DNA from: a virus
DNA: 64,000 nucleotides
Strand: one strand, 5' to 3'
IMG/VR virus record: IMGVR_UViG_3300020172_002676
Span: 1 to 64,000 of that record
The notes under the pieces are model-generated. The model searched no databases. It worked only from the letters and a program-made list of their open reading frames with translations, and was not told the origin of the DNA. Shown piece by piece: positions 1-64,000 of this stretch; within the stretch, counting starts at the first letter, position 1; every line of letters begins with the position of its first letter. The position numbers and the translations under genes were made by a program.

Positions 1-699
1 TGTTCCTGAAGAACCCGAAGTCCCATCTATTCCTGAAGAACCTGATGTTCCTGAAGAACCACTTGTACCATCTATACCTGAAGAACCTGATGTTCCTGAT
101 GAACCACTTGTTCCGTCTAATCCTGAGCTACCGCTAGTTCCTGATGAACCTGAGGTACCTGAAGAACCGCTTGTTCCATCTATACCTGAAGAACCTGATG
201 TTCCTGAAGAACCACTTGTACCGTCTGTACCACTTGAACCTGAAGTTCCTGAAGAACCACTTGTTCCATCTGTTCCTGAGCTTCCTGATGTACCACTAGA
301 ACCTGATGTTCCTGAAGAACCACTTGTACCGTCAGTCCCTGAGCTTCCTGATGTACCGCTAGTTCCTGAAGAACCACTTGTACCGCTAGTTCCTGATGTA
401 CCATCTAATCCTGATGTACCGCTAGTTCCTGATGTACCGCTAGTTCCTGATGTTCCTGATGTTCCTGATGAACCGCTTGTACCTGATGAACCGCTTGTAC
501 CTGAACTACCCGATGTTCCTGATGAACCGCTTGTACCTGAACTACCCGATGTTCCTGAAGAACCACTAGTTCCATCTATACCTGATGAACCTGATGTTCC
601 TGAAGAACCACTTGTACCGCTTGTTCCGCTTGTACCGCTAGTTCCTGAAGTTCCGCTAGTTCCTGAAGTTCCGCTCGTACCACTTGTACCACTAGTTCC
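1..699 (-). repeat. Gly-X-Y coding repeat with a 45-bp higher-order period
   Basis: The whole segment is in-frame 9-bp units coding Gly-X-Y. Aspartate-bearing triplets (GID, GLD, GTD) recur near plus-strand positions 23, 68, 113, 176, 221, 266, 329, 401 and 572. The spacings are 45, 45, 63, 45, 45, 63, 72 and 171 bp. All are multiples of 9 and five triplets is the commonest unit, so expansion by unequal exchange in 45-bp units is likely. Confidence 0.85.
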
Positions 700-1554
700 C
701 CCTGTAATTGTTATAGTAATATTTCCACTACCATTATTAACAACAGTCGCTCCGCTAAAGGTCATTCCCGTAACATTTGAAACCGTAGTTGTTCCATCTC
801 CAACAGTAAGAGGACTTCCCCCTGATGTAATTCCTGAAACACTAACATCACCACCATCACTATTATTAAGAGTTAATGTTGATGTTCCACTATCATATGT
901 TCCACCCGTAATCGTACCTGTAAATCCTGTTATTGTAACTGTTCCACCAGTACTATTATATAAATCTAATTCTTGTGTTCCCGAAAAATAGGTTCCACCT
1001 GTAATTTGAACATCACTACCCGAAAATATTCTCCATCTCGCATCATTGTAATTAACACCATTAACACCCTCAATTGTACTTCCTGTCCAAGCGTTAATGA
1101 AATTTTTACCCGCCTGAGAACGACTATTAACAACAGTATTATAATCTGTAACCGTAATTGCAGAACTACCAGTTAATCCTGTAATACCACTCCATAATAC
1201 ATCATAATTAGGGATTGAATATTGATATACAGTATCTGTTTCCTGAACATAAACTTGCATACCCAATCTTCTTCTACCTGAAGAAATATTATCAGAATTT
1301 AACGTAATAAAATCAGGTGAAAACGCAGACCCAGTACCTTTTGTAAAATTAATTGGAATTGTATTTGCAGATAATTGAATATTTGATGGATAGGTTGAAG
1401 CCGTTAATACCAAATTCAAATCATACAAATTATAAACCTCCATATGACCACCTGTTTGTAAAACAGAGAAATTAGTGCCAAAAGTACTAGTTCTTGCAAC
1501 ACTATTAGGTCCTGCTAGTTGAGATGATGATAAAGGATTTTTATATGGAAACAT
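1..1554 (-). CDS. Collagen-like tail fibre or adhesin, partial (C-terminus off the window)
   Basis: The frame opens at the ATG at 1552-1554 (starts MFPYKNPLSSSQLAG) and stays open to base 1, so 518 residues are visible and the C-terminus is missing. Residues 1 to about 285 are non-repetitive and beta-rich, with repeats of the type ITGGTYxSGT followed by LxLxNSxGG, seen in phage tail spikes and fibres. From residue 286 on, every third residue is glycine: about 77 Gly-X-Y triplets, nearly all GTS or GSS, with occasional GID, GLD or GTD. No proline or lysine is seen in the triplets. It is the most distal visible gene of the baseplate operon, as expected for a fibre. A role as fibre shaft with a receptor-binding tip beyond the window is inference. 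Confidence 0.8.
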   Translation of the reverse strand, partial: MFPYKNPLSSSQLAGPNSVARTSTFGTNFSVLQTGGHMEVYNLYDLNLVLTASTYPSNIQLSANTIPINFTKGTGSAFSPDFITLNSDNISSGRRRLGMQVYVQETDTVYQYSIPNYDVLWSGITGLTGSSAITVTDYNTVVNSRSQAGKNFINAWTGSTIEGVNGVNYNDARWRIFSGSDVQITGGTYFSGTQELDLYNSTGGTVTITGFTGTITGGTYDSGTSTLTLNNSDGGDVSVSGITSGGSPLTVGDGTTTVSNVTGMTFSGATVVNNGSGNITITITGGTSGTSGTSGTSGTSGTSGTSGTSGTSGTSGSSGTSGSSGIDGTSGSSGTSGSSGTSGSSGTSGSSGTSGSSGTSGSSGTSGTSGTSGTSGTSGTSGLDGTSGTSGTSGSSGTSGTSGSSGTDGTSGSSGTSGSSGTSGSSGTDGTSGSSGTSGSSGTDGTSGSSGTSGSSGIDGTSGSSGTSGSSGTSGSSGLDGTSGSSGTSGSSGIDGTSGSSGTSGSSGIDGTSGSSGT

Positions 1555-1585
1555 ATTTTTTTATATTTTTTTTTAAATTACATTA

Positions 1586-2650
1586 TTATGATTTAGTATC
1601 ACCCTTAACCCAAAATGTCGTAGTTAATGGTGGTCCTGATGGTTCTGAATACAATTCATTCATCCATAATACCCTATAAGTTCCTGAAGGAATTGCACAT
1701 CCACTTGGAACTATTACGTTAATACCCGCATTACCAACATCAGGTATACCATCGTTAATTATTGATGTAGAACATGCACTACCAAATCCAACATCAATTG
1801 TCATATTATTAAATACCCCACCTACACCTGCCAATGGAACCCAAACAGTATATGTGTATTGAATCGAAGGATTTACTTGTGATGTACTCACAGGGATACT
1901 ACCAAAAGTATATTGATTTTGAGGACATCCATAACCATCAACTCCCGTACCTGAAGATTGTCTAATTGGTCCTGATAATGATGATATGTTAGTTATAAAG
2001 TTACCAACAGAACCTGTCCATCCTGAATATTGAACATATATTGCCATATCGGCAGGATAATTAACCCCACCAGGAGTTCCACTATTACCCCATCCAAAGA
2101 ATGATGTTGCTCCAGCATCAAACATAAACTGACCTAAATCATTTAATGATGTACTATCTTGTGGTTCAGGGAATAAGTAAGCACTGAATGGTGCTGAACT
2201 TGGTGTTGGCGTATTTGTTGGTGTAACTGTCGGGGTTGGTGTTTGAGTTGGTGTTTGAGTTGGAGTTTCTGTATTTGTTGGTGTAGGAGTTGGTGATATT
2301 CCTGGTGTTGGTGTAATACTTGGCGTTACAGTGTTAGTTGGTGTTGGTGTTGGAGTTTGACTTGTTGGTGTTGGTGTTGGAGTTTGACTTGTCGGTGTAA
2401 CCGTTGGTGTTGGTGTAGGCGTTGGTGTTGTACATTCTATATTCACTACAACACCATTTAACATTTGGGTTCTTGTTTGTGCAGAATAATATATTACATC
2501 ATCAAGATAAACGTTAAATGGCCCTAAAGCATTTGAATTAGAAGCAAGTCTTACAATATATGATGTACACCCACTTATATTAAGTTGTTGCTCAATTTCA
2601 TTATTACAACCTACCGCAATATTAGTGACAAGAATAGTATATATAGTCAT
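1586..2650 (-). CDS. Virion protein with Thr-Pro linker, probable tail fibre or adhesin
   Basis: 354 aa, not recognised as a named family. Residues 1-73 form a small Cys-containing domain. Residues 74-152 are a low-complexity Thr/Pro linker ([21 protein letters not shown]). Residues 153-354 form a C-terminal domain that is probably beta-rich, with aromatics and several cysteines. A stiff TP linker between two globular domains is typical of surface-exposed adhesins. The N-terminal domain shares the pattern P-x-NV-(Y/F)-L-x-DV with the 97-aa protein encoded just upstream in the operon. A TATTTAT element lies 16 bp before the ATG. Secretion is not indicated, since no signal peptide is visible. 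A role as a distal tail protein is inferred from position. Confidence 0.6.
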
Positions 2651-2666
2651 CTGCTGTTTTTATTAA

Positions 2667-2673
2667 ATAAATA
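2667..2673 (-). promoter_or_regulatory. TATTTAT element (candidate phage promoter)
   Basis: TATTTAT on the coding strand, ending 16 bp before the ATG of the 354-aa gene, in one of the few gaps (100 bp) of this operon. It is one of a recurrent set of the same element. Confidence 0.4.
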
Positions 2674-2750
2674 CCACAGATATAATATTTACATTACTAT
2701 TTTGAGAAAAAACTAATTTTATATTAAACTACACCTACGATTGTCGTATA

Positions 2751-3044
2751 TTATTGGATTGTCACAACACACGATGTTAATTCAAATATAATTTCAAACG
2801 CACATCCATAAGTACATTCCAATATTTTAAATAATTCACACCCATTGTCATCAACTAATAATAACATAACTTCAGGTGCCGTCTCAAAAATTGGGGGGAT
2901 TGTTATATTATATTGTTGTGCGGGAGGAACAGGACCAGGGTCTATTGTTCCAAGAAAAGTTTGATTATTACCATAAACATCCGCAAGAAATACGTTGATT
3001 GGGTAGGTTGCCCCCGATATATTTTCAATTCTAATTTGTACCAT
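2751..3044 (-). CDS. Small virion-associated protein, unknown
   Basis: 97 aa, not recognised. It is a compact, probably beta-sandwich protein. The stretch YPINVFLADVYGNNQ matches the pattern of the N-terminal domain of the adjacent 354-aa protein ([15 protein letters not shown]), so the two may be paralogous adaptor domains. It has four cysteines near the C-terminus. It is separated by 6 bp from the upstream SprB-repeat gene and is probably co-transcribed with it. Its position between two adhesin-like genes suggests an attachment or capping module. No catalytic motif is visible. Confidence 0.5.
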   Translation of the reverse strand: MVQIRIENISGATYPINVFLADVYGNNQTFLGTIDPGPVPPAQQYNITIPPIFETAPEVMLLLVDDNGCELFKILECTYGCAFEIIFELTSCVVTIQ

Positions 3045-3050
3045 TTTATT

Positions 3051-5204
3051 TTATAATATTATACCACAATCAGAACACATAATGTCATAAACAATTAATA
3101 ATTCAATAACGATTTCTTGTCCGTTTAATGAATCGTTATTTGGATTAGTACTGATTGTTATTAGATTATTTATAGCATCAATAGTTACATCACCAATACC
3201 AGGTATTGTATTTAATAAATCAACAACCGTATCATAATAAAGATTATCGCTTGGCGCCGAAACTAATGATGTTGATGTGAAAAACTCTTCGCTTGTGGTT
3301 AAACCTAAAGGATTTACAGAAACTTTAACACTAAAAGTTGCTGAAACTAAATTACATCCAGTACTACCTGATGTTAAATCTTTATATCCATCATTCAACA
3401 TTACCTGTAAACTACATTTTGATGTTGAATTAACACTAAAAGGCTCAGAACCCATAACATATGTTTGATACGATACATAAGTGGCATCACAAGTAATAGT
3501 CGTTGTTCTTTTTAATGAACATCCCGTATCATCAATAATGGTTAAACTATATGTCCCACCACTTAAACCATCAACGGTTATTTGTTGTGGATTACCTAAA
3601 ACATTGTCCGACCAATAGTATGTAAATGGCGGTGTTCCTGAAGATATAAACGCTGTTAACATCCCATCACTACCACTACCACAAGAAGTACTATATAAAC
3701 TATAATCTAATGGAGAACTTCCAACAACATAAACTTGAGCCGTTTGAGTACATCCAGTCGCATCCGATACAGATACTGTATGTTGTCCTGAAGAAACATT
3801 ATTAAATGTTATGGCAGATAAACTACTATTAAAAACACTAACAAAACCATTATCTAAAGAATAATTATATGGTGCCAATCCTCCTTCACTTTTGGTGATT
3901 AAAATAGACCCATTATTTTGATTACAAGTTGTTCCTGTAGTTTGAGTAGAGATTGTAAAAGTATCTGTGGCGAATAAGGTAACCTCACTCATATAGTAAC
4001 ATCCTGAATCATCTTGTACTGCAATACTATAAGTCCCTGAAGATAAATTTTGAAATTTTTGAGCGGTTTGACTACTACTAATATTTGATGTGTCCCCATT
4101 AGGATATATTATGGTATATGTGTATGGTGATGTTCCACCATTAACTGCAATCATAATTGAACCATCAGTACTTGAACAAGTAGACCCTTGAGAGCTAACG
4201 CTAACTGAAGCAATTCCTAACGGTGTTAACAAACTTGTATTCGCAATAAAAGTACAGAAAGCGGCGTCCGTAACTTGAAAACCATAATTTCCTGCAGATA
4301 ATCCAGATATTGACCACGAGGTCCCATATTGTATTACAACATTTCCTGTTGATGCAGAATAATAGTATGGTGCAGTACCACCTGTTATTTGAATTGTAAT
4401 AGTACCATCAGCAGCAAAACAACTAGGTTGGGTTACAGTAAAAACACCTAACCCAATAACAGGAACATCAACAATTTCAGCACTGGTTGTTAATGAACAT
4501 CCATAACTATCAGTCACCGTAACAGAATAATTCCCACTTGTTAAACCAGTAATATAACTATTTGTTTCTCCATTACTCCACAAATATCCAAATGGTGCAG
4601 TACCTGTCTGTCCTGTTACCGTAATTTTACCCATTGGGGTTCCACCACAACTTGAATTTGGTACGGTATATAACCCATAACTTAAAGTATTAGAATCTTG
4701 AATAATAAATGTTTGACTTTGTCCTGTACATCCTCCCAAATCCTGAGCAACCATATAATAAGTTCCTGCGGTTAAATTACCAAATATTATTGTAGATGTA
4801 TTTGTATTTGCCGAAGCAATATATGTATCATCTGATAAATAAAGATAAAAATTAGTTGACGAATAATCCGATGAAGAAGTTCCTGTAACTATACCATTAT
4901 TTAATGAACACGTAGTTCCTTGTACACCCAAAATATTTGCACAAACACCTGACGATACTGGTATATTAATATAAAAACTTTGATTTACGGGTACTGTACT
5001 ATCATTAACCTCTAATCCATAGGTATATGCACTTAATCCCGTCCTTACTGAAGGTAATAGAGTGACAACATCTGCCCCCAAATTAGGGTCAACCCAATTT
5101 ACTGTATATGGTGGAGTACCACCGACAAATGATATAGATATTGACCCAACATTTGTATTTGAACAATCTCCAGTTACTGATATATTATAATTAAATGCTG
5201 ACAT
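3051..5204 (-). CDS. SprB-repeat virion adhesin
   Basis: About 717 aa. About seven repeats of the SprB type follow one another, each with a glycine-rich GG(T/S)xPY or GTAPF turn, an aromatic YxW or YxY strand, and a closing (G/S)(T/N)YS(V/L)xVxDxxGC signature. Examples are GNYSVTVTDSYGC and GTYSLTIIDDTGC. SprB repeats are known from the gliding adhesin of Flavobacterium and relatives. The last 130 residues differ and end in a Cys-rich tail. An in-frame start 12 bp further up (5216) would overlap the preceding gene. The ATG at 5202-5204 sits 2 bp after that gene's stop and is preferred. A role in binding the host surface is inference from repeat type and position. Confidence 0.7.
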   Translation of the reverse strand: MSAFNYNISVTGDCSNTNVGSISISFVGGTPPYTVNWVDPNLGADVVTLLPSVRTGLSAYTYGLEVNDSTVPVNQSFYINIPVSSGVCANILGVQGTTCSLNNGIVTGTSSSDYSSTNFYLYLSDDTYIASANTNTSTIIFGNLTAGTYYMVAQDLGGCTGQSQTFIIQDSNTLSYGLYTVPNSSCGGTPMGKITVTGQTGTAPFGYLWSNGETNSYITGLTSGNYSVTVTDSYGCSLTTSAEIVDVPVIGLGVFTVTQPSCFAADGTITIQITGGTAPYYYSASTGNVVIQYGTSWSISGLSAGNYGFQVTDAAFCTFIANTSLLTPLGIASVSVSSQGSTCSSTDGSIMIAVNGGTSPYTYTIIYPNGDTSNISSSQTAQKFQNLSSGTYSIAVQDDSGCYYMSEVTLFATDTFTISTQTTGTTCNQNNGSILITKSEGGLAPYNYSLDNGFVSVFNSSLSAITFNNVSSGQHTVSVSDATGCTQTAQVYVVGSSPLDYSLYSTSCGSGSDGMLTAFISSGTPPFTYYWSDNVLGNPQQITVDGLSGGTYSLTIIDDTGCSLKRTTTITCDATYVSYQTYVMGSEPFSVNSTSKCSLQVMLNDGYKDLTSGSTGCNLVSATFSVKVSVNPLGLTTSEEFFTSTSLVSAPSDNLYYDTVVDLLNTIPGIGDVTIDAINNLITISTNPNNDSLNGQEIVIELLIVYDIMCSDCGIIL

Positions 5205-5206
5205 TA

Positions 5207-8200
5207 TTAGATACAATTTATATTAATGTTTATTCCTACATCTAATGTAACTGTTTCAGATATATTTTCAATAGACCCACTTAAGCTAAACACCGTTAAT
5301 TTTAAGTAATTTAAACAAGGAGCTACCCCCTCGTCACAATTTAAAGTATATCCATACCCATAATTGTATAAATTTGGTAGATACTCAACAAGAGCATTTC
5401 TCCATTCCAAATTTGTAGGAACATCTGATAATCCATATCCAGTATAAAATGATTGTTGGATTATTATTTCACCACCAATTCTTAAATCAACAAACCACTC
5501 ACTTAACACGGAATTTTGAACACATTCGGTTAGTGTTAATCCGCTTTCGGCTAACATATTATTAACTCTATTAACAAGAATACTATTAAAATTTGACACA
5601 TCAATATCACCATTTAACCAAGGATATATATAAAAATCGGTGTATTTTGACGAACAAGTACTATCAAAAATATTAGATATGATATAACAAGGATTGACAG
5701 GAACTGGAATAAATTGACATCCCCTTTGTCTTCTATAAACAAACTTTTCTTTATTAAAAATAGAGTTTTCAAGTTTGGTACCACCATTCCATATTGTGGT
5801 TGCAGGTATCATTTGTTCAATTAACTTAGTCCAATATGGACCAATACCATTTACATAATCAATAAGTTTTTGGTATGTATATTGATTATTTGGTATTCCA
5901 ACCGTTTGTTCTGACTCAATATATTTCCAAAATACTGATTGTAGGTTTGGATAACCTCCAGTTTTACCATCAAAAATATATTGTCTATCTCTAACATTAA
6001 TCATATTCTCCCAAAAAGTTTGGTAAAACTCAAAAAATGTTTTCTTTTTTGGTTCAGGATTAATATATGTCGGTTGAAACCCACCAGGGACTGGATAATT
6101 AATAGTATATCCTGTTTCAGGAATTGGGTAATCATACTTTCGTGATTGGTCCCAAACATCATAACTAATCCCTTGAGCAGGGTTTAAAAATATGTCCACA
6201 TTTTTAACATTCAATACTAATTTTTCATTATCAACAAAATAATAAGCATTATAATCACCTTCAGTTGATACTCTAATTTTAGTATCGTCAGATAACCAAG
6301 ATTTATTATTATCCACAACTTTTTGAAGTTTAAATCCTTCCGTCATATATGGGAATTCTCTAAACCTATTCAAATATGGTTGACCATAAGTAAATGGTGT
6401 CAATTGTGTTTGGATATCATAATTTTGACCTGTATATACATTACCTGTAAGTACAACTTGGTCAGGACTTCTATGCTGTGGTGTTTGTTCATACCAACCA
6501 GCACCTATTTGGAAAAAATACGATTCAGTGTTAAGTGGTGCCTTTGGATATCCTTCAATATCAATTGGATAATCCACTAATCTAATATTTGTATCTTGAT
6601 ATGTTGTACTTGATGTAAATGCCGTAAATAATTGACCACTAACTTTAAAAGTACTATTAGGTAAGTAACTCGGTGTTTGACTTGCATATGTACCACCCGA
6701 TATATTTGCCCATTGAGTGTAAAATTGGTCTAAATTAATTCTTTGGTCGGCTAAATAAATGTGTTCATTATATTCTATTAACGAATCGGGTGCTCCAATC
6801 AATCTTAATAAAAATTCAACTGACCTTCTTGTTCCTTTTGATTTAAAAAGATATGATGCGTTTAAGATTAAGTTTCTATAATACGAATAGTTTAATTCTG
6901 TTGGCGTAAGTGCTCTTGCATATCCTGGATATGTTGGTGTTGATGTATTACCAAAAACTGAAGATAAGAAATCTTCATTGGTGATTGGTGAAAAATTAGA
7001 AGACCATCCCAATGTTCTCGCAAGATTAACTAATAACTCTGAAGGTATATCATTTGATGGGTTATAATTAACAGAGTTCATATAAGCTAACCCGTCAATA
7101 AATTGTTTAACCTCATCAAAACTTCTACCGTAAATTTGAAATACTTTTTCAACTTTTTGACCTAAAGTATCAAATTCTTTTAATGAATCTGTAACCAAAA
7201 ATCTTGAAATTAAATTTGTTTTAAATGAATCTAAATTAATTGCAATTTCTTGTATTTGTTCCAAATAAGAATCAAATAAAAATGAACGAATATCTAAATT
7301 CCAAACACCTTGTTTTGGCCAAGTAACTTGTTGGTAATCCGTATATGTTTGTCCATATTCATTTTGTTGTGGAACTTGGAATACCGCAGTATATTCTGGT
7401 CTAACCAATCTATTAACTAAAAATTGTTCAACTTCGTCAAACGATTCTAAAAAAGTTTTATCAACAATATAATCGTTTGGTCTTACTTGAAAATCTTCAT
7501 TGGTTGTTGTTGCGGTTGTTCCAAAAGGCGCTCCCGAAACATAAAATTGTATGTATCCTGAAGACAATGTTTCCGATGGGGTAAAAGATACCACCTCAAA
7601 TATATTGTCATTAATACTAACACAATAATCTAAATAGGTATTATATAGATTTCTATATGGTGAAGTAACTAACTCCCTTACTGATAAATTAGTTGTTGCA
7701 CTAATGGAATAATCAATATCAAATGGATTAACTATCCTATCAACATTAATCTTAAAATAAGTTTCGTTTATTTCACTATCATAAACAATATCATAAGCAG
7801 TATTTCCTGTAACATAATTAGGATTACTAAACATAATATCCAAAGATGCTGGAAAATAATTGATAATTTTGGTTATTGACACACTAAATCTTTTTGCCAA
7901 TGAACCATACATTGAAAAGTTAAGAACCTGAGATACGTCATAATTTGGATAAACCCTAAATTGTTTCGCAAGGATTTCCCTGCTCTCATCTAAACTACCA
8001 ATATCTAACATATCCAATGAGATTGGTTCAGAGAACGCCCCTACATTGAATTTTCTATTAACCTTTTCCGTAACACCTGTGGTAAATTCAAAATTACCTT
8101 GCGTAAGTCCTCCACCCTCAACAGTTTGTAATCCTACAATGTTGTCAGAAAAAGTACCCGCCCCATTACCAGGTCTCGGAGGGTAAAAGTATTTAGTATT

Positions 8201-8218
8201 TTTTATATCTACCGCCAT
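5207..8218 (-). CDS. Large baseplate protein with tail protein I (gpI)-like motif
   Basis: 1003 aa. Around residues 389-480 it carries features of phage tail protein I: LLVNLARTLGW, then a helical stretch, then KSKGTRRSVEFLLRLIG, which resembles the (H/K)xxKGTxxAVxxxL motif of P2 gpI-type baseplate proteins. The flanking parts are long and beta-rich and not recognised. A Cys cluster lies at about 830-850. gpI-type proteins connect the baseplate wedge to the fibres, and this gene sits between wedge genes and fibre genes, which fits. It begins with TAATG coupling to the upstream 302-aa gene (1-bp overlap), so translation is probably coupled. The length far exceeds typical gpI (about 200 aa), so any homology covers only the middle. 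Confidence 0.55.
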   Translation of the reverse strand: MAVDIKNTKYFYPPRPGNGAGTFSDNIVGLQTVEGGGLTQGNFEFTTGVTEKVNRKFNVGAFSEPISLDMLDIGSLDESREILAKQFRVYPNYDVSQVLNFSMYGSLAKRFSVSITKIINYFPASLDIMFSNPNYVTGNTAYDIVYDSEINETYFKINVDRIVNPFDIDYSISATTNLSVRELVTSPYRNLYNTYLDYCVSINDNIFEVVSFTPSETLSSGYIQFYVSGAPFGTTATTTNEDFQVRPNDYIVDKTFLESFDEVEQFLVNRLVRPEYTAVFQVPQQNEYGQTYTDYQQVTWPKQGVWNLDIRSFLFDSYLEQIQEIAINLDSFKTNLISRFLVTDSLKEFDTLGQKVEKVFQIYGRSFDEVKQFIDGLAYMNSVNYNPSNDIPSELLVNLARTLGWSSNFSPITNEDFLSSVFGNTSTPTYPGYARALTPTELNYSYYRNLILNASYLFKSKGTRRSVEFLLRLIGAPDSLIEYNEHIYLADQRINLDQFYTQWANISGGTYASQTPSYLPNSTFKVSGQLFTAFTSSTTYQDTNIRLVDYPIDIEGYPKAPLNTESYFFQIGAGWYEQTPQHRSPDQVVLTGNVYTGQNYDIQTQLTPFTYGQPYLNRFREFPYMTEGFKLQKVVDNNKSWLSDDTKIRVSTEGDYNAYYFVDNEKLVLNVKNVDIFLNPAQGISYDVWDQSRKYDYPIPETGYTINYPVPGGFQPTYINPEPKKKTFFEFYQTFWENMINVRDRQYIFDGKTGGYPNLQSVFWKYIESEQTVGIPNNQYTYQKLIDYVNGIGPYWTKLIEQMIPATTIWNGGTKLENSIFNKEKFVYRRQRGCQFIPVPVNPCYIISNIFDSTCSSKYTDFYIYPWLNGDIDVSNFNSILVNRVNNMLAESGLTLTECVQNSVLSEWFVDLRIGGEIIIQQSFYTGYGLSDVPTNLEWRNALVEYLPNLYNYGYGYTLNCDEGVAPCLNYLKLTVFSLSGSIENISETVTLDVGINININCI

Positions 8219-9126
8219 TAACCCGTTATGTTTGTGAAGTTTTTGCTAAAATCTATATTATTGTTTCTATTTTGTCTAACCTCATAAAGTAATGCGTTAA
8301 ATTGGTCTCTAATCTCATATAAGTTGTATTGTCTATATATGTTATTTTGAGAGTCATAAATTGTATAGATACCATCATCAATTGATTTGGTTTGATTACC
8401 ATAAAGAGCGATTGCAAGAGATGAAATATCGTATTCAACCATTTCTATTTCCAATGTTACAGGATTAAAAAATGTATTTGAAATAATTATATTTTGATTT
8501 GGTTGTCCAATATAAGGTGTTGCATTTGGCTTATTTGTTGGTGACGATGACGGTGATAAAGTTAAGAATATTAAATTTGAATCCCCATCAACATATCTAT
8601 ATCTTATAGATTTTTGAGTTGTGTTAACTTGGTTAGTTACAATTGGCTCACAAAAGAATGATGATGTTATTACTCTAAAAAAGTTAGGTATTTTTGAGCC
8701 GTCAGCATTTAAGTATTCTATTCTAAATCCAACTAAACCTTGTTGAACAAATTTATTTTGGTATTGTTGTGGGACATTAGTAATATCAATCACAATACCC
8801 TTAACATTAGGTAATGCACTTAAAACACCGCAATCAGTAATCTTAGTTCTTATTTGTGCTGGTCTTAAATATAATGTATAAAACCCTGTAGATGTAAATT
8901 GGTCAGCAGGTAATGTTAAATTATATAACCCACCTAATACCTCAACTCCGTTGTTTCCACCAGTTTGAGTATTATTAAAATAAGGTTTTAATACTGTTTG
9001 AGAGTCAAGTTGTGTTAGCACAAAATTATTCGTCACATCTCGCGATGGTGTGTAATTGAGTATAATCTGAACATCTTCAGGACTAACATCTGAAGGTCTT
9101 ATTGTTCCGTAGCTTCCAATTGCCAT
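8218..9126 (-). CDS. Baseplate-region structural protein, unknown
   Basis: 302 aa, not recognised. Its composition (many Asn, Gln, Thr, Tyr, no long helices) is like its neighbours and typical of virion proteins. It has no visible membrane segment or catalytic motif. A Ser/Pro/Asn-rich turn (about SPSSSPTNKPN) divides it into two halves. It starts 17 bp after a TATTTAT element and ends in a TAATG overlap with the 1003-aa baseplate gene, which argues for a shared complex. A second frame inside it is a shadow. Confidence 0.55.
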   Translation of the reverse strand: MAIGSYGTIRPSDVSPEDVQIILNYTPSRDVTNNFVLTQLDSQTVLKPYFNNTQTGGNNGVEVLGGLYNLTLPADQFTSTGFYTLYLRPAQIRTKITDCGVLSALPNVKGIVIDITNVPQQYQNKFVQQGLVGFRIEYLNADGSKIPNFFRVITSSFFCEPIVTNQVNTTQKSIRYRYVDGDSNLIFLTLSPSSSPTNKPNATPYIGQPNQNIIISNTFFNPVTLEIEMVEYDISSLAIALYGNQTKSIDDGIYTIYDSQNNIYRQYNLYEIRDQFNALLYEVRQNRNNNIDFSKNFTNITG

Positions 9127-9143
9127 TTGTTTCTTTTTATTTT

Positions 9144-9150
9144 ATAAATA
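9144..9150 (-). promoter_or_regulatory. TATTTAT element (candidate phage promoter)
   Basis: On the coding strand it reads CTATTTATAAAATAAA and ends 17 bp before the ATG of the 302-aa gene, inside a 26-bp gap. It may be an internal start within the baseplate operon. Confidence 0.35.
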
Positions 9151-9152
9151 GT

Positions 9153-10262
9153 TTAGTTCTTTTTTTTCACGTCAAAAAATCCGTATCCGTAATTTATCAT
9201 ATCACCTAAATTATCAACTTCACCCAATCTTTGAATTCTTTCGTACGCTGAGTTCTTACCTCTTTCAACAAAAACATTGGTCTGTACCTGTGGTTGGTCA
9301 ATAACCTTGATTAAAACCTCTTCTTTTGTTATAGGGTGTTGACTTAAATTTGTCTCTGTAAATCCTGAAGATTGTTCAAAAAATATTGTTGCCCCCTCTA
9401 CATAATCATAGTAATTAATATTTGTTATTGTATAGGCAGTATAAACATCGTTCATATCTGTAATTGTTCCCCATATCTGACCATTCTTAATTACAACAGC
9501 ACCAACAACATATTTTACTGAACCATATAACGCCAATTCAGTAATTCTTGATTTTGTAATTCCTGATATTGTGAAAGGTACCGTTGTAAAATTATTTGAT
9601 GTTTGTGCGGATACTTCATTTATTGCATCACCCGAAAATATGTAATCATAACTAACTGGTGTATTTAACCAATTACCCCCCGCAGGAATGAAAAACGCCT
9701 CACCATTAGGGTTACTTGCCACAACATCTGTATAAGGTGTTGTAATGGTCTTAGAAACCCTTGTAATTCCCCAAGGATTTGTTTGTTCCATTGTAATTGT
9801 ATATTGTCTATTTGCGGTAGGATATGTATGGTTTAAGGTATTTGGAGCATAAGTTGTAATTGTTTGTTTTACTGAACCATCACCCCAATCCACTCTATAC
9901 GCAGATAAATCCAAAAACTTTTGAAACTCATCCGATGTATTATAAATGTTATAAACATACGGACTTGCCGTTGTTGATGAAAATATAAAATTGGCAACAA
10001 CATCTTTTTGTAATATTGCGCCATCAAATGGTGAAAAATATCCAACATCAATTGCGGTTTGTCTAAGTAAAATCGGTATCGTTAAATCTGTCAATAATGA
10101 AGTACCGTTAGTCCCTCCACTCAATATTTGGGTCATAGCAGAATAAACACCAACAGTTTCTCCCGTATAACTTGAATCTACATTCTCACCCTTAAGGTTT
10201 ACCGTAAACAAATCTCCCTTAATTGTTTCAGGGGATATAACTATATTATAAAAATCTTCCAT
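9153..10262 (-). CDS. Virion protein with PKD-like domain
   Basis: 369 aa. Residues about 118-170 look like a PKD (polycystic kidney disease) beta-sandwich: VDWGDGSVKQ gives the W-GDG signature, followed by LNHTYPTANRQYTITM, which matches the HxYxxxGxYxVTL strand. PKD domains occur in surface and adhesion proteins of Bacteroidota and in phage tail proteins. The rest is unrecognised. It starts 2 bp after the stop of the upstream 272-aa gene and is therefore part of the same transcript. Baseplate or fibre-connector function is inferred from context. Confidence 0.6.
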   Translation of the reverse strand: MEDFYNIVISPETIKGDLFTVNLKGENVDSSYTGETVGVYSAMTQILSGGTNGTSLLTDLTIPILLRQTAIDVGYFSPFDGAILQKDVVANFIFSSTTASPYVYNIYNTSDEFQKFLDLSAYRVDWGDGSVKQTITTYAPNTLNHTYPTANRQYTITMEQTNPWGITRVSKTITTPYTDVVASNPNGEAFFIPAGGNWLNTPVSYDYIFSGDAINEVSAQTSNNFTTVPFTISGITKSRITELALYGSVKYVVGAVVIKNGQIWGTITDMNDVYTAYTITNINYYDYVEGATIFFEQSSGFTETNLSQHPITKEEVLIKVIDQPQVQTNVFVERGKNSAYERIQRLGEVDNLGDMINYGYGFFDVKKKN

Positions 10263-10264
10263 CG

Positions 10265-11083
10265 TTAAGGATTAACATATTCGTACCATTTTATGGGCAC
10301 CACAGCCCCAGCTCTTTGACCAAACGCATTATAAATGGGTTGATTTTGATTCATATTAAACACCTGATAATCATGTTTCTCATAATCTAACTTAACCCTA
10401 TAATAGAAATATTGTGTACTATCAAAAGAATATTTATTACCTGAAATAGATGATTGTGGCATGTTCATCATCTTAGTAAAATAACCACGTTTCGCATCGT
10501 AAAACTTTGCCGTCATAAAAAATGTACTAATATCCAAGAAGTTTCTTTTCTTTAACCAATAAATAAAAAACCCTTCTTTATCACCAACATAATCCAATAC
10601 AAAGTATGGTTTCTTAATAGTTACAGGAGTTCTTTGCATCACAGCATCCATTTTCAATCCCTGTTGTGTTGGAATAATTATTGTTATATAATTTGTTTGT
10701 CGTTTTTCATCAACATTATCATATAGGTCTAATTTAAAAAAAGAATTTGTAAAATTATTTGTGTAATAATAAATCTCTTGTGTTGTAAATCCTTCCATTT
10801 GATAGTTAGATTTCCAATTTGCGGCATTATTTAATGAACCTCCAGAATAAAAATTAAATTCATATTGTATATCAGTTGGATTTGTTATTCCTGTTAATGG
10901 GGCATGTGCAAATCTTGTAACTTCAAAATCCCTTCCAACCCCAATAACTTGTGTTATTATATCTTGTTCATACTCATCAATACTTTGGTCTAAACCTAAA
11001 TAATCCCAAGTAAGTTGTATTGGTATTGTAAGTTCTCGGTCGGTAGTTCCTCCCTTCACTATTTGTATTTTATTCACATCCAT
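10265..11083 (-). CDS. Baseplate-region structural protein, unknown
   Basis: 272 aa, not recognised. The ATG at 11081-11083 (MDVNKIQ) is preferred. A TTG one codon earlier could also start. The first 14 bases overlap the end of the 569-aa gene, suggesting translational coupling. The protein is rich in Tyr, Phe and Asn, with alternating beta-type patterns, and has no membrane segment. It ends two bases before the PKD protein. No family assignment is possible by eye. Confidence 0.5.
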   Translation of the reverse strand: MDVNKIQIVKGGTTDRELTIPIQLTWDYLGLDQSIDEYEQDIITQVIGVGRDFEVTRFAHAPLTGITNPTDIQYEFNFYSGGSLNNAANWKSNYQMEGFTTQEIYYYTNNFTNSFFKLDLYDNVDEKRQTNYITIIIPTQQGLKMDAVMQRTPVTIKKPYFVLDYVGDKEGFFIYWLKKRNFLDISTFFMTAKFYDAKRGYFTKMMNMPQSSISGNKYSFDSTQYFYYRVKLDYEKHDYQVFNMNQNQPIYNAFGQRAGAVVPIKWYEYVNP

Positions 11084-12779
11084 CAATCAAAGGTTTTATT
11101 GAATATTTAACACCAAGAGTGTTATAGTTTATTCCTTCAGGTATCAATCTAAATTGAACTTCCTTAAAAGGATATTGGGCACTATTAATGAATGGATAAT
11201 CAACTCCTCTATCAAGATTGTCCTTGAACCCATAAGTATATATGTCTCTCCATCTGAATTGTTGGTCAGAATTTGAATAAAACGAATAACTTGGGACTTG
11301 ACCTATAAACGCAATATCACCAGTTTCAACATAATCAGAAAAAACTCTAATTGTCATTGGTGTATGTGGTTGATAATAATATCCTGAAGCGTTAGTTGGT
11401 GAAGTATTTGTTGTATGAAATATATTTTGATTATATTTCAATTTTTGATAGTATGGTGATACCACTCTTTCTAATTGTTCATAATCATTCCATTCACAAA
11501 AATCTCCATCTATCGTATCTCCTGACATTAAATTTTGGTTATAATAAAAAATATAATCCGTATTTCCTTGCTTTATGGTATAGTTGGATGTTTGTATCTT
11601 TGTGTTTGATTCTGTTTGAGTATCATCCCACCAAGAACTAATAGGTTTTGTTAAATTAAACTCCCACCCTTGTTTTAATCCAATACCATTATTTGGATTA
11701 TTAAAATATCCAGTATAACCTTTATTTATTATTGTTAAAAACAATTCACTAACAGGTCTTTTCTGATTATCAATCATCCCAACTAAATCTAAGTCATAAT
11801 TTACAGTAATATTATAAGAATTACTACTTGTTTTTTGAGAAACTCTTGTAAGATTATTTGGTGTTATTGAACTATATTCTAATTTTCTTTCCTCGTTAAA
11901 AATGTTTTTTTCAAATGCATTTTTTGTCATAATACAATCTTCAACATTTGTTAGAATTTTATGTTCTCTAACATAATATTTTGATTTTGTTTCCAATAAA
12001 TTATCAGGGTTAATAATTCGTTTAAAGGTACCCGTCCTATTATTCGCAAAAACATAATTTGCAGAAGTTCCAGTATAACCAACATTAAATAAATTAAAGA
12101 CATAAACATCACCACCTAAAGTGTCATTACCCAAAGAATAAACAGGAAATAATCTTGTGTTGTTATATGCAAACCCTGATGATAATTCAACATATTCTCC
12201 AACAGATAAACCGTGTGGTGCAACACATTGAAATGATATTATACCACTACCATTTTGAGTTGAATTTTTAATTGAAAATGGTATCCCTTCGGATGCTATC
12301 CAATTATGACTAGTGTTATTTAACGAATACGATAATATCTTATCATAATTATTTTTATAAGGATAACTAATATAATAGGTCCAATTGTAAGTATAAGCAC
12401 TTATTGCCTTATATTTTAAGTGTTGGTCACTCATATCAGGTCTATAAAAATCAAACTCATAATATTGTGGAAATCCGACCCAAGTATTATTTGACATTGA
12501 AATTATTGGGTCAACATAATATAACGTGTTTCTAAATGGAACATAATCTGTTGTACCTGTATATGTGTTAGCATATAAATAATTAATTTTAAATGTTGGT
12601 CTGAACACAGTACTCGCCTGTCTCTCGTCATCATAAACTTGAGCTAAACTAATTGTAGCACTCCTATCGTACTCCGTAATTTGTTGACTTTGTTGGTCTA
12701 ACGATATTGTAATATCTTGGTCAACGGATGGTGCCGACTTGTATTCTAAACTACTTGGTATGATTGTATACTTATTCAC
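11070..12779 (-). CDS. Baseplate-region structural protein, unknown (GTG start)
   Basis: 569 aa, not recognised. The start codon is GTG at 12777-12779 (M/V-NKYTIIPSSLEY), overlapping the last 8 bases of the upstream 1723-aa gene (GTGAATAA). This tight overlap supports the non-ATG start. The protein is unusually rich in Tyr and Asn and lacks obvious helices, which suggests a beta-structured virion protein. It lies downstream of the gene in the gp7 position, so a baseplate wedge or periphery role is likely but unproven. Confidence 0.5.
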   Translation of the reverse strand: MNKYTIIPSSLEYKSAPSVDQDITISLDQQSQQITEYDRSATISLAQVYDDERQASTVFRPTFKINYLYANTYTGTTDYVPFRNTLYYVDPIISMSNNTWVGFPQYYEFDFYRPDMSDQHLKYKAISAYTYNWTYYISYPYKNNYDKILSYSLNNTSHNWIASEGIPFSIKNSTQNGSGIISFQCVAPHGLSVGEYVELSSGFAYNNTRLFPVYSLGNDTLGGDVYVFNLFNVGYTGTSANYVFANNRTGTFKRIINPDNLLETKSKYYVREHKILTNVEDCIMTKNAFEKNIFNEERKLEYSSITPNNLTRVSQKTSSNSYNITVNYDLDLVGMIDNQKRPVSELFLTIINKGYTGYFNNPNNGIGLKQGWEFNLTKPISSWWDDTQTESNTKIQTSNYTIKQGNTDYIFYYNQNLMSGDTIDGDFCEWNDYEQLERVVSPYYQKLKYNQNIFHTTNTSPTNASGYYYQPHTPMTIRVFSDYVETGDIAFIGQVPSYSFYSNSDQQFRWRDIYTYGFKDNLDRGVDYPFINSAQYPFKEVQFRLIPEGINYNTLGVKYSIKPLIDGCE

Positions 12780-15700
12780 TTATTGAGTATTTTGTTTTGA
12801 ATTTATCTAAGGCACTTGCCCCCTTAACTGTACCGAAATAAAAATGGAACGGTGCTCCTACCATAAATTTTGATGGTGATTTTCCAATCGCACTAATGTA
12901 ATCACCATTTACATCCACATTAAAAATATACCCTCTAGCAATTAAATCATTTTCCATAGTTGGAGAATAAACATCAGGTGTAAAATAACTTGGGGTTTTA
13001 TCGTAAATCCTATCTAATGATTGATATGGTCTATTTTGAACAATGTCTGAACCACCTGTCGCCCAATTATTATCTTGAGTTCCAAAAATCGTACTATTTG
13101 TGGACTTTAAACTCCATTGATAAAATGGTACAACTTGTGATTTTATCCCATAGGGATATGGATACAGTTTGTTATTATTATTAACATTTCTAAAATCAAT
13201 TCTTCCTGGTGTTAAATAATCTTTAGTTTGTAAATTTTCTGTTGTTGATGAATACCACACAGCAATTGTTGGATTTTCAGGAGTTCCTATTATTTGAGCG
13301 GAAGTACCACTATAATATTCCGATGAAAATCCAATATTTCCAATTTCTGAATTTATTGACATTAACTGAGCCAAATCCGCGTCAACTCTTTTTCTAGCAT
13401 ATATATCAAAAAATCCACCACCACCTTTTGGTCCTCTTGAAAATAATTGTTGGATACTATTATCACCCAAACTAAGTATTTTTTGTAAAAAATTCTCATC
13501 GGTTATTCTTGATATAACAAAGAAATTAATAAGGTCGGAGGTATCACTATAACTTGTAGGGTTTAAATTTGGCATTATATATCCATTAGTTGAGGGGTCA
13601 AAAGTTATTTCACTATAGAAAGAATCTTTGATTCCCAAATTAATAATTGTTGTTGGAAACAATAAATTCCTATTGTTTACCGCCCCATCATCGGTTGCTT
13701 GTCTTCCAACGAATTTTTTAGTATCAACACTATACGGACTACTTCTATAATAAAAATTACTAGTTGGTTTATCAAAATAAATTACATCTGATTGATATTC
13801 GGATTGTGGTATATTTTGTTCATCATAAATTGTATTAACCTGAATTGGAAATGCATATAACGTCCCATTTATCCAATTATTAGTAAAAGATTGCGATAAC
13901 ACACCTCTACATAACCCATAAAAAAATCTAAATCTATATGTCCACTCCGAAAAGTTTTTTAAATCAGTTACCAAATCTGTTAATGGTTCATTCATAAAAA
14001 CATAACAACCCGCCTCAACATTATCGGAAGCATTACATCCAGGGTTAACCTCAAAACTATCCCCAAATCCTTGATAACAAGATAATCCAACCATACTTGT
14101 ACAGTTAAAAGTTCGTAAAGCATTATTTGATGCTGGTAATCCTGCGATATCCGCAGTAACAACTGATGCTCCAGTACTAGCACCTTCAACCCTCGCGTTA
14201 ACACCATCTTCACCGATTAAATATGTTTGAAATCCAAGATTTTGTTGTAGTAACGGTTGAGATGCCGCCCCTTCTTGTAAAAAATCTGATGATGGTAATC
14301 TATCTGTTCTCATAACATTAAGAGTACTATCATTAATTGTCATAGCAGTAAGAGGATTAAAAGGCGTAATTGGGTTGAGGTAAAGATAATTTAACGGAAA
14401 CACCTCAGAAATATATTTAGAATATCCTTTTAGTGTGTTATTTGTATCAGGCTGTAAAAAACCTCCCTTTTCATTTGGCGTAAGGTCAAAATCAATATAA
14501 ACACCAGCACCTGACACATCTTCTGATGAATCGTATTTAGCATTAGATTGTAATGGGTCATAAGTTTGATTATTAGATTTTGAAACTAAAACATTTACAC
14601 CTCCTAATTGGTTTGGTGGACTTCCAAAAAATGTGGGGCTAGGATTCACATTAATATCAAACTTACCATAATATCTAACTTGGTTAGTTGTGAATGATGA
14701 AAATTCTAATCCATCAATAGATGAACTAGTAACACCAGGTCTAAAAAAATGTGATGGTGTAAAAATAGAAGGTTGTCCTAATTGAAAATTTTGTACTGAT
14801 ATTCCACCATTTGGTAATGGTTGAATTGGTGTATTGATTCTTGTTTTTGCAGTAACTCTCACCTCATTGTTATCTGTAGACCCAAATAACTTACCAACAC
14901 CATATTCATTAATATATAATGGTGAATATGGGTCAACACCTCTTTGTAATATTGTAACATATTGTTCTTGGAATCCATCAAAATAATCACCATACCGAAA
15001 AGTCAATCCGAATGAATTCTCTTTATCTGGAGTGGCATCCGTATCTGTAAAATTTATACTAACATTCACATCACTATTTAATATTGATGGAAAACTTTGA
15101 GGGTCAGAACTAGGGTTATCAATAGAATTAAAAATCTTAAAATACTCTGTAATTGTTAATGCCGTTACTACTTGAAAATATTCAATATCTGAAGGATATA
15201 TGCTTCTTTGGCATGTTGCACCAACACTTACTAAAGTATAATCAGTATCACCATCTAATGTAGAAATATCAATACAGTCAGTATCTACAATATTAACAAT
15301 TAAGGGAGTTGTGGTAGGTTTTGTTATTGTTTTTTGTTCTCCAAAACAAGTGGTGTATGTAAAAGTGGTGGTTTCAGTAATTCTAACAGTTAAACTATCA
15401 ACACATTGTGCCTCTCCATCACCAACAGAACCACTACCTAAATCATATATAACACTTGATTGTGTCGTCTGTCCAAGAGGACTGGCATAGTTAACGGTTA
15501 TATTACCTTTTTTTGGTATTAAAGCAGTACCTCGTATTCCTTTAACAACACCACTTAACTTAGTTTGTCCTGTCCATAAATAATTAATATCTTTACTATT
15601 TTGAGGGTTAACAAATGTTAATAATTGTCCCGCATCATATTTTTCACCATAAACAATCGTTAACGTATTATCCGTATGAACTTTACTACCAGTAACATCT

Positions 15701-17943
15701 CCGTTAGATGGTGTATCAAAAGTAACATTAATTTGATTAACCCCATCAAAATATTTCTTACGAGTATTAAACACATTAATTCTTTCACCCAACGGAAGTT
15801 GTGTTGAATAACACATAAGCTTGTCATAGTCAGCATCTATTCCATACCTATTAGATTTAGTTGATTTAAATGTATCGTCTTTATCTATTGGTGAATTTCT
15901 GGTTCCAATTGCCTCACTAACCGCAAGACTCGTAACTGACTTTCGGGTGTCATCATTTAATATTGTGTATGTGCCGTTAGCCAAATAAGCATTAGATAGT
16001 ATTTTTTCATAATATAAACCACTATTACTAAATTGTGTTAGTGTAGAACTTGGAGGTGATGATACTGTGTTTTGTTGCATACTTTCAGGTATACAATCAC
16101 ACGCCTGACAATCAGGATAAGTCATCATTGATAGTTTAAATCTTGCAAATTTATAACTAACAATTTTTCTAAAATTAATAAGTAAAAATAATGCCCCTAA
16201 AGTATATAATACCGCTTGAGCAGCAAATCCAAAAATCATTCCTGCCGTTGCCCCAAACGCCGCAGTACCCGCAATAGCCCCAATAAATAAAGACCAATAG
16301 TTAAATGCGTTATACCCAAAAAGACCTATTAAATAAATAAGAAGAAGTACCGCAAAATTATTCCATAAGAATGCAACAAGATGATAAACAATTAGTAATA
16401 TAGGTCCAACTATTGATAATATTTGAAACAGAATTGAGAACAAAAAGAATAACCAATCAAAGTTTCTTACACCTTCGTTTACAGGAAATTTATTTACACC
16501 ACTGGCACACGAATTATCACCAATTTCTTTTATACCTATAAACTGACCTTTACCACCCTTTTTATATTCATCAATTAATGATGCAACAGTATAAACTTTA
16601 TTAAAATTAAACTCATAAAATGTGTCTTCACAATTTATAACTTCATTTAACCTATTATAATATTGAGTCGTAATAGTAAACCCGCTCGTATACCCACTCC
16701 AATCCAACCCAAAATAATATGAACTACCAATTTTATCCCCATCATATTCTTTAACATTTGGTACTAAATAATAGGCACGTCTAACTTGTTCTGTCAATGA
16801 TGCTGGTTGTTGCCATTTAATTTTAAATCTGTATTTTCCCTTGGTTGGAATACCAATTGTAGGGTCATTAGATAATACTTTTTCACCAAATTCGTTAGTA
16901 ATGAAATAATCCAAATTCATTGGTAATTCTGTTAACCACGTTCCATCACCATCAATTACATTACCCGATTGTTCCATTTGGTATACTTCTAAGACAGGAT
17001 TTCCATCACTATCTTGGTCTATAGTTTGTCTTATGGCAAGAATTTGTCCTGGTCCTGAAATTAATTCACATAAATTACCCAAATTATCATCAGGTTTACC
17101 ACCAAACTCAATCCCAAAAAACTCAGACACTGGTGTTATCCTCATTTCATCAGGACTACTAAACATTGACCCCATAAAAACAGAGGTTGGTTGTATATTA
17201 ATATTGGCATTATCTCTTAAATCAAAATCAATTCTATTGATAGAAACATCACAAATATCTTGTTCACCCCATAGAGGTGAGATTTCTAACGCTTTGGTTA
17301 GTGTAATAATTTGAGGTAATGAATTTAAATCCGTTGAGGTTTTAAACCTGTTACCCGCAACTTGACCTTCAGTGGCCAAACCCATTCTAATTAAATCTTG
17401 AGGTGTTAAAGAAAATTCTCCGATGTCGGATAAATCAACATCCATGACTAATGTTTGGTATCCCAAAGGAACACCCATTATCATATAATCACCACTTTCA
17501 TTTGTTTTTGCAGTAAACTTATAGTACTTGTCGTAGATTTCAATTGCAGTTGTCCCAGTTAAAACATCTAATCTTGTGGGTAATGTACCTGTCGCTGCGT
17601 GAGTAGAATATGATTTCTCATAAGGTAATAAATTATAACGATACCCATCTTCATTCTTATCTGATAGAGATTTGTAGGGATATATACTTGTTATTAAAGG
17701 ATTTGATTCATCAACACTATCTATCGGTATGAACACAGCAACCCTAGCATTCGGTAATCCAAAACCATTATTTGCGGTAACTCTACCAACAACAACACCA
17801 TAGTCAGAACAACTTCTTGTGTAAATGTCCGCCTGTTGGATTTTTAAAGATAAAATCTCCAAAAACTCAAACTCTTGGTCTAGTTGTACATCAATTGATT
17901 TGTTAATCCCTAACTCAGTCCTTATTCTATATGATTGACCCAT
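12772..17943 (-). CDS. Giant baseplate-position protein with carboxypeptidase-regulatory-like domain and membrane segments
   Basis: 1723 aa, immediately downstream of the gp6-like wedge gene, the place held by gp7 in T4. Residues about 48-170 resemble a carboxypeptidase regulatory-like beta-sandwich: VVVGRVTANNGFGLPNARV followed by KTNESGDYMIMGVPLG. Such domains are very common in Bacteroidota outer-surface proteins. Residues about 491-604 contain four or five strongly hydrophobic stretches (for example LLIVYHLVAFLW, AVLLLIYLIGLFG and a Gly/Ala-rich GAIAGTAAFGATAG), ending in basic residues and a Cys-rich CQACDC motif. The remaining 1100 residues are beta-rich and unrecognised. Membrane segments are not expected in a T4 gp7 homologue. 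A DNA-ejection channel or membrane-docking role is speculation. Confidence 0.6.
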   Translation of the reverse strand: MGQSYRIRTELGINKSIDVQLDQEFEFLEILSLKIQQADIYTRSCSDYGVVVGRVTANNGFGLPNARVAVFIPIDSVDESNPLITSIYPYKSLSDKNEDGYRYNLLPYEKSYSTHAATGTLPTRLDVLTGTTAIEIYDKYYKFTAKTNESGDYMIMGVPLGYQTLVMDVDLSDIGEFSLTPQDLIRMGLATEGQVAGNRFKTSTDLNSLPQIITLTKALEISPLWGEQDICDVSINRIDFDLRDNANINIQPTSVFMGSMFSSPDEMRITPVSEFFGIEFGGKPDDNLGNLCELISGPGQILAIRQTIDQDSDGNPVLEVYQMEQSGNVIDGDGTWLTELPMNLDYFITNEFGEKVLSNDPTIGIPTKGKYRFKIKWQQPASLTEQVRRAYYLVPNVKEYDGDKIGSSYYFGLDWSGYTSGFTITTQYYNRLNEVINCEDTFYEFNFNKVYTVASLIDEYKKGGKGQFIGIKEIGDNSCASGVNKFPVNEGVRNFDWLFFLFSILFQILSIVGPILLIVYHLVAFLWNNFAVLLLIYLIGLFGYNAFNYWSLFIGAIAGTAAFGATAGMIFGFAAQAVLYTLGALFLLINFRKIVSYKFARFKLSMMTYPDCQACDCIPESMQQNTVSSPPSSTLTQFSNSGLYYEKILSNAYLANGTYTILNDDTRKSVTSLAVSEAIGTRNSPIDKDDTFKSTKSNRYGIDADYDKLMCYSTQLPLGERINVFNTRKKYFDGVNQINVTFDTPSNGDVTGSKVHTDNTLTIVYGEKYDAGQLLTFVNPQNSKDINYLWTGQTKLSGVVKGIRGTALIPKKGNITVNYASPLGQTTQSSVIYDLGSGSVGDGEAQCVDSLTVRITETTTFTYTTCFGEQKTITKPTTTPLIVNIVDTDCIDISTLDGDTDYTLVSVGATCQRSIYPSDIEYFQVVTALTITEYFKIFNSIDNPSSDPQSFPSILNSDVNVSINFTDTDATPDKENSFGLTFRYGDYFDGFQEQYVTILQRGVDPYSPLYINEYGVGKLFGSTDNNEVRVTAKTRINTPIQPLPNGGISVQNFQLGQPSIFTPSHFFRPGVTSSSIDGLEFSSFTTNQVRYYGKFDINVNPSPTFFGSPPNQLGGVNVLVSKSNNQTYDPLQSNAKYDSSEDVSGAGVYIDFDLTPNEKGGFLQPDTNNTLKGYSKYISEVFPLNYLYLNPITPFNPLTAMTINDSTLNVMRTDRLPSSDFLQEGAASQPLLQQNLGFQTYLIGEDGVNARVEGASTGASVVTADIAGLPASNNALRTFNCTSMVGLSCYQGFGDSFEVNPGCNASDNVEAGCYVFMNEPLTDLVTDLKNFSEWTYRFRFFYGLCRGVLSQSFTNNWINGTLYAFPIQVNTIYDEQNIPQSEYQSDVIYFDKPTSNFYYRSSPYSVDTKKFVGRQATDDGAVNNRNLLFPTTIINLGIKDSFYSEITFDPSTNGYIMPNLNPTSYSDTSDLINFFVISRITDENFLQKILSLGDNSIQQLFSRGPKGGGGFFDIYARKRVDADLAQLMSINSEIGNIGFSSEYYSGTSAQIIGTPENPTIAVWYSSTTENLQTKDYLTPGRIDFRNVNNNNKLYPYPYGIKSQVVPFYQWSLKSTNSTIFGTQDNNWATGGSDIVQNRPYQSLDRIYDKTPSYFTPDVYSPTMENDLIARGYIFNVDVNGDYISAIGKSPSKFMVGAPFHFYFGTVKGASALDKFKTKYSISE

Positions 17944-17959
17944 TAATTTCCTTTAGTTA

Positions 17960-17966
17960 ATAAATA
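17960..17966 (-). promoter_or_regulatory. TATTTAT element (candidate phage promoter)
   Basis: Coding strand AAACTATTTATTAAC, ending 16 bp before the ATG of the 1723-aa gene in a 94-bp gap after the gp6-like gene. Between it and the ATG is AGGAAA, one of the few weak ribosome-binding-like sequences in the window. Confidence 0.45.
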
Positions 17967-18037
17967 GTTTATGCGTAATTTTTAAAGTTAAAAGCATACA
18001 ACTAAATGATAATCTAATTAAAAAATAAATAAACTTG

Positions 18038-19876
18038 TTATGTGAAAGTAATAGATTGGAAATTTTTAACTGAAACTCTGATGTCTTTACCAGGATATCT
18101 GATTTGATAAACTTGTGATGGTTGTGCAAATATTGTATCATCAACAGGTCCAATAAGTTTTGTTTCAGGGTTGGAATATTCCATTGATGTTTCCGCTGAT
18201 GAGTATTGTCCACCAACCTGATTATAAACATCTAAACCTGATACCGTTAACACACCATTTGTATTTTGAATTAAACTTCTAATCTCTGAAAGATATATGT
18301 TTTGCCCTAATTGTCTTATTTGTGGATTTAAGTATGTAGATATTTTATCAATAACACTTGAAATAACCTGCCCTGAATTTTGAGCAGAATCTAACACAAT
18401 AGATACATCCATACTCAAATCAATAACTTCTGCTGTGAATATTGAAATATAATCATTCATCATCCTATAGTTAGATAAATAATTTGCAATATTTTGTCTT
18501 AAAGTATTTGAAACAAGATTAGTTAACTTACCTGAAGTATCGTAAGATAATATTTGAATTAATATTTTATTATCGTTTTCTGTGATTGAAACTTTTGCTG
18601 GTGCACCAAATTGTGCTGGCATATTTCTTATTAAAGATTCATAATCTTGAACTGTTACCGCTCTTTTTTGTGCCGCAAAATTAAATGACACATAATTTCT
18701 AATTTCTTCTAATGAAGGAATTCCTGCCCCACCAACAGCAGCAACTGTATTAACACATCTTAAAGAATTAACTACTGATGAGTTAGTTGTTTCAGATGGA
18801 CCATTAACATAAAATGAAACAGTACCAATTTGGTTGATTACATTTGTACCTAAATTTGTTGCCAAACCACCACCAACTCTATATTGAATAAATAATGTTG
18901 TGTTTGGTGCCAATGTTGACCCTAATGAAAAGTTATTTGAATATTTTTGTAATTCTAATGTTGTCCCTAAAGTGGTGAATTGATTCAATTGGTCTTGAGC
19001 GGTATTTGTACCACCACCAAATGTCATCTTCTTAAATCCTTCAGGTGTATATTCAGTAATGAATCTACTTTGTGTTTGAATATATTTACCAACTTTAATA
19101 CCAGGTTGGTCTGAAACTTTTGTTGGGTCTTCAATAAAAACCCTATCTTCGGCTAAAGCATCAACTTCATACCATCTATTATCTAAACCTAAAAACTCTG
19201 CAGTTGTTGGAGTATTGGTATATTCTGTACCATTTTTTAATAATACACTTGTAATACCTAACACATTCTTTTCAGGTAAAAATAATTCAAAGAATGGCTT
19301 AACATCATTCGCACCAATAACTCTTTTGAATACCTTTGTAATACCATTAACAACAACTTCTCTTTTTGTAATTGTATAATTGATTAGAACATTGTTAGCG
19401 TTAAAGTTTGGAATCTTTAATCTATTCGGGAAACCTTGAGCGTTGTATGGTGAAGCAAAATCAATATCATAAACATTTTCAAAAACAATACCCGCACCAA
19501 CCACTTGTGAACCTCTTTGTAATGTTCCAAGATATCTTTCATCTTCCTTATCACCAAACGCAGGAACCGTGATTGAAAAATCAACCAACGAAACCGATGG
19601 TCTTTGTCCTGGTAATTTTAACCCATAAGTTCTTGCAATGTTATAAATTGACGACCTTTGTTGTGCATATTGTAATACGGTTTCCTGTATACTTCTGTCA
19701 ATATTATAATTTAAATTATCTGCAACCGCAGCGTTTAAATCAAGAAACACAGAGAATACTGATGCGTCATTAAAATCCTGAATTAACTCAGGATAGTAAG
19801 TCCTTACATAATTTAATAATTCAGTTCTTATTCCCTGAAAATCCCTTACGGTATACGATATTTTATTATTTGCCAT
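18038..19876 (-). CDS. Baseplate wedge protein, gp6-like (Baseplate J family)
   Basis: 612 aa, close to T4 gp6 (660 aa). The N-terminus (SYTVRDFQGIRTELLNYVR, then DFNDASVFSVFLDLNAAVADNLNY) matches the start of gp6/J-type wedge proteins, which anchor to the baseplate inner ring. Around residues 405-420, AVTVQDYESLIRNMP is the characteristic J-like motif before the ferredoxin-like domain. gp6-type proteins form the ring of the wedge that triggers sheath contraction. It starts 5 bp after the gp25-like gene, the conserved gp25-gp6 pairing, so the assignment is secure. Confidence 0.9.
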   Translation of the reverse strand: MANNKISYTVRDFQGIRTELLNYVRTYYPELIQDFNDASVFSVFLDLNAAVADNLNYNIDRSIQETVLQYAQQRSSIYNIARTYGLKLPGQRPSVSLVDFSITVPAFGDKEDERYLGTLQRGSQVVGAGIVFENVYDIDFASPYNAQGFPNRLKIPNFNANNVLINYTITKREVVVNGITKVFKRVIGANDVKPFFELFLPEKNVLGITSVLLKNGTEYTNTPTTAEFLGLDNRWYEVDALAEDRVFIEDPTKVSDQPGIKVGKYIQTQSRFITEYTPEGFKKMTFGGGTNTAQDQLNQFTTLGTTLELQKYSNNFSLGSTLAPNTTLFIQYRVGGGLATNLGTNVINQIGTVSFYVNGPSETTNSSVVNSLRCVNTVAAVGGAGIPSLEEIRNYVSFNFAAQKRAVTVQDYESLIRNMPAQFGAPAKVSITENDNKILIQILSYDTSGKLTNLVSNTLRQNIANYLSNYRMMNDYISIFTAEVIDLSMDVSIVLDSAQNSGQVISSVIDKISTYLNPQIRQLGQNIYLSEIRSLIQNTNGVLTVSGLDVYNQVGGQYSSAETSMEYSNPETKLIGPVDDTIFAQPSQVYQIRYPGKDIRVSVKNFQSITFT

Positions 19877-19881
19877 TTCTA

Positions 19882-20352
19882 TTAAATATTGATAATTACA
19901 AAATCACTCTGAGCAAAAGTTGTACCATTTGTAGAATAATCTAATCTTATTTTTGCAGTATATTCTGATGTTCCCTTACCAGGAAATCTATAAACTGATG
20001 ATTCACTTGTTCCTAACGAATTCTGTCCTGTCGCTATGTCAACCTCTTCTTGTGGGTCTGCTGGTGTTATACTCAAACTATTAACCAATAAGTTCGGCAT
20101 AAAATTTTCAATGGCATCCCTAATATCAGATTCAATAGCATTAAATGTTAAACCATCAAATGGTTCAAAAAGAAATTCATATAATCTTGTACCAAATTGT
20201 GGTAAAAAATATCTTGAGCCCTTCCTAGTTAAAAGCAAATGTATTAAGTCAGCCTTAATTTCCTGTGCTTGAAATTCGGTTAACTCTAAGTAATCCCCTC
20301 TTCTAGAATCTCTAAAAGGAAAATTTAATCCATATGTCGTACCATTAGCCAT
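19882..20352 (-). CDS. Baseplate wedge protein, gp25-like
   Basis: 156 aa from the ATG at 20350-20352 (MANGTTYGLNFPF). A longer reading from 20394 would overlap the upstream small gene and is less likely. The pattern of a small N-terminal strand, the helix QEIKADLIHLLLTRKGSRYF, then FGTRLYEFLFEP and a helix ending before LSITP is the gp25/lysozyme-like (GPW_gp25) family. That family is a structural wedge component despite its name. The sequence GTRLYEFLFEP corresponds to the conserved FGxxLxxxLFEP core. It directly precedes gp6, the same order as in contractile phages and injection systems. Confidence 0.88.
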   Translation of the reverse strand: MANGTTYGLNFPFRDSRRGDYLELTEFQAQEIKADLIHLLLTRKGSRYFLPQFGTRLYEFLFEPFDGLTFNAIESDIRDAIENFMPNLLVNSLSITPADPQEEVDIATGQNSLGTSESSVYRFPGKGTSEYTAKIRLDYSTNGTTFAQSDFVIINI

Positions 20353-20357
20353 TGTTA

Positions 20358-20364
20358 ATAAATA
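20358..20364 (-). promoter_or_regulatory. TATTTAT element (candidate phage promoter)
   Basis: Coding strand ACTATATTTATTAACAATG. The element ends 5 bp before the gp25 ATG, so a transcript starting here would omit the ATG or be leaderless. It may instead be a chance match. Confidence 0.25.
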
Positions 20365-20369
20365 TAGTG

Positions 20370-20585
20370 TTATTCTTTTTTTAGTGTAGTGCACCCTTTT
20401 TCATATTTGGGTTCATACGCACAATGTCTACATTTATTTCCACAACAACTACCTCGTTTCGCATGGTGATGTTCTGTCATTATCATTTTTCCATCTTCCC
20501 AATAAAAGTCAGTTGGGTTATCTTTAGATTTAATCATTTTTTTTATGTGTTCTTGGAATATCCAATCTTCAGAATTTCTTATCAT
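20370..20585 (-). CDS. Small Cys-rich DUF5522-like protein
   Basis: 71 aa. The core DFYWEDGKMIMTEHHHAKR and then GSCCGNKCRHCAYEP matches the DUF5522 family: a (Y/F)Y-x(4)-G-x-(M/V)-x-x-T-x-x-(Y/H)H stretch followed by a CC-G-x-x-CRHCPY-like knot. The four cysteines and the His run suggest a metal or Fe-S site. DUF5522 is a small bacterial family of unknown function, common in Bacteroidota, so this may be a host-acquired gene. It lies alone between the replication-operon terminator and the gp25-like gene, preceded by a TATTTAT element 8 bp before the ATG. Confidence 0.7.
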   Translation of the reverse strand: MIRNSEDWIFQEHIKKMIKSKDNPTDFYWEDGKMIMTEHHHAKRGSCCGNKCRHCAYEPKYEKGCTTLKKE

Positions 20586-20593
20586 AGTATTAT

Positions 20594-20600
20594 ATAAATA
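20594..20600 (-). promoter_or_regulatory. TATTTAT element abutting the terminator
   Basis: The T-tract of the terminator at 20601-20635 runs straight into this element (coding strand TTTTTTATTTATATAATACTATG). It ends 8 bp before the ATG of the DUF5522-like gene. Confidence 0.35.
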
Positions 20601-20635
20601 AAAAAGGAATATGTAAAAAATACATATTCCTTTTT
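20601..20635 (-). terminator. Intrinsic terminator of the replication operon
   Basis: A perfect 15-bp inverted repeat (AAAAAGGAATATGTA and its complement, 20601-20615 and 20621-20635) encloses a 5-base loop, with T-runs on both sides. It lies just after the stop of the ribonucleotide reductase gene and can act in both directions. Confidence 0.85.
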
Positions 20636-20655
20636 TTTATTTTTGATTGAGTTTA

Positions 20656-22515
20656 TTATCTAATCTCGCAAGCCCCACCAGCACAAGCCAACTCACCACT
20701 CAAATCAGTTTCATCACTATGTTCAATAACTTTTGATAAATCAATTGAGTGAAGTTTTGAAAATAATTTTTCATATTCTTCTTTAGTACAATCGGTAAAA
20801 GGAGCTTGAATGTAACTTCCATTATCATATGGAAGTACAGATAATCCATTATAAAAATCTCTATTATCCCACATCCACTCACCAGCCAATTCCCAATCTT
20901 CAGGTTTCAAACTAATAGTTGCCGATACATTATGACTATTTGAACCGCTTCTGTGACCAGGTTTAATCCATTCTTGTGTAATTTTCTTAACCCTTTCTAA
21001 TAGTTGAAATGGACTTTCAGTTCTTAATATTGAACCTTCAGGTGCTTTTTGTGGAACTGAAATAACTGCAGTATCGTGTGGACGGAAAAATTCATCTTCA
21101 ACTAACTCAGGGTGATTTTCCAATAAATAAGTATAGATTGATTCATTCTTACCTACACGGATTCTACGTATATAATAATCATTATGCCAAGCGTGAATAC
21201 CTGATGATGTACCTAAAGTTAATGATGTTGTTCCTGCAGGTTTAACCGTTGTCATACGAGCAGATTTATTAATACCAATTAATTCAGCAACTCTTGTATT
21301 TTCTTCTTTAACAATTTTTGCAGCTTCTTTCATATTATAACCTAATACAACACCAGAACCAATACCTGTCATAGACACACCAATTAACGCATCTTTTTCA
21401 GTTGTTCTTTTCCAAATATCTCGAAGATAATGGAAGTTTGTATATCCCGCTTGTAATGTTCCAATGAATGCTGCCGCTTTAACACGAGCATTTAAATCTT
21501 CTTGGGATTCAATATCTGAAACATTTACTTCACATAAATTACAGAATTGGTTTGGTCTCAATGCGATTTCGCAACAAGGGTTAGTACCCCAATCTTTATC
21601 GTTTGTAAAGTAGATACCAGGTTCACCTGCTCCTGAAGCTTCAACACGTTTCCATAATTCTAAGAAGAATTCTTTTGTAATTTTGTGTCTAACTAAAGCC
21701 GCAGAGTTATTAGCTCTACCACGTTGTGGGTTAGTTTCCCACCAAGAACCTGATTTACAAGCTATCATCTCACTATCGTCAGCCGAGAATAAAGAAATAA
21801 GCGCCGCTCTACGGATACCACCAGCAAGAACTGCGTCAGCAATATGACAAACCATATCGTGAACTTCAATAGGTGTTAATTTTTCACCATCTTCTTTTGA
21901 ACTTAACATACTTTCTAATTTATGAAGACAATCTTTTAATGGTTGAGGTCCTGGTGCTTTACCACCTGAGGTTACTAATTGAGCACCTTTTGCTCTAATA
22001 TCAGAAAAATCAAAATCGGGCGATGATAATTGTTCTCCAAAGTATGATTTGAATAATACTTTAATAGCGTCAGCCCATCCTTCAATAGAATCACCAATTA
22101 AGAATCTTCTAGACCTATTTGGATTTGGTTTTCTAATCTCAGGTAATTTTTCAACGTGATGTTTTTGAACTGAATATCCAACACCAGTACCACCTAACAA
22201 TAAAAACATTGACTCAGAAAAAGCATCTAAATGGTCTATTGGTAAGTAAGCACAATTGTAAATTCTATTTGGTGAAATTTCAATTGGTTTTCCACCGAAC
22301 TGTAATGACCTCATTGAGGGTAATACTTTTTTATCATATACAAATTTGTACACTTCTTTAATCTCATCTTTTAATGATGGATAGGTTTTAATATGCATTT
22401 CCATATTACGGGTAACTAATTCATCCCACGTTTCACGTCTATTCAATTCAGGTACAAATTTTGAGTACTTCATGTAGACAGTTAATTCTGACAATATCTT
22501 TTGTGATGCGTCCAT
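20656..22515 (-). CDS. Adenosylcobalamin-dependent ribonucleotide reductase (class II)
   Basis: 619 aa. It reduces ribonucleotides to deoxyribonucleotides for phage DNA synthesis. The catalytic loop NPCCEIALRPNQFCNL (about residues 313-328) matches the NPCxEI active site, and IYNCAYLPIDH near residue 87 gives the N-side redox cysteine. VKPAGTTSLTLGTSSGIH and the C-terminal redox tail CAGGACEIR match the monomeric B12-dependent triphosphate reductase type. It is shorter than the Lactobacillus enzyme (739 aa). No small (beta) subunit is nearby, consistent with class II. It is the last gene of the replication operon. The second Cys in NPCC is unusual, since Gly is common there. Confidence 0.88.
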   Translation of the reverse strand: MDASQKILSELTVYMKYSKFVPELNRRETWDELVTRNMEMHIKTYPSLKDEIKEVYKFVYDKKVLPSMRSLQFGGKPIEISPNRIYNCAYLPIDHLDAFSESMFLLLGGTGVGYSVQKHHVEKLPEIRKPNPNRSRRFLIGDSIEGWADAIKVLFKSYFGEQLSSPDFDFSDIRAKGAQLVTSGGKAPGPQPLKDCLHKLESMLSSKEDGEKLTPIEVHDMVCHIADAVLAGGIRRAALISLFSADDSEMIACKSGSWWETNPQRGRANNSAALVRHKITKEFFLELWKRVEASGAGEPGIYFTNDKDWGTNPCCEIALRPNQFCNLCEVNVSDIESQEDLNARVKAAAFIGTLQAGYTNFHYLRDIWKRTTEKDALIGVSMTGIGSGVVLGYNMKEAAKIVKEENTRVAELIGINKSARMTTVKPAGTTSLTLGTSSGIHAWHNDYYIRRIRVGKNESIYTYLLENHPELVEDEFFRPHDTAVISVPQKAPEGSILRTESPFQLLERVKKITQEWIKPGHRSGSNSHNVSATISLKPEDWELAGEWMWDNRDFYNGLSVLPYDNGSYIQAPFTDCTKEEYEKLFSKLHSIDLSKVIEHSDETDLSGELACAGGACEIR

Positions 22516-22540
22516 ATTTCTATTCTTTTGTTTATTTTTA

Positions 22541-23926
22541 TTAAATTATATTATTTTGAGGATTTTCTCTTTGTTTTCTTTTTTCTAATAATTCTTTTAC
22601 TCTATCTCGTTTTCTTTCTTCTTGTTGTTCTCCAAACCCTAAGAATGTTACAGATGATTCTGTATCTATTTCAAGTAATTCATTATTAAACTTACAATTT
22701 TCAAATACAACCCCATCCTTACCGATACGTGATTTTGTGATTGCAATTGTTGCAAGATTCATTTCTTTTTGTTGTAGTGTTTTTGCCACGGATATGATAA
22801 CGTGACCAACTTGTGCCTTCTTAATTGACCCACCCATTTGGTCTGTGGTAACAACTTCTGCAGAAATAGATGACCTATTACCTTGTGTTGCAGTCCAACC
22901 AACCAAATTTAATTCATGACACATTGCTTCAAAATGTCTCATAACAGACCCTTCAGCTTTCCATTCATCTTTACTTGAACTTTCAGGAACAACACAATCA
23001 ATATAGTCCAAAAGAACTAAATCAAGTTTTGTACCATCAGCAATCAATTTTCTAAGTTGATTTTTAATCTGCATCATAGTCATAGAATCTGAAGGAAGTT
23101 TTTTCAAGATTAACTCGTTCTTCATTGTTTCGTGAATTTCGTTAATCTTACTAATCACTTCTTCTTTGTGTTGAACAAGATTATCTGGTTCAATACCTGT
23201 CCAAAGTGTAAAGTGTTTACGTTGAACAATCTTCGGATTGTCTTCAAAAAATATTTGAATAACATTGTATCCAAGATTAAACGCTGTGTTTGCAATCTTT
23301 GTTAAGATTGTCGTCTTACCAACCCCTGTTGGAGCTAATATAACCCCTATCTCACCCTTCGCAAGTCCACCCTTAAGTAGTTTATCAATCCCTGGTATTC
23401 CCATCGGGATTGGGTGTCTAAAATCGTCATCTAAAACCGTATCAAGGTTGGAGAAGATATCGGTGATACCCGTGTCTCTTTCTCCAACTTGTAAGGCTTC
23501 TCTAACAAGTCCTTCAACTTTGTCATACGATTCAAAATCACCTTCGTTAATAATCTTTTGTGCTCTGTCCATTGCCTTCTGTAACTCTTGTTGTTTACAG
23601 AATTTCAACGCTTTTTCCTGCACAAACGTGCTTCCTTCAAATGGAGCCTCTTTAACTTGTTTAATAGTATCAATAACTATTTTAGCAACAAGTTCTTGTG
23701 AAATTTCAGATTTAACGATTTGGTCAAGAGTTTCAAAGTTAGGGGTTGACTCATATTTCGTGTGATACTCCTTAATCATTTGTAAGATAATTTTAAAGTA
23801 CTTATTATCAAAATAAGTGCTTTCAATCACATCCATAATTGATGTTGAAAATTCTTTATCTACAATAAGTTGGTTTAAAAGTTGTATCTGAAATGTGTTC
23901 CCTAAGTAATCAAAATTCTTATTCAT
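22541..23926 (-). CDS. Replicative DNA helicase, DnaB/gp41-like
   Basis: 461 aa, the usual length for DnaB-type helicases and T4 gp41 (475 aa). An N-terminal helical domain (1-150) is followed by a RecA-fold ATPase. Walker A is APTGVGKTT near residue 197, Walker B is LDLVLLDYID near 300, and the sensor stretch is GWTATQGNR, where DnaB enzymes have xxQLNR. It would unwind the phage replication fork. The product is encoded after SSB, recombinase and exonuclease in one operon. No primase domain is present and no separate primase gene was seen in the window. Confidence 0.9.
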   Translation of the reverse strand: MNKNFDYLGNTFQIQLLNQLIVDKEFSTSIMDVIESTYFDNKYFKIILQMIKEYHTKYESTPNFETLDQIVKSEISQELVAKIVIDTIKQVKEAPFEGSTFVQEKALKFCKQQELQKAMDRAQKIINEGDFESYDKVEGLVREALQVGERDTGITDIFSNLDTVLDDDFRHPIPMGIPGIDKLLKGGLAKGEIGVILAPTGVGKTTILTKIANTAFNLGYNVIQIFFEDNPKIVQRKHFTLWTGIEPDNLVQHKEEVISKINEIHETMKNELILKKLPSDSMTMMQIKNQLRKLIADGTKLDLVLLDYIDCVVPESSSKDEWKAEGSVMRHFEAMCHELNLVGWTATQGNRSSISAEVVTTDQMGGSIKKAQVGHVIISVAKTLQQKEMNLATIAITKSRIGKDGVVFENCKFNNELLEIDTESSVTFLGFGEQQEERKRDRVKELLEKRKQRENPQNNII

Positions 23927-23960
23927 ATGTTGTTGTTCGCTCCCTTGTTTAATTAAATAG

Positions 23961-24413
23961 TTAGTTGTTCAACTCAAAGTTCAAATATTTGTAACTTAAT
24001 TTTTCTGCTGAAAAAATGTCAGTCATATCTCTTAGAGCGTCTTTTAAAAATGGTCTTACATCAACCGTATAACGAACTTTTGGCGGATACAATTTTCCAT
24101 CAAAACTTCTATGACAAATTGTCTTGTCTCCAATTCTGATATAAATCTTAAATTCTTCCGCACCTTCAGTAAACGAAGTATTCATCACCGATGGGTCACT
24201 TATAATAGAATCAATATTATCACTCATATAGATAACCGTTTTCATTTTTAAGTGTTGTTGGAGTTCCTCTTTAAAGTATTTAAAGAAATAATATAACTCC
24301 AACGAATTTTTTGCGTTTGGGTTAAATCCCCTAACATTAAAGAATCTCTGAACTACGATATTATCGTTTAGTGTCATCAAGAATTCCATTTTGGTACTGT
24401 CCTGTTCTTTCAT
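23961..24413 (-). CDS. Unknown protein of the replication operon
   Basis: 150 aa, not recognised. It is mixed alpha/beta with no cysteines, no membrane segment and no nucleotide-binding motif. It starts 2 bp after the exonuclease stop and precedes the helicase gene by 34 bp, so it is translated with replication proteins. Its position next to the helicase would suit a helicase loader or accessory factor (T4 gp59-like role), but no sequence similarity is visible and this is only a guess. Confidence 0.6.
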   Translation of the reverse strand: MKEQDSTKMEFLMTLNDNIVVQRFFNVRGFNPNAKNSLELYYFFKYFKEELQQHLKMKTVIYMSDNIDSIISDPSVMNTSFTEGAEEFKIYIRIGDKTICHRSFDGKLYPPKVRYTVDVRPFLKDALRDMTDIFSAEKLSYKYLNFELNN

Positions 24414-24415
24414 AT

Positions 24416-25414
24416 TTATTTTTTTGTGTTTCTTTTTTCTTTTCTTGTTAACTTCATAAATGGTGTTAGGAATTTAACCCAAGCATCATCGTTTTTTGGT
24501 AGGTACTTAAAGAGTCCATCGTCCATCATCATCCTCATTAAATTCTTATATCCTCGGTCTGATGGGTCAATCGTATCTGTTAATATTTGTTCAACTAAAA
24601 CCTTACCTTCATCAGTAATCAACGGATTACTCAAATCAATAATTCTTTTATTTGTATTATAATACTCTTCACCAAGTATAGACAATTTTGTCTTACCAAT
24701 CAAAATATTTGATAAACTTTTTATAGGTTTTTTTTGCGGGATATTTCGTGCATTATCCAAGATTTCGTCCATAGTGCAGGGTTTCTCCTGCAATTGTGGG
24801 AATAATTTAATTAAAGTTTTTTCACCCAATCCTTCTATTCCATCAATATTATCTGATTTGTCCCCTGTGAATATTTTACATAACAAAACATTATAGTGAG
24901 GAATACTAACCTTGTTAATAAGGATACTATCACCATTCTTATAATATTCTTTTGTATTGGGAGAATAAACCATAACCCTATCTGATATTAGTTGAGTTAG
25001 GTCTTTGTCTGCAGAGAAAATAATAATCTCTTCATCAATCGCAGTTTGACAATAATAAGCTATAAGGTCATCTGCCTCGTTGTTAATTATTTCAACTTGT
25101 CTTACGAATACTTCTTCAAGATATTCTTTAACCCTACTTTGCTGCGTAAGATATGATTCATATTTGAATTCATTCATATCTTGTCGTCTATTCGCCTTAT
25201 ATTGGGGGTAAATTGTTTTCCGAGTTAGTGAACTATCCTCGGCATCCCAAAAAACAACAACCTTATCGTGGTTGTGTTCTTCTAGGAATTTTCGTATTGT
25301 ATTTATAAAATGGTAAATGGCACCTAAATGACTTCCGTCACTATATAAGTCCTTTACTCCGTGGAATCCAATTTTCATTAAATTGGAACCATCAACTAAT
25401 AATGTTTTAACCAC
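24416..25414 (-). CDS. 5'-3' exonuclease / RNase H (FEN-like)
   Basis: 332 aa, near T4 RNase H (305 aa). Acidic metal-binding motifs are in the family order: LLVDGSNL (D8), VVFWDAEDSS, EADDLIAYYC, FSADKDLTQL, and TGDKSDNIDGIEGLGEKT (helix-hairpin-helix). These are typical of FEN/5' nucleases that remove RNA primers from Okazaki fragments. The start codon is GTG at 25412-25414, and no nearby ATG gives the LLVDGSN strand intact. It lies between the recombinase and the small unknown gene in the replication operon. Confidence 0.9.
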   Translation of the reverse strand: MVKTLLVDGSNLMKIGFHGVKDLYSDGSHLGAIYHFINTIRKFLEEHNHDKVVVFWDAEDSSLTRKTIYPQYKANRRQDMNEFKYESYLTQQSRVKEYLEEVFVRQVEIINNEADDLIAYYCQTAIDEEIIIFSADKDLTQLISDRVMVYSPNTKEYYKNGDSILINKVSIPHYNVLLCKIFTGDKSDNIDGIEGLGEKTLIKLFPQLQEKPCTMDEILDNARNIPQKKPIKSLSNILIGKTKLSILGEEYYNTNKRIIDLSNPLITDEGKVLVEQILTDTIDPSDRGYKNLMRMMMDDGLFKYLPKNDDAWVKFLTPFMKLTRKEKRNTKK

Positions 25415-25444
25415 ATTTCGTGTATTAAATTGTGAAACAATAAA

Positions 25445-26449
25445 CTATTCTTCTTCTTTTTCTTCCTTCAAATCAAAATCACCATCAGTACCGATGATTT
25501 CTTTCCAATACTCCGCATGTTCTGTTTTGTATTTTTCAATAGAAATCTTCTCCTCAGCAGCGTCCTTACCCGCCAAAAATCCGTGTGGTGTTACAATAAT
25601 TTTTCCGTCCTCATAACCCAAACCATTGATGTGGTTTTTCATAACAGAAACTTTTGTTCTAATTGCAAACTTAACACTTCTCTTGTCTTTGGTTGCGGTA
25701 ATCTTGTTTGTACCCGCACCTTTTTGATTACCAAATAAGAACACTAAAGATGAGTTCAACCAAATAGCCTCACCACCTTTTGCTTTAATCTTTGGTTGAC
25801 CAAATGGATTGTCAGGTAATTCAACCCAAGGTTGGTTAACAATAACCAATGTGTTTTCGTATTTTGAATCAGATTTACGAGAACCTGAAATACGTTGGTT
25901 AATACCCATACCAATTTTGTCTGCAAGTGTAGACGCGTTGTGTTGTTTACCACCTTTACCGTCAAAGGTCATTTTACAAGGTACTGAACCTACAGAATCC
26001 CATAAGAACAATAAACTATAATCTAACTCACCTTTTTCTTGTGCATCCAACAAACTATTAATGTAGTCGGTAATTTGCTCAATGTAGTTGAAATTGTTAT
26101 TAAAAATGTAAAAACCATCCCAATCTAATTCACCTGTTGCTTCATCTACAACTTCTTCACAATCAAAACCCATAAGTTTTGCGTGTTCAAAAGACCATTT
26201 TTGTTCTGTAATAATGAATACAGGTAAGATACCTTTCTTCTGAGCATCTACAGCAGCCTTAACTAATCCTGTTGTTTTTCCTGTGTCCGAATGACCTAAG
26301 AACATATTCAAATGTCCAATTGCAGGTCCTGGTAATCCAACAGCATCTAAGAAGTCAGAACCCAAATCAAAAAATCTTTGGGGTTTGTATTTTGCAGAAG
26401 TTGAGAATTTTTTCTTAACTGAACTGAAATCATTTTTTTTAATTGCCAT
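25445..26449 (-). CDS. UvsX/RecA-like recombinase
   Basis: 334 aa (T4 UvsX is 391 aa). Walker A is GHSDTGKTT at residues 52-60, with an upstream segment FDLGSDFLDAVGLPGP as in UvsX-type proteins. Walker B is LLFLWDSVGS near 145-154, followed by a probable disordered L1-like region and a VIVNQPW strand. The C-terminus is Glu/Lys-rich and acidic (about 20 residues). It would form filaments on ssDNA for recombination-dependent replication and repair. The upstream neighbour is the gp32-like SSB, its functional partner in T4. No UvsY-like gene was identified. Confidence 0.9.
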   Translation of the reverse strand: MAIKKNDFSSVKKKFSTSAKYKPQRFFDLGSDFLDAVGLPGPAIGHLNMFLGHSDTGKTTGLVKAAVDAQKKGILPVFIITEQKWSFEHAKLMGFDCEEVVDEATGELDWDGFYIFNNNFNYIEQITDYINSLLDAQEKGELDYSLLFLWDSVGSVPCKMTFDGKGGKQHNASTLADKIGMGINQRISGSRKSDSKYENTLVIVNQPWVELPDNPFGQPKIKAKGGEAIWLNSSLVFLFGNQKGAGTNKITATKDKRSVKFAIRTKVSVMKNHINGLGYEDGKIIVTPHGFLAGKDAAEEKISIEKYKTEHAEYWKEIIGTDGDFDLKEEKEEE

Positions 26450-26463
26450 AGTTTTGTAAATTA

Positions 26464-26499
26464 ATCATGTATGGTACCATACAAGATACCATACATGAT
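26464..26499 (-). promoter_or_regulatory. 13-bp hairpin between SSB and recombinase genes
   Basis: ATCATGTATGGTA at 26464-26476 is perfectly repeated in inverse at 26487-26499 with a 10-base loop. There is no long T-run after it in the transcribed direction. It may be a partial terminator that sets a higher SSB to recombinase ratio, or an mRNA-stabilising 3' hairpin for the SSB message. Confidence 0.6.
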
Positions 26500-26512
26500 G
26501 TGTTTTGTTTTA

Positions 26513-27367
26513 TTAGAATGGTAAATCACTAGAAGGTTTGTCATTAACTTGTGGGTCAACATAAGGTATTCCAGATTTCGCTCCACCAAAATTGTTGGTT
26601 TCTTGTGTTGCGTTTTCATAAACGTATCCACCTTTTTCATTATCCCATTTTGGAGTTTCTCCACGAGCAATCGCCTCAAGATAATCAACAGTTTTCTTAG
26701 AATAAACATCTAACCAAGTTAGTTCGTCATTAATCCAAGCATTTGACTGTACGTCTTCTGCGTGAAGTGGTGTTGGGTCATCGTGCATAATAGTTGATAC
26801 TGCGGTGTATTCTTTACCATTTGGAGCTTTTTGTTTGTTTAACTCAATGATTAAATCACGTCCTTTTTCAGAATCAGTGATATCACCTTTGTTTCTCCAA
26901 ATCGGAATGATTTTATCTAAAATACCATCATTCTTGTAGTTGTGTTTGAATCTCCAAAATTTTGGACCATCTTCTTCGTGGTCTCTATCTATTACCTTTA
27001 CGATATAGAACTTACGAGATTTGTATTGTTTTGCTAATTCTTTATCAGAATCTTTTCCAGTTGCCATCAACTCTTCATAAACCTCATTCAAAGGTGAACG
27101 CTCATTGTCATTTTTTCCTGGGTCATAAAATTTTTGCCATTGTCCACCAACTTGGATTTCATGATACCAAGCTTCTTTGAATGGTGAAGAACCATCTGGT
27201 GTTGGAAGGATACGTACTCTACGTTGTCCTGATTTTTCTTTATCACCTAAGATAAGAGCGAAATACTTTTTCATTCTCTCGTCTTGTGACATTTTGAACT
27301 GTGGGCCTGCCCCTTGTTGTTGTGTTTTTTCGTACTGTGCCAATACGGCGTCTAATGAACTCATCAT
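26513..27367 (-). CDS. ssDNA-binding protein, gp32-like
   Basis: 284 aa (T4 gp32 is 301 aa). Recognised by the OB-fold core (VRILPTPDGSSPFKEAWYH, KSRKFYIVKVIDRDHEEDG, KFWRFKHNYKNDGILDKII) and an acidic, flexible tail ending DLPF, the typical protein-interaction tail. It coats ssDNA at forks and recruits recombinase and helicase. There is no cysteine anywhere in the protein, so the Cys3-His zinc site of T4 gp32 is absent. The region where it should lie reads YDPGKNDNERSPLNEVY. It is the first gene of the replication operon, behind a sigma70-like promoter. Confidence 0.88.
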   Translation of the reverse strand: MMSSLDAVLAQYEKTQQQGAGPQFKMSQDERMKKYFALILGDKEKSGQRRVRILPTPDGSSPFKEAWYHEIQVGGQWQKFYDPGKNDNERSPLNEVYEELMATGKDSDKELAKQYKSRKFYIVKVIDRDHEEDGPKFWRFKHNYKNDGILDKIIPIWRNKGDITDSEKGRDLIIELNKQKAPNGKEYTAVSTIMHDDPTPLHAEDVQSNAWINDELTWLDVYSKKTVDYLEAIARGETPKWDNEKGGYVYENATQETNNFGGAKSGIPYVDPQVNDKPSSDLPF

Positions 27368-27394
27368 ATGTTTTTTATATTAAATTGTTCCATA

Positions 27395-27422
27395 AGTATA
27401 ACACAAAATACGAAATTGTCAA
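27395..27422 (-). promoter_or_regulatory. sigma70-like promoter of the replication operon
   Basis: On the coding strand TTGACA (27417-27422) is separated by 16 bp from TATACT (27395-27400). The predicted start lies about 20 bp before the SSB ATG. It sits directly after the terminator of the upstream unit. Bacteroidota sigma factors use a different consensus, so use of this site in such a host is uncertain. Confidence 0.5.
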
Positions 27423-27424
27423 AT

Positions 27425-27452
27425 AAAAAAGGTCACCATTGGCGACCTTTTT
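27425..27452 (-). terminator. Intrinsic terminator after the 221-aa gene
   Basis: Arms AAAAAAGGTC and GACCTTTTT flank a short GC-containing loop region, with six T following in the minus direction. It lies 20 bp after the stop of the 221-aa gene and separates tail genes from the replication operon. Confidence 0.8.
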
Positions 27453-27471
27453 AGATTATAGTATTTTATTA

Positions 27472-28137
27472 TTAGTATTTGTTTTCGTCTCTTTGAACAC
27501 TATTTCCTTGAAATGAATTTTTAATGTCATTTGAATTAATATCAGTTACATCGTCAGGTGTTAAAACATAATCATTTTTTCCCGTTTTTTCCATTTCATC
27601 TTTCTTATCATCAAAGAATTGTGATAATTTTTGATTAAAAGGATATGAATCATACGTTCTTAACTCTAATTTTTCTTCAGGAGTTTTTTCTCTGTATTTT
27701 TCAATTTTGTTTTCAAGAGCATTTAACTTATTCATTATCGCATCCATCTCACCTAATCTTGATTCTAACTTACCAAGTTGTCCAAATAAATTTTCAAAAT
27801 ACTCGTCTTGTTTTTTTTCAATATTTTTTTGTGAATCAACTAAATCAGTTACATCTAATTCATCTGTTCCAGTTTCATTACCTTTATCGTCTTCAGAATT
27901 ACCCTTATCATCAATCTTCTCAACGTCTGGGTCATTTGCAACATCAATTGGTTCTGCCGTTGGTGGTGCGGGTGCTGCGGGTGGTGCAGGTGCCGCTGGT
28001 GGCGGTGGAACTGTTCCCCCTTCTGGTGGTGTTAATGCTCCTAAATCAGCCGATAAATCATCCGCTTGTTCTGTTATATATTTGTTGATACTTCTGTATC
28101 TTGCAATTTCATTTAATATTTTTTTATCTAAACTCAT
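27472..28137 (-). CDS. Pro/Ala-rich, coiled-coil protein of unknown function
   Basis: 221 aa, not recognised. Residues about 36-65 are a low-complexity Pro/Ala stretch (TVPPPPAAPAPPAAPAPP). An acidic Asp/Glu/Gly segment follows. Residues about 100-150 are a probable coiled coil with heptad-like Leu/Ile spacing (LFGQLGKLESRLGEMDAI). The C-terminal 60 residues are charged. This layout suits a flexible scaffold or linker protein. It is the last gene of the tail transcription unit, directly before a terminator. Longer open frames on the opposite strand are shadows of the GC-biased Pro/Ala stretch. Confidence 0.6.
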   Translation of the reverse strand: MSLDKKILNEIARYRSINKYITEQADDLSADLGALTPPEGGTVPPPPAAPAPPAAPAPPTAEPIDVANDPDVEKIDDKGNSEDDKGNETGTDELDVTDLVDSQKNIEKKQDEYFENLFGQLGKLESRLGEMDAIMNKLNALENKIEKYREKTPEEKLELRTYDSYPFNQKLSQFFDDKKDEMEKTGKNDYVLTPDDVTDINSNDIKNSFQGNSVQRDENKY

Positions 28138-28141
28138 TATA

Positions 28142-28366
28142 TTATCCGTTTAATAATTGTTTTATACCTCTTGAGGTTTCTACTCTAACCTTTCTATTGG
28201 CAGTTGTTTGATGACCTGCTCTTTCTATAAGACCATCTCTTTCTCTTACAGTGTAACAATCCCCTGTATCTAAGTCGCAAACTTGTTTAGTTCCGTCTCC
28301 GTTGTCTTCTTCAGAAAATCTTACCGATTTTCCAAGATAGTTGTCTAATGTTGATTTTAAGCTCAT
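28142..28366 (-). CDS. Small unknown protein
   Basis: 74 aa, not recognised. The N-terminus MSLKSTLDNYLGKSVRF is followed by an acidic turn, a CDLDTGDCYTV beta-hairpin with two cysteines, and a basic C-terminal third. It starts 14 bp after a TATTTAT element and ends 4 bp before the 221-aa gene. Both genes begin with the same MSL(K/D) reading. No function can be assigned. Confidence 0.5.
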   Translation of the reverse strand: MSLKSTLDNYLGKSVRFSEEDNGDGTKQVCDLDTGDCYTVRERDGLIERAGHQTTANRKVRVETSRGIKQLLNG

Positions 28367-28380
28367 ATAAATCTTTCTAT

Positions 28381-28387
28381 ATAAATA
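28381..28387 (-). promoter_or_regulatory. TATTTAT element (candidate phage promoter)
   Basis: Coding strand GATATATTTATATAGAAAG, ending 14 bp before the ATG of the 74-aa gene, in the 39-bp gap after the 2424-aa gene. Confidence 0.4.
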
Positions 28388-28405
28388 TATCGTTTAGGTG
28401 TTAAA

Positions 28406-31400
28406 TTAAAGAATAATATATTCCATCTTAAATGGTAATAAAACATCTTGTGGATTCTTAACTTTATCAAGTGGAATTGCTCTTACATAAAAAGTAACAT
28501 TAACTTTACCACCACTATAACTATTAATTACCGCAGGACTTAATCCTAAAACATTAAGTAAGAATTGATTTTGGTCCATTGTAAACACATTACCCGAAAC
28601 AAAACTAGTATTTGGTACGTTTGTCAAAACGGTTGATTGTTTTAGTATCTCTATGTTTTGTGTGTTATTTGGTCCTGCAACAACTTTAGTAATATTATAA
28701 ACATATTGTGGTAAATTCCATATATCCCAAACTCCAACATTAGGGGCAACTTGTACACTTAATGTTCCGTCTAAGGTAGTACTTGAAATTAAAGTTACTG
28801 GTGATGGGTTTGTATTGGCCGCAGAAGTTGAATTCGGTAATGATGGTACTCCAGGTAATGATTGTTGTGGGTTATAGGTAAATAAAGTACTACTTACACC
28901 ATTTCCGTATTTTGTTCTAACACTAATTGTATTAGTTTGAATTACTAAAGTAGGACTCTTCGGTACTATTACCGATATATTGCTATCAGTATAAACAGTA
29001 ATACCTGTAGTTGTTAAAACATTATTAATGGTAACTCCTGTTGTTGTTTCAAAACCAGTTCCAACAATATTCAAAATAGTATTATTAACGCCAATATTAG
29101 GTGAGAATGATTTTATTGTTGGTGGAGGGCACGCAACAGGTACAGTTGTAGTTGTATTAAGATTATTTGGTGTTGGTGTTTTTCCAGCGTTAAGGTCGGC
29201 AATTTTTTGTTTTTGTATTTCATCTGCGGTTCTAGCACCTTTAACGGACTCAACATTTAATCTAACTTCTCCCGCAGAAGAATATCCTTCATTAGTAGTT
29301 TTAATTAATTTTGTATATTCATTAATATGTGAATCATAATAACTTGTTGAAACCGCATTATTACTATTTTCACCAGGCCAAGAACAAGCATAAAATTTAG
29401 GTATTGACAGTCCATCAACAAATATTTGGTCAATTCTTGGTAATAATCTTGCAATCATAAAATCAACAAAGTCTTCAACATTTTTAAAATTTGCAACAGG
29501 TTGTGAAGTTGTCGTACCTTTTGAATTTGGAACGTTAACACAAGAATATTGTTTTTGTATAAACTTATCACTTGTTAATCCAAAATCGTAGTTTAATTCG
29601 ACCGCAGCATAATTGTTATTATATCCATAAAATGTACCTCCTTTAAATGTTCTAATATAACACATAATATAAATAAAAACTTGTAAATTTTCATTTGCTG
29701 TTCTTTGTGTTATAACATCTGCAAGTTGTTGTGGTGATAATGATGTTGTCTTAGATTCTACAACTTCCCAAGTACTGTATTGAGTATTTAAATTGTTTGA
29801 ACACGAATTTTGTGCTGCAGCACTATTATCACCACTCTGTGAAAGTAATGCGGATTTATTAATATTAGTTATTGGTTTGTCAGTAACACTATCTTTTTTA
29901 GATTTAACAATGTTCTCAATTTCTGTTAAAACATTTTGATTAATACTTTGTAAAAGATTATCTATTGATGGTAAATCATATATTCCTTGTCTAATACCAC
30001 CAAACCTTGTTTGAAAACTTCCCGCAGTTATAGTATGATTAACTTCAGTAACCATATATGGACCATTAAACATTGGTACGTGTCTAAGATTAAAATACAT
30101 TGTTGGTTGTAATAACGCATTACCCAAACAAGTCACATCACATTTATAACTTCTTTGTTTATAAAGATTATATAAACTAACATTTTGTGTTGTGGTGTTT
30201 TTTCCATTTGCTTGGTCAACCATATCTAATTGAGCCTGAATTGATTCAGATGTTGCCTTTCCACTATCCATTGACACATTAAATGAATAAAAAATATTTT
30301 GATTTCTGATTCCAATATCAACATTAAATCCAACACATTTATTTGAAACCGCCCAATCTTTTTTTCCGACTTGATTTTCAATTAGTGGATTTTCCGAAGC
30401 CCTTCTTAATTCAAATCCATCATCTCTATATCTTGAATTACCCTTTGGTAAATCTAAGTGTGTTGATGGGATTCCAACATAAAAACAAATTAATTTAGGT
30501 CCAGATTTTCTATAATCAACATCTAAAAATGTTCCCCACATATTGTTAGCAAATTGTAAACTACCCTCTGGTTGTGGTATTGTTGTACCATCAACCTCTT
30601 GGACATTATAAAAGTTAACATATGCAGGTAATGGCATTACATTAAATTTATTTTGAATTAAAATACCACTTATGAATGTAAAAACACTCATTGACATATT
30701 AAGTGACTTTTCAGTTAACTTATCTTTTAAAGAAAAAATATCAATAATAACAGTATCCCCAATATTCCTTGATGCCCTATCTAAGAATAACATATCTTCA
30801 AACAATGTTTTTGTTTTAAAATCCCCACCAGCAATCCACTTGTCGTTTAAGGCTTTGAACATTTCATAATTTTCAACTTTACTTTGTGTACCATCAATAA
30901 CACTTCTAATTGTTTTTTCGGGTAATTCTTGTTGGTTTGGTAATTCGGCTCTAACTTTACCTAGAATTTGATTTAATAAAATTGTTTGTAATCCACTTGT
31001 GCCTTGTAGGTATGTGTTAAGTCTGGTTTTAAATTCAGAACTTGTCAATGTTGGAGTATACAACTTTTGAGTTGCATACATTTTAATAAGTGGTGAACAT
31101 AAAACAATATTATCAACGGTAAAACCTATATTATTATCAATAAAAAAATCGGTAATATACGAACCATTATCATCATACCTAAGATTTGCAATTGTTGAGA
31201 ATCCTACTTCTGTTTCTAACGCTGTCCATTCAAGTGAAAAATTAGTTTTAGATTGAATTAAAGTAGTAGTATTAGTTTTTGATGGTAATGTATTATTAAC
31301 ATACGGTGTAAAAATTATAGGGTCAGTAATTGTTGAACTACCACCATTAGAAGCCAAAAAGGAATCAAACACTCTTCGTTTATAATTTGCAGGATTACCA

Positions 31401-34400
31401 TATTTTAACATAACGTCATATTCCAAAAACGTTTTAATTGTATTTGAAAACGATACTAATTGAGTACTTCCAATTGTGTTAAAATATTCATCATTTGATG
31501 TTGATATCTCTTTTCCATTGACCCCCATTAATGTTCTAAACAAGTATTGGAAATTTTTATATACCGCATTACTATCCACAGGAGAATCCCCAATTGGTAC
31601 TTCAATCTGTACCCCTAAATCAATATCTGAAATTGGTTTTGAAAAATTTAAAAACTCTTGTTCAAATTTATCTAAAATACTCTTATCAAAAACTGAAAAA
31701 ATTTCTTCAATTTTAGAATAATCATCATCCATCTTTAAGTTAAATGATGATTGTTTTGATGTCCCCGTTAAAATTTTATTTAAATATGAATCAGGTTGTG
31801 GCTTACTTATTTGATTATTATCAAAATATCCAAAATTTGATGTTGACCATAATAATCTAACAGAACCATTATACATTGATTGGTTATTAGTTAAATCCAC
31901 AACAGTATTATTATTAGTAATACATTCAATTTGTGTTTGATTAATTGACGAACCAAAAGATGGAACAACATAATATTTTGCGTTTGTTGTTTTTGGAAGT
32001 GGAGAACAAGAAAGAGAATTTTGTGCCAAGTCCGCAATACCATTAGGTAAGATTACTGACCACGTATTTACTGTAATTGCCGAAGACCCTTGACTTGCAA
32101 ATATTCTTGAACCCGTAAAATTAAAAAGATTAATACCCCCATTAACACTATCTTGTATTTCGGCATCAGAATATGTTTGGTATAAGTCATATCCATTATA
32201 AAACACATTAAAATCGTTAATAACTTTAGGATAAAATCCTGTTTGAATTGATATACTATTAGTGTTAGATTGTTGTAGTGTTATATTTTGGTCAACTCCA
32301 CCAAATTTAAATGTGTATGTTTTTGTGTCTGAACTAGTTATTGGGTCAAAATTTACTTTGTAGTCAAAGTTTTTCCAAGCAGAGTCCAATATATCAAGTC
32401 CACTATTTTTATAGGTTTTATATCTATACCATATAGAACCCATTTTCAATACCCAAGCATATGGCATTTTATGAATCGCACCAAACTTTTTAAAACAAGA
32501 TGCAATATAATCTAACTCACTTGACGCTCCAACAGTTTTATATCTTTCTCTTAGAGACGCTAATGGTAATGAATTTATAAAAAGATACGCCGCCTGAGTA
32601 TAAGCATACTTATCTTTTCTCCTCCAATTATATACACCATTTTGTATCGCATTGATAAAGTATGGTGTGTTTAACATTGAGGTTGTTGTCTCTATTGTTA
32701 AATTTTTGGTTGGGGAAACGTAATTAACATATCCCTCAGATGGTACAAAAAACTCAGGGTCTTTTCTTTGTGTATCATAAAAAAACGCTAAGTTATTGGT
32801 TCCAAGTATTTCAATTGGGTTTTTAACATTTAAATAAGAAAAATTTGTAACAGGTCTATTTGTTGTATAATTGTAAATGCTATCAAAATTTGAAATAACA
32901 TTTCTTGGTACAAAAACACTTAAAACATTTGTTGTGTTATATACCGAATTTTTAGACGCATTATTACTAAGGCTCATGTTATTTGAAACCCAAGAAGGGT
33001 CGGTAAATGGATATGTATCAATAATTAATGGCTCATTTGTTGCGTTTTTAACTAATTGTGTTAACGCTAATGAGTTTGTACTTGTTTGCGGTTCTCTACC
33101 TAAATCATTAATACCAAGAATATTAAAAGAATTTTCTGTTATATTCTTTATGTAAGGTGTTACATAAAAGTCCCTAATAAAATCTTGATATGACCTACCC
33201 GTTCCTTGATTTGATATACTCTCTAAAAATGTGGGGTAGTTTTGTGCGGTTATATCATAATTTTTTAATTTTAAACTTAAATAAGGTGAACTAACACCTA
33301 ACCCTGTTACAATATTATTTGTTTCTGCACTAGTCACCAAATCAACCAATTGATTTAATTGATTAGTATTGGCCCTTATAAATCCAGAATAATTTGATGT
33401 TAAATATTGTCTTTCCCATATCTCATAGAAAAATTTAATTTCTTCTTTATTAACATATGCAATACTCGCTGATGGATATTCAATAGCATTAACATTAATA
33501 ATATTTGTAGTTGATTGATTATCAATTGGTGGTTCAGTTGGTGGATTAAATTTTTGTGTTAATCCTCTCATATATTCTTCAACAAACTCTACTTCAGGCC
33601 ATTTATCAAATTGAGAACCTTGTGTTTGGTAAACATATTTTGGGTCACCAAGATACGCCAATTGGAATCTACCTTTTTTATATTCTTCCGTTACCTCAAC
33701 AAAAAATTGTGGCCACGGATACACAGGTATTTGGGAAGTAGATAATCCTTGATTACTTGCCTGAGCACTTGCTGATATTTTTACATCATCAATTGTATCG
33801 GTTCCTGGTGCTGACGATGGATTACTTAAAATAGCATTTTTTCTTATTGGGTCGTATTTTACATTCCAAGCGTTTGTATGAACATCATCAAGTAATCTAA
33901 TGAATGCTTCCGCTGAAGCCATAATAACAGCACAAATATTTCTAACGGTTGGTCTAAATCCAATACCTGTTGACGAATCTTCAATTTTTCTTGCAAAATC
34001 TTCGGTTATTTTTTTTTCGTATTCTGAAAGTTTTTGATTTGCAATCGTCTCCATTTCAGAAATTAATACTTCAAATCTAGGAAGATTTAATGAGAGTTTT
34101 CCTCCTCCCTCAAAAATATATAATGGAGGTGTAATAATATTACCAATAGTACTTACCGCTCTAGTATCTGACGTGTCTTTTTCGGAAATAGGTTTAAGTA
34201 TTTTTTCTAATTCTATACTCATTGATAACTTGTCAGCTTCGGTTGGTGTAATAATTCCTTTTTGTTCTGTTGTTGTTTTATCTAAATTAATATCCGATGG
34301 AATAATAGTTCTTAAAAACGTATCATAACTAATACTATTTTTAATAGGCGTTTGACTTTCGGTTCCAAGTGTCGGATTTGATGCTAGTAATTTATTAAAT

Positions 34401-35680
34401 TCAGTTGTATACCCACTTAAAAGGCTTTTAGCACGTTGTTGTGCAACAGGGTCTTTTCTTATATTTTCTTTAAAAAAGAAAACTTGTTCATTATTGTCTT
34501 TTAATATTATAGGGTTTGGGTCTAAATAAGTGTTAAACCAAGATGTTCTTTCACCAATGATTGTATTATAATAATTTTGTAAAGTCTCTTTGTACGCCCT
34601 AATATTTGTTAACGGTGCAACATCAACTTTACTATATGAGTCAACAATATTTCTTTCAAAATTTTGAATTTTACTCATTAGTTGCGCAAAGGTAATTTCA
34701 GGAAAATCAGGACTAATTAACCCTTTGGCTTTATATTCACTATAAAGTTCAACAACTTTTTGATATCCTTTTTCAGACACTAGTTGAGTTGATATATTAT
34801 CAGTACTTATTGTAGATTCTTTTGAAATCGCACCTGTCTGTGAAACATTGGCTCTGGTATTTTTGTCTCCAACTTCTGGTGATATTGGTGATTTAGAAAT
34901 ATCAAATCTTGTACTGTACATATGTGGAGCCGCAAGTAAGTGACCCATAGATACCTCATTCAAGATATTAAATTTATATCCAATAAATTCCAATCTTATT
35001 TGATAATTTCCACTATTTCCATTAAATGACGCATTAAACGTTTTTAAATTCAGTTGGTATCTCACTGCTTGTCCATAATAACCCTTTAATGTTAAATAAA
35101 ATGGACAATATGGTAAATTAAAAAATGCTGAATATGGTGAATCATTACCTAATTGGAATAACGCTCTTCCCTGAATATCTTCTAAGAGTATTGTTACTGT
35201 TGGTACAAACGAAGTGTTAGTTGTTACATTAATACTTGTAATACCTAATAAACCATTATCAGTTGCTTTATCACCAGGCGCACTAACTGTATTTTTTTCA
35301 TACGGTTTAGACCCAATAGGTTCTATAATCTCCTGTCTCATTTGGTTTTGACCTAAACCATTTTTCGCATTTTTACCCGTTAACTCATCATAATAACCTG
35401 TAGTTAAAAAAGTATCCTCTGTTGGTCTTAAAAAATTCATTTTAGCAACTGAAATAGTTCTAATCCTATCTTCAGATGTTCCTCCAACCGCCAATTTTGT
35501 TCTTGGTATAACCTCGGCCTCAAGGTTTGCAAACATAACCAATTTTTCGTGGTCAACTAATCTTTCTCTAATATTTCCAAAAGAGTCTATTGTTTTGTTG
35601 GGGTCAACCATAATAATATTATTATAATCAAACTCAACCAATATGTTACCACTATTGTCTCCTTGTACGTTACCTGCCAT
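28406..35680 (-). CDS. Giant tail/baseplate protein with IPT/TIG domain
   Basis: 2424 aa. The N-terminal 300 residues contain LLEDIQGRALFQLGND and YCPFYLTLKGYYGQ, beta-structured and hub-like in character. Around residues 1830-1895, a Cys-containing block ends FNLRHVPMFNGPYMVTEV, then TITAGSFQTRFGG. This resembles the outer-strand and exit region of tail-hub (gpD/gp27-like) proteins. Residues about 2000-2030 hold an NNNYAAVELNYDFG segment reminiscent of peptidoglycan-hydrolase folds, which is weak. Residues 2184-2271 are an IPT/TIG domain (IKSFSPNIGVNNTILNIVG onward). It overlaps the gp53-like gene by 11 bp. A multi-domain hub or tail-tip role is inference. Confidence 0.6.
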   Translation of the reverse strand: MAGNVQGDNSGNILVEFDYNNIIMVDPNKTIDSFGNIRERLVDHEKLVMFANLEAEVIPRTKLAVGGTSEDRIRTISVAKMNFLRPTEDTFLTTGYYDELTGKNAKNGLGQNQMRQEIIEPIGSKPYEKNTVSAPGDKATDNGLLGITSINVTTNTSFVPTVTILLEDIQGRALFQLGNDSPYSAFFNLPYCPFYLTLKGYYGQAVRYQLNLKTFNASFNGNSGNYQIRLEFIGYKFNILNEVSMGHLLAAPHMYSTRFDISKSPISPEVGDKNTRANVSQTGAISKESTISTDNISTQLVSEKGYQKVVELYSEYKAKGLISPDFPEITFAQLMSKIQNFERNIVDSYSKVDVAPLTNIRAYKETLQNYYNTIIGERTSWFNTYLDPNPIILKDNNEQVFFFKENIRKDPVAQQRAKSLLSGYTTEFNKLLASNPTLGTESQTPIKNSISYDTFLRTIIPSDINLDKTTTEQKGIITPTEADKLSMSIELEKILKPISEKDTSDTRAVSTIGNIITPPLYIFEGGGKLSLNLPRFEVLISEMETIANQKLSEYEKKITEDFARKIEDSSTGIGFRPTVRNICAVIMASAEAFIRLLDDVHTNAWNVKYDPIRKNAILSNPSSAPGTDTIDDVKISASAQASNQGLSTSQIPVYPWPQFFVEVTEEYKKGRFQLAYLGDPKYVYQTQGSQFDKWPEVEFVEEYMRGLTQKFNPPTEPPIDNQSTTNIINVNAIEYPSASIAYVNKEEIKFFYEIWERQYLTSNYSGFIRANTNQLNQLVDLVTSAETNNIVTGLGVSSPYLSLKLKNYDITAQNYPTFLESISNQGTGRSYQDFIRDFYVTPYIKNITENSFNILGINDLGREPQTSTNSLALTQLVKNATNEPLIIDTYPFTDPSWVSNNMSLSNNASKNSVYNTTNVLSVFVPRNVISNFDSIYNYTTNRPVTNFSYLNVKNPIEILGTNNLAFFYDTQRKDPEFFVPSEGYVNYVSPTKNLTIETTTSMLNTPYFINAIQNGVYNWRRKDKYAYTQAAYLFINSLPLASLRERYKTVGASSELDYIASCFKKFGAIHKMPYAWVLKMGSIWYRYKTYKNSGLDILDSAWKNFDYKVNFDPITSSDTKTYTFKFGGVDQNITLQQSNTNSISIQTGFYPKVINDFNVFYNGYDLYQTYSDAEIQDSVNGGINLFNFTGSRIFASQGSSAITVNTWSVILPNGIADLAQNSLSCSPLPKTTNAKYYVVPSFGSSINQTQIECITNNNTVVDLTNNQSMYNGSVRLLWSTSNFGYFDNNQISKPQPDSYLNKILTGTSKQSSFNLKMDDDYSKIEEIFSVFDKSILDKFEQEFLNFSKPISDIDLGVQIEVPIGDSPVDSNAVYKNFQYLFRTLMGVNGKEISTSNDEYFNTIGSTQLVSFSNTIKTFLEYDVMLKYGNPANYKRRVFDSFLASNGGSSTITDPIIFTPYVNNTLPSKTNTTTLIQSKTNFSLEWTALETEVGFSTIANLRYDDNGSYITDFFIDNNIGFTVDNIVLCSPLIKMYATQKLYTPTLTSSEFKTRLNTYLQGTSGLQTILLNQILGKVRAELPNQQELPEKTIRSVIDGTQSKVENYEMFKALNDKWIAGGDFKTKTLFEDMLFLDRASRNIGDTVIIDIFSLKDKLTEKSLNMSMSVFTFISGILIQNKFNVMPLPAYVNFYNVQEVDGTTIPQPEGSLQFANNMWGTFLDVDYRKSGPKLICFYVGIPSTHLDLPKGNSRYRDDGFELRRASENPLIENQVGKKDWAVSNKCVGFNVDIGIRNQNIFYSFNVSMDSGKATSESIQAQLDMVDQANGKNTTTQNVSLYNLYKQRSYKCDVTCLGNALLQPTMYFNLRHVPMFNGPYMVTEVNHTITAGSFQTRFGGIRQGIYDLPSIDNLLQSINQNVLTEIENIVKSKKDSVTDKPITNINKSALLSQSGDNSAAAQNSCSNNLNTQYSTWEVVESKTTSLSPQQLADVITQRTANENLQVFIYIMCYIRTFKGGTFYGYNNNYAAVELNYDFGLTSDKFIQKQYSCVNVPNSKGTTTSQPVANFKNVEDFVDFMIARLLPRIDQIFVDGLSIPKFYACSWPGENSNNAVSTSYYDSHINEYTKLIKTTNEGYSSAGEVRLNVESVKGARTADEIQKQKIADLNAGKTPTPNNLNTTTTVPVACPPPTIKSFSPNIGVNNTILNIVGTGFETTTGVTINNVLTTTGITVYTDSNISVIVPKSPTLVIQTNTISVRTKYGNGVSSTLFTYNPQQSLPGVPSLPNSTSAANTNPSPVTLISSTTLDGTLSVQVAPNVGVWDIWNLPQYVYNITKVVAGPNNTQNIEILKQSTVLTNVPNTSFVSGNVFTMDQNQFLLNVLGLSPAVINSYSGGKVNVTFYVRAIPLDKVKNPQDVLLPFKMEYIIL

Positions 35681-35993
35681 AATAATAAAAATAGTTTGCT
35701 AATGCTCCCTTATAATCCTGTAAAGAAGGTAGTAATGGATATGGAATAATCAATATCGCCCCATCATATATATTATTTTCTAACCCCCCAAATTGTGGAT
35801 TTGCTTGTAATATTAACCAACCAAAATACGGTGAGTTATAAAATTCTTGCGAAACAACATCCAGTCTACTTCTAGCGACCTTATATATAAAAGATTTGTC
35901 AGTTGTTTTTTGAGGTAATTCCACAAAGGGAACAACGGTTTGTTCTCCGTTAATTAGAAAATCACTATATCTATTCCAATATTGATACGCCAT
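35670..35993 (-). CDS. Baseplate wedge protein, gp53-like
   Basis: 107 aa. The sequence RLDVVSQEFYNSPYFGWLI, then LQANPQFGGLENNIYDGAI and a final IPYP resembles the gp53/LysM-like wedge family: helix (DxxSQxxYxxPxxWWxIxxAN), then xIxxGxxLxIPxP. gp53 links the wedge to the hub. The gene is sandwiched by two giant tail genes with overlapping starts and stops (TAATG with the 1699-aa gene, 11 bp with the 2424-aa gene), so the three are almost certainly co-translated. Confidence 0.8.
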   Translation of the reverse strand: MAYQYWNRYSDFLINGEQTVVPFVELPQKTTDKSFIYKVARSRLDVVSQEFYNSPYFGWLILQANPQFGGLENNIYDGAILIIPYPLLPSLQDYKGALANYFYYYGR

Positions 35994-38900
35994 TAGTTAA
36001 GTTTTGCTTTTGATATATACACAAATGCAAGATAATTGTCATTCCATGTTTTATTATTTGTGTTTTGATTTTGGGTTGCCCCTAAACCTTTAATTAATTT
36101 TTGTTGTCCGTTAGTATTCGCGTTTTCTGTTGTATAAGTAAAAATTCTTTTTTTACTACTAAATGGTGTGTATTTTAAAAAATCTTTCACTTTTTCTTTT
36201 TCCATGTAATTAATAAATTCTTTAGTAATACTATTTTCCTCAGCAAATAATGTTTTTGCAATTCTATCCCAATAAGAATCAAACACTTCACTAATATTAT
36301 CGGCACCTTTACCAATAATTGCAGGATTTTTAAGTACATTACCTATCATTGCAGTTTTAAATGTTTCATATTTTTTTGAATCCACAATGTCATCCGAAAA
36401 TAACATATACACTCTTCTAAATACAAAACTATCAAATGTTGAAAGTGGGCTCTCAGTATACCATTTTTGATTTCTACAAAATGGTATAAAAACCTCTTGG
36501 TCTTGTGGTAATTTATATGGTCCATTTAAAGGTACATCAAATACTAAAGTACCTGTATACTTTTGATTATCACCAGTATATATAAAAGTATTTCCACTCC
36601 AAATAATTTGATTAAATTCTTTAATATTATTACTAATCTTTGTAACATCTTTATTTAATTCATCAAAAGTATCAATCGCCCCAACGGAACTAGAATCAAC
36701 AGGTGTTGTTCCTGATGTATTGTAAGACCTAACAACGCCATTTGTTTGTTGTTGTCCATCCGTTCCTGTTATTGGAATACTTTTTCCATCCTTATCATAA
36801 GTAATTGTATTTATTCTTCCAATATTTCCAATATAGCTTTGTTGGGTACTGGTCATACTTTGACTTATTGTTGTCGCAGCATTTAAATAACCACCCCTTT
36901 TATTCTTAATAATGTTTAAATAATTTTCCTTTATCTGATTTTTAAGCCTATATGAGAAACCAAGAGAATCTTTTGAGATATACTGAATAAACCCTTCATC
37001 ACCATTATTCACATTTGAAGATAAATCTTCAAAAATAACATTAACTCGTTTTTCAAGATTATTTGGTTTACCAAAAAGAATTGTTTTTTCGGCTTCAGTT
37101 ATTAAAAAAGTACCCTCCGTATATGTTCGTTCTAACATCCATTGTTGACGTAATCCATTATTATATTGGTTTACTGTCTCTCTATTTTTATTTACAACAT
37201 TTGTAAAATAATTTTGAGTCTCACCAACAAATTTAGTCATAAACTCACCATATGATATTGTTCCTGTTTGACCAGTTGATGTTACATTACTAGTTAAAAT
37301 AGTTCCAATAGTATTTTCATTTGTCTGCCCATTATTTGGTGCTGCTTGATTTATAGTTGGGGGACTAACGTTGTTAACCGCCGACTTTAAGAAATCTTTA
37401 TCAATTACTTTATAACTTGCATCTGTTGGGTCAGACCTATCATCATACATTTCTGTATTTGCATAATAATTAAATGTTAATGCATTTTGAAGTTTATCAA
37501 CAGATTCTTTCAATCCGCTACCACCAACAAAATTAAATTGCATTGTAACATTCGCAATCATTGGTTGAATACCAATACCTTCAGGATTAATATCTAAATT
37601 TTCATAAGTAAGTCCCAAACTTGTTGGAATAATTTTTGTATTATAGAAATCCCCAATTCTTAATATTAAAACAGGTGGTGCTCCGAACGCAGTATTTGTT
37701 GCATTATTATAATCCAAAACTTGTTGTCCTCCAATCTGTTTAATTGTTGGTATAGTATCACCAGGTCTCATACATTGTTGTAAAAATGTTAACCTTGAGT
37801 TAAGTCCTTCAGGGGTTATTGAGTGAAATGCTGGTTGAAAGAATTTTAATTTATCTCTAAGGTTATCATAAACCATAGGAGTTTCTTCCTTAATTGTTTC
37901 AAAATAATCACACTCTGATAATAACGCTCTTAATACACGTTTACTAATATTGTCTCTTTGTACAACAGTAGTTTCTAATACAGGAACTGTTTCTGTTTTA
38001 GTTACAACATTACCCACAACAACTGTGGTTTTTTTAGGTATTGGCTCTGATGGAGGTGCAAAATTTGTATCAATTTTAGAAATATACGACCTTCTACACG
38101 CCATCGCATTTGTGGTGTATACATCTTTTGAACCAACTTGAGTATCACCACCAACAACACTTTTATCTTTATCACTACAATTTACATCACTCCAACTAAC
38201 AAGTTGATTTATTGAGTATGGTGGTTTTGTTACTTTTGATTTTAACGGCCACGACGCCACTTTATCTTCACCATAAGTTTTACCAGGTTTAAGTATTAGT
38301 TTTTGTTGTTTAACATACTCCATAGTATTTAAATCTTCAGCAAAAAACTTAATTGTGGAAGCAATTCTTCTTTTTGATAATTCAATATTATATGTTTGTG
38401 ATGCTGGTGCAGAGCAACTTGAATCTATTGTTAATGTAATTGTTCCATTTGGATTTTGTTTTAATTGATTAGCAATATCTATTGCCAATTGTTTTCCAAC
38501 TTCATAATTTGGTGTAACAACGGTATTATAATTTTCATCTAATTCAGTCCCGTTTGGTTTTACAGAATATGTTGGTTTTTCATTTATATATTCATCATAC
38601 ATTAAATTATAATTTGGTGTATTAACCAAAAACTCCGCATCTGTTTTTGCTCCGTTTGGTTTAGGATAGTCATTAGAAAAATAAAAACCTAAATTTAAAT
38701 ACTTGTCAAAATTAATAGGTGCCCCACCACTTCCACCATTTCCACCAATATTACCAGTTGTTTGTCCTGCAACTTGTGGTATTGTAGTAATAGTACTAGT
38801 AACATATTCCATCTGTTCTTTTGTAAGTTCTTTAGATGTAATCGCTTGTTGTATTTGATATAAGTCATTTGGACCTATTGTATAATATTTTTTAGCTAAC

Positions 38901-41092
38901 TCATATAAATCGTATTTTCTACATCCAGCAAAAAATGAATCTAAAATACTATCAATTCTTGTTTTGTTTGTTTCGTTAGCCAAAACTTTATTAACAATAA
39001 CATTCAAAACTGAAGGATGGTCAACAACTATCTTCCAAGTTAAAGTACCAGTTCTAGTTGTATTTTTATAAGTATATATTGGTTCTGGTCTACCAATAAA
39101 ATCATTTGGGTTCCAATTAGCCTGAACACTTTCACTAAAAGTTAAACCATATGGTGGGAACCACATAACTCTACCCCCATTTGGGCCTCTTTCACAAACA
39201 GGTAAATCAGATACTGCAAATCCTGGTGTGTTTGATGTTGCCCACGCTAAGTTTTCTAAAGAGAACATATATTTTTTAGCATAAGCAGTATTTGTATTTC
39301 CAATAATATTTGTAGAATCTTGTCCACCCTCTTGTTTGTTTGGAGCAATATTAAGATTATATGTCTTATCTAATACCGAATATGAAAATCTTCTTCCTTC
39401 GGTTACAACACCATCAACTTTTTGTAAATCATTATATTGAAGATATGGAATATCTTTAGTAAAAACCCTACAATATTCAGTACCAACTTCTTGTCCTATT
39501 GAACCAACATAAGTTAGGACTCTAGAACCTTTGGTCATTTCTTTATATCCATCGTGAAATACTTTACTAACTTGGTCAATAGCATTACCAACGTGTTGTA
39601 ATCTTTTACCTCCTTGTGGTTGACTATTAATTAATCTTTGTGTATCGTCAAGAATTGAACCTTCCCTATAGGTTCTTTCTGTAGATTCGGTTGTATTATA
39701 TGAAGAAGGTTTAAAATCTTCATCTTGGTCTAATATAACCCCACCTACACCTACTTTCTTACCCGCATTTCCTTTGTATTTTGGAGATACCCAAGTGAAT
39801 CCACCTTCAATACCACCACCATTACTATAAGTTGGTCCGTTAGCTCCTAATCTAATTTCCTTACTTGGACCTTCATATAACTGTGCTAACTCAGATGGAC
39901 CATAAACAGGAACTTGTAGTTCTTGTCCAAAGGCATTAGCAGGAAGTTCTCCACTTGGTGAAAATACTCTTGATGGTTCAGATGTTGTTGAACCAATGTA
40001 AAAATTGGCATTGTTAGTTTCTGTACCTACAATTGCACCACCAAGTCTATCTAACGCAGTTCTATCATAACTTGGTTTATATCTATTAAAGTTAATGTTT
40101 TTAAACAATAACGATTTCTGTCCTGCTCCTGTATTATTATAAAATAATTGAGACCCTGTTTTACCCCCACTTAATAATTTACTAACAAAATTACCTACCG
40201 CGGCTAATGGGTTTCCAAGTAACGCTTGTCCAATTGTTGTTGGTTGAGGTGGGTTAATTGCTGGGTCAAAATAAGAACCAGATATTAGTGAAAATGGGGT
40301 TGTGCTACCCGCAAGTCTAAGAGCAAAATCTGTGGCAGCAATTATTGGGTTATTAGGTATTGTTATTTGATAATTAGGTTCTATTAAAGGAACATTACCC
40401 GTTAAAATATTAACAAGATTTGATGTACTATTAACATTTAAAATATTTACTCTCCCAAGTGTTTGTCTAAGGATTTCTCGTCCAATTCTATCCTGAAACT
40501 CTTGTTTAACCTTTACCGCACCTAATCTAGCAATATACGAATCTTGACTTAATAATCCATTAGTACCTTGAGGGTTAGATGAAAGTAAAAGAGATACTGA
40601 TGTATATGATGATGGTACATATATTAATGGTACGTATGGTTGACTATTAGTTTGTCTATCTTGGTCAGGTCTTACAGTTTCTAACGTACTAAAAGCATCC
40701 GCAGAGTCAAATACCCTTGTAGTATCCGCATAAGCATTTAGTGGTCTATAGAATTTTATTGCAGCATAACCCTCATCAACAATATGAGCATCTTGTTGTC
40801 CAGGACCATATTCCCCCTGATTTGAGATTGTATTAAGTAACCCTGTTGGGTCAATAGCTTGTTTATATCCACCATCAGCGCCCCATTCATTTAATGGGTA
40901 TAACTTATTAGCAAATACAGGAGTATCAATTAATCCATCAGGACTATCAATAACCGATAAATCAGACTGTACTACCTCATATGTTATTGGAGGCGTAGCC
41001 TTATATGGAGACTTAGCATATGGAACTAAATTTCTTGTAATCAGTTTTTTTCTAAAACCTTCCGAACTTATATAATCTAATGGACTTCCCAA
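35993..41092 (-). CDS. Giant tail protein with OmpA-like domain (TTG start)
   Basis: 1699 aa. The start codon is TTG at 41090-41092, 15 bp after a TATTTAT element. Around residues 640-700, MWFPPYGLTFSESVQANW followed by GTLTWKIVVDHPSVLN resembles the tube-initiator/LysM-type proteins of contractile injection systems. Residues about 850-925 look like an OmpA-type peptidoglycan-binding domain: an Asn-rich turn, then ITLTIDSSCSAPAS and IELSKRRIASTIKFF in place of the usual GHTDxxGxxxxNxxLSxxRAxxVxxyL. Residues about 1135-1210 contain a further FYNTKIIPTSLGLTYE block of tube-initiator character. Peptidoglycan binding by the tail is inferred. There is no signal peptide. Confidence 0.6.
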   Translation of the reverse strand: MGSPLDYISSEGFRKKLITRNLVPYAKSPYKATPPITYEVVQSDLSVIDSPDGLIDTPVFANKLYPLNEWGADGGYKQAIDPTGLLNTISNQGEYGPGQQDAHIVDEGYAAIKFYRPLNAYADTTRVFDSADAFSTLETVRPDQDRQTNSQPYVPLIYVPSSYTSVSLLLSSNPQGTNGLLSQDSYIARLGAVKVKQEFQDRIGREILRQTLGRVNILNVNSTSNLVNILTGNVPLIEPNYQITIPNNPIIAATDFALRLAGSTTPFSLISGSYFDPAINPPQPTTIGQALLGNPLAAVGNFVSKLLSGGKTGSQLFYNNTGAGQKSLLFKNINFNRYKPSYDRTALDRLGGAIVGTETNNANFYIGSTTSEPSRVFSPSGELPANAFGQELQVPVYGPSELAQLYEGPSKEIRLGANGPTYSNGGGIEGGFTWVSPKYKGNAGKKVGVGGVILDQDEDFKPSSYNTTESTERTYREGSILDDTQRLINSQPQGGKRLQHVGNAIDQVSKVFHDGYKEMTKGSRVLTYVGSIGQEVGTEYCRVFTKDIPYLQYNDLQKVDGVVTEGRRFSYSVLDKTYNLNIAPNKQEGGQDSTNIIGNTNTAYAKKYMFSLENLAWATSNTPGFAVSDLPVCERGPNGGRVMWFPPYGLTFSESVQANWNPNDFIGRPEPIYTYKNTTRTGTLTWKIVVDHPSVLNVIVNKVLANETNKTRIDSILDSFFAGCRKYDLYELAKKYYTIGPNDLYQIQQAITSKELTKEQMEYVTSTITTIPQVAGQTTGNIGGNGGSGGAPINFDKYLNLGFYFSNDYPKPNGAKTDAEFLVNTPNYNLMYDEYINEKPTYSVKPNGTELDENYNTVVTPNYEVGKQLAIDIANQLKQNPNGTITLTIDSSCSAPASQTYNIELSKRRIASTIKFFAEDLNTMEYVKQQKLILKPGKTYGEDKVASWPLKSKVTKPPYSINQLVSWSDVNCSDKDKSVVGGDTQVGSKDVYTTNAMACRRSYISKIDTNFAPPSEPIPKKTTVVVGNVVTKTETVPVLETTVVQRDNISKRVLRALLSECDYFETIKEETPMVYDNLRDKLKFFQPAFHSITPEGLNSRLTFLQQCMRPGDTIPTIKQIGGQQVLDYNNATNTAFGAPPVLILRIGDFYNTKIIPTSLGLTYENLDINPEGIGIQPMIANVTMQFNFVGGSGLKESVDKLQNALTFNYYANTEMYDDRSDPTDASYKVIDKDFLKSAVNNVSPPTINQAAPNNGQTNENTIGTILTSNVTSTGQTGTISYGEFMTKFVGETQNYFTNVVNKNRETVNQYNNGLRQQWMLERTYTEGTFLITEAEKTILFGKPNNLEKRVNVIFEDLSSNVNNGDEGFIQYISKDSLGFSYRLKNQIKENYLNIIKNKRGGYLNAATTISQSMTSTQQSYIGNIGRINTITYDKDGKSIPITGTDGQQQTNGVVRSYNTSGTTPVDSSSVGAIDTFDELNKDVTKISNNIKEFNQIIWSGNTFIYTGDNQKYTGTLVFDVPLNGPYKLPQDQEVFIPFCRNQKWYTESPLSTFDSFVFRRVYMLFSDDIVDSKKYETFKTAMIGNVLKNPAIIGKGADNISEVFDSYWDRIAKTLFAEENSITKEFINYMEKEKVKDFLKYTPFSSKKRIFTYTTENANTNGQQKLIKGLGATQNQNTNNKTWNDNYLAFVYISKAKLN

Positions 41093-41107
41093 TCTATAAC
41101 TTTATTA

Positions 41108-41114
41108 ATAAATA
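41108..41114 (-). promoter_or_regulatory. TATTTAT element (candidate phage promoter)
   Basis: Coding strand ACCTATTTATTAATAAAG, ending 15 bp before the TTG start of the 1699-aa gene. Its fixed distance matches that seen for ATG-starting genes and supports the TTG start. Confidence 0.45.
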
Positions 41115-41129
41115 GGTTAATGGTGTTTT

Positions 41130-42965
41130 TTATTTACCATAACTACGAACTCCTTGTCCCTTTTCATTTGGTTTTGTACCAGTTATGCCCCATATATATT
41201 CTTTAAATTGTTGTTTATTAAAAATTTCAGTTAATGATTGTTCTGACATTCCATTTGGAGCGGTTACATTAACGTTTAAATTTCCAAATTCAACTTTAGC
41301 ATTTGTTGTTTGATTTGTTTGAGAAGTGTTATTATACAAAGCATCACTATATGAGTTTCTTGTCACACCACCAACAACTTGTTCCCTTGTAAGAGCTGTT
41401 GGTTTTACTTTATTTGAAGATTCTGTTCCACTCTTTTTAATCATCCCACCCATACTATTTGAAAATTTTTCAGTATAATTTCTAAATTCTTTTTCAATAT
41501 CACTATTTCCTGTTACTTTTTTATTAGATTCTTGGATTATCTTGTTAAAAATTTCAATTCCTTTTGCCCCAAACCCATCTGCAGAATTTTTAAGACTATT
41601 TTCAAGGTTACCTAATTTACCAGAAAATTCTTTATTACTTATTTTACCACTATCTTTTTCAAGATATAAATCGCGTATTTTATCTAATCCAGCACCAACT
41701 TTTTCAGCAATTTTTGCGGATTCGGGAACTTGTTGGTCTGCAGAAGATGAAACCGCTGTTGCAATTCTTTGAGCTCCAGCCAAATTAGCACGAACTGGTG
41801 CAGCACCAGCAACACCATATGTTGCCTTTGCAACTATTGATTTTAAATCAGTCGCAATTCCTTTCATAAAATCCAATTGAGATTTTTGAATCTCTTCCAC
41901 CGTTTTTGGTGCGTTTCTTAATTTTTCAAATTCCTCTTTTGTAATGTCGGCTAACTTTTTATCATTAATTTCTCCTGTCTTATCATCTCTAATTTGAACA
42001 ACATATTCTCCACCTTCACCCATCGTTGCCATATTTGCCAACAATTTTTTATCATCTTCATTTTTAAAATTGATAGATGGATTAACCGCAGATAATCTTT
42101 CATCTAAATCAGCAGCAGCAAGAGCACTTTTAGCTAATTGGTCGTAAGTAACACCAGTCTCTTTAGCCATTTCCCTTAAGGTTAAAATACCTTGTGGATT
42201 TATCTTGAATGTTTTTGTTTTTTCATCAAACTCAGTAAATTGTTTTGTGGCATTAATTAAGCTATCTTGTAATGCTCCAGGGTCATTAATGGCGTCATTC
42301 ATCATTGAAAATGGGTCAGCCAAATCACCTGAAGCAACTCCAAGTCTTTGAAGAGCCGCCGCCATATTAATAGCTCCTTCTGGGTCCATTACTTTATTTG
42401 CAAATGTTGCGGTTTGAGACATATCAAATCTTAACATAGAAGCTTGAGCGGCCATTTTAGTTAACCCTTGAACCCCATCAGTAAAGTTAAATTGGTTCAT
42501 CAAACTCATATTTTTTGCAACATCCCCAACTACTGATTTAGCATTTAAACCAAGATTTTGAACATAATTTATAGATTTTTCTATACTTGGTCCTATTTTT
42601 GAAGTTTCAATACCAACTGACGCAAAGTTTTCAACTAAAGTTTTACTATCAACGCTTAATATTTTAGAACTAGCGTATAACTTACTAACTTGAGTTTCGG
42701 TGGCCAAGACGTTCCTTCTAGAACCCTCGGCGATATCCGACATAGTTCTACTAACATCACTTAAATCTCCCCCTAAACGAATAATACCAGCAGCAGATTT
42801 AGAGACTGCGTCCATCATTTCGTCAATTCTTATTCTACCCTGAACAAATGCGGTATTAAGATTATACGCCTCTTTAGACATATTCATTATAGAATTCAAA
42901 GCGTCATCAAGACTTGCCCCCATTCCACTAAGGTCTTTAAGATTTCCTCCAGGTATATCTGCCAT
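41130..42965 (-). CDS. Tail tape measure protein
   Basis: 611 aa, almost entirely helical, rich in Ala, Ser, Lys and Glu. Helical stretches such as SLDDALNSIMNMSKEAYNL and DAVSKSAAGIIRLGGDLSD occur in the first 100 residues, with a flexible tail at the C-terminus. This composition, together with the place between the tape-measure chaperone and the baseplate genes, is diagnostic of a tape measure protein. The length matches T4 gp29 (590 aa) and would predict a tail of about T4 length (near 100 nm). No transglycosylase or peptidase motif is visible. A TATTTAT element and a hairpin lie directly upstream. Confidence 0.78.
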   Translation of the reverse strand: MADIPGGNLKDLSGMGASLDDALNSIMNMSKEAYNLNTAFVQGRIRIDEMMDAVSKSAAGIIRLGGDLSDVSRTMSDIAEGSRRNVLATETQVSKLYASSKILSVDSKTLVENFASVGIETSKIGPSIEKSINYVQNLGLNAKSVVGDVAKNMSLMNQFNFTDGVQGLTKMAAQASMLRFDMSQTATFANKVMDPEGAINMAAALQRLGVASGDLADPFSMMNDAINDPGALQDSLINATKQFTEFDEKTKTFKINPQGILTLREMAKETGVTYDQLAKSALAAADLDERLSAVNPSINFKNEDDKKLLANMATMGEGGEYVVQIRDDKTGEINDKKLADITKEEFEKLRNAPKTVEEIQKSQLDFMKGIATDLKSIVAKATYGVAGAAPVRANLAGAQRIATAVSSSADQQVPESAKIAEKVGAGLDKIRDLYLEKDSGKISNKEFSGKLGNLENSLKNSADGFGAKGIEIFNKIIQESNKKVTGNSDIEKEFRNYTEKFSNSMGGMIKKSGTESSNKVKPTALTREQVVGGVTRNSYSDALYNNTSQTNQTTNAKVEFGNLNVNVTAPNGMSEQSLTEIFNKQQFKEYIWGITGTKPNEKGQGVRSYGK

Positions 42966-42986
42966 AAATTATATTATTAGTTTTCT

Positions 42987-42993
42987 ATAAATA
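42987..42993 (-). promoter_or_regulatory. TATTTAT element abutting a hairpin
   Basis: Coding strand TTCTATTTATAGAAAAC, ending 21 bp before the tape measure ATG and starting 1 bp after the hairpin at 42995-43023. Confidence 0.4.
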
Positions 42994-42994
42994 G

Positions 42995-43023
42995 AAGAAG
43001 GACTAAAATTTTTAGTCCTTCTT
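42995..43023 (-). terminator. Hairpin at the end of the chaperone ORFs
   Basis: A perfect 14-bp inverted repeat (AAGAAGGACTAAAA at 42995-43008 and its complement at 43010-43023) overlaps the stop codon of the 60-aa frame. It is followed by a moderately T-rich stretch. It probably attenuates read-through from the abundant tube/chaperone message into the tape measure gene. Confidence 0.6.
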
Positions 43024-43194
43024 TGGGTTTTCTTCAATCCATTTATCCAGTAAATATTTTCTAACAAATACTGGCATTCTTTCAAAATCTTGGTAAGTAA
43101 TATTCATTAAGGTATTTAGATAATAAAACTCATCTAACTGACCTTTTCTATAGTTAGAAGAAAGGACGAAAAAAGTCAACCCCAAACCCAACAT
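43012..43194 (-). CDS. Overlapping second frame of the tape-measure chaperone (possible frameshift product)
   Basis: 60 aa if started at the ATG at 43192-43194, overlapping the end of the 247-aa gene by 41 bp in the +1 frame. The sequence QLDEFYYLNTLMNITYQDF followed by RMPVFVRKYLLDKWIEE looks like the short helical 'T' domain of tail-assembly chaperones. That domain is often made as a C-terminal extension by ribosomal frameshifting just before the tape measure gene. A TTT TTT C run at 43168-43174 would allow a +1 slip to give a 294-aa fusion. Independent initiation is the alternative. It has no Shine-Dalgarno site, and a TAA lies directly before its ATG. Confidence 0.55.
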   Translation of the reverse strand: MLGLGLTFFVLSSNYRKGQLDEFYYLNTLMNITYQDFERMPVFVRKYLLDKWIEENPKKD

Positions 43195-43897
43195 TTACTG
43201 TTAGTTTTTCTCCTGACGGGGTCATTAAAGTTCGGTTCATATCCAATCTCGGTTCATTATCGTTCATGAATTTTCTAATATATTTTGAATCGGCAATTGG
43301 TAATGATTCAATAAACTTTGCAATTACCGCTTTGTCGGTTGAACCATCAACTTCAATAATTTCTTTTTGCATTCTCCACGTAATTTTTGGAACAACCCTA
43401 CCTTGTGGGTATGTATCAGCTAATTTACCGATTTCAATTATTTCACCATAATTTAATGGTTTAAGTTTAACCGTTGATTGTGATTTAGGTAGATTAACAA
43501 TAAATGTTCCATCATCATTTGGTTTTTGTCCATTAATAATGGATAATTGGTCTAACATTACCGTTGACTGAAATTGTTTTTTAGTTAGTGGGTCAGTAAG
43601 ATTCAAACTCATTTCAGGACCAAATGCCGTATTTCTTAAAAAGATTAAGATAGCTTCAACATCTCCCTCAATAAGTTCTTCAACTCTAATATCTGGTTCA
43701 TAAATTTTTGCCCTTAATAAATTAATTGTTAAATCATTTCCTCCACCCATAATGATATTCTCATCTGAAGCGGTAAGATAACCCACCTTAAGTGTTTTTT
43801 TCTTGTTTTTATAAAAAATACCTTCTGAAGGTAATGGTACCACATCGTGTGGTAATGTAAAATTTTCTTGACCGTAGTCTCTTGATTGATTGTCCAT
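43154..43897 (-). CDS. Tail assembly / baseplate protein, gp26-like (tape-measure chaperone)
   Basis: 247 aa. The beginning VPLPSEGIFYKNKKKTLKV, then YLTASDENIIM, IYEPDIRVEELIEGDVEAILIFLR resembles the T4 baseplate protein (gp26/PF12322-like) family: a LPSxGxxY motif, a helix ending in EL, then (E/G)GDxxxLxxxLR. Members of this family commonly sit just before the tape measure gene as assembly chaperones. The Cys pair found in many members is absent. A terminator-like hairpin precedes it. Its 3' end overlaps a second, shifted frame. Confidence 0.7.
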   Translation of the reverse strand: MDNQSRDYGQENFTLPHDVVPLPSEGIFYKNKKKTLKVGYLTASDENIIMGGGNDLTINLLRAKIYEPDIRVEELIEGDVEAILIFLRNTAFGPEMSLNLTDPLTKKQFQSTVMLDQLSIINGQKPNDDGTFIVNLPKSQSTVKLKPLNYGEIIEIGKLADTYPQGRVVPKITWRMQKEIIEVDGSTDKAVIAKFIESLPIADSKYIRKFMNDNEPRLDMNRTLMTPSGEKLTVNVGFGVDFFRPFF

Positions 43898-43907
43898 ATA
43901 AAAAAAT

Positions 43908-43935
43908 AACCGTAAAGTTTATGTTCTTTACGGTT
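43908..43935 (-). terminator. Intrinsic terminator after the tail tube gene
   Basis: Arms AACCGTAAAG and CTTTACGGTT (43908-43917 and 43926-43935) with an 8-base loop are followed in the minus direction by ATTTTTTT. It lies 34 bp after the tube stop and just before the chaperone ATG, as expected for lowering chaperone levels relative to tube protein. Confidence 0.8.
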
Positions 43936-43969
43936 AAATATAATTAGGTTTAGTTTTTTATCAATAGTA

Positions 43970-44458
43970 TTAATAAACTAGAACACATCTATCCATTCTT
44001 AGTGTTGCTGTGATTGTTGCCAAAGCGTCCGATTTATAATCTAAAGCGTTAAAGTTAACATCTGATAAGAATGTTCCATAAAGAATCCACTTCTCAACAA
44101 CAACCCCTGTTGGGTCTAACATTTCTAAATCAATATCTTTTTTATAACCCGCAGCATATCCCATACGACCCGTTACTGATTCAGCATGTAAACGAACCCA
44201 CTCCATAAGAGCTTGAGCCGCTGACGGTCCAATTGGGTCTCTAAACGTTACGTTAATTGTTTGCCAGTTAAATCTACCTGCTACAAAGGTTGATGTATTT
44301 AGGAATTGTATTTCAACTGGTGCAATTGTAATATGTGGTCTTGATGAAGATTCTACGAACCATTCGTTGATACCCAAACTTGATGGAAACCTTAGGATAA
44401 AACGATTTTGACGTTTTGGTTCGTAAGGTATCGGCATTTTCATTAATAAATCAGCCAT
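43970..44458 (-). CDS. Tail tube protein, gp19-like
   Basis: 162 aa, the same length as T4 gp19 (163 aa). Family features are NRFILRFPSSLGINEWFVES near the N-terminus, then PHITIAPVEIQFLNTSTFVAG, WQTINVTFRDPIGPSA, a helix ALMEWVRLHAESVTGRMGYA, and the C-terminal strand pair WILYGTFLSDVNFNALDY. It polymerises into the hexameric inner tube through which DNA passes. A TATTTAT element lies 41 bp upstream, and the gene has its own terminator, so it can be expressed strongly as a single unit. Confidence 0.93.
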   Translation of the reverse strand: MADLLMKMPIPYEPKRQNRFILRFPSSLGINEWFVESSSRPHITIAPVEIQFLNTSTFVAGRFNWQTINVTFRDPIGPSAAQALMEWVRLHAESVTGRMGYAAGYKKDIDLEMLDPTGVVVEKWILYGTFLSDVNFNALDYKSDALATITATLRMDRCVLVY

Positions 44459-44497
44459 GTTATTTTAATTTTTGTTTTTTATTAGTTGTTTATATCT

Positions 44498-44504
44498 ATA
44501 AATA
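44498..44504 (-). promoter_or_regulatory. TATTTAT element (candidate phage promoter)
   Basis: Coding strand ACTATATTTATAGATAT, ending about 40 bp before the tail tube ATG in a 97-bp gap. One of the best matches to the extended form. Confidence 0.5.
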
Positions 44505-44555
44505 TAGTCTTGTTAAAAATATTTCTATTTACTTTTGTTTTTGAGAAATTATTCT

Positions 44556-45383
44556 TTATTTATATTCCTTTTTAGCTCCTCCAGCAGTAGAATATGTCTT
44601 AACTATATTATCTGGTTTATTTTTAAAGTGTTTGTTAATTACTTCTACATTCTTAATATCATCATCTGAAAATCCAATACTAGGTTGTTCTGGTATAAAA
44701 TTGTTAGATATATCATTTTTAACAAATGCTCTTTTATTAAGTATACCAGCAATTCCTTTTATATAAGAAACAAATTCGTCCATTGCAACAACTTTTAATT
44801 CTTCAGGGTTTGCAGCACTTCCTTCTCCAAAAGTAACAGGGTGAAACTTACAAAGTTCTAAATATGATTTAATTAATTCATCATCACTCATATCTTCTTC
44901 ACCAACAAACGTCCTATATTTTTTTAAATTTTTGATTAATTCGTCTTTATCAATACCATTAAATCCGTCTATAATATAATTATAAACCGCTTGTTTTAAA
45001 GTGTTTGGATTATGTCCTCTTGCGGTGATTATGGAAAAAATTGACCCGTTATTAATTGCCTCTCTAAAATCATCAAATGCGGGACCTAATCTAGCCCTCA
45101 TCGCATCAATTAAAAAATCTTTATCACCTTCAGTTCTAAAATTTCTAAATGGTGAATCCGCAAATCCTACTATAGTTTCACCTTTATATTTGAATGGATT
45201 TTTACCAACATCGTGTCTATATTCCGCAAAATCATCCGTACTCATTGGAACTTCGTCTCCCTCCTCATTTTTTAATATTATCTTTGTTGGCATATGAACA
45301 ATGTTGTCATCCCAATCAAATGCATAATATTTCATATCTGGAGTTCCCTCTTCCTTGAAACCTTCTTTAAGTTGTACTTTCAT
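44556..45383 (-). CDS. HAD-superfamily phosphatase
   Basis: 275 aa. The Rossmann-like HAD motifs are in order: motif I FDWDDNI (D23, D25, the nucleophile and acid/base Asp pair), motif II IITARGHN near 116, and an acidic motif IV SIGFSDDDIKNV near 231. Substrate specificity cannot be read from the sequence. A nucleotide or polynucleotide 3'-phosphatase is one option. An inner start at Met17 (MKYYAFDWDD) would still keep the catalytic core. It is inserted between the sheath and tube genes, which are adjacent in T4, so it appears to be an accessory gene placed in a late operon. Confidence 0.75.
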   Translation of the reverse strand: MKVQLKEGFKEEGTPDMKYYAFDWDDNIVHMPTKIILKNEEGDEVPMSTDDFAEYRHDVGKNPFKYKGETIVGFADSPFRNFRTEGDKDFLIDAMRARLGPAFDDFREAINNGSIFSIITARGHNPNTLKQAVYNYIIDGFNGIDKDELIKNLKKYRTFVGEEDMSDDELIKSYLELCKFHPVTFGEGSAANPEELKVVAMDEFVSYIKGIAGILNKRAFVKNDISNNFIPEQPSIGFSDDDIKNVEVINKHFKNKPDNIVKTYSTAGGAKKEYK

Positions 45384-45393
45384 ATTTGGCTAT

Positions 45394-45422
45394 TAAGGAT
45401 ATCACAATTTGTGATATCCTTA
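45394..45422 (-). terminator. Palindromic hairpin between sheath and HAD genes
   Basis: A 14-bp near-perfect palindrome (TAAGGATATCACAA and its complement) starts 7 bp after the sheath stop. In the minus direction it lacks a T-run, and on the plus strand it is followed by nine T. It may mark the 3' end of the sheath message. Confidence 0.6.
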
Positions 45423-45429
45423 TTTTTTT

Positions 45430-48400
45430 TTAGATATTTTCAAACGAAGCTCCTGTTGGAGTTATAAAGAACTCAATATCTATGAATTCTAAAGCCTTCG
45501 TAGGTTTTAAGTAGATTTTACCTACTAATCTGTTTGCATCTAAATCTTCAGGTGAAGATGATACTGTTACACGGAAATCGTATAAACCTCTATCTCTTCT
45601 GATTGAATCTAAGATTGGATTAACACTATCTAAGAATTGTTGTCTAACGACTTGGTCGTTTTGTTCAAACAATAATCTTACCGCTACCGCTGAAATTAAT
45701 TTACGAGCTTGTAATAATAATCTTCTAACATTTAATCTGTTTAACGCTGAATCAGCAACTTGTAAGGTTTTGTTACCCCAAATTACAGTTCCAACATCAG
45801 AGAAGGTTGCGATAGGGTTGATTCTGCCTTGATACAATGTATCTCTATCTGTTTGTGTTAGTTTTTGTCTAGCTTTGATTGAATTTACAAGACCTCTTGT
45901 ATAACCCGCAGATGCGAACCAAGGGAATGCAATATTATCAGTCAATGCTAAGTTTCTACAAACTTCACCTGTTGGTGGTAAATAGATTTGTGTATTATTA
46001 ACAGTATCTCTTGTTAAAATCCAAGGATAATATGTTGCAGTATAGTTAGAGTCAATTCCAGTATTATCTAAGTTATCAACTGCTTCTTGTGAATAGATGA
46101 TATCTAAAGAATTTGTAGAATCAGGTGTATACATATTATAATCAGGAGTTGTTGCAATATAAACTGAATCCGCTCTTGAATATTGTACCATATCTATTGC
46201 TTCTTCAACAAGGTTTGAGTTATTAACATAATCAATCGCTGTTGTTGCAAACACGTTAATGTTTGTTGCTTCAGGGTTTGAGAATGTTAATATACCAAGT
46301 AAGTAAGCATAATAATCTGTATTTGCAAAATCTTGAGTGTTATTTTGAACCACAATTCTCTTAAACATACCGTCACCTGTTGCAGTTGGGTATTTTGTAG
46401 ATGGTGCCGCTCCCGCTAAATAACCTGAAGAACCTAATTGGAATCTATCTTGGTTAGTTCTATATTCTCTATAGATATCCCATCCGTCAAATCCACCAGC
46501 AAAACATACTGTGTATTTTCTTGAGTAAATAAAATAATAAGGATTTTCCTGAGTTTGTGGGTCAAATCTAAAATCAGCCACACCACATTCAAATGCTGTT
46601 TGACCGCTTGTCATTGATGTATTTGCAATTGTAACAACCGTTGCTCCTGAATCCATATGGAAACCTTTACTTAGGTAATTCCATTTAATAGAATCTGTTG
46701 CAGTTTCCCACCCAACAACTGGATTTTGTTTTCCTTTATATGTTAAGAATGACTCGTCAATTCCGAATTGAGTTGAGAATCCTAAATAACTTCTTCTTAT
46801 AATATCTCCTCCCGATTCAACAGTGTTTGAACCTCCAGCGGTTGTACCAAACGGTGGGTTATAAATAACTTCACCAGGATAATAATATTGTGTTTTGAAT
46901 TTAGGATAAGGTGATGGATATGCTGCAGCATCTTCGTATTCTCTTTGAGTATAACCATAGAATCCACAAGGGATTGCATCAATCGGATATTCATTCGCTA
47001 ATTCAATCATAATGAATTTTGATATTAAAGCAAACTCTCCGTTAGAAGAACCAATCTTTTTAGCCACAAAATTATTAGAACCTGGGTCCATTGTACGATT
47101 TGTGAATTTTTCAATCACAACTGGGTTAGCATCTGTGTCAAAGAAATTTCTAACTAAAACATCAAATGTCATATTATTAAATGATAAATTAGCAATTGAT
47201 ACTTTGATTTCAGTATTTGCAGCATCACCATCGGAAATTGAAATGAATTTGAATAAGTTATAAACTTTATTACCTCTTAATTCTGAAACTAAGAATGGTG
47301 TTTCTGGTGATTGGTATTTTTCCAAATTCCAAGCAATTGATGAAGATGATTGACTTCTAGCATCAGGTAGTGCTATTAAATCACACGATAATCCACGAAT
47401 ATAACCTTGGTTATATGCATAATTTAAACTTGATTGATAAAATTCTTCAACATAAATTGGAACAGCAAATCTTGACTTACCAAAATTATCAACACCTAAT
47501 ACCTTTGTAATGTATTTTGCCGATGATGCTAACAATGAAGTTTCAAATGAGAATGTGTTATTATCTTTAGTTATACCTGAAAGTAAGAAATTCTCAAATG
47601 GTGAACTTGTAATACCCGAATATTGGTCAGTACAAACTAATTGTAAATCAGTAAGTCCGCTTACTTCGTAAACAGGTCCATGATTATCACCTGAAGTATT
47701 TTCATAAAGAGAAATACCTCTTGAACGTATTGTTCCAACAACCATATTATTAAAGTCAGTATAAGCAGTTCCTGAGAAAATATAAGAATTACCCGATACA
47801 GTACCTGTGTAACTGTTTGATGCTCCTGAAGTTAATGATGTTACAACGTAATCAAAAGAATAACCCGAATAATTATTATTTGTGTAATTTTCAAAATTTG
47901 CATAATACCAAGGGTCATTACTACCCGCAGTTAAATCATTATATGCTAAATCATTTGAATCACAAAGATAAACATTTTGAACATTAGTATATGTTGATAC
48001 TAAATTTGTATAATCATCACTAGGTATTCCACCATATATTACAGCAGTAGTTGCCGATAATGATGGTGTATCCATAATAGTATCTAAATAATAATTAAAA
48101 TCATCAGACAATGTTGATGTTGAACCATCAGATAATCTATATTGAACATTTAAGTTTGCTTGAACTACTGCGGGTAAACTTGATGTAAAAGTTACAGTAT
48201 TTCCTGAAGAAGTTCCTGTAAAAGTCGCCGACCAAGGTGTTCCTGTTGATGGGTTAGTTCCGATAGTTGTTGGGTCAACATTTGCAGTTACCCTAAGACT
48301 CCAAGAAGGACCCGCGTCATAACCAGATAAACCAAGTACTCTAGTAACAAACAATTGGTTTGATTGTTGTAAATATGATTTAGCAATATATGCTGCCTCA

Positions 48401-48633
48401 TATTTAGGAATCTGAGTATTATAAAACTTAACGGGTTCTGTTCCCCCGAAATAAGCTTGGAACTCATCGTAGTTTGTTATGAAAATTGGTTCAAATGCTG
48501 GACCTTTTATTGTTTCTCCAACCAGTCCTAAAGTAGTTACTCCCACGCTTTGGGCTACGAATGATAGGTCGGTTTCAGATGTGTAAACGCCTGGTGATAC
48601 GAATACTTTTTGATTTGCTTGTGCTGTTGCCAT
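45430..48633 (-). CDS. Tail sheath protein, gp18-like
   Basis: 1067 aa, much longer than T4 gp18 (659 aa). The N-terminus VFVSPGVYTSETDLSF, then QSVGVTTLGLVGETIKGPAF is the classic sheath start. The C-terminal 200 residues (RINPIATFSDVGTVIWGNKT, LNRLNVRRLLLQARKLISA, RDRGLYDFRV) are the conserved inner domain that forms the handshake with neighbours. The extra length lies in the middle (about residues 130-800), with Ser/Thr/Tyr-rich beta domains that would project outside the sheath. The gene has divergent TATTTAT elements upstream. It forms the contractile outer tube around gp19. Confidence 0.92.
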   Translation of the reverse strand: MATAQANQKVFVSPGVYTSETDLSFVAQSVGVTTLGLVGETIKGPAFEPIFITNYDEFQAYFGGTEPVKFYNTQIPKYEAAYIAKSYLQQSNQLFVTRVLGLSGYDAGPSWSLRVTANVDPTTIGTNPSTGTPWSATFTGTSSGNTVTFTSSLPAVVQANLNVQYRLSDGSTSTLSDDFNYYLDTIMDTPSLSATTAVIYGGIPSDDYTNLVSTYTNVQNVYLCDSNDLAYNDLTAGSNDPWYYANFENYTNNNYSGYSFDYVVTSLTSGASNSYTGTVSGNSYIFSGTAYTDFNNMVVGTIRSRGISLYENTSGDNHGPVYEVSGLTDLQLVCTDQYSGITSSPFENFLLSGITKDNNTFSFETSLLASSAKYITKVLGVDNFGKSRFAVPIYVEEFYQSSLNYAYNQGYIRGLSCDLIALPDARSQSSSSIAWNLEKYQSPETPFLVSELRGNKVYNLFKFISISDGDAANTEIKVSIANLSFNNMTFDVLVRNFFDTDANPVVIEKFTNRTMDPGSNNFVAKKIGSSNGEFALISKFIMIELANEYPIDAIPCGFYGYTQREYEDAAAYPSPYPKFKTQYYYPGEVIYNPPFGTTAGGSNTVESGGDIIRRSYLGFSTQFGIDESFLTYKGKQNPVVGWETATDSIKWNYLSKGFHMDSGATVVTIANTSMTSGQTAFECGVADFRFDPQTQENPYYFIYSRKYTVCFAGGFDGWDIYREYRTNQDRFQLGSSGYLAGAAPSTKYPTATGDGMFKRIVVQNNTQDFANTDYYAYLLGILTFSNPEATNINVFATTAIDYVNNSNLVEEAIDMVQYSRADSVYIATTPDYNMYTPDSTNSLDIIYSQEAVDNLDNTGIDSNYTATYYPWILTRDTVNNTQIYLPPTGEVCRNLALTDNIAFPWFASAGYTRGLVNSIKARQKLTQTDRDTLYQGRINPIATFSDVGTVIWGNKTLQVADSALNRLNVRRLLLQARKLISAVAVRLLFEQNDQVVRQQFLDSVNPILDSIRRDRGLYDFRVTVSSSPEDLDANRLVGKIYLKPTKALEFIDIEFFITPTGASFENI

Positions 48634-48667
48634 TATTAAATTATTCTGTTACAGATTTATTTTATAG

Positions 48668-48674
48668 ATAAATA
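48668..48674 (-). promoter_or_regulatory. TATTTAT element (candidate phage promoter) for the sheath gene
   Basis: Coding strand GAATATTTATCTATAAAAT, ending 34 bp before the sheath ATG. Confidence 0.45.
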
Positions 48675-48711
48675 TTCAGCATTATATGAAAAAACTTTAC
48701 TTTTTAATAAG

Positions 48712-48718
48712 TATTTAT
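48712..48718 (+). promoter_or_regulatory. TATTTAT element (plus strand) for the 53-aa gene
   Basis: AAGTATTTATAAAGAG lies 35 bp before the ATG of the small ribbon-helix-helix gene and diverges from the sheath element. Between it and the ATG is an imperfect hairpin (GTAGGAATAAATTCTAC) followed by six T, which looks like an attenuator. Confidence 0.4.
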
Positions 48719-48753
48719 AAAGAGTAGGAATAAATTCTACCTTTTTTCATACT

Positions 48754-48915
48754 ATGAAAACCAAGAAAGAAATAAAGAATATTAAAATATCACCTGAATC
48801 ACACGATATCTTAAAAAGATACTGTGATAAGAGGGGAATGAAAATTTATAAATTTTTAGAAAATTTAATATCAGAAAAGTGTAAAGAGAAGAAAGATATC
48901 TACGGAGAAGATTAA
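48754..48915 (+). CDS. Small ribbon-helix-helix-like protein, probable DNA-binding regulator
   Basis: 53 aa, starting MKTKKEIKNIKISPESHDIL and ending IYGED. A short beta-strand (KNIKISPE) is followed by two helices (HDILKRYCDKRG, MKIYKFLENLISEKCKEK), the size and order of ribbon-helix-helix (CopG/Arc) repressors. Such small regulators bind DNA as dimers. It is the only plus-strand gene within the minus-strand tail module. Its TAA shares the bases TTAA with the stop of the convergent 347-aa gene. A TATTTAT element precedes it. The target is unknown, but the divergent sheath promoter region is an obvious candidate. Confidence 0.65.
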   Translation: MKTKKEIKNIKISPESHDILKRYCDKRGMKIYKFLENLISEKCKEKKDIYGED

Positions 48916-49955
48916 ACTAACTTATTTTCGTACAATATGTTAGCCTCTTTTGTGTTATCTTCTTTGGTTGCTTCAATCCTTAAAATATCATTTGTTGTGA
49001 TTTGAATTGTTTGAATATCACTACCATAAAAATCGCCATTAATATAAACATCAAAGGTGTCTATATTATTTGACGACACTAAATTCATATTTGCAGTAAA
49101 ATCAATTCTTTCACTTAACGCAGTATTACCCGTAATAAATAAAAAATTCATTTCAAACTCATCAGGATTTTCAGGATATTTTTTTCTTTTTTGTTTTCTT
49201 GTTGATGTATCTATTTCAAATAGTTGAGTAACTCTTGCGATTGCGGGTTTAACCTCAAACTCTTCTTCATCAATTAAATAACCCAACATAGTAAAATCAT
49301 AATTCTGAATATAATATTTTCTTGTGTCTATGGTCATTTGAGATTCATCTGAAACAGTGTTTAATATAATTGGAACATATTGACCTTTAATAAAGGTATA
49401 TGCTTGTCTTGAAGAAAACTTTTGCATAATCACCTTATTTAATTGGTTAAGTTCCCTCATTCTATTACAAATAATTTTTACACTATAGTTAATATCAACT
49501 GGTACGGGCTGTGGTATTGTGTAGATATCCATACCTTGTTCATTACCATTCCAAGTTGGAACTGATGCATAATAAAATTGTTTTCTATTCGGAATGGTAT
49601 ATATCAATGACGGATTTGACCCGTATTTAACTTCAGGACTTCTAACCACAGTAATAAATGGTGGTGACGGATTATTATCTAAATCCGTGAATAATGCTGT
49701 TTCAGTATATTGTGACCAATTTTGTGTTGTAATTATAATATCCAACATTGGTACAATTTTTCCAGCAGAAACAACCTCCAAATCTTCCTTAACAAAATTA
49801 AGCATACCTTTATCCAAGTCAGCATGTAATACCGATTTTGGTAAGTAAGTCCCATCCTTATTAATATATTCTAAAAGTTGTTCTCTGCGTTCAGATAATA
49901 CTTTCTTTGGAACTAAAGGTAATGTTGGTTTAACTATATTTCTTGGTAATGCCAT
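48912..49955 (-). CDS. Neck/tail completion protein, gp15-like by position
   Basis: 347 aa. Not clearly recognised by sequence. It sits directly upstream of the sheath gene and downstream of a gp14-like gene, the position of the T4 tail sheath stabiliser gp15 (272 aa). Features such as DINYSVKIICNRMRELNQL, VIMQKFSSRQAYTFIKGQY and a TMLGYLIDEEEFEV strand pair are compatible with the gp15 fold but not diagnostic. There is a Lys/Arg-rich linker (RKQKRKKYPENP) and a C-terminal Ig-like region of about 80 residues. It would cap the tail tube and join it to the neck. Confidence 0.5.
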   Translation of the reverse strand: MALPRNIVKPTLPLVPKKVLSERREQLLEYINKDGTYLPKSVLHADLDKGMLNFVKEDLEVVSAGKIVPMLDIIITTQNWSQYTETALFTDLDNNPSPPFITVVRSPEVKYGSNPSLIYTIPNRKQFYYASVPTWNGNEQGMDIYTIPQPVPVDINYSVKIICNRMRELNQLNKVIMQKFSSRQAYTFIKGQYVPIILNTVSDESQMTIDTRKYYIQNYDFTMLGYLIDEEEFEVKPAIARVTQLFEIDTSTRKQKRKKYPENPDEFEMNFLFITGNTALSERIDFTANMNLVSSNNIDTFDVYINGDFYGSDIQTIQITTNDILRIEATKEDNTKEANILYENKLV

Positions 49956-49958
49956 ATT

Positions 49959-50471
49959 TTATATTCCTCTAAATTCGTTTTCGCTAACAAATGTTGCCAT
50001 TATGGTACGATAAAAAGATTTATAGCCTCCATAACTGTGTTTGTTATCTGAAACAACAAGACCATCATCACTTACAACATAATACCTTACTCTATCTTCC
50101 GTTTCATAATATCCAAAATAATCACCCATATAAATATTAACCCCCATATCATCAAGTGTTTTTTGATAGATAGAAAATTTCATATTACCTGGTTCTAGTT
50201 GTTCAACTTTTGAATTACCAAGAAATTTATTTTGTGGTGCCATAACTTGAACTAACCCATTTAATTCAATTGGTGCCAAAAATTGAATACCATCTTCCAA
50301 TACTTCACCATAAACATCATCAACTTTAGTTCTATATCTGTCAACACGGTATAATATAACTTTGAAGTTCATATCGCCCTCCAGCCACTGCCTTCCCATA
50401 TCAATGTCTAAATTAAAATCTTCTCCACCGAAGAACATACCTAATCTTGTTATTGGAACTAATTTCTGCAT
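49959..50471 (-). CDS. Neck protein, gp14-like
   Basis: 170 aa, shorter than T4 gp14 (256 aa). The sequence MGVNIYMGDYFGYYETED, then VRYYVVSDDGLVVSDNKH and a C-terminal FYRTIMATFVSENEFRG resembles the part of gp14 where a GDxxxY(F/Y) turn is followed by (I/V)xxVxx and KxxYxxIxxxxxxEExxG. The middle (DVYGEVLEDGIQFLAP) fits the FGEDL region of gp14. It starts the sheath-side operon, behind a TATTTAT element, and is 3 bp from the next gene. The gp13-like partner is on the plus strand nearby. Confidence 0.55.
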   Translation of the reverse strand: MQKLVPITRLGMFFGGEDFNLDIDMGRQWLEGDMNFKVILYRVDRYRTKVDDVYGEVLEDGIQFLAPIELNGLVQVMAPQNKFLGNSKVEQLEPGNMKFSIYQKTLDDMGVNIYMGDYFGYYETEDRVRYYVVSDDGLVVSDNKHSYGGYKSFYRTIMATFVSENEFRGI

Positions 50472-50526
50472 ATTAATTTTTTGTTTGTTTATTATAATAT
50501 AATTGTGATGTGATTTTCATATATTG

Positions 50527-50533
50527 ATAAATA
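50527..50533 (-). promoter_or_regulatory. TATTTAT element (candidate phage promoter) for the neck operon
   Basis: Coding strand AAAGTATTTATCAATAT, about 55 bp before the gp14-like ATG in the 104-bp divergent gap. Confidence 0.4.
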
Positions 50534-50546
50534 CTTTATTTTTACT

Positions 50547-50554
50547 TATATTTA
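50547..50554 (+). promoter_or_regulatory. Bacteroidota-like -7 element (TATATTTA) for the SNF2 gene
   Basis: TATATTTA lies about 20 bp after TTGA and about 20 bp before the helicase ATG. It is a partial match to TTTG/TAnnTTTG spacing. Evidence is weaker than for the promoter at 52382-52412. Confidence 0.35.
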
Positions 50555-50575
50555 AAGCAAAGTTTTTATTAAAGA

Positions 50576-52327
50576 ATGGAAATAAGTTTAGAGTCCAAAG
50601 CGATGGCGATTCTTGAGACCTATGAAGGTGGTAATAACTATCTTTTAGAATTAAAACGTAAATCACAGATTAACAGAAAATTCTACCCAACAAGAAGTCA
50701 GTCGGAGTACATAATCTCATATCACGACAAACAACCAAAGGTTGCTAAGAAGTGGGTGATACTTGATGCTTATTTCGCACAGAAATTGGCAGATGATAAA
50801 CTATACACGGAAATACCACAAAAAGTATGGGTTGAAAAACTTTTGGCGGATAAAGAAAAGGCGTTCCATATTTGGGGTAGAGTATTTGAAACTGAAGAAT
50901 TTCACGATTTTTGGTTACCAAAGGCGGCAGTCATAAAAGACAATACCGTTAAAGATGTTGTAATTGATTATGAAAAATATTCAAATAGACCCCCGCTTCC
51001 ACATCAAAAAGAAGCAATCCAAAAATTAGTAGAAAATAAGAAATTTATTTTGGCTGATGATATGGGGTTGGGCAAGACAACAACAACTATTATTGCCGCC
51101 CTTGAGGCAAATGCAAAGAAAGTTTTAATTATTTGTCCTGCAACTCTAAAAATAAATTGGAAAAGAGAAATTGAAAACTATTCTGATAAATCTATCTATA
51201 TTGCTGAGGGTAAGAATTTTAGTACTGAATCTGATTATGTAATTATAAATTACGACATTATAAAAAACTTTCACGACCCAAAGAAAAAAGAGGAATCTCA
51301 AATCCTTTTAGCAAATTTTGATTTGGTTATTATTGATGAAGCACATTACATTAAGAATGGTCAAGCACAGAGAACAAAATTGATAAATGATTTTGTTAAG
51401 AATATTGACCGACTTTGGTTATTAACGGGAACACCTATGACATCAAGACCAATGGATTATTTTAATCTATTAAGTTTGGTTGATTCTCCTGTCAGTAAGA
51501 ATTGGATGGCGTATGCGGTTAGATATTGTAGTGGATATCAATTTAATGTTGGTGGAAGAAAGATTTGGAATATTACTGGAGCATCAAATTTGGATGAATT
51601 AAGAGAAAGAACATCATCAACCATCTTAAGACGATTGAAAGAAAATGTTCTTGATTTACCTGATAAAATTATCACACCAGTTTATTTAAGATTAAAATCA
51701 AAAGAATATGAAGAAGTTATGGGTGAGTATTATGATTGGTATGATAAAAACCCTGATGAATCAAAATCTTTAACCGTTCAATTTTCTAAATTGACAAAAA
51801 TTAGACAGATTATTGCCAACGAAAAAGTAACTCAAACAATTGAACTTATTGAAAATATTATTGAACAAGATAAAAAGGTAATTGTATTTTGTAACTTTAC
51901 AGAATCTTTAAACAGAATTGCTGAACATTTTGGAAAGGCTGCCGTTAAACTTGACGGGTCTATGTCCAAAGCTAGTAGACAACATAGTGTGGACGAATTT
52001 CAAGAGAACCCAAAAGTAAAAATCTTTGTTGGAAATATTAAAGCGGCAGGAGTTGGTATCACCTTAACCGCAGCTGAAGCAGTGATAATGAACGATTTAT
52101 CATTCCTACCATCAGACCACGCACAATCTGAAGATAGAGCATATCGTTATGGACAAAAAAACAATGTATTAGTTTATTACCCTATATTTGAAAACACAAT
52201 TGAAGGGATAATTTATGACATATTAAACAAGAAAAAACAAGTTATCGCAACGGTAATGGGAGACAATCAAAACCCCGCCGATGCCGCTGAAGAAATTTTA
52301 CAAAGAATCAATGAGTTGAGATATTAA
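50576..52327 (+). CDS. SNF2-family DNA helicase/translocase
   Basis: 583 aa. A 140-residue N-terminal domain of unknown fold precedes the two RecA-like lobes. Motif I is LADDMGLGKTTTT near 160, motif II is IIDEAHYIKN near 253, and motif III is LLTGTPMTSRPMDYF. Motif V is NIKAAGVGITLTAAEAV, and motif VI is AQSEDRAYRYGQK near 515-527. The last is the QxxxRxxRxGQ signature of SNF2/SMARCAL1-type enzymes, which remodel forks or anneal ssDNA. It may do the job of T4 UvsW in fork reversal and recombination. It is the first gene of the plus-strand unit and is followed by a 104-bp gap with two promoter-like sites. Confidence 0.9.
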   Translation: MEISLESKAMAILETYEGGNNYLLELKRKSQINRKFYPTRSQSEYIISYHDKQPKVAKKWVILDAYFAQKLADDKLYTEIPQKVWVEKLLADKEKAFHIWGRVFETEEFHDFWLPKAAVIKDNTVKDVVIDYEKYSNRPPLPHQKEAIQKLVENKKFILADDMGLGKTTTTIIAALEANAKKVLIICPATLKINWKREIENYSDKSIYIAEGKNFSTESDYVIINYDIIKNFHDPKKKEESQILLANFDLVIIDEAHYIKNGQAQRTKLINDFVKNIDRLWLLTGTPMTSRPMDYFNLLSLVDSPVSKNWMAYAVRYCSGYQFNVGGRKIWNITGASNLDELRERTSSTILRRLKENVLDLPDKIITPVYLRLKSKEYEEVMGEYYDWYDKNPDESKSLTVQFSKLTKIRQIIANEKVTQTIELIENIIEQDKKVIVFCNFTESLNRIAEHFGKAAVKLDGSMSKASRQHSVDEFQENPKVKIFVGNIKAAGVGITLTAAEAVIMNDLSFLPSDHAQSEDRAYRYGQKNNVLVYYPIFENTIEGIIYDILNKKKQVIATVMGDNQNPADAAEEILQRINELRY

Positions 52328-52339
52328 TCAACAACGGAT

Positions 52340-52346
52340 TATTTAT
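52340..52346 (+). promoter_or_regulatory. TATTTAT element (candidate phage promoter)
   Basis: GATTATTTATATACAAAAG starts 12 bp after the helicase stop and lies upstream of the housekeeping-type promoter of the next gene. A phage-late and a host-type promoter may serve the same gene. Confidence 0.35.
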
Positions 52347-52381
52347 ATACAAAAGATAATTCAAAGATTTAAAAAAAAATG

Positions 52382-52412
52382 TTTGGAAAATCAAGAAAAA
52401 AAAATATCTTTG
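52382..52412 (+). promoter_or_regulatory. Bacteroidota housekeeping promoter
   Basis: TTTG at 52382-52385, a 19-bp spacer, then TATCTTTG at 52405-52412. This equals the -33 TTTG / -7 TAnnTTTG consensus of Bacteroidota sigma factors with its normal spacing. The predicted start is about 10 bp before the ATG at 52432. Confidence 0.75.
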
Positions 52413-52431
52413 CAATGGATAATTCAAAATT

Positions 52432-53961
52432 ATGAAAAAAACCGAAAAAAAAATACAACAATTAGAAGTAGAAATCCTTGAAGGTCACGTTAACAAGGAA
52501 AAGGAATTGTTGATAACAGAAATGAAAAAAATAGGAATAGAAAAATTACCCTATTCTTATACAGCCCTAAAACAATTCATTGACCCAGAGACAATGGATT
52601 TTCATTATAACAAACATTATAAAGGGTACGTAGACAAATTAAATGACGCATTGTCAAAGAAAAAAGAAGGGGATTTAGATTTAGAAAAAATTATTAAAAC
52701 CATCAGTCGTTTTGATAAAAATATTAGAAATAACGCGGGGGGAGCATTTAATCACGCATTGTTTTGGAAAATGTTAACTCCAACACCAAAAAAATTGGAA
52801 GGGGAACTTTTCAAAAAAATAACAAAACAATTCAAAACATTTACGTTATTTAAAAAAGAATTTGAAAAAACCGCTAAAAATCAATTTGGTTCTGGTTGGG
52901 CTTGGTTGGTACTTACACCGAAAAATACATTAAAAATTATGGCAACTCCAAACCAAGACAATCCGTTAATGAATGTGATTGAAAATGGGGGGTTTCCATT
53001 ATTAGGGTTAGATTTGTGGGAACACGCATATTATTTAAAATATAAAAATAAAAGAGATGAATACATTACAAATTTTTGGAAAGTTGTTAATTGGGAGTTT
53101 ATTACAAAGTTATACGAAATGAGAATTGAAACCAAATTATCCGAATCTATCCATATGAAACAAGTTTTAAGTGAAAGCAAATCAGAAATGTGTTCAAGGT
53201 CTGATACCGAATACTATAAAACCCTGTTTAATGTTAACGAGGCAGTTAAGAGTACATACATGCATGGTATCAATAGAATCATTAAGGAAGTATTTAATGA
53301 GAATTATATTGAAAAACCTGAGAATAATGAAATGTCGGGAGTTTATAATATTGAAGGAACTGGTAGGTCGGTGTTGAATAAATTAAACACAAACTACACA
53401 ACTTTTTGTATCTTATTAAGAGATGTTAACCAATTCATCGCAACTTACCCAAATAAAAAACCAATTAGTTTTATTGACAAAATCCCTAAAGAACAAGTTA
53501 CAGAAACTGAAAGATTTATACATGCTTTGGATTATTTTAAATTTAGAATTTTTGACAAAGAGAATTCAACATTCCATAACCTATTGAAAACATTGGCAGA
53601 TAAAAATGCTGCAGGTATTAAAAGGGAAGAAATAACCGCAGCAATTATTAGACGTTATTTTGGTCCAACCGTTAAGGTTGATTTAATTGGTGGACCTGGT
53701 AATAAAAAAGATGCCATAGGTGGTATTGATTTAGAACTAACTATAGATGGAGTATTATATACCGCACAGGTGAAAAAATTTGGTCAAAAAATTATAGATA
53801 ATGATAATATTACTTTAGAAGATACGGGACAGGTTAAACCATATCGTACAGATTTAATGATTTTCCAAAGAGGTAAAAACGTTTTAATTTTTAATAAAAA
53901 ACCAAGAATTATTGATGGAAAATATGTGTTTCCACCTGATTCGCTGTGGTACAGTATATAA
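52432..53961 (+). CDS. Superoxide dismutase fused to a PD-(D/E)XK nuclease-like domain
   Basis: 509 aa in one uninterrupted frame. Residues about 38-230 are an Fe/Mn superoxide dismutase. The ligands H58 (DFHYNKHYKGYV), H108 (NNAGGAFNHALFW), D194 and H198 (LGLDLWEHAYYLKY) are all present, with the gateway Tyr66. The pattern AGGxxNH with Q175 in NQDNP points to the manganese type. Residues 231-400 are a helical region of unknown function. Residues about 400-509 contain IGGIDLELTIDG and then YTAQVKKFGQ, giving D433 followed by Q446-x-K448, the D-x(12)-QxK core of many PD-(D/E)XK nucleases. This fusion is not a known phage architecture to me. It is driven by a host-type promoter. Confidence 0.82.
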   Translation: MKKTEKKIQQLEVEILEGHVNKEKELLITEMKKIGIEKLPYSYTALKQFIDPETMDFHYNKHYKGYVDKLNDALSKKKEGDLDLEKIIKTISRFDKNIRNNAGGAFNHALFWKMLTPTPKKLEGELFKKITKQFKTFTLFKKEFEKTAKNQFGSGWAWLVLTPKNTLKIMATPNQDNPLMNVIENGGFPLLGLDLWEHAYYLKYKNKRDEYITNFWKVVNWEFITKLYEMRIETKLSESIHMKQVLSESKSEMCSRSDTEYYKTLFNVNEAVKSTYMHGINRIIKEVFNENYIEKPENNEMSGVYNIEGTGRSVLNKLNTNYTTFCILLRDVNQFIATYPNKKPISFIDKIPKEQVTETERFIHALDYFKFRIFDKENSTFHNLLKTLADKNAAGIKREEITAAIIRRYFGPTVKVDLIGGPGNKKDAIGGIDLELTIDGVLYTAQVKKFGQKIIDNDNITLEDTGQVKPYRTDLMIFQRGKNVLIFNKKPRIIDGKYVFPPDSLWYSI

Positions 53962-53976
53962 ACCTAAAGTATTTGA

Positions 53977-53983
53977 TATTTAT
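53977..53983 (+). promoter_or_regulatory. TATTTAT element (candidate phage promoter)
   Basis: TTTGATATTTATTTGATATG, with the element ending 5 bp before the gp13-like ATG. It is close enough that the transcript would be nearly leaderless. Confidence 0.3.
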
Positions 53984-53988
53984 TTGAT

Positions 53989-55101
53989 ATGTCAGTTATA
54001 CCAGAACCAGAAAGGTCAAAAATTTATACAAGGATTAAACACCTATTGGGAGCCCCACTTAGAAGTGTTGAAATTGAAGATGAAATGATGGATTCTTTAA
54101 TGGAATTATCAATTCAAGATTACGAACAATATATCCAAGATTGGCTTATTGAAAGCCAATGGGTTAACTTAGTTAATCTAAACATGAGTGAAAGGTCAGT
54201 CGCAAACGCATTGATTACAAGAACTATGGATTTTGAACAACAATTTTCATATTCATATTCTAAAATCGTTGGTCTTCAAACTATGGGACCTTGGGTTCTA
54301 AAGAAAGATTATATCGTTCTTGAACAGAACAAACAAGATTATGAAATTCCTGCAGGAAGAGAAGTAAACGAACTTTTATGGTTTAGTAACCGACCATTTA
54401 CCGCTTTCGGTTTAGGTGGTATTGGTGGTTTTGGTGGTGTTGGTTTAGGTGCTAGTGAAGCAGGATTTGCTCAAGCGGGTAACCAAGGTTCTTATTATAT
54501 GATGTCAGGTTTTGACTATCTAATAAGAATGCAAGAAGCAAACATTATGAACAGAATTTTGGGTGGTTCATTAACATATAGAATTACAGGATTACCTGAC
54601 GGAAAGAAAAACATACAATTATACAACGCACCTGGTAACAGTTTTAATTGGAATAATTATAGTGGATATGTTGGTAAAGCAGTTTGGTATTGGTATTATG
54701 ATGTAACACCTGATAGTAGAGCAGATTGTTTAAAGAATAACCCTGATGTAATTAAATTACCATCAGATGTTCCTTTAGGTGAATTAAATTGGATTGATTT
54801 AAATACTCCCGCACAACAATGGGTTAGAAGATATTTTACAGGATACGTTAAAGAAACTTTAGGTAGAGTTAGGGGAAAATATAGTGGAAACTTAAAAACT
54901 CCAGATTCTGAAATAATGATGGACTACACAAGTTTATTGACTGAAGGTAAGGACGAGAAAATGAAATTAGTTGAGGAATTACAATTAAGACTTGAAAGAT
55001 TGCGTCCTGAAAAACAAATGGAAAAAGAAGCGTTGTTAGCTGAAAATTTAAATAAACAAATGAGATTTAGAGCAATGCCTCGTCAAATATACGTAATATA
55101 A
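53989..55101 (+). CDS. Neck protein, gp13-like
   Basis: 370 aa (T4 gp13 is 309 aa). The start IYTRIKHLLGAPLRSVEIED is the typical (I/V)xxxLGxPxxxVE(I/L) opening of gp13-type neck proteins, followed by helices DYEQYIQDWLIESQW and a QTMGPWVLKKDYIVLE strand. A Gly-rich loop (about residues 140-170, GLGGIGGFGGVGLG) is an unusual insertion. The C-terminus has a long helix (KLVEELQLRLERL) and a basic tail. It would join the portal to the tail together with gp14- and gp15-like proteins. Unlike them it is encoded on the plus strand. Confidence 0.65.
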   Translation: MSVIPEPERSKIYTRIKHLLGAPLRSVEIEDEMMDSLMELSIQDYEQYIQDWLIESQWVNLVNLNMSERSVANALITRTMDFEQQFSYSYSKIVGLQTMGPWVLKKDYIVLEQNKQDYEIPAGREVNELLWFSNRPFTAFGLGGIGGFGGVGLGASEAGFAQAGNQGSYYMMSGFDYLIRMQEANIMNRILGGSLTYRITGLPDGKKNIQLYNAPGNSFNWNNYSGYVGKAVWYWYYDVTPDSRADCLKNNPDVIKLPSDVPLGELNWIDLNTPAQQWVRRYFTGYVKETLGRVRGKYSGNLKTPDSEIMMDYTSLLTEGKDEKMKLVEELQLRLERLRPEKQMEKEALLAENLNKQMRFRAMPRQIYVI

Positions 55102-55105
55102 AAAT

Positions 55106-55441
55106 ATGACAATCATTAGAACAATACCGTCAACAAGATTAATTAACGGAGAAATATTAGAAACATCAGAAATATCAATTGTCTCTGAAACAAATTACAG
55201 AACAAACGGAGAAGAATGTGTTATTATTAGAGGTGTATCAGAATCTACCGTTATTTTGGATTCCAAAACAACTGACCACGTAGTTATTAAATCAATGACA
55301 AGGCTTACAATCAAACCAGATATCGGTAAAATTGATGAAGATTACGACGAAATTGTTGCCGATAGATATGCTTGTATTGAATTTAGATTTTGTTCAGGTA
55401 ACTGGTATATTTTATCAAGTGACGGTTTAAAGAACTCCTAA
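55106..55441 (+). CDS. Small beta-rich virion-like protein, unknown
   Basis: 111 aa, not recognised. It has alternating Ile/Val/Thr strands and a C-terminus YACIEFRFCSGNWYILSSDG. An aromatic (N/G)xWY(I/V)xSSDGLK ending is seen in phage decoration and fibre-tip proteins. It starts 4 bp after the gp13-like gene, so it belongs to the neck unit. Its last 15 bases overlap the end of the convergent DNA polymerase gene. Confidence 0.5.
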   Translation: MTIIRTIPSTRLINGEILETSEISIVSETNYRTNGEECVIIRGVSESTVILDSKTTDHVVIKSMTRLTIKPDIGKIDEDYDEIVADRYACIEFRFCSGNWYILSSDGLKNS

Positions 55442-58204
55442 TTTCTCTTTCCAACCATCTTCGGCTAACTCATACATATAGTCAGAGTTAAGTCCACGTT
55501 TTTCCCAATAAGATAATTCACCTGAAGATAAAGTCATAACTTCTTCTAAATCATCTTGGTCTCCTTCACCTAACGGATAACCATTGATTAATTCACATTG
55601 TGCCGTAGTGAAAATACCCCTTTCTTGTGGGTCAGTAACAATCATTCCATTTCTTACCTCGTCTTTGAATACAACCATTAAAGGTTCCATCCTTTTATTA
55701 AATGTTGCTATTGCTCTTGGAACATTATAATCACCAGTTAAGGTGGGGTCATTATCTAAAATGTCTTTATCTAACATATAACAATTAATCATAACACCAT
55801 CGGTGATAGGTTTTGATTTACCATCATTAAATAAACTAACCGCATTAGCGTCTTTAATTTGTTTTGGTGTCATCTTCTGTACATCTCCTTGAGATGATTT
55901 GTCACCATTGTTAACATACATAATTACATCACCCAAATTCACATTCAAATTATTCTGAATGGCAAGTTCCATATGTGCCATACGACTCATACTATTACCC
56001 GATTTAGTTTTAGTTGTTAATCGTTTTTTGTAGTCATCAATACTCATCTTAACTTTTGCCCTTTGAGCAATCTTACTTAAAGCAATTTCTTTATCATAAA
56101 TCTTTTGGACGTATTCATAATAATATTCAACAAACTCTTTACCATTACCTTCAAGTAATAATTTAATACCCTTATCCAAAAACTCTTCAATATACAATGG
56201 AAGTTTCTTTGACTTAATACTATTACCCGTTAGTTTAATTTTTCCTTTAGAATCCATAACAGCATAATTCTTACGAGCCAAGTTAATACACGAAGGCCAA
56301 ACACCATCCGTATCAAGAGCCATTTCACCCCTCATAAAAATATCGTTATACTCCGCAACATCTGCTTCAGGTCCATAATATTCTTTACCTAACTTCACCT
56401 TCCAATTCAAACCACGACCAACATAAACTCGGTCTTTTGCGTCATCTGGTGTTGAAAAGTTTACACCATCCGTATCCATAACCAATGGGATATATCCTTT
56501 TGTTGTAAAGAACTTAATCATCTGACGGAGATATTGTCTACCTGTACAAGTAATCTGTTCCCCCATAAACATATCCCCCCAAGCATAAACCTGTGGTGCT
56601 GACAACGCCCCGAACATTGAGTTAATAAAAATCTTAATTGGTAATTGTTTATTACCATATGATTCAGATTTCTTTTTATCTATCTCATAATACTCTTCGG
56701 CAAGTTGTTTGTATTTGATACGGGTATCACGGAAATATTTTAACATACCTTTCATTGCTCCCGTTACATCACAATCAGGGAATACATCGTGTACCAACTG
56801 AATAGAGGGGTATAGTGAACTAAAATCCAGTTTAAGTACATTCTTACTATAACCTACCTTTAGAAGTCGTGAGAGACCTCCTACGAAGTCAGTTTTACCT
56901 TGCTTAGCAGGAATTGCCAAACCGTGTTTGTATGACCAAGCTAACATTAACATCTTCCATAATGTTGCAGTACCCATTGTAGATACTCTCTCGTATGTTG
57001 TTGGAATCATTGCTGCAAGTAAGAAAGACCCCTGATTAAATTCATAATCAACCTTTAATGTTTCATCCAAATCGTCATCAAGATACATTTCAACCAACTT
57101 ATCACCACTTATCTTTTTATAGATACCAGGGAATTTAATATCCAAATCTTGGTAGTCAGTTGCCTTTTTGTATTTTCCGTTCTCAACATTTAACCAATAA
57201 TCTTCTTTATTTAAAAACATTTTACCAATGTTTTCGTGGTCAATATATACACGGTCAGGTGCTTCTGCTTTAATATATTTGGTGATGTATTTTAACCCCG
57301 CAGATTTAATACTTGAGTTAATCGCCTGTGCTCTACGAACCGCATGAATGATGTCAATAACATTATAACCCCAAATTGAAGTTTGAGTATATTTCTCCAC
57401 CTCATTTGCGAGTTTTAACATTCCATCTTTTCTTGTAAATGAATGTTGGGGGTGTAATGATTTACAAATCTTTTTTGGGTCAATCTTTAAAATTCTACAT
57501 CTTTCAAATATCCAATGCCAATCAAAGTTTGCGGAATTGTATCCACCAATAATACTTGGTTTTAATTCATCTATAATACGGAAGAACTCAATGATTGCAT
57601 TCTTTTCTTCTGCTTCATCAATACATTCAATTACTCGGTGATAACCCTTATTTGTTTTTATTCCAATCATAAAGATACGACCATCATTAGGGTCTAATGC
57701 TGTCGTTTCCAAATCCCATCCGAGTATTGTTACATCGTTATAAGATTCAAATCCTTTAAATAATCGTTTTTCTTTGGAAATTAAATATTGTTCAACAGGT
57801 GGTAAGATTATAACCCTGTCTTTGGTGTGTTCACCCCAAGGGTCACATCCACCATCTCTGAAAAATTGAACTAGTTCACGGTAACCTTTCAAAGATTTAA
57901 CCATAAATGTCATACCTTTTTCTAATCGCTCATTACCGTGAGTTTCTAATTTCTCAATCATAATACCATATTTGGTCATGGCTTCTTTTTGAGCTTCTTT
58001 GGAGTCGTTGTAAAACTTAATACCCCGTAAATCACCTACCCAAGCAAATGGGGTAAATGTATCCTTTCGTATTTCTTTTCCTTTACCAGGAATTTCTTTA
58101 ATTTTATAAATGGAGTTGGATGCGTAGTCAAATTCTATCGCTACAATAAATTCTTCAGGGTCATTGCCGTGTAAGAAAGATTCAATTTCTTCGTTTGATA
58201 TCAT
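55427..58204 (-). CDS. DNA polymerase, family B (gp43-like)
   Basis: 925 aa (T4 gp43 is 898 aa). Proofreading motifs are WDLETTALDPNDGRIF (ExoI, near residue 163), IIGGYNSANFDWHW (ExoII) and a later VIDIIHAVRR. Polymerase motifs are KLDFSSLYPS (motif A, near 458), KIFINSMFGALSAP (motif B, near 521) and MDTDGVNFS (motif C, near 576). It replicates the phage genome with 3'-5' proofreading. Motif B has Phe where Tyr is common (NSLYG in T4). The gene is separate from the replication operon and has its own host-like promoter and a structured leader. Confidence 0.95.
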   Translation of the reverse strand: MISNEEIESFLHGNDPEEFIVAIEFDYASNSIYKIKEIPGKGKEIRKDTFTPFAWVGDLRGIKFYNDSKEAQKEAMTKYGIMIEKLETHGNERLEKGMTFMVKSLKGYRELVQFFRDGGCDPWGEHTKDRVIILPPVEQYLISKEKRLFKGFESYNDVTILGWDLETTALDPNDGRIFMIGIKTNKGYHRVIECIDEAEEKNAIIEFFRIIDELKPSIIGGYNSANFDWHWIFERCRILKIDPKKICKSLHPQHSFTRKDGMLKLANEVEKYTQTSIWGYNVIDIIHAVRRAQAINSSIKSAGLKYITKYIKAEAPDRVYIDHENIGKMFLNKEDYWLNVENGKYKKATDYQDLDIKFPGIYKKISGDKLVEMYLDDDLDETLKVDYEFNQGSFLLAAMIPTTYERVSTMGTATLWKMLMLAWSYKHGLAIPAKQGKTDFVGGLSRLLKVGYSKNVLKLDFSSLYPSIQLVHDVFPDCDVTGAMKGMLKYFRDTRIKYKQLAEEYYEIDKKKSESYGNKQLPIKIFINSMFGALSAPQVYAWGDMFMGEQITCTGRQYLRQMIKFFTTKGYIPLVMDTDGVNFSTPDDAKDRVYVGRGLNWKVKLGKEYYGPEADVAEYNDIFMRGEMALDTDGVWPSCINLARKNYAVMDSKGKIKLTGNSIKSKKLPLYIEEFLDKGIKLLLEGNGKEFVEYYYEYVQKIYDKEIALSKIAQRAKVKMSIDDYKKRLTTKTKSGNSMSRMAHMELAIQNNLNVNLGDVIMYVNNGDKSSQGDVQKMTPKQIKDANAVSLFNDGKSKPITDGVMINCYMLDKDILDNDPTLTGDYNVPRAIATFNKRMEPLMVVFKDEVRNGMIVTDPQERGIFTTAQCELINGYPLGEGDQDDLEEVMTLSSGELSYWEKRGLNSDYMYELAEDGWKEKLGVL

Positions 58205-58230
58205 AATATTTTTTCGTTGGTGTATTAGCT

Positions 58231-58255
58231 TTCACATAAAGTGAAGTTTACCTTC
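58231..58255 (-). promoter_or_regulatory. Two overlapping small hairpins in the DNA polymerase leader
   Basis: On the plus strand TTCAC-ATAAA-GTGAA (58231-58245) and GAAG-TTTAC-CTTC (58243-58255) share bases and exclude each other. T4 gp43 represses its own mRNA through a leader hairpin, so this is a plausible operator. The stems are short (5 and 4 bp). Confidence 0.35.
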
Positions 58256-58260
58256 TACGA

Positions 58261-58291
58261 TAAATATAAAATAAAAAAATGAATAATCAAA
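58261..58291 (-). promoter_or_regulatory. Bacteroidota-like promoter of the DNA polymerase gene
   Basis: On the coding strand TTTG (58288-58291), 19 bp, then TATATTTA (58261-58268), one base from TAnnTTTG. It also contains a TATTTAT element (58260-58266), so the two promoter classes overlap here. Confidence 0.5.
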
Positions 58292-58669
58292 TTAACAACA
58301 TGCCGTTTCTGAAATAAAACTTGGTTGAATATTAATATATAATTCTTCTCTTAATGGTAAAATAAGAGTTCCCTCGTCATTTTTAATTAAGAATTGACCC
58401 GTGTATCTACCAGGTGTGTTTGTATCTCTTGAAGTAAATTTAAAATAAATATAATATTCTGTTGGTGCTCCTTCAGGTAATATAAGGGAAGTAATAGACG
58501 CAGGGGCAGAAACAATTTTAGGAATTCCCGTTTCCACGTTAATCATAGTAAAGAATATTGTAGAAACTTCTAAGTCCTGCATTAATTGAAGATAACCTGC
58601 TCTACCGTCTTTCACCACTTGGAGTTTAAGAACTGGAAGTGTTGCGTTTTGTTTAATGAAAAATTCCAT
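58292..58669 (-). CDS. Small beta-sandwich protein, possibly baseplate or fibre related
   Basis: 125 aa. The start LPVLKLQVVKDGRAGYLQL, then VSTIFFTMINVETG and GRYTGQFLIKNDEGTLILP resembles the N-terminal domain of BppU-type upper baseplate proteins: LxLxVxxDG, FxM, then Y/F-x-G-x-F-x(I/V). That would make it a receptor-binding adaptor, but the match is by pattern only. It ends in TACC with two Cys. It is a single-gene unit, behind a TATTTAT element, between DNA polymerase and a plus-strand cassette. Confidence 0.45.
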   Translation of the reverse strand: MEFFIKQNATLPVLKLQVVKDGRAGYLQLMQDLEVSTIFFTMINVETGIPKIVSAPASITSLILPEGAPTEYYIYFKFTSRDTNTPGRYTGQFLIKNDEGTLILPLREELYINIQPSFISETACC

Positions 58670-58673
58670 AACA

Positions 58674-58680
58674 ATAAATA
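58674..58680 (-). promoter_or_regulatory. TATTTAT element (candidate phage promoter)
   Basis: Coding strand CAATATATTTATTGTTATGG, ending 4 bp before the 125-aa gene's ATG. Like the gp25 case, this would give a leaderless mRNA. Confidence 0.3.
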
Positions 58681-58718
58681 TATTGTATGTTTATTTTATA
58701 TTAGTGAAACTTTTACTA

Positions 58719-58735
58719 TATTTATAGATATTTAT
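58719..58735 (+). promoter_or_regulatory. Double TATTTAT element
   Basis: Two copies at 58719-58725 and 58729-58735 (ACTATATTTATAGATATTTATATT), the second ending 5 bp before the ATG of the 51-aa gene. The repeated copies could also be operator half-sites for the small regulator. Confidence 0.4.
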
Positions 58736-58740
58736 ATTAT

Positions 58741-58896
58741 ATGGGAAGACCAAAAAAACAAGAAAAAGATTGTAAAATTAAATTTGGAATTAGTTTAGAC
58801 CGAGAATTATTTGATAAGATGGTTAAAGATAAGACCAAAAAATCATCATTAATAAATAAATTATTAAGAGAGTATTATGGAAAAAAAGATTTGTAG
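58741..58896 (+). CDS. Small ribbon-helix-helix-like DNA-binding protein
   Basis: 51 aa, starting MGRPKKQEKDCKIKFGISLD. A basic N-terminal arm (GRPKKQ), a beta-strand (CKIKFGISLD) and two helices (RELFDKMVKDK, KSSLINKLLREYYGKK) are the ribbon-helix-helix layout. It overlaps the HNH gene by 20 bp, so the two are expressed together. The protein may repress its own promoter, where two TATTTAT copies stand side by side. Confidence 0.65.
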   Translation: MGRPKKQEKDCKIKFGISLDRELFDKMVKDKTKKSSLINKLLREYYGKKDL

Positions 58897-59497
58897 TAAA
58901 TGTAAAATTGAAAAAGATGTTTGCGAGTTTAATAAAAAATTAATTAGTAATAAAGGAATTCAATATTATAAAAGTTGGTGTAAGAATTGTCAATCTGAGG
59001 AAGATAAATCTAAAAGATTATTGAACCCTGAAAAATATAAAATATGGTATGATAAAACTCGTAAAGAACGCAACGAGCACAGGTCAGAATATTATCAACA
59101 TAATAAAGAAAAAATTTTAATACAAAATAAAAAGTATAAGGGAGTTAATAGTGTTAATCGTAAAAAAAAATATGATAAAGATATTTTATTCAAATTAAGA
59201 CATAGATTAAGTTGTAGACTTAGAGAAGTATTAAAATTTAAAACATTAATAAAAAACAAAACTCATAATGAAGTTATGGGTTGTTCTTCGGAATTCCTTA
59301 AAGAATATTTAGAAAAACAATTCACAGAAAAAATGTCTTGGGAAAATCATGGATTTTATGGTTGGCATATAGACCATATCGTTCCATTATCATCGGCGAA
59401 AACAGAAGAAGAAGTTTATAAACTTTGTCATTATACAAATCTTCAACCACTATGGGCTGAAGATAATTTGAAAAAGGGAGATAAGATTTTATTTTAA
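58877..59497 (+). CDS. HNH endonuclease with zinc ribbon
   Basis: 206 aa. An N-terminal zinc ribbon C6-C9 and C35-C38 is followed by a basic helical region. The nuclease core is GWHIDHIVPLSSA with H164, D166 and H167, then CHYTNLQPLWAEDNLKKG, which supplies N188 and the final N-x-K-x-x-K of HNH enzymes. Phages use such enzymes as homing endonucleases or packaging nucleases. The absence of a neighbouring terminase suggests a free-standing homing type. It ends in a TTAA that also holds the stop codon of the convergent glycosyltransferase gene. Confidence 0.85.
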   Translation: MEKKICSKCKIEKDVCEFNKKLISNKGIQYYKSWCKNCQSEEDKSKRLLNPEKYKIWYDKTRKERNEHRSEYYQHNKEKILIQNKKYKGVNSVNRKKKYDKDILFKLRHRLSCRLREVLKFKTLIKNKTHNEVMGCSSEFLKEYLEKQFTEKMSWENHGFYGWHIDHIVPLSSAKTEEEVYKLCHYTNLQPLWAEDNLKKGDKILF

Positions 59498-61164
59498 CTT
59501 TCTTTTCTTAAACTACCTTCATAGAATTCAAATCTATCGTGTTCTGTTGGAGTTAATAACAAAATACCTGGATTAATATTTCCTTTAACTGTTTCCTGAT
59601 AACAATGAGACATAAGAGTTTGTTCAAATGGATGAGCCCATTTTGTTTCTAAGTAACATTTATAATTACCCGATTTACTTAACACAATTGGCCAGTTGGA
59701 CAGATATATTTCACCATCGGCATAAGGTAATCCCTGATGTATTTTAATGTTTTTAAATTTAGTTCTTGGAGCATTTGGGTCTAAACCTTGAACAGGTAAT
59801 GATGATTTTTCGGGAAATAATTTTATTCTAACATCTTGAGGAACATTATACCACGAAAATTGTATATCATTTGAACCATAAAATTCGGTAAAACTTAATT
59901 TTAAAAAATCAAAATTTTCATTTTTAATTATTTGTAATGTTTTTGTATATAAGTTTGGAACAAATCTATTAAAACCATTTCTACATACTTCACCTTTTTT
60001 AAGATAAAAAGCCATGTCATCTTCAAACCAATAATAAAAATCTAATCCTGTTTCATCAAAATGTTCTGCAACAAATACTCTACCCCCAACGATTCCTATA
60101 TTATCTTTCTTAATATGTTCAAATCCGTGTTCTTCACAAAGTTCTTTATATCTTGGAGTTGTTGATAGGTCAGTTGAATTATCTAGTAAAAACTTTTTTG
60201 GTTTAAGAATAAAATCTTTATCATATTCCAACATTGACTTTATTAATGTTTCAAATTGGTTTGGACTATTAAAAGTAATAACATAAAGACCAACCTTATT
60301 AATATCTAAATTATTAACAACAGATATTTTACCTTCAGATTTAACTTTTAATTCATCATTCTTTAAGTCCTCAAAAAATTTACCTATTAATCCATTTGAT
60401 TCTATTTCAAAATAATTTATTAAATCAGAATGTTTATAAGACATAATTGAGAAAATACTTTCTTCAGTTCCCATATATCCTTCATCTAATGTTGATGATA
60501 ATAATCCATAATAAATTGAGTTGATGTCGGTTATTGTATGTTTTGGACCACCAAAAAATCCACCTCTAGCAACTTTAGTTACTTTATCTCCAGCAATTGA
60601 ATTTAACTTATTATACTCAAACCCGTGAATTTCGGTTTCGGCTCCGTAAGGAAAACAAATAAATGAAAATTTTGAAATGTATTTAGGTAGTTTTTCTAAA
60701 ACTTTATCGTGTGTAAAATATCCTGGATGAACAGTGTTTGTTAATCCCGCATCAATCCAAAACATCATCTCAGAATTAAACGTATCCATAATCTTAGCAT
60801 CATTTAGTAAGAATACTTTTGACATTACTAAAGGATTATACATATCTAACCTTGCTTGTGTTGATTCTGATAACCATCCAGCTCGGTTGTACCATTCAGG
60901 ATTATTTCTTATTTCTTGTATTTTATCGTATGGAACCGTTTGTTTAAACCATTCCTGTTGTCTAACAATAAATTGTGTATTTGATTTATCCCTCCTTTCA
61001 AAGACAAAAGATTCTAATTCGGAATCACCAAAAATAATCATTGGGTTATCAACCTTTAAAAGTTGTTCAAATTTATCTAAATAATGTTGGAATGAACGAG
61101 ACCATCCATCATTAAGTTCGTCTCTTTTAATATTCCAAAGGCCAGTTACTAATGTTATTCCCAT
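59494..61164 (-). CDS. Two-domain glycosyltransferase (HtrL/YibB plus GT-A)
   Basis: 556 aa. Residues 1 to about 250 resemble the HtrL/YibB family: VTGLWNIKRDELNDGWSRSF, FWIDAGLTNTVHPGYF, and FGGPKHTITDI with EESIFSIM, an ancient GT-A-like fold. Residues about 285-556 are a second GT-A domain (GLYVITFNSPNQFETLIKSM, YYWFEDDMAFYLK near 376-388 as the metal-binding acidic motif, then LPYADGEIYLSNWPIVLSK). Such enzymes add sugars to surface glycans or proteins. It heads away from the HNH cassette and ends the cluster. The substrate is unknown. Confidence 0.75.
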   Translation of the reverse strand: MGITLVTGLWNIKRDELNDGWSRSFQHYLDKFEQLLKVDNPMIIFGDSELESFVFERRDKSNTQFIVRQQEWFKQTVPYDKIQEIRNNPEWYNRAGWLSESTQARLDMYNPLVMSKVFLLNDAKIMDTFNSEMMFWIDAGLTNTVHPGYFTHDKVLEKLPKYISKFSFICFPYGAETEIHGFEYNKLNSIAGDKVTKVARGGFFGGPKHTITDINSIYYGLLSSTLDEGYMGTEESIFSIMSYKHSDLINYFEIESNGLIGKFFEDLKNDELKVKSEGKISVVNNLDINKVGLYVITFNSPNQFETLIKSMLEYDKDFILKPKKFLLDNSTDLSTTPRYKELCEEHGFEHIKKDNIGIVGGRVFVAEHFDETGLDFYYWFEDDMAFYLKKGEVCRNGFNRFVPNLYTKTLQIIKNENFDFLKLSFTEFYGSNDIQFSWYNVPQDVRIKLFPEKSSLPVQGLDPNAPRTKFKNIKIHQGLPYADGEIYLSNWPIVLSKSGNYKCYLETKWAHPFEQTLMSHCYQETVKGNINPGILLLTPTEHDRFEFYEGSLRKES

Positions 61165-61170
61165 AAATTA

Positions 61171-61797
61171 TTATTTAACTTTACAAACCCATACTGCCTG
61201 AGAAAATTTATCTTGATTATAAGATTTAAGATTGTGTTCAATAACAGATTGTTCAATATCAGATTCGGTTATTTCACACCAATTCCAAATTTTATCTTTA
61301 ATTTCTGATTCATAAATTTCTTTACTAACTGAATAGTCATGCGCTAAAATATAATCACAACTTTTAATAAGTTTTGAAAATATTTTAAATTCACCAATTT
61401 TCCAACCACCATCACATAAAACAATTGTTAAACCATCTTGTTGAACAAAATCAACAACTTCTTGTTTAACACCAGACCAATCTTCATTGAAGATGTTCTC
61501 AACTCTAACGTCAATTCCTTTTTCAACCATTTGTGAATACCACGGTCTTTCAGAAATATCATACGATAAAATCTTAGTGTTTAAGTTTAATTCGTCCGTA
61601 ATAATCTTTAAGAATTCTGTGAATCCACCTAATGCAGTACCAATTTCCAATATTCTTACAGGTCTAACCTCTGAAATAAAATCATAAAAAAGTTGATATA
61701 CGTTATGGCTCTGTTGCGCTGTGTGACCTCTAAAGGCGGATAAACTATCGTTATCCTCTAAATTTGTAAACTTGGTTATATTTTCTTGTATGTTCAT
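61171..61797 (-). CDS. Class I SAM-dependent methyltransferase-like protein
   Basis: 208 aa. The glycine-rich nucleotide loop ILEIGTALGGFTEF (about 46-60), then KILSYDISERPW, and LCDGGWKIGEFKIFSKLIK (124-142) followed by YILAHDYS match the CmcI/macrocin O-methyltransferase-like group. Those enzymes have DGxxK and HDY motifs and modify sugars. It would methylate a hydroxyl of a transferred sugar. It lies 6 bp upstream of the two-domain glycosyltransferase gene and 2 bp after the next enzyme in the cluster. Confidence 0.7.
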   Translation of the reverse strand: MNIQENITKFTNLEDNDSLSAFRGHTAQQSHNVYQLFYDFISEVRPVRILEIGTALGGFTEFLKIITDELNLNTKILSYDISERPWYSQMVEKGIDVRVENIFNEDWSGVKQEVVDFVQQDGLTIVLCDGGWKIGEFKIFSKLIKSCDYILAHDYSVSKEIYESEIKDKIWNWCEITESDIEQSVIEHNLKSYNQDKFSQAVWVCKVK

Positions 61798-61799
61798 AA

Positions 61800-62513
61800 T
61801 TAAAATCTTATATGTAAATTTTCTGCTTTATCTCTAAACTCAAAACAATTTGGTAAAAATCCTCTAAAACTATTCCAATCCCAATTCATTTCAGCCTCTA
61901 ATGCTGAGACTCCAATGTCAAATCCATCAGGATAATTTCTAATGTTGTTGTGTATTGAATACCACAAAAATTCTTCCCATCGTCTAACAAAGTATCTAAA
62001 TTTCCAATTATTTCTAAAAACCATAAATTGTTCGTTTACTACGTGAGCTTCATCCCATTTTGTATGTTCAAATACTTGATAATCGTATAACTTTCTATCA
62101 AAAAAACAATTACTCATATCTTTTTTATGGTCACCAATTTTTGATGGTCGTTCAAATAAAAAATCTAAATTATTATTTTCCATGTGTTTAAACAAATTAA
62201 ATAATTTATCTTCACTGAAATTTTCAGTTATTCGCCAATCGGCGTCATTGTAGATAATATAATCATAACCCTTATCTAAACAATATTTTAACGATAAAAC
62301 TTTTAAATTGAGAAAAAAAGAAAACCCTGGATTACCGTCGTCATATCTATCTAATTTAAATAAATCTAAATTCACTTTAGTCCCCACTTCACAATTTTCA
62401 TTTGTGGTAATGTTAAAATCCGCAGAACAAATCTCACTGTATTTTGTGTAACATTCAGAGGCATTTTTAAGGTAAGAGTCTCCAACGGCTAATGTTGTAA
62501 AAATATATTTCAT
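61800..62513 (-). CDS. GT-A-type glycosyltransferase
   Basis: 237 aa. A nucleotide-sugar Rossmann-type start (YIFTTLAVGDSYLKNA) leads to the metal-binding motif YIIYNDADWRI (about 84-95, a DxD-type NDAD), then EQFMVFRNNW and a C-terminal WNSFRGFLPNC. It resembles small processive-independent GT-A enzymes and polysaccharide-modifying proteins. It begins with a TAATG overlap with the fucosyltransferase gene, so the proteins are made at similar levels. Confidence 0.65.
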   Translation of the reverse strand: MKYIFTTLAVGDSYLKNASECYTKYSEICSADFNITTNENCEVGTKVNLDLFKLDRYDDGNPGFSFFLNLKVLSLKYCLDKGYDYIIYNDADWRITENFSEDKLFNLFKHMENNNLDFLFERPSKIGDHKKDMSNCFFDRKLYDYQVFEHTKWDEAHVVNEQFMVFRNNWKFRYFVRRWEEFLWYSIHNNIRNYPDGFDIGVSALEAEMNWDWNSFRGFLPNCFEFRDKAENLHIRF

Positions 62514-63496
62514 TAAGATTCAATAATTTTTTCTAAAAAGTTAAGTGTATAATCAAACTCGTAATAATCGGGTAATTTGTTATCAACAAAGATTGGAGAT
62601 TCAATATAACGTTTGTATAAAATTTCATTATTATCAATCTCTTTAACTAAAGATAAAAAATCATTTAAATCTGTAAAGTCATGTAAATTAATAAAACTTT
62701 CAGGATTAAACCCTTCTTCTAAAATATATTTGTTACCAAAAAATATTGGTATTGTGCCACTGAAAAATGCGTGATATAGTTTTTCTTGTAAAATATAATC
62801 AGTGTTAGTATAATGGATGGACATGTTAAATTTATATTTTTGAAATAACCCTATTTTTTCCCTGTAGGTTAATCCATCAATACGTCCAGTATAAACCGAA
62901 TTTTGCCATTGATATTTATTTAATGTGTCATTACCATGTAATGTTTGTCTCCAAGGACCAGAAGAACTCACTTCTTTATATTCAGATAGTTTATCAAAAA
63001 TTTGACCCCTAAAATCATTATTTGATGCTTGAGTAACGGAACAAAACCCTAAATTCCTTTTGGATATTACATTAAAATTTCTTTCTTGCGTTAACCAACT
63101 TAATGGGCTATCAACTAATCTCGCTTCATCATATAATGTCCAAACATCAAAAACACCTGAGGGTTGTCTTAAATATCTTTCATGTTCAAGTTTATTATAC
63201 CCTAACGCCCATTGATTATCGTTTGAATTTATTGGTGAACTAAAATCGGCAACCTCACCTGAAACATAGATAAATTTTTTATTTCTATCTGATTGATTAT
63301 GTTTTGTGGGTAATTGACCTGTATAAGTGTCTATTTGATTTTCATTGTAATTTAAGTCTGAATGTATTACAATGTCGGGATTTATTGGGTCAATAATAAC
63401 ATTATATTTTTTAGATAAGATAAACTTGAAATAGTTCATCCAACTATGTTGTCCAATGTTTGGAAATCCTTGTCTGGTTATTCTAACGGTTTTCAT
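62513..63496 (-). CDS. Fucosyltransferase-like glycosyltransferase (GT10)
   Basis: 327 aa. The signature of GT10 alpha-1,3-fucosyltransferases is clear: NLGFCSVTQASNNDFRGQIF (near 144), then the acceptor/donor core KYKFNMSIHYTN followed by YILQEKLYHAFFSGTIPIFF with the conserved EKL and a G-N after it. The N-terminal half is the variable acceptor domain. It would transfer fucose or a related sugar. In the phage it may build a glycan on a virion protein or mimic host surface structures. It overlaps the next gene by 14 bp. Confidence 0.85.
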   Translation of the reverse strand: MKTVRITRQGFPNIGQHSWMNYFKFILSKKYNVIIDPINPDIVIHSDLNYNENQIDTYTGQLPTKHNQSDRNKKFIYVSGEVADFSSPINSNDNQWALGYNKLEHERYLRQPSGVFDVWTLYDEARLVDSPLSWLTQERNFNVISKRNLGFCSVTQASNNDFRGQIFDKLSEYKEVSSSGPWRQTLHGNDTLNKYQWQNSVYTGRIDGLTYREKIGLFQKYKFNMSIHYTNTDYILQEKLYHAFFSGTIPIFFGNKYILEEGFNPESFINLHDFTDLNDFLSLVKEIDNNEILYKRYIESPIFVDNKLPDYYEFDYTLNFLEKIIES

Positions 63497-64000
63497 TCAA
63501 AATTTGTGTTAATTTAATTGTATTTTCATTATGTGGGCCATTATCGTGTATAATATACGCACCCAATTCTAAAAGTGAAATTTTAGAACCATCTATTTTA
63601 ACATTATCTTTTGTATCTAAAGTGCTAAAAAAGAAATCACGTTCTTGGTCAATTATGATATCATCATTCAATAGATATTGTATTGACCATCTACCTTGGT
63701 CGTCAATTCCAGTTTGATATTCTTTTTCAATAATATCTTTTAAGTGATAAACTATTTTATCTGTATATCCAAAATAAGTACCCGAATTCAAATATTTACT
63801 ATCATTAATCATTCTTTTTTTCTCATATAAATGAGTGTAATTTGTTGGTGGCCATAAACCTTTTTCAGCCCCCATAACAATACTACAATTTAATGATTTG
63901 AAATTTTCTATAATACCTTCGGGTGATTTTATAAAATTGGTATCAGTTGCATCTAAAAATAAAATATAATCATATTTTCCAACAATATTTGATTCAATAT
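63483..64000 (-). CDS. Collagen-type glycosyltransferase (PLOD GT-domain-like), partial N-terminus
   Basis: The frame stays open to the right edge, so the start is off the window and about 172 residues are visible. The segment KYDYILFLDATDTNFIKSPE, then SIVMGAEKGLWPP, SKYLNSGTYFGYTDKI and DDQGRWSIQYL follows the glycosyltransferase domain of lysyl hydroxylases (PLOD) and collagen galactosyltransferases. Shared elements are an acidic LDAxD metal site, a position where PLOD reads FSAE-x-x-x-(W/Y)P, and a final D(D/S)DQ motif. The substrates of such enzymes are collagen-like proteins. The C-terminus is visible: it stops at NENR just before the fucosyltransferase start. Confidence 0.7.
   Translation of the reverse strand, partial: IESNIVGKYDYILFLDATDTNFIKSPEGIIENFKSLNCSIVMGAEKGLWPPTNYTHLYEKKRMINDSKYLNSGTYFGYTDKIVYHLKDIIEKEYQTGIDDQGRWSIQYLLNDDIIIDQERDFFFSTLDTKDNVKIDGSKISLLELGAYIIHDNGPHNENTIKLTQILNENR

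What the first reader, a model, noticed from the sequence alone, without database searches (positions are those of the whole stretch)
52432..53961. Superoxide dismutase fused to a nuclease-like domain in a phage
Seen in the sequence: one continuous 509-aa frame. The first half has every Fe/Mn-SOD ligand (H58, H108, D194, H198), and the end has a D433-x(12)-Q446-x-K448 pattern as in PD-(D/E)XK nucleases. The 170 residues between them are unknown. I know of no described phage enzyme of this design. Inference: a redox- or metal-gated nuclease, a host-defence countermeasure, or a protein protected from oxidative damage. The gene has a host-type promoter, so it could act early, before phage control takes over.
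Basis: partly seen in the sequence, partly recalled or inferred. Interest (0 to 1): 0.88.

Follow-up and report, generated by a model that had tools for sequence, protein, structure and literature searches.

The report
Phage superoxide dismutase fused to nuclease
A large group of uncultured lake phages makes one protein joining an antioxidant enzyme (superoxide dismutase) to a DNA-cutting-type domain, and the joints carry conserved cut-site motifs suggesting that the pieces are packed in the virus head, cut apart and injected into the host cell.

Summary
ORF 52432-53961 (509 aa) joins an intact Mn-type Fe/Mn-SOD to a virus-specific helical plus PD-(D/E)XK domain. The fusion is conserved in 118 distinct homologues, with both halves under purifying selection. 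All SOD ligands and the E399-D433-Q446-K448 motif are invariant wherever covered. The C-terminal fold is confidently modelled and matches the homing endonuclease I-Ssp6803I. The interpretation changes: SOD has been lost at least three times from the same gene while the nuclease module stayed. In related phages the same slot (SNF2 helicase - X - neck gene) holds zincin-SOD, zincin-SOD-nuclease-like, SOD-nuclease-like, nuclease-only or SOD-only versions. Nearly every joint (190 of 192) carries L/I/M-x-E, close to the T4 prohead-protease rule L/I-X-E, and a gp21-type (S77) protease is found in relatives. Best reading: a head-packaged precursor, cleaved in the prohead and ejected with the DNA, delivering SOD plus nuclease. 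Packaging and cleavage are inferred, not shown. A redox-gated nuclease is not excluded but has no support. Phage SODs and T4-type injected proteins are known; no paper describing this combinatorial, apparently cleavable SOD cargo was found in the searches made.

The parts
52432..53961 (+). SOD / PD-(D/E)XK fusion gene, 509 aa
52432..52521 (+). residues 1-30: N-terminal helix, putative capsid-targeting propeptide ending in I-T-E30
   Evidence: helix 2-33 in model; [LI]-x-E at 28-30 in 98% of SOD+ homologues; role inferred
52522..53145 (+). residues 31-238: Mn-type Fe/Mn superoxide dismutase
   Evidence: Pfam, PDB and fold matches; ligands, Q175 and G192 invariant
53137..53175 (+). residues 236-248: linker with two conserved L-x-E sites (L236-S-E238, L246-S-E248), putative prohead protease sites
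   Evidence: 100% and 99% of SOD+ homologues, x variable
53176..53556 (+). residues 249-375: helical domain, R312, S313, N316, N319, T320, N321 invariant
53557..53958 (+). residues 376-509: PD-(D/E)XK-type nuclease domain, E399, D427, D433, Q446, K448
52382..52412 (+). Bacteroidota-type promoter-like site TTTG-N19-TATCTTTG, 19 nt before the ATG; not conserved in relatives
50576..52327 (+). SNF2-type DNA helicase gene (phrog_62), constant upstream neighbour
53989..55101 (+). neck / head-tail adaptor-like gene (phrog_211), constant downstream neighbour

Best explanation
The gene encodes a modular, protease-cleavable head-cargo precursor of a T4-type jumbo phage, probably of Bacteroidota. A 30-residue N-terminal helix would target it into the prohead core. 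The phage's gp21-type S77 protease would cut after E30 and after E238/E248, freeing a Mn-dependent SOD and a helical/PD-(D/E)XK nuclease. Both would be ejected with the DNA, the SOD removing superoxide at the start of infection and the nuclease cutting an as yet unknown DNA. Shown: architecture, conservation, selection, predicted fold, fixed gene slot, exchange and loss of modules, motif at the joints, S77 protease in relatives. Inferred: head targeting, cleavage, ejection, both enzyme activities, host and nuclease target.
For: (1) L/I/M-x-E at residues 28-30 (98%), 236-238 (100%) and 246-248 (99%) of 118 SOD+ homologues, middle residue variable; 12 of 14 SOD-less homologues keep the last site. 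Control proteins (helicase, neck, polymerase) hold 4 comparable sites in 1878 aa; three in the ~40 linker residues has a rough chance of 1e-4. (2) Present at joints to unrelated domains: SOD-to-nucB 16/16, SOD-to-nucC 18/18, SOD-to-CT 103/103, zincin-to-SOD 53/55. (3) Documented T4 gp21 motif is L/I-X-E, with internal proteins carrying N-terminal propeptides and being ejected (PMC9026906); T4 Alt is cut at ITE and LTE (PMC5694885). (4) Peptidase_S77 over cut-off in 10 of 16 records; T4-type major capsid protein with QAS[YF]LINE|A near residue 61. (5) Neighbour of a neck gene in every locus of the family where that side is covered. (6) SOD is separable: >=3 losses, one with a remnant of the SOD start. 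(7) Pairwise omega in SOD+ pairs: SOD 0.01-0.08, nuclease 0.05-0.21.
Against: No virion proteomics. L/I-x-E is common (37 of 92 N-termini in this record, about as in shuffles), so only its conservation counts, and joint windows of 37 aa hold it often by chance. The propeptide is longer than the 10-19 aa of T4 internal proteins. M31 after E30 could be a relic or an internal start codon. The own record (103.8 kb fragment) ends inside the capsid gene and shows no protease itself. Two SOD-less relatives lack the last motif. The upstream neighbour is a replication-type helicase.
Confidence: 0.57

Rival explanations
1. It stays one bifunctional protein in the infected cell: the SOD sits next to the nuclease and protects it or its DNA, or gates it by redox state or metal.
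For: One continuous frame in nearly all sampled SOD+ relatives, nearly constant length 508-512 aa in the first set; an invariant Cys254.
Against: Nuclease module survives at least 3 SOD losses; SOD is joined to other partners in the same slot; protease-type motifs at the joints. Nothing seen couples the two active sites.
Confidence: 0.17
2. A cytoplasmic DNA-metabolism protein working with the neighbouring helicase; the SOD guards replication against oxidative damage and the joints are ordinary linkers.
For: Constant helicase neighbour; PD-(D/E)XK fold also resembles the resolvase Hjc weakly (E 0.36).
Against: The constant partner on the other side is a neck gene; joint motif shared between unrelated partners.
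Confidence: 0.17
3. The nuclease domain has no catalytic role and is a DNA-binding structural head piece.
For: Adjacent to the neck gene; best fold match to a nuclease has a low TM score (0.38).
Against: E399, D433, Q446, K448 invariant wherever covered and shared with a very distant megaphage relative.
Confidence: 0.09

Closest known systems
Bacterial Mn-preferring Fe/Mn superoxide dismutase (SodFM1), e.g. Sphingobacterium MnSOD 6gsc
   Same: All ligands, C-terminal Gln (Q175), Gly at XD-2 (G192), dimer-interface E197 and Y201; about 51% identity to the nearest bacterial SODs, mostly Bacteroidota
   Different: Fused on both sides; fusion SODs form their own group in the tree, with one stand-alone phage SOD inside it
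Stand-alone phage SODs (PA5oct group, Vibrio phage 2.275.O)
   Same: Phage-encoded Fe/Mn SOD
   Different: Short single-domain proteins, 24-27% identical, no nuclease, other gene neighbourhood
PD-(D/E)XK nucleases, I-Ssp6803I (2ost) and Hjc
   Same: Fold match (prob 1.00, E 2e-3 for 2ost) and E-D-QxK motif
   Different: Own virus-specific family with a roughly 125-aa helical domain in front; no Pfam or PHROG family reaches it convincingly
T4 internal and ejected head proteins (IPI-III, Alt)
   Same: N-terminal propeptide, L/I-X-E sites, gp21-type protease in relatives
   Different: Several enzyme domains in one chain with a motif at each joint; longer propeptide; presence in the head not shown
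UniProt A0A6J5L953 'superoxide dismutase' [uncultured Caudovirales phage], 501 aa
   Same: Its structure matches the C-terminal module (TM 0.88, E 6e-21) and its name is SOD, so probably the same architecture
   Different: Named only as superoxide dismutase in that entry

Membership tests
Fe/Mn superoxide dismutase, SodFM1 Mn type | Three His and one Asp metal ligands | tested here: met
   H58, H108, D194, H198 in 118 of 118
Fe/Mn superoxide dismutase, SodFM1 Mn type | C-terminal Gln and small residue at XD-2 (Mn preference, PMC10172142) | tested here: met
   Q175 and G192 in 118 of 118
Fe/Mn superoxide dismutase, SodFM1 Mn type | Superoxide dismutation | not testable with these tools
   needs assay
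PD-(D/E)XK nuclease superfamily | Core fold with conserved strands | tested here: met
   Model pLDDT 91; Foldseek 2ost prob 1.00, E 2e-3, TM only 0.38
PD-(D/E)XK nuclease superfamily | Catalytic E / D / (D,E,Q)xK | tested here: met
   E399, D433, Q446, K448 invariant wherever covered
PD-(D/E)XK nuclease superfamily | Match to a described family profile | tested here: not met
   Pfam, PHROGs, PADLOC: only sub-threshold or scattered weak matches such as DUF6602 and MC4
PD-(D/E)XK nuclease superfamily | DNA cleavage | not testable with these tools
   needs assay
T4-type capsid-targeted internal protein | L/I-X-E cleavage site(s) | tested here: met
   rule from PMC9026906
T4-type capsid-targeted internal protein | gp21-type (S77) prohead protease in the same phage | tested here: inconclusive
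   10 of 16 related records have it, incl. G018 with a near-identical capsid protein; own record is cut off at the capsid gene
T4-type capsid-targeted internal protein | 10-19 aa propeptide | tested here: not met
   30 residues here; T4 length from PMC9026906
T4-type capsid-targeted internal protein | Present in the head, ejected | not testable with these tools
   needs proteomics

The most novel reading that the evidence does not exclude
Jumbo phages keep a dedicated cargo slot that encodes cleavable precursors in which a SOD is combined with metallopeptidase-like and several nuclease-like modules; all are packed in the head, cut apart by the prohead protease and injected together, a phage payload system with a built-in antioxidant enzyme.
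Probability: 0.45. Interest if true: 0.87.

Novelty: new variant of a known kind. Interest (0 to 1): 0.76.

Why it matters
If right, it suggests that oxidative stress at the first moment of infection matters to phages and that they carry their own SOD in the particle. It also gives a simple rule (protease motif at domain joints beside a prohead protease) to find injected phage proteins by sequence alone, and a reservoir of uncharacterised nuclease modules.

Tried and rejected
Pfam, PHROGs and PADLOC for the C-terminus gave only sub-threshold or scattered weak matches. Profile search of PDB sequences: nothing. A2 in bacterial genomes: no relative. P0002 in viral contigs: none. The full-length model was poor in the SOD half because the alignment was shallow, so the C-terminal module was modelled alone. 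Promoter idea: not conserved. General enrichment of L/I-x-E at N-termini of this phage's proteins: none. Frameshift splitting as refuter: only L373/L374, inside the C-terminal part. Paper searches for a phage SOD-nuclease fusion found none. Marine megaphage record OU342829: not held.

Full report
OBSERVATION. The 509-aa frame at 52432-53961 is open and starts with ATG. Pfam finds both SOD domains at 36-226; the nearest solved proteins are MnSODs, best Sphingobacterium (E 3e-56; 6gsc is named as Sphingobacterium MnSOD). The rest has no convincing family match.

CONSERVATION. All 156 checked SOD-bearing loci of the first two scans read through from SOD to C-terminus without a stop. Among 118 distinct SOD+ proteins all four ligands, Y66, Q175, G192, E197 and Y201 are invariant. 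E399 is invariant in 132 SOD+ and SOD- proteins, and D433, Q446 and K448 in the 131 that cover them. By the rule of PMC10172142 Q175 and G192 predict Mn preference. Pairwise omega (pairs where it could be computed) is 0.01-0.08 for SOD and 0.05-0.21 for the nuclease in SOD+ pairs. No bacterial genome in the scan encodes the C-terminus.

FOLD. With 83 diverse sequences the C-terminal 270 residues model at pLDDT 91. The best solved match is the PD-(D/E)XK homing endonuclease I-Ssp6803I (E 2e-3, probability 1.00, TM 0.38), then Hjc weakly. The catalytic pattern is E399, D433, Q446-x-K448. A very distant relative stands alone in a 735-kb megaphage genome (hhalign 98.4%, same motif).

SOD IS AN OPTIONAL MODULE. 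Some close relatives lack SOD at the same locus. In the C-terminal tree they fall in three places, each nested among SOD+ branches; the tool counts three changes. L262 keeps the N-terminal helix and the words NEMKKI-I-KL that open the SOD, then joins directly to the next linker. A 318-kb record of that group has no SOD elsewhere, though records may be incomplete.

ONE SLOT, MANY COMBINATIONS. The gene lies between an SNF2-type helicase and a neck gene in nearly all loci where both sides are covered, in SOD+ and SOD- forms alike, with a small extra gene in a few. A second search with a related stand-alone phage SOD, and a third with the neck protein, found the same slot filled with other versions (distinct slots): sod-ct 97, zincin-sod 37, zincin-sod-nucB 16, zincin-sod-nucC 13, ct alone 12, sod alone 4, and rarer mixtures. 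'Zincin' rests on a conserved HEWxH motif; nucB and nucC are called nuclease-like only from acid/lysine patterns, with no fold test.

JOINTS. The linkers before and after SOD hold the only highly conserved L/I/M-x-E sites outside the SOD active site: 28-30, 236-238, 246-248. The middle residue varies (6-10 kinds) while the outer two hold; helicase, neck and polymerase give four such sites in 1878 residues. The same motif is at the joints to unrelated partners. It is the published T4 gp21 rule, L/I-X-E (PMC9026906). A Peptidase_S77 gene is found in 10 of 16 records, and the T4-type capsid protein of these phages has LINE|A near residue 61. The window's own record stops inside that capsid gene, so its protease cannot be checked.

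MECHANISM. The simplest account is a head-packaged precursor, cut in the prohead and ejected with DNA. T4 packs and ejects Alt and the internal proteins, and foreign enzymes fused to the targeting sequence, in this way (PMC9026906). SOD would meet superoxide at entry; what the nuclease cuts is open. Head location, cutting, ejection and both activities are inferred. A plain bifunctional enzyme is possible but does not explain why the joints hold a protease motif, why SOD comes and goes, or why partners change.

ORIGIN AND HOST. Fusion SODs form one supported group, with one stand-alone phage SOD inside it, among mostly Bacteroidota SODs. With the Bacteroidota-type promoter-like site and distant polymerase relatives in Salinibacter phages, a Bacteroidota host is likely, not shown.

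VERDICT. Observation confirmed; redox-gating not supported; a strong, testable case for a cleavable injected SOD-nuclease cargo.

Noticed in passing
L326:4509-6587, L392:4917-7532, L384:4590-5678: SOD joined to a HEWxH zincin-like domain and/or two other nuclease-like modules in the same helicase-neck slot of other jumbo phages.
   Followed up: partly
L373, L374 (SOD to 5750, rest from 5705): Apparent frameshift inside the C-terminal part of the fusion in two separate contigs.
   Followed up: partly
L231 and L325: A contig binned in a Fluviicola (Bacteroidota) MAG carries a stand-alone SOD identical to that of a 222-kb phage contig, so it is probably phage DNA; the same locus has Lys-Ala-rich proteins.
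   Followed up: partly
BFVD A0A8D9CCA0: A 1113-aa protein of an uncultured marine phage contains the helical/nuclease module (TM 0.82); the rest is unknown.
   Followed up: no
L374:7616-8748, L418:5057-5578, L406:16226-16693: Several other proteins start with a similar helix, (K)LxxTExxLxxLLxE, a possible shared head-targeting or other signal.
   Followed up: partly
OR850395.1, OR845917.1 and similar 'phages' records: Short unannotated 'phage' records with bacterial-looking SODs, probably host DNA contamination.
   Followed up: no
window 5207-8218, 12772-17943, 28406-35680: Very large ORFs (1003, 1723, 2424 aa) with no Pfam match (5207, 28406) or no PHROG match (12772).
   Followed up: no
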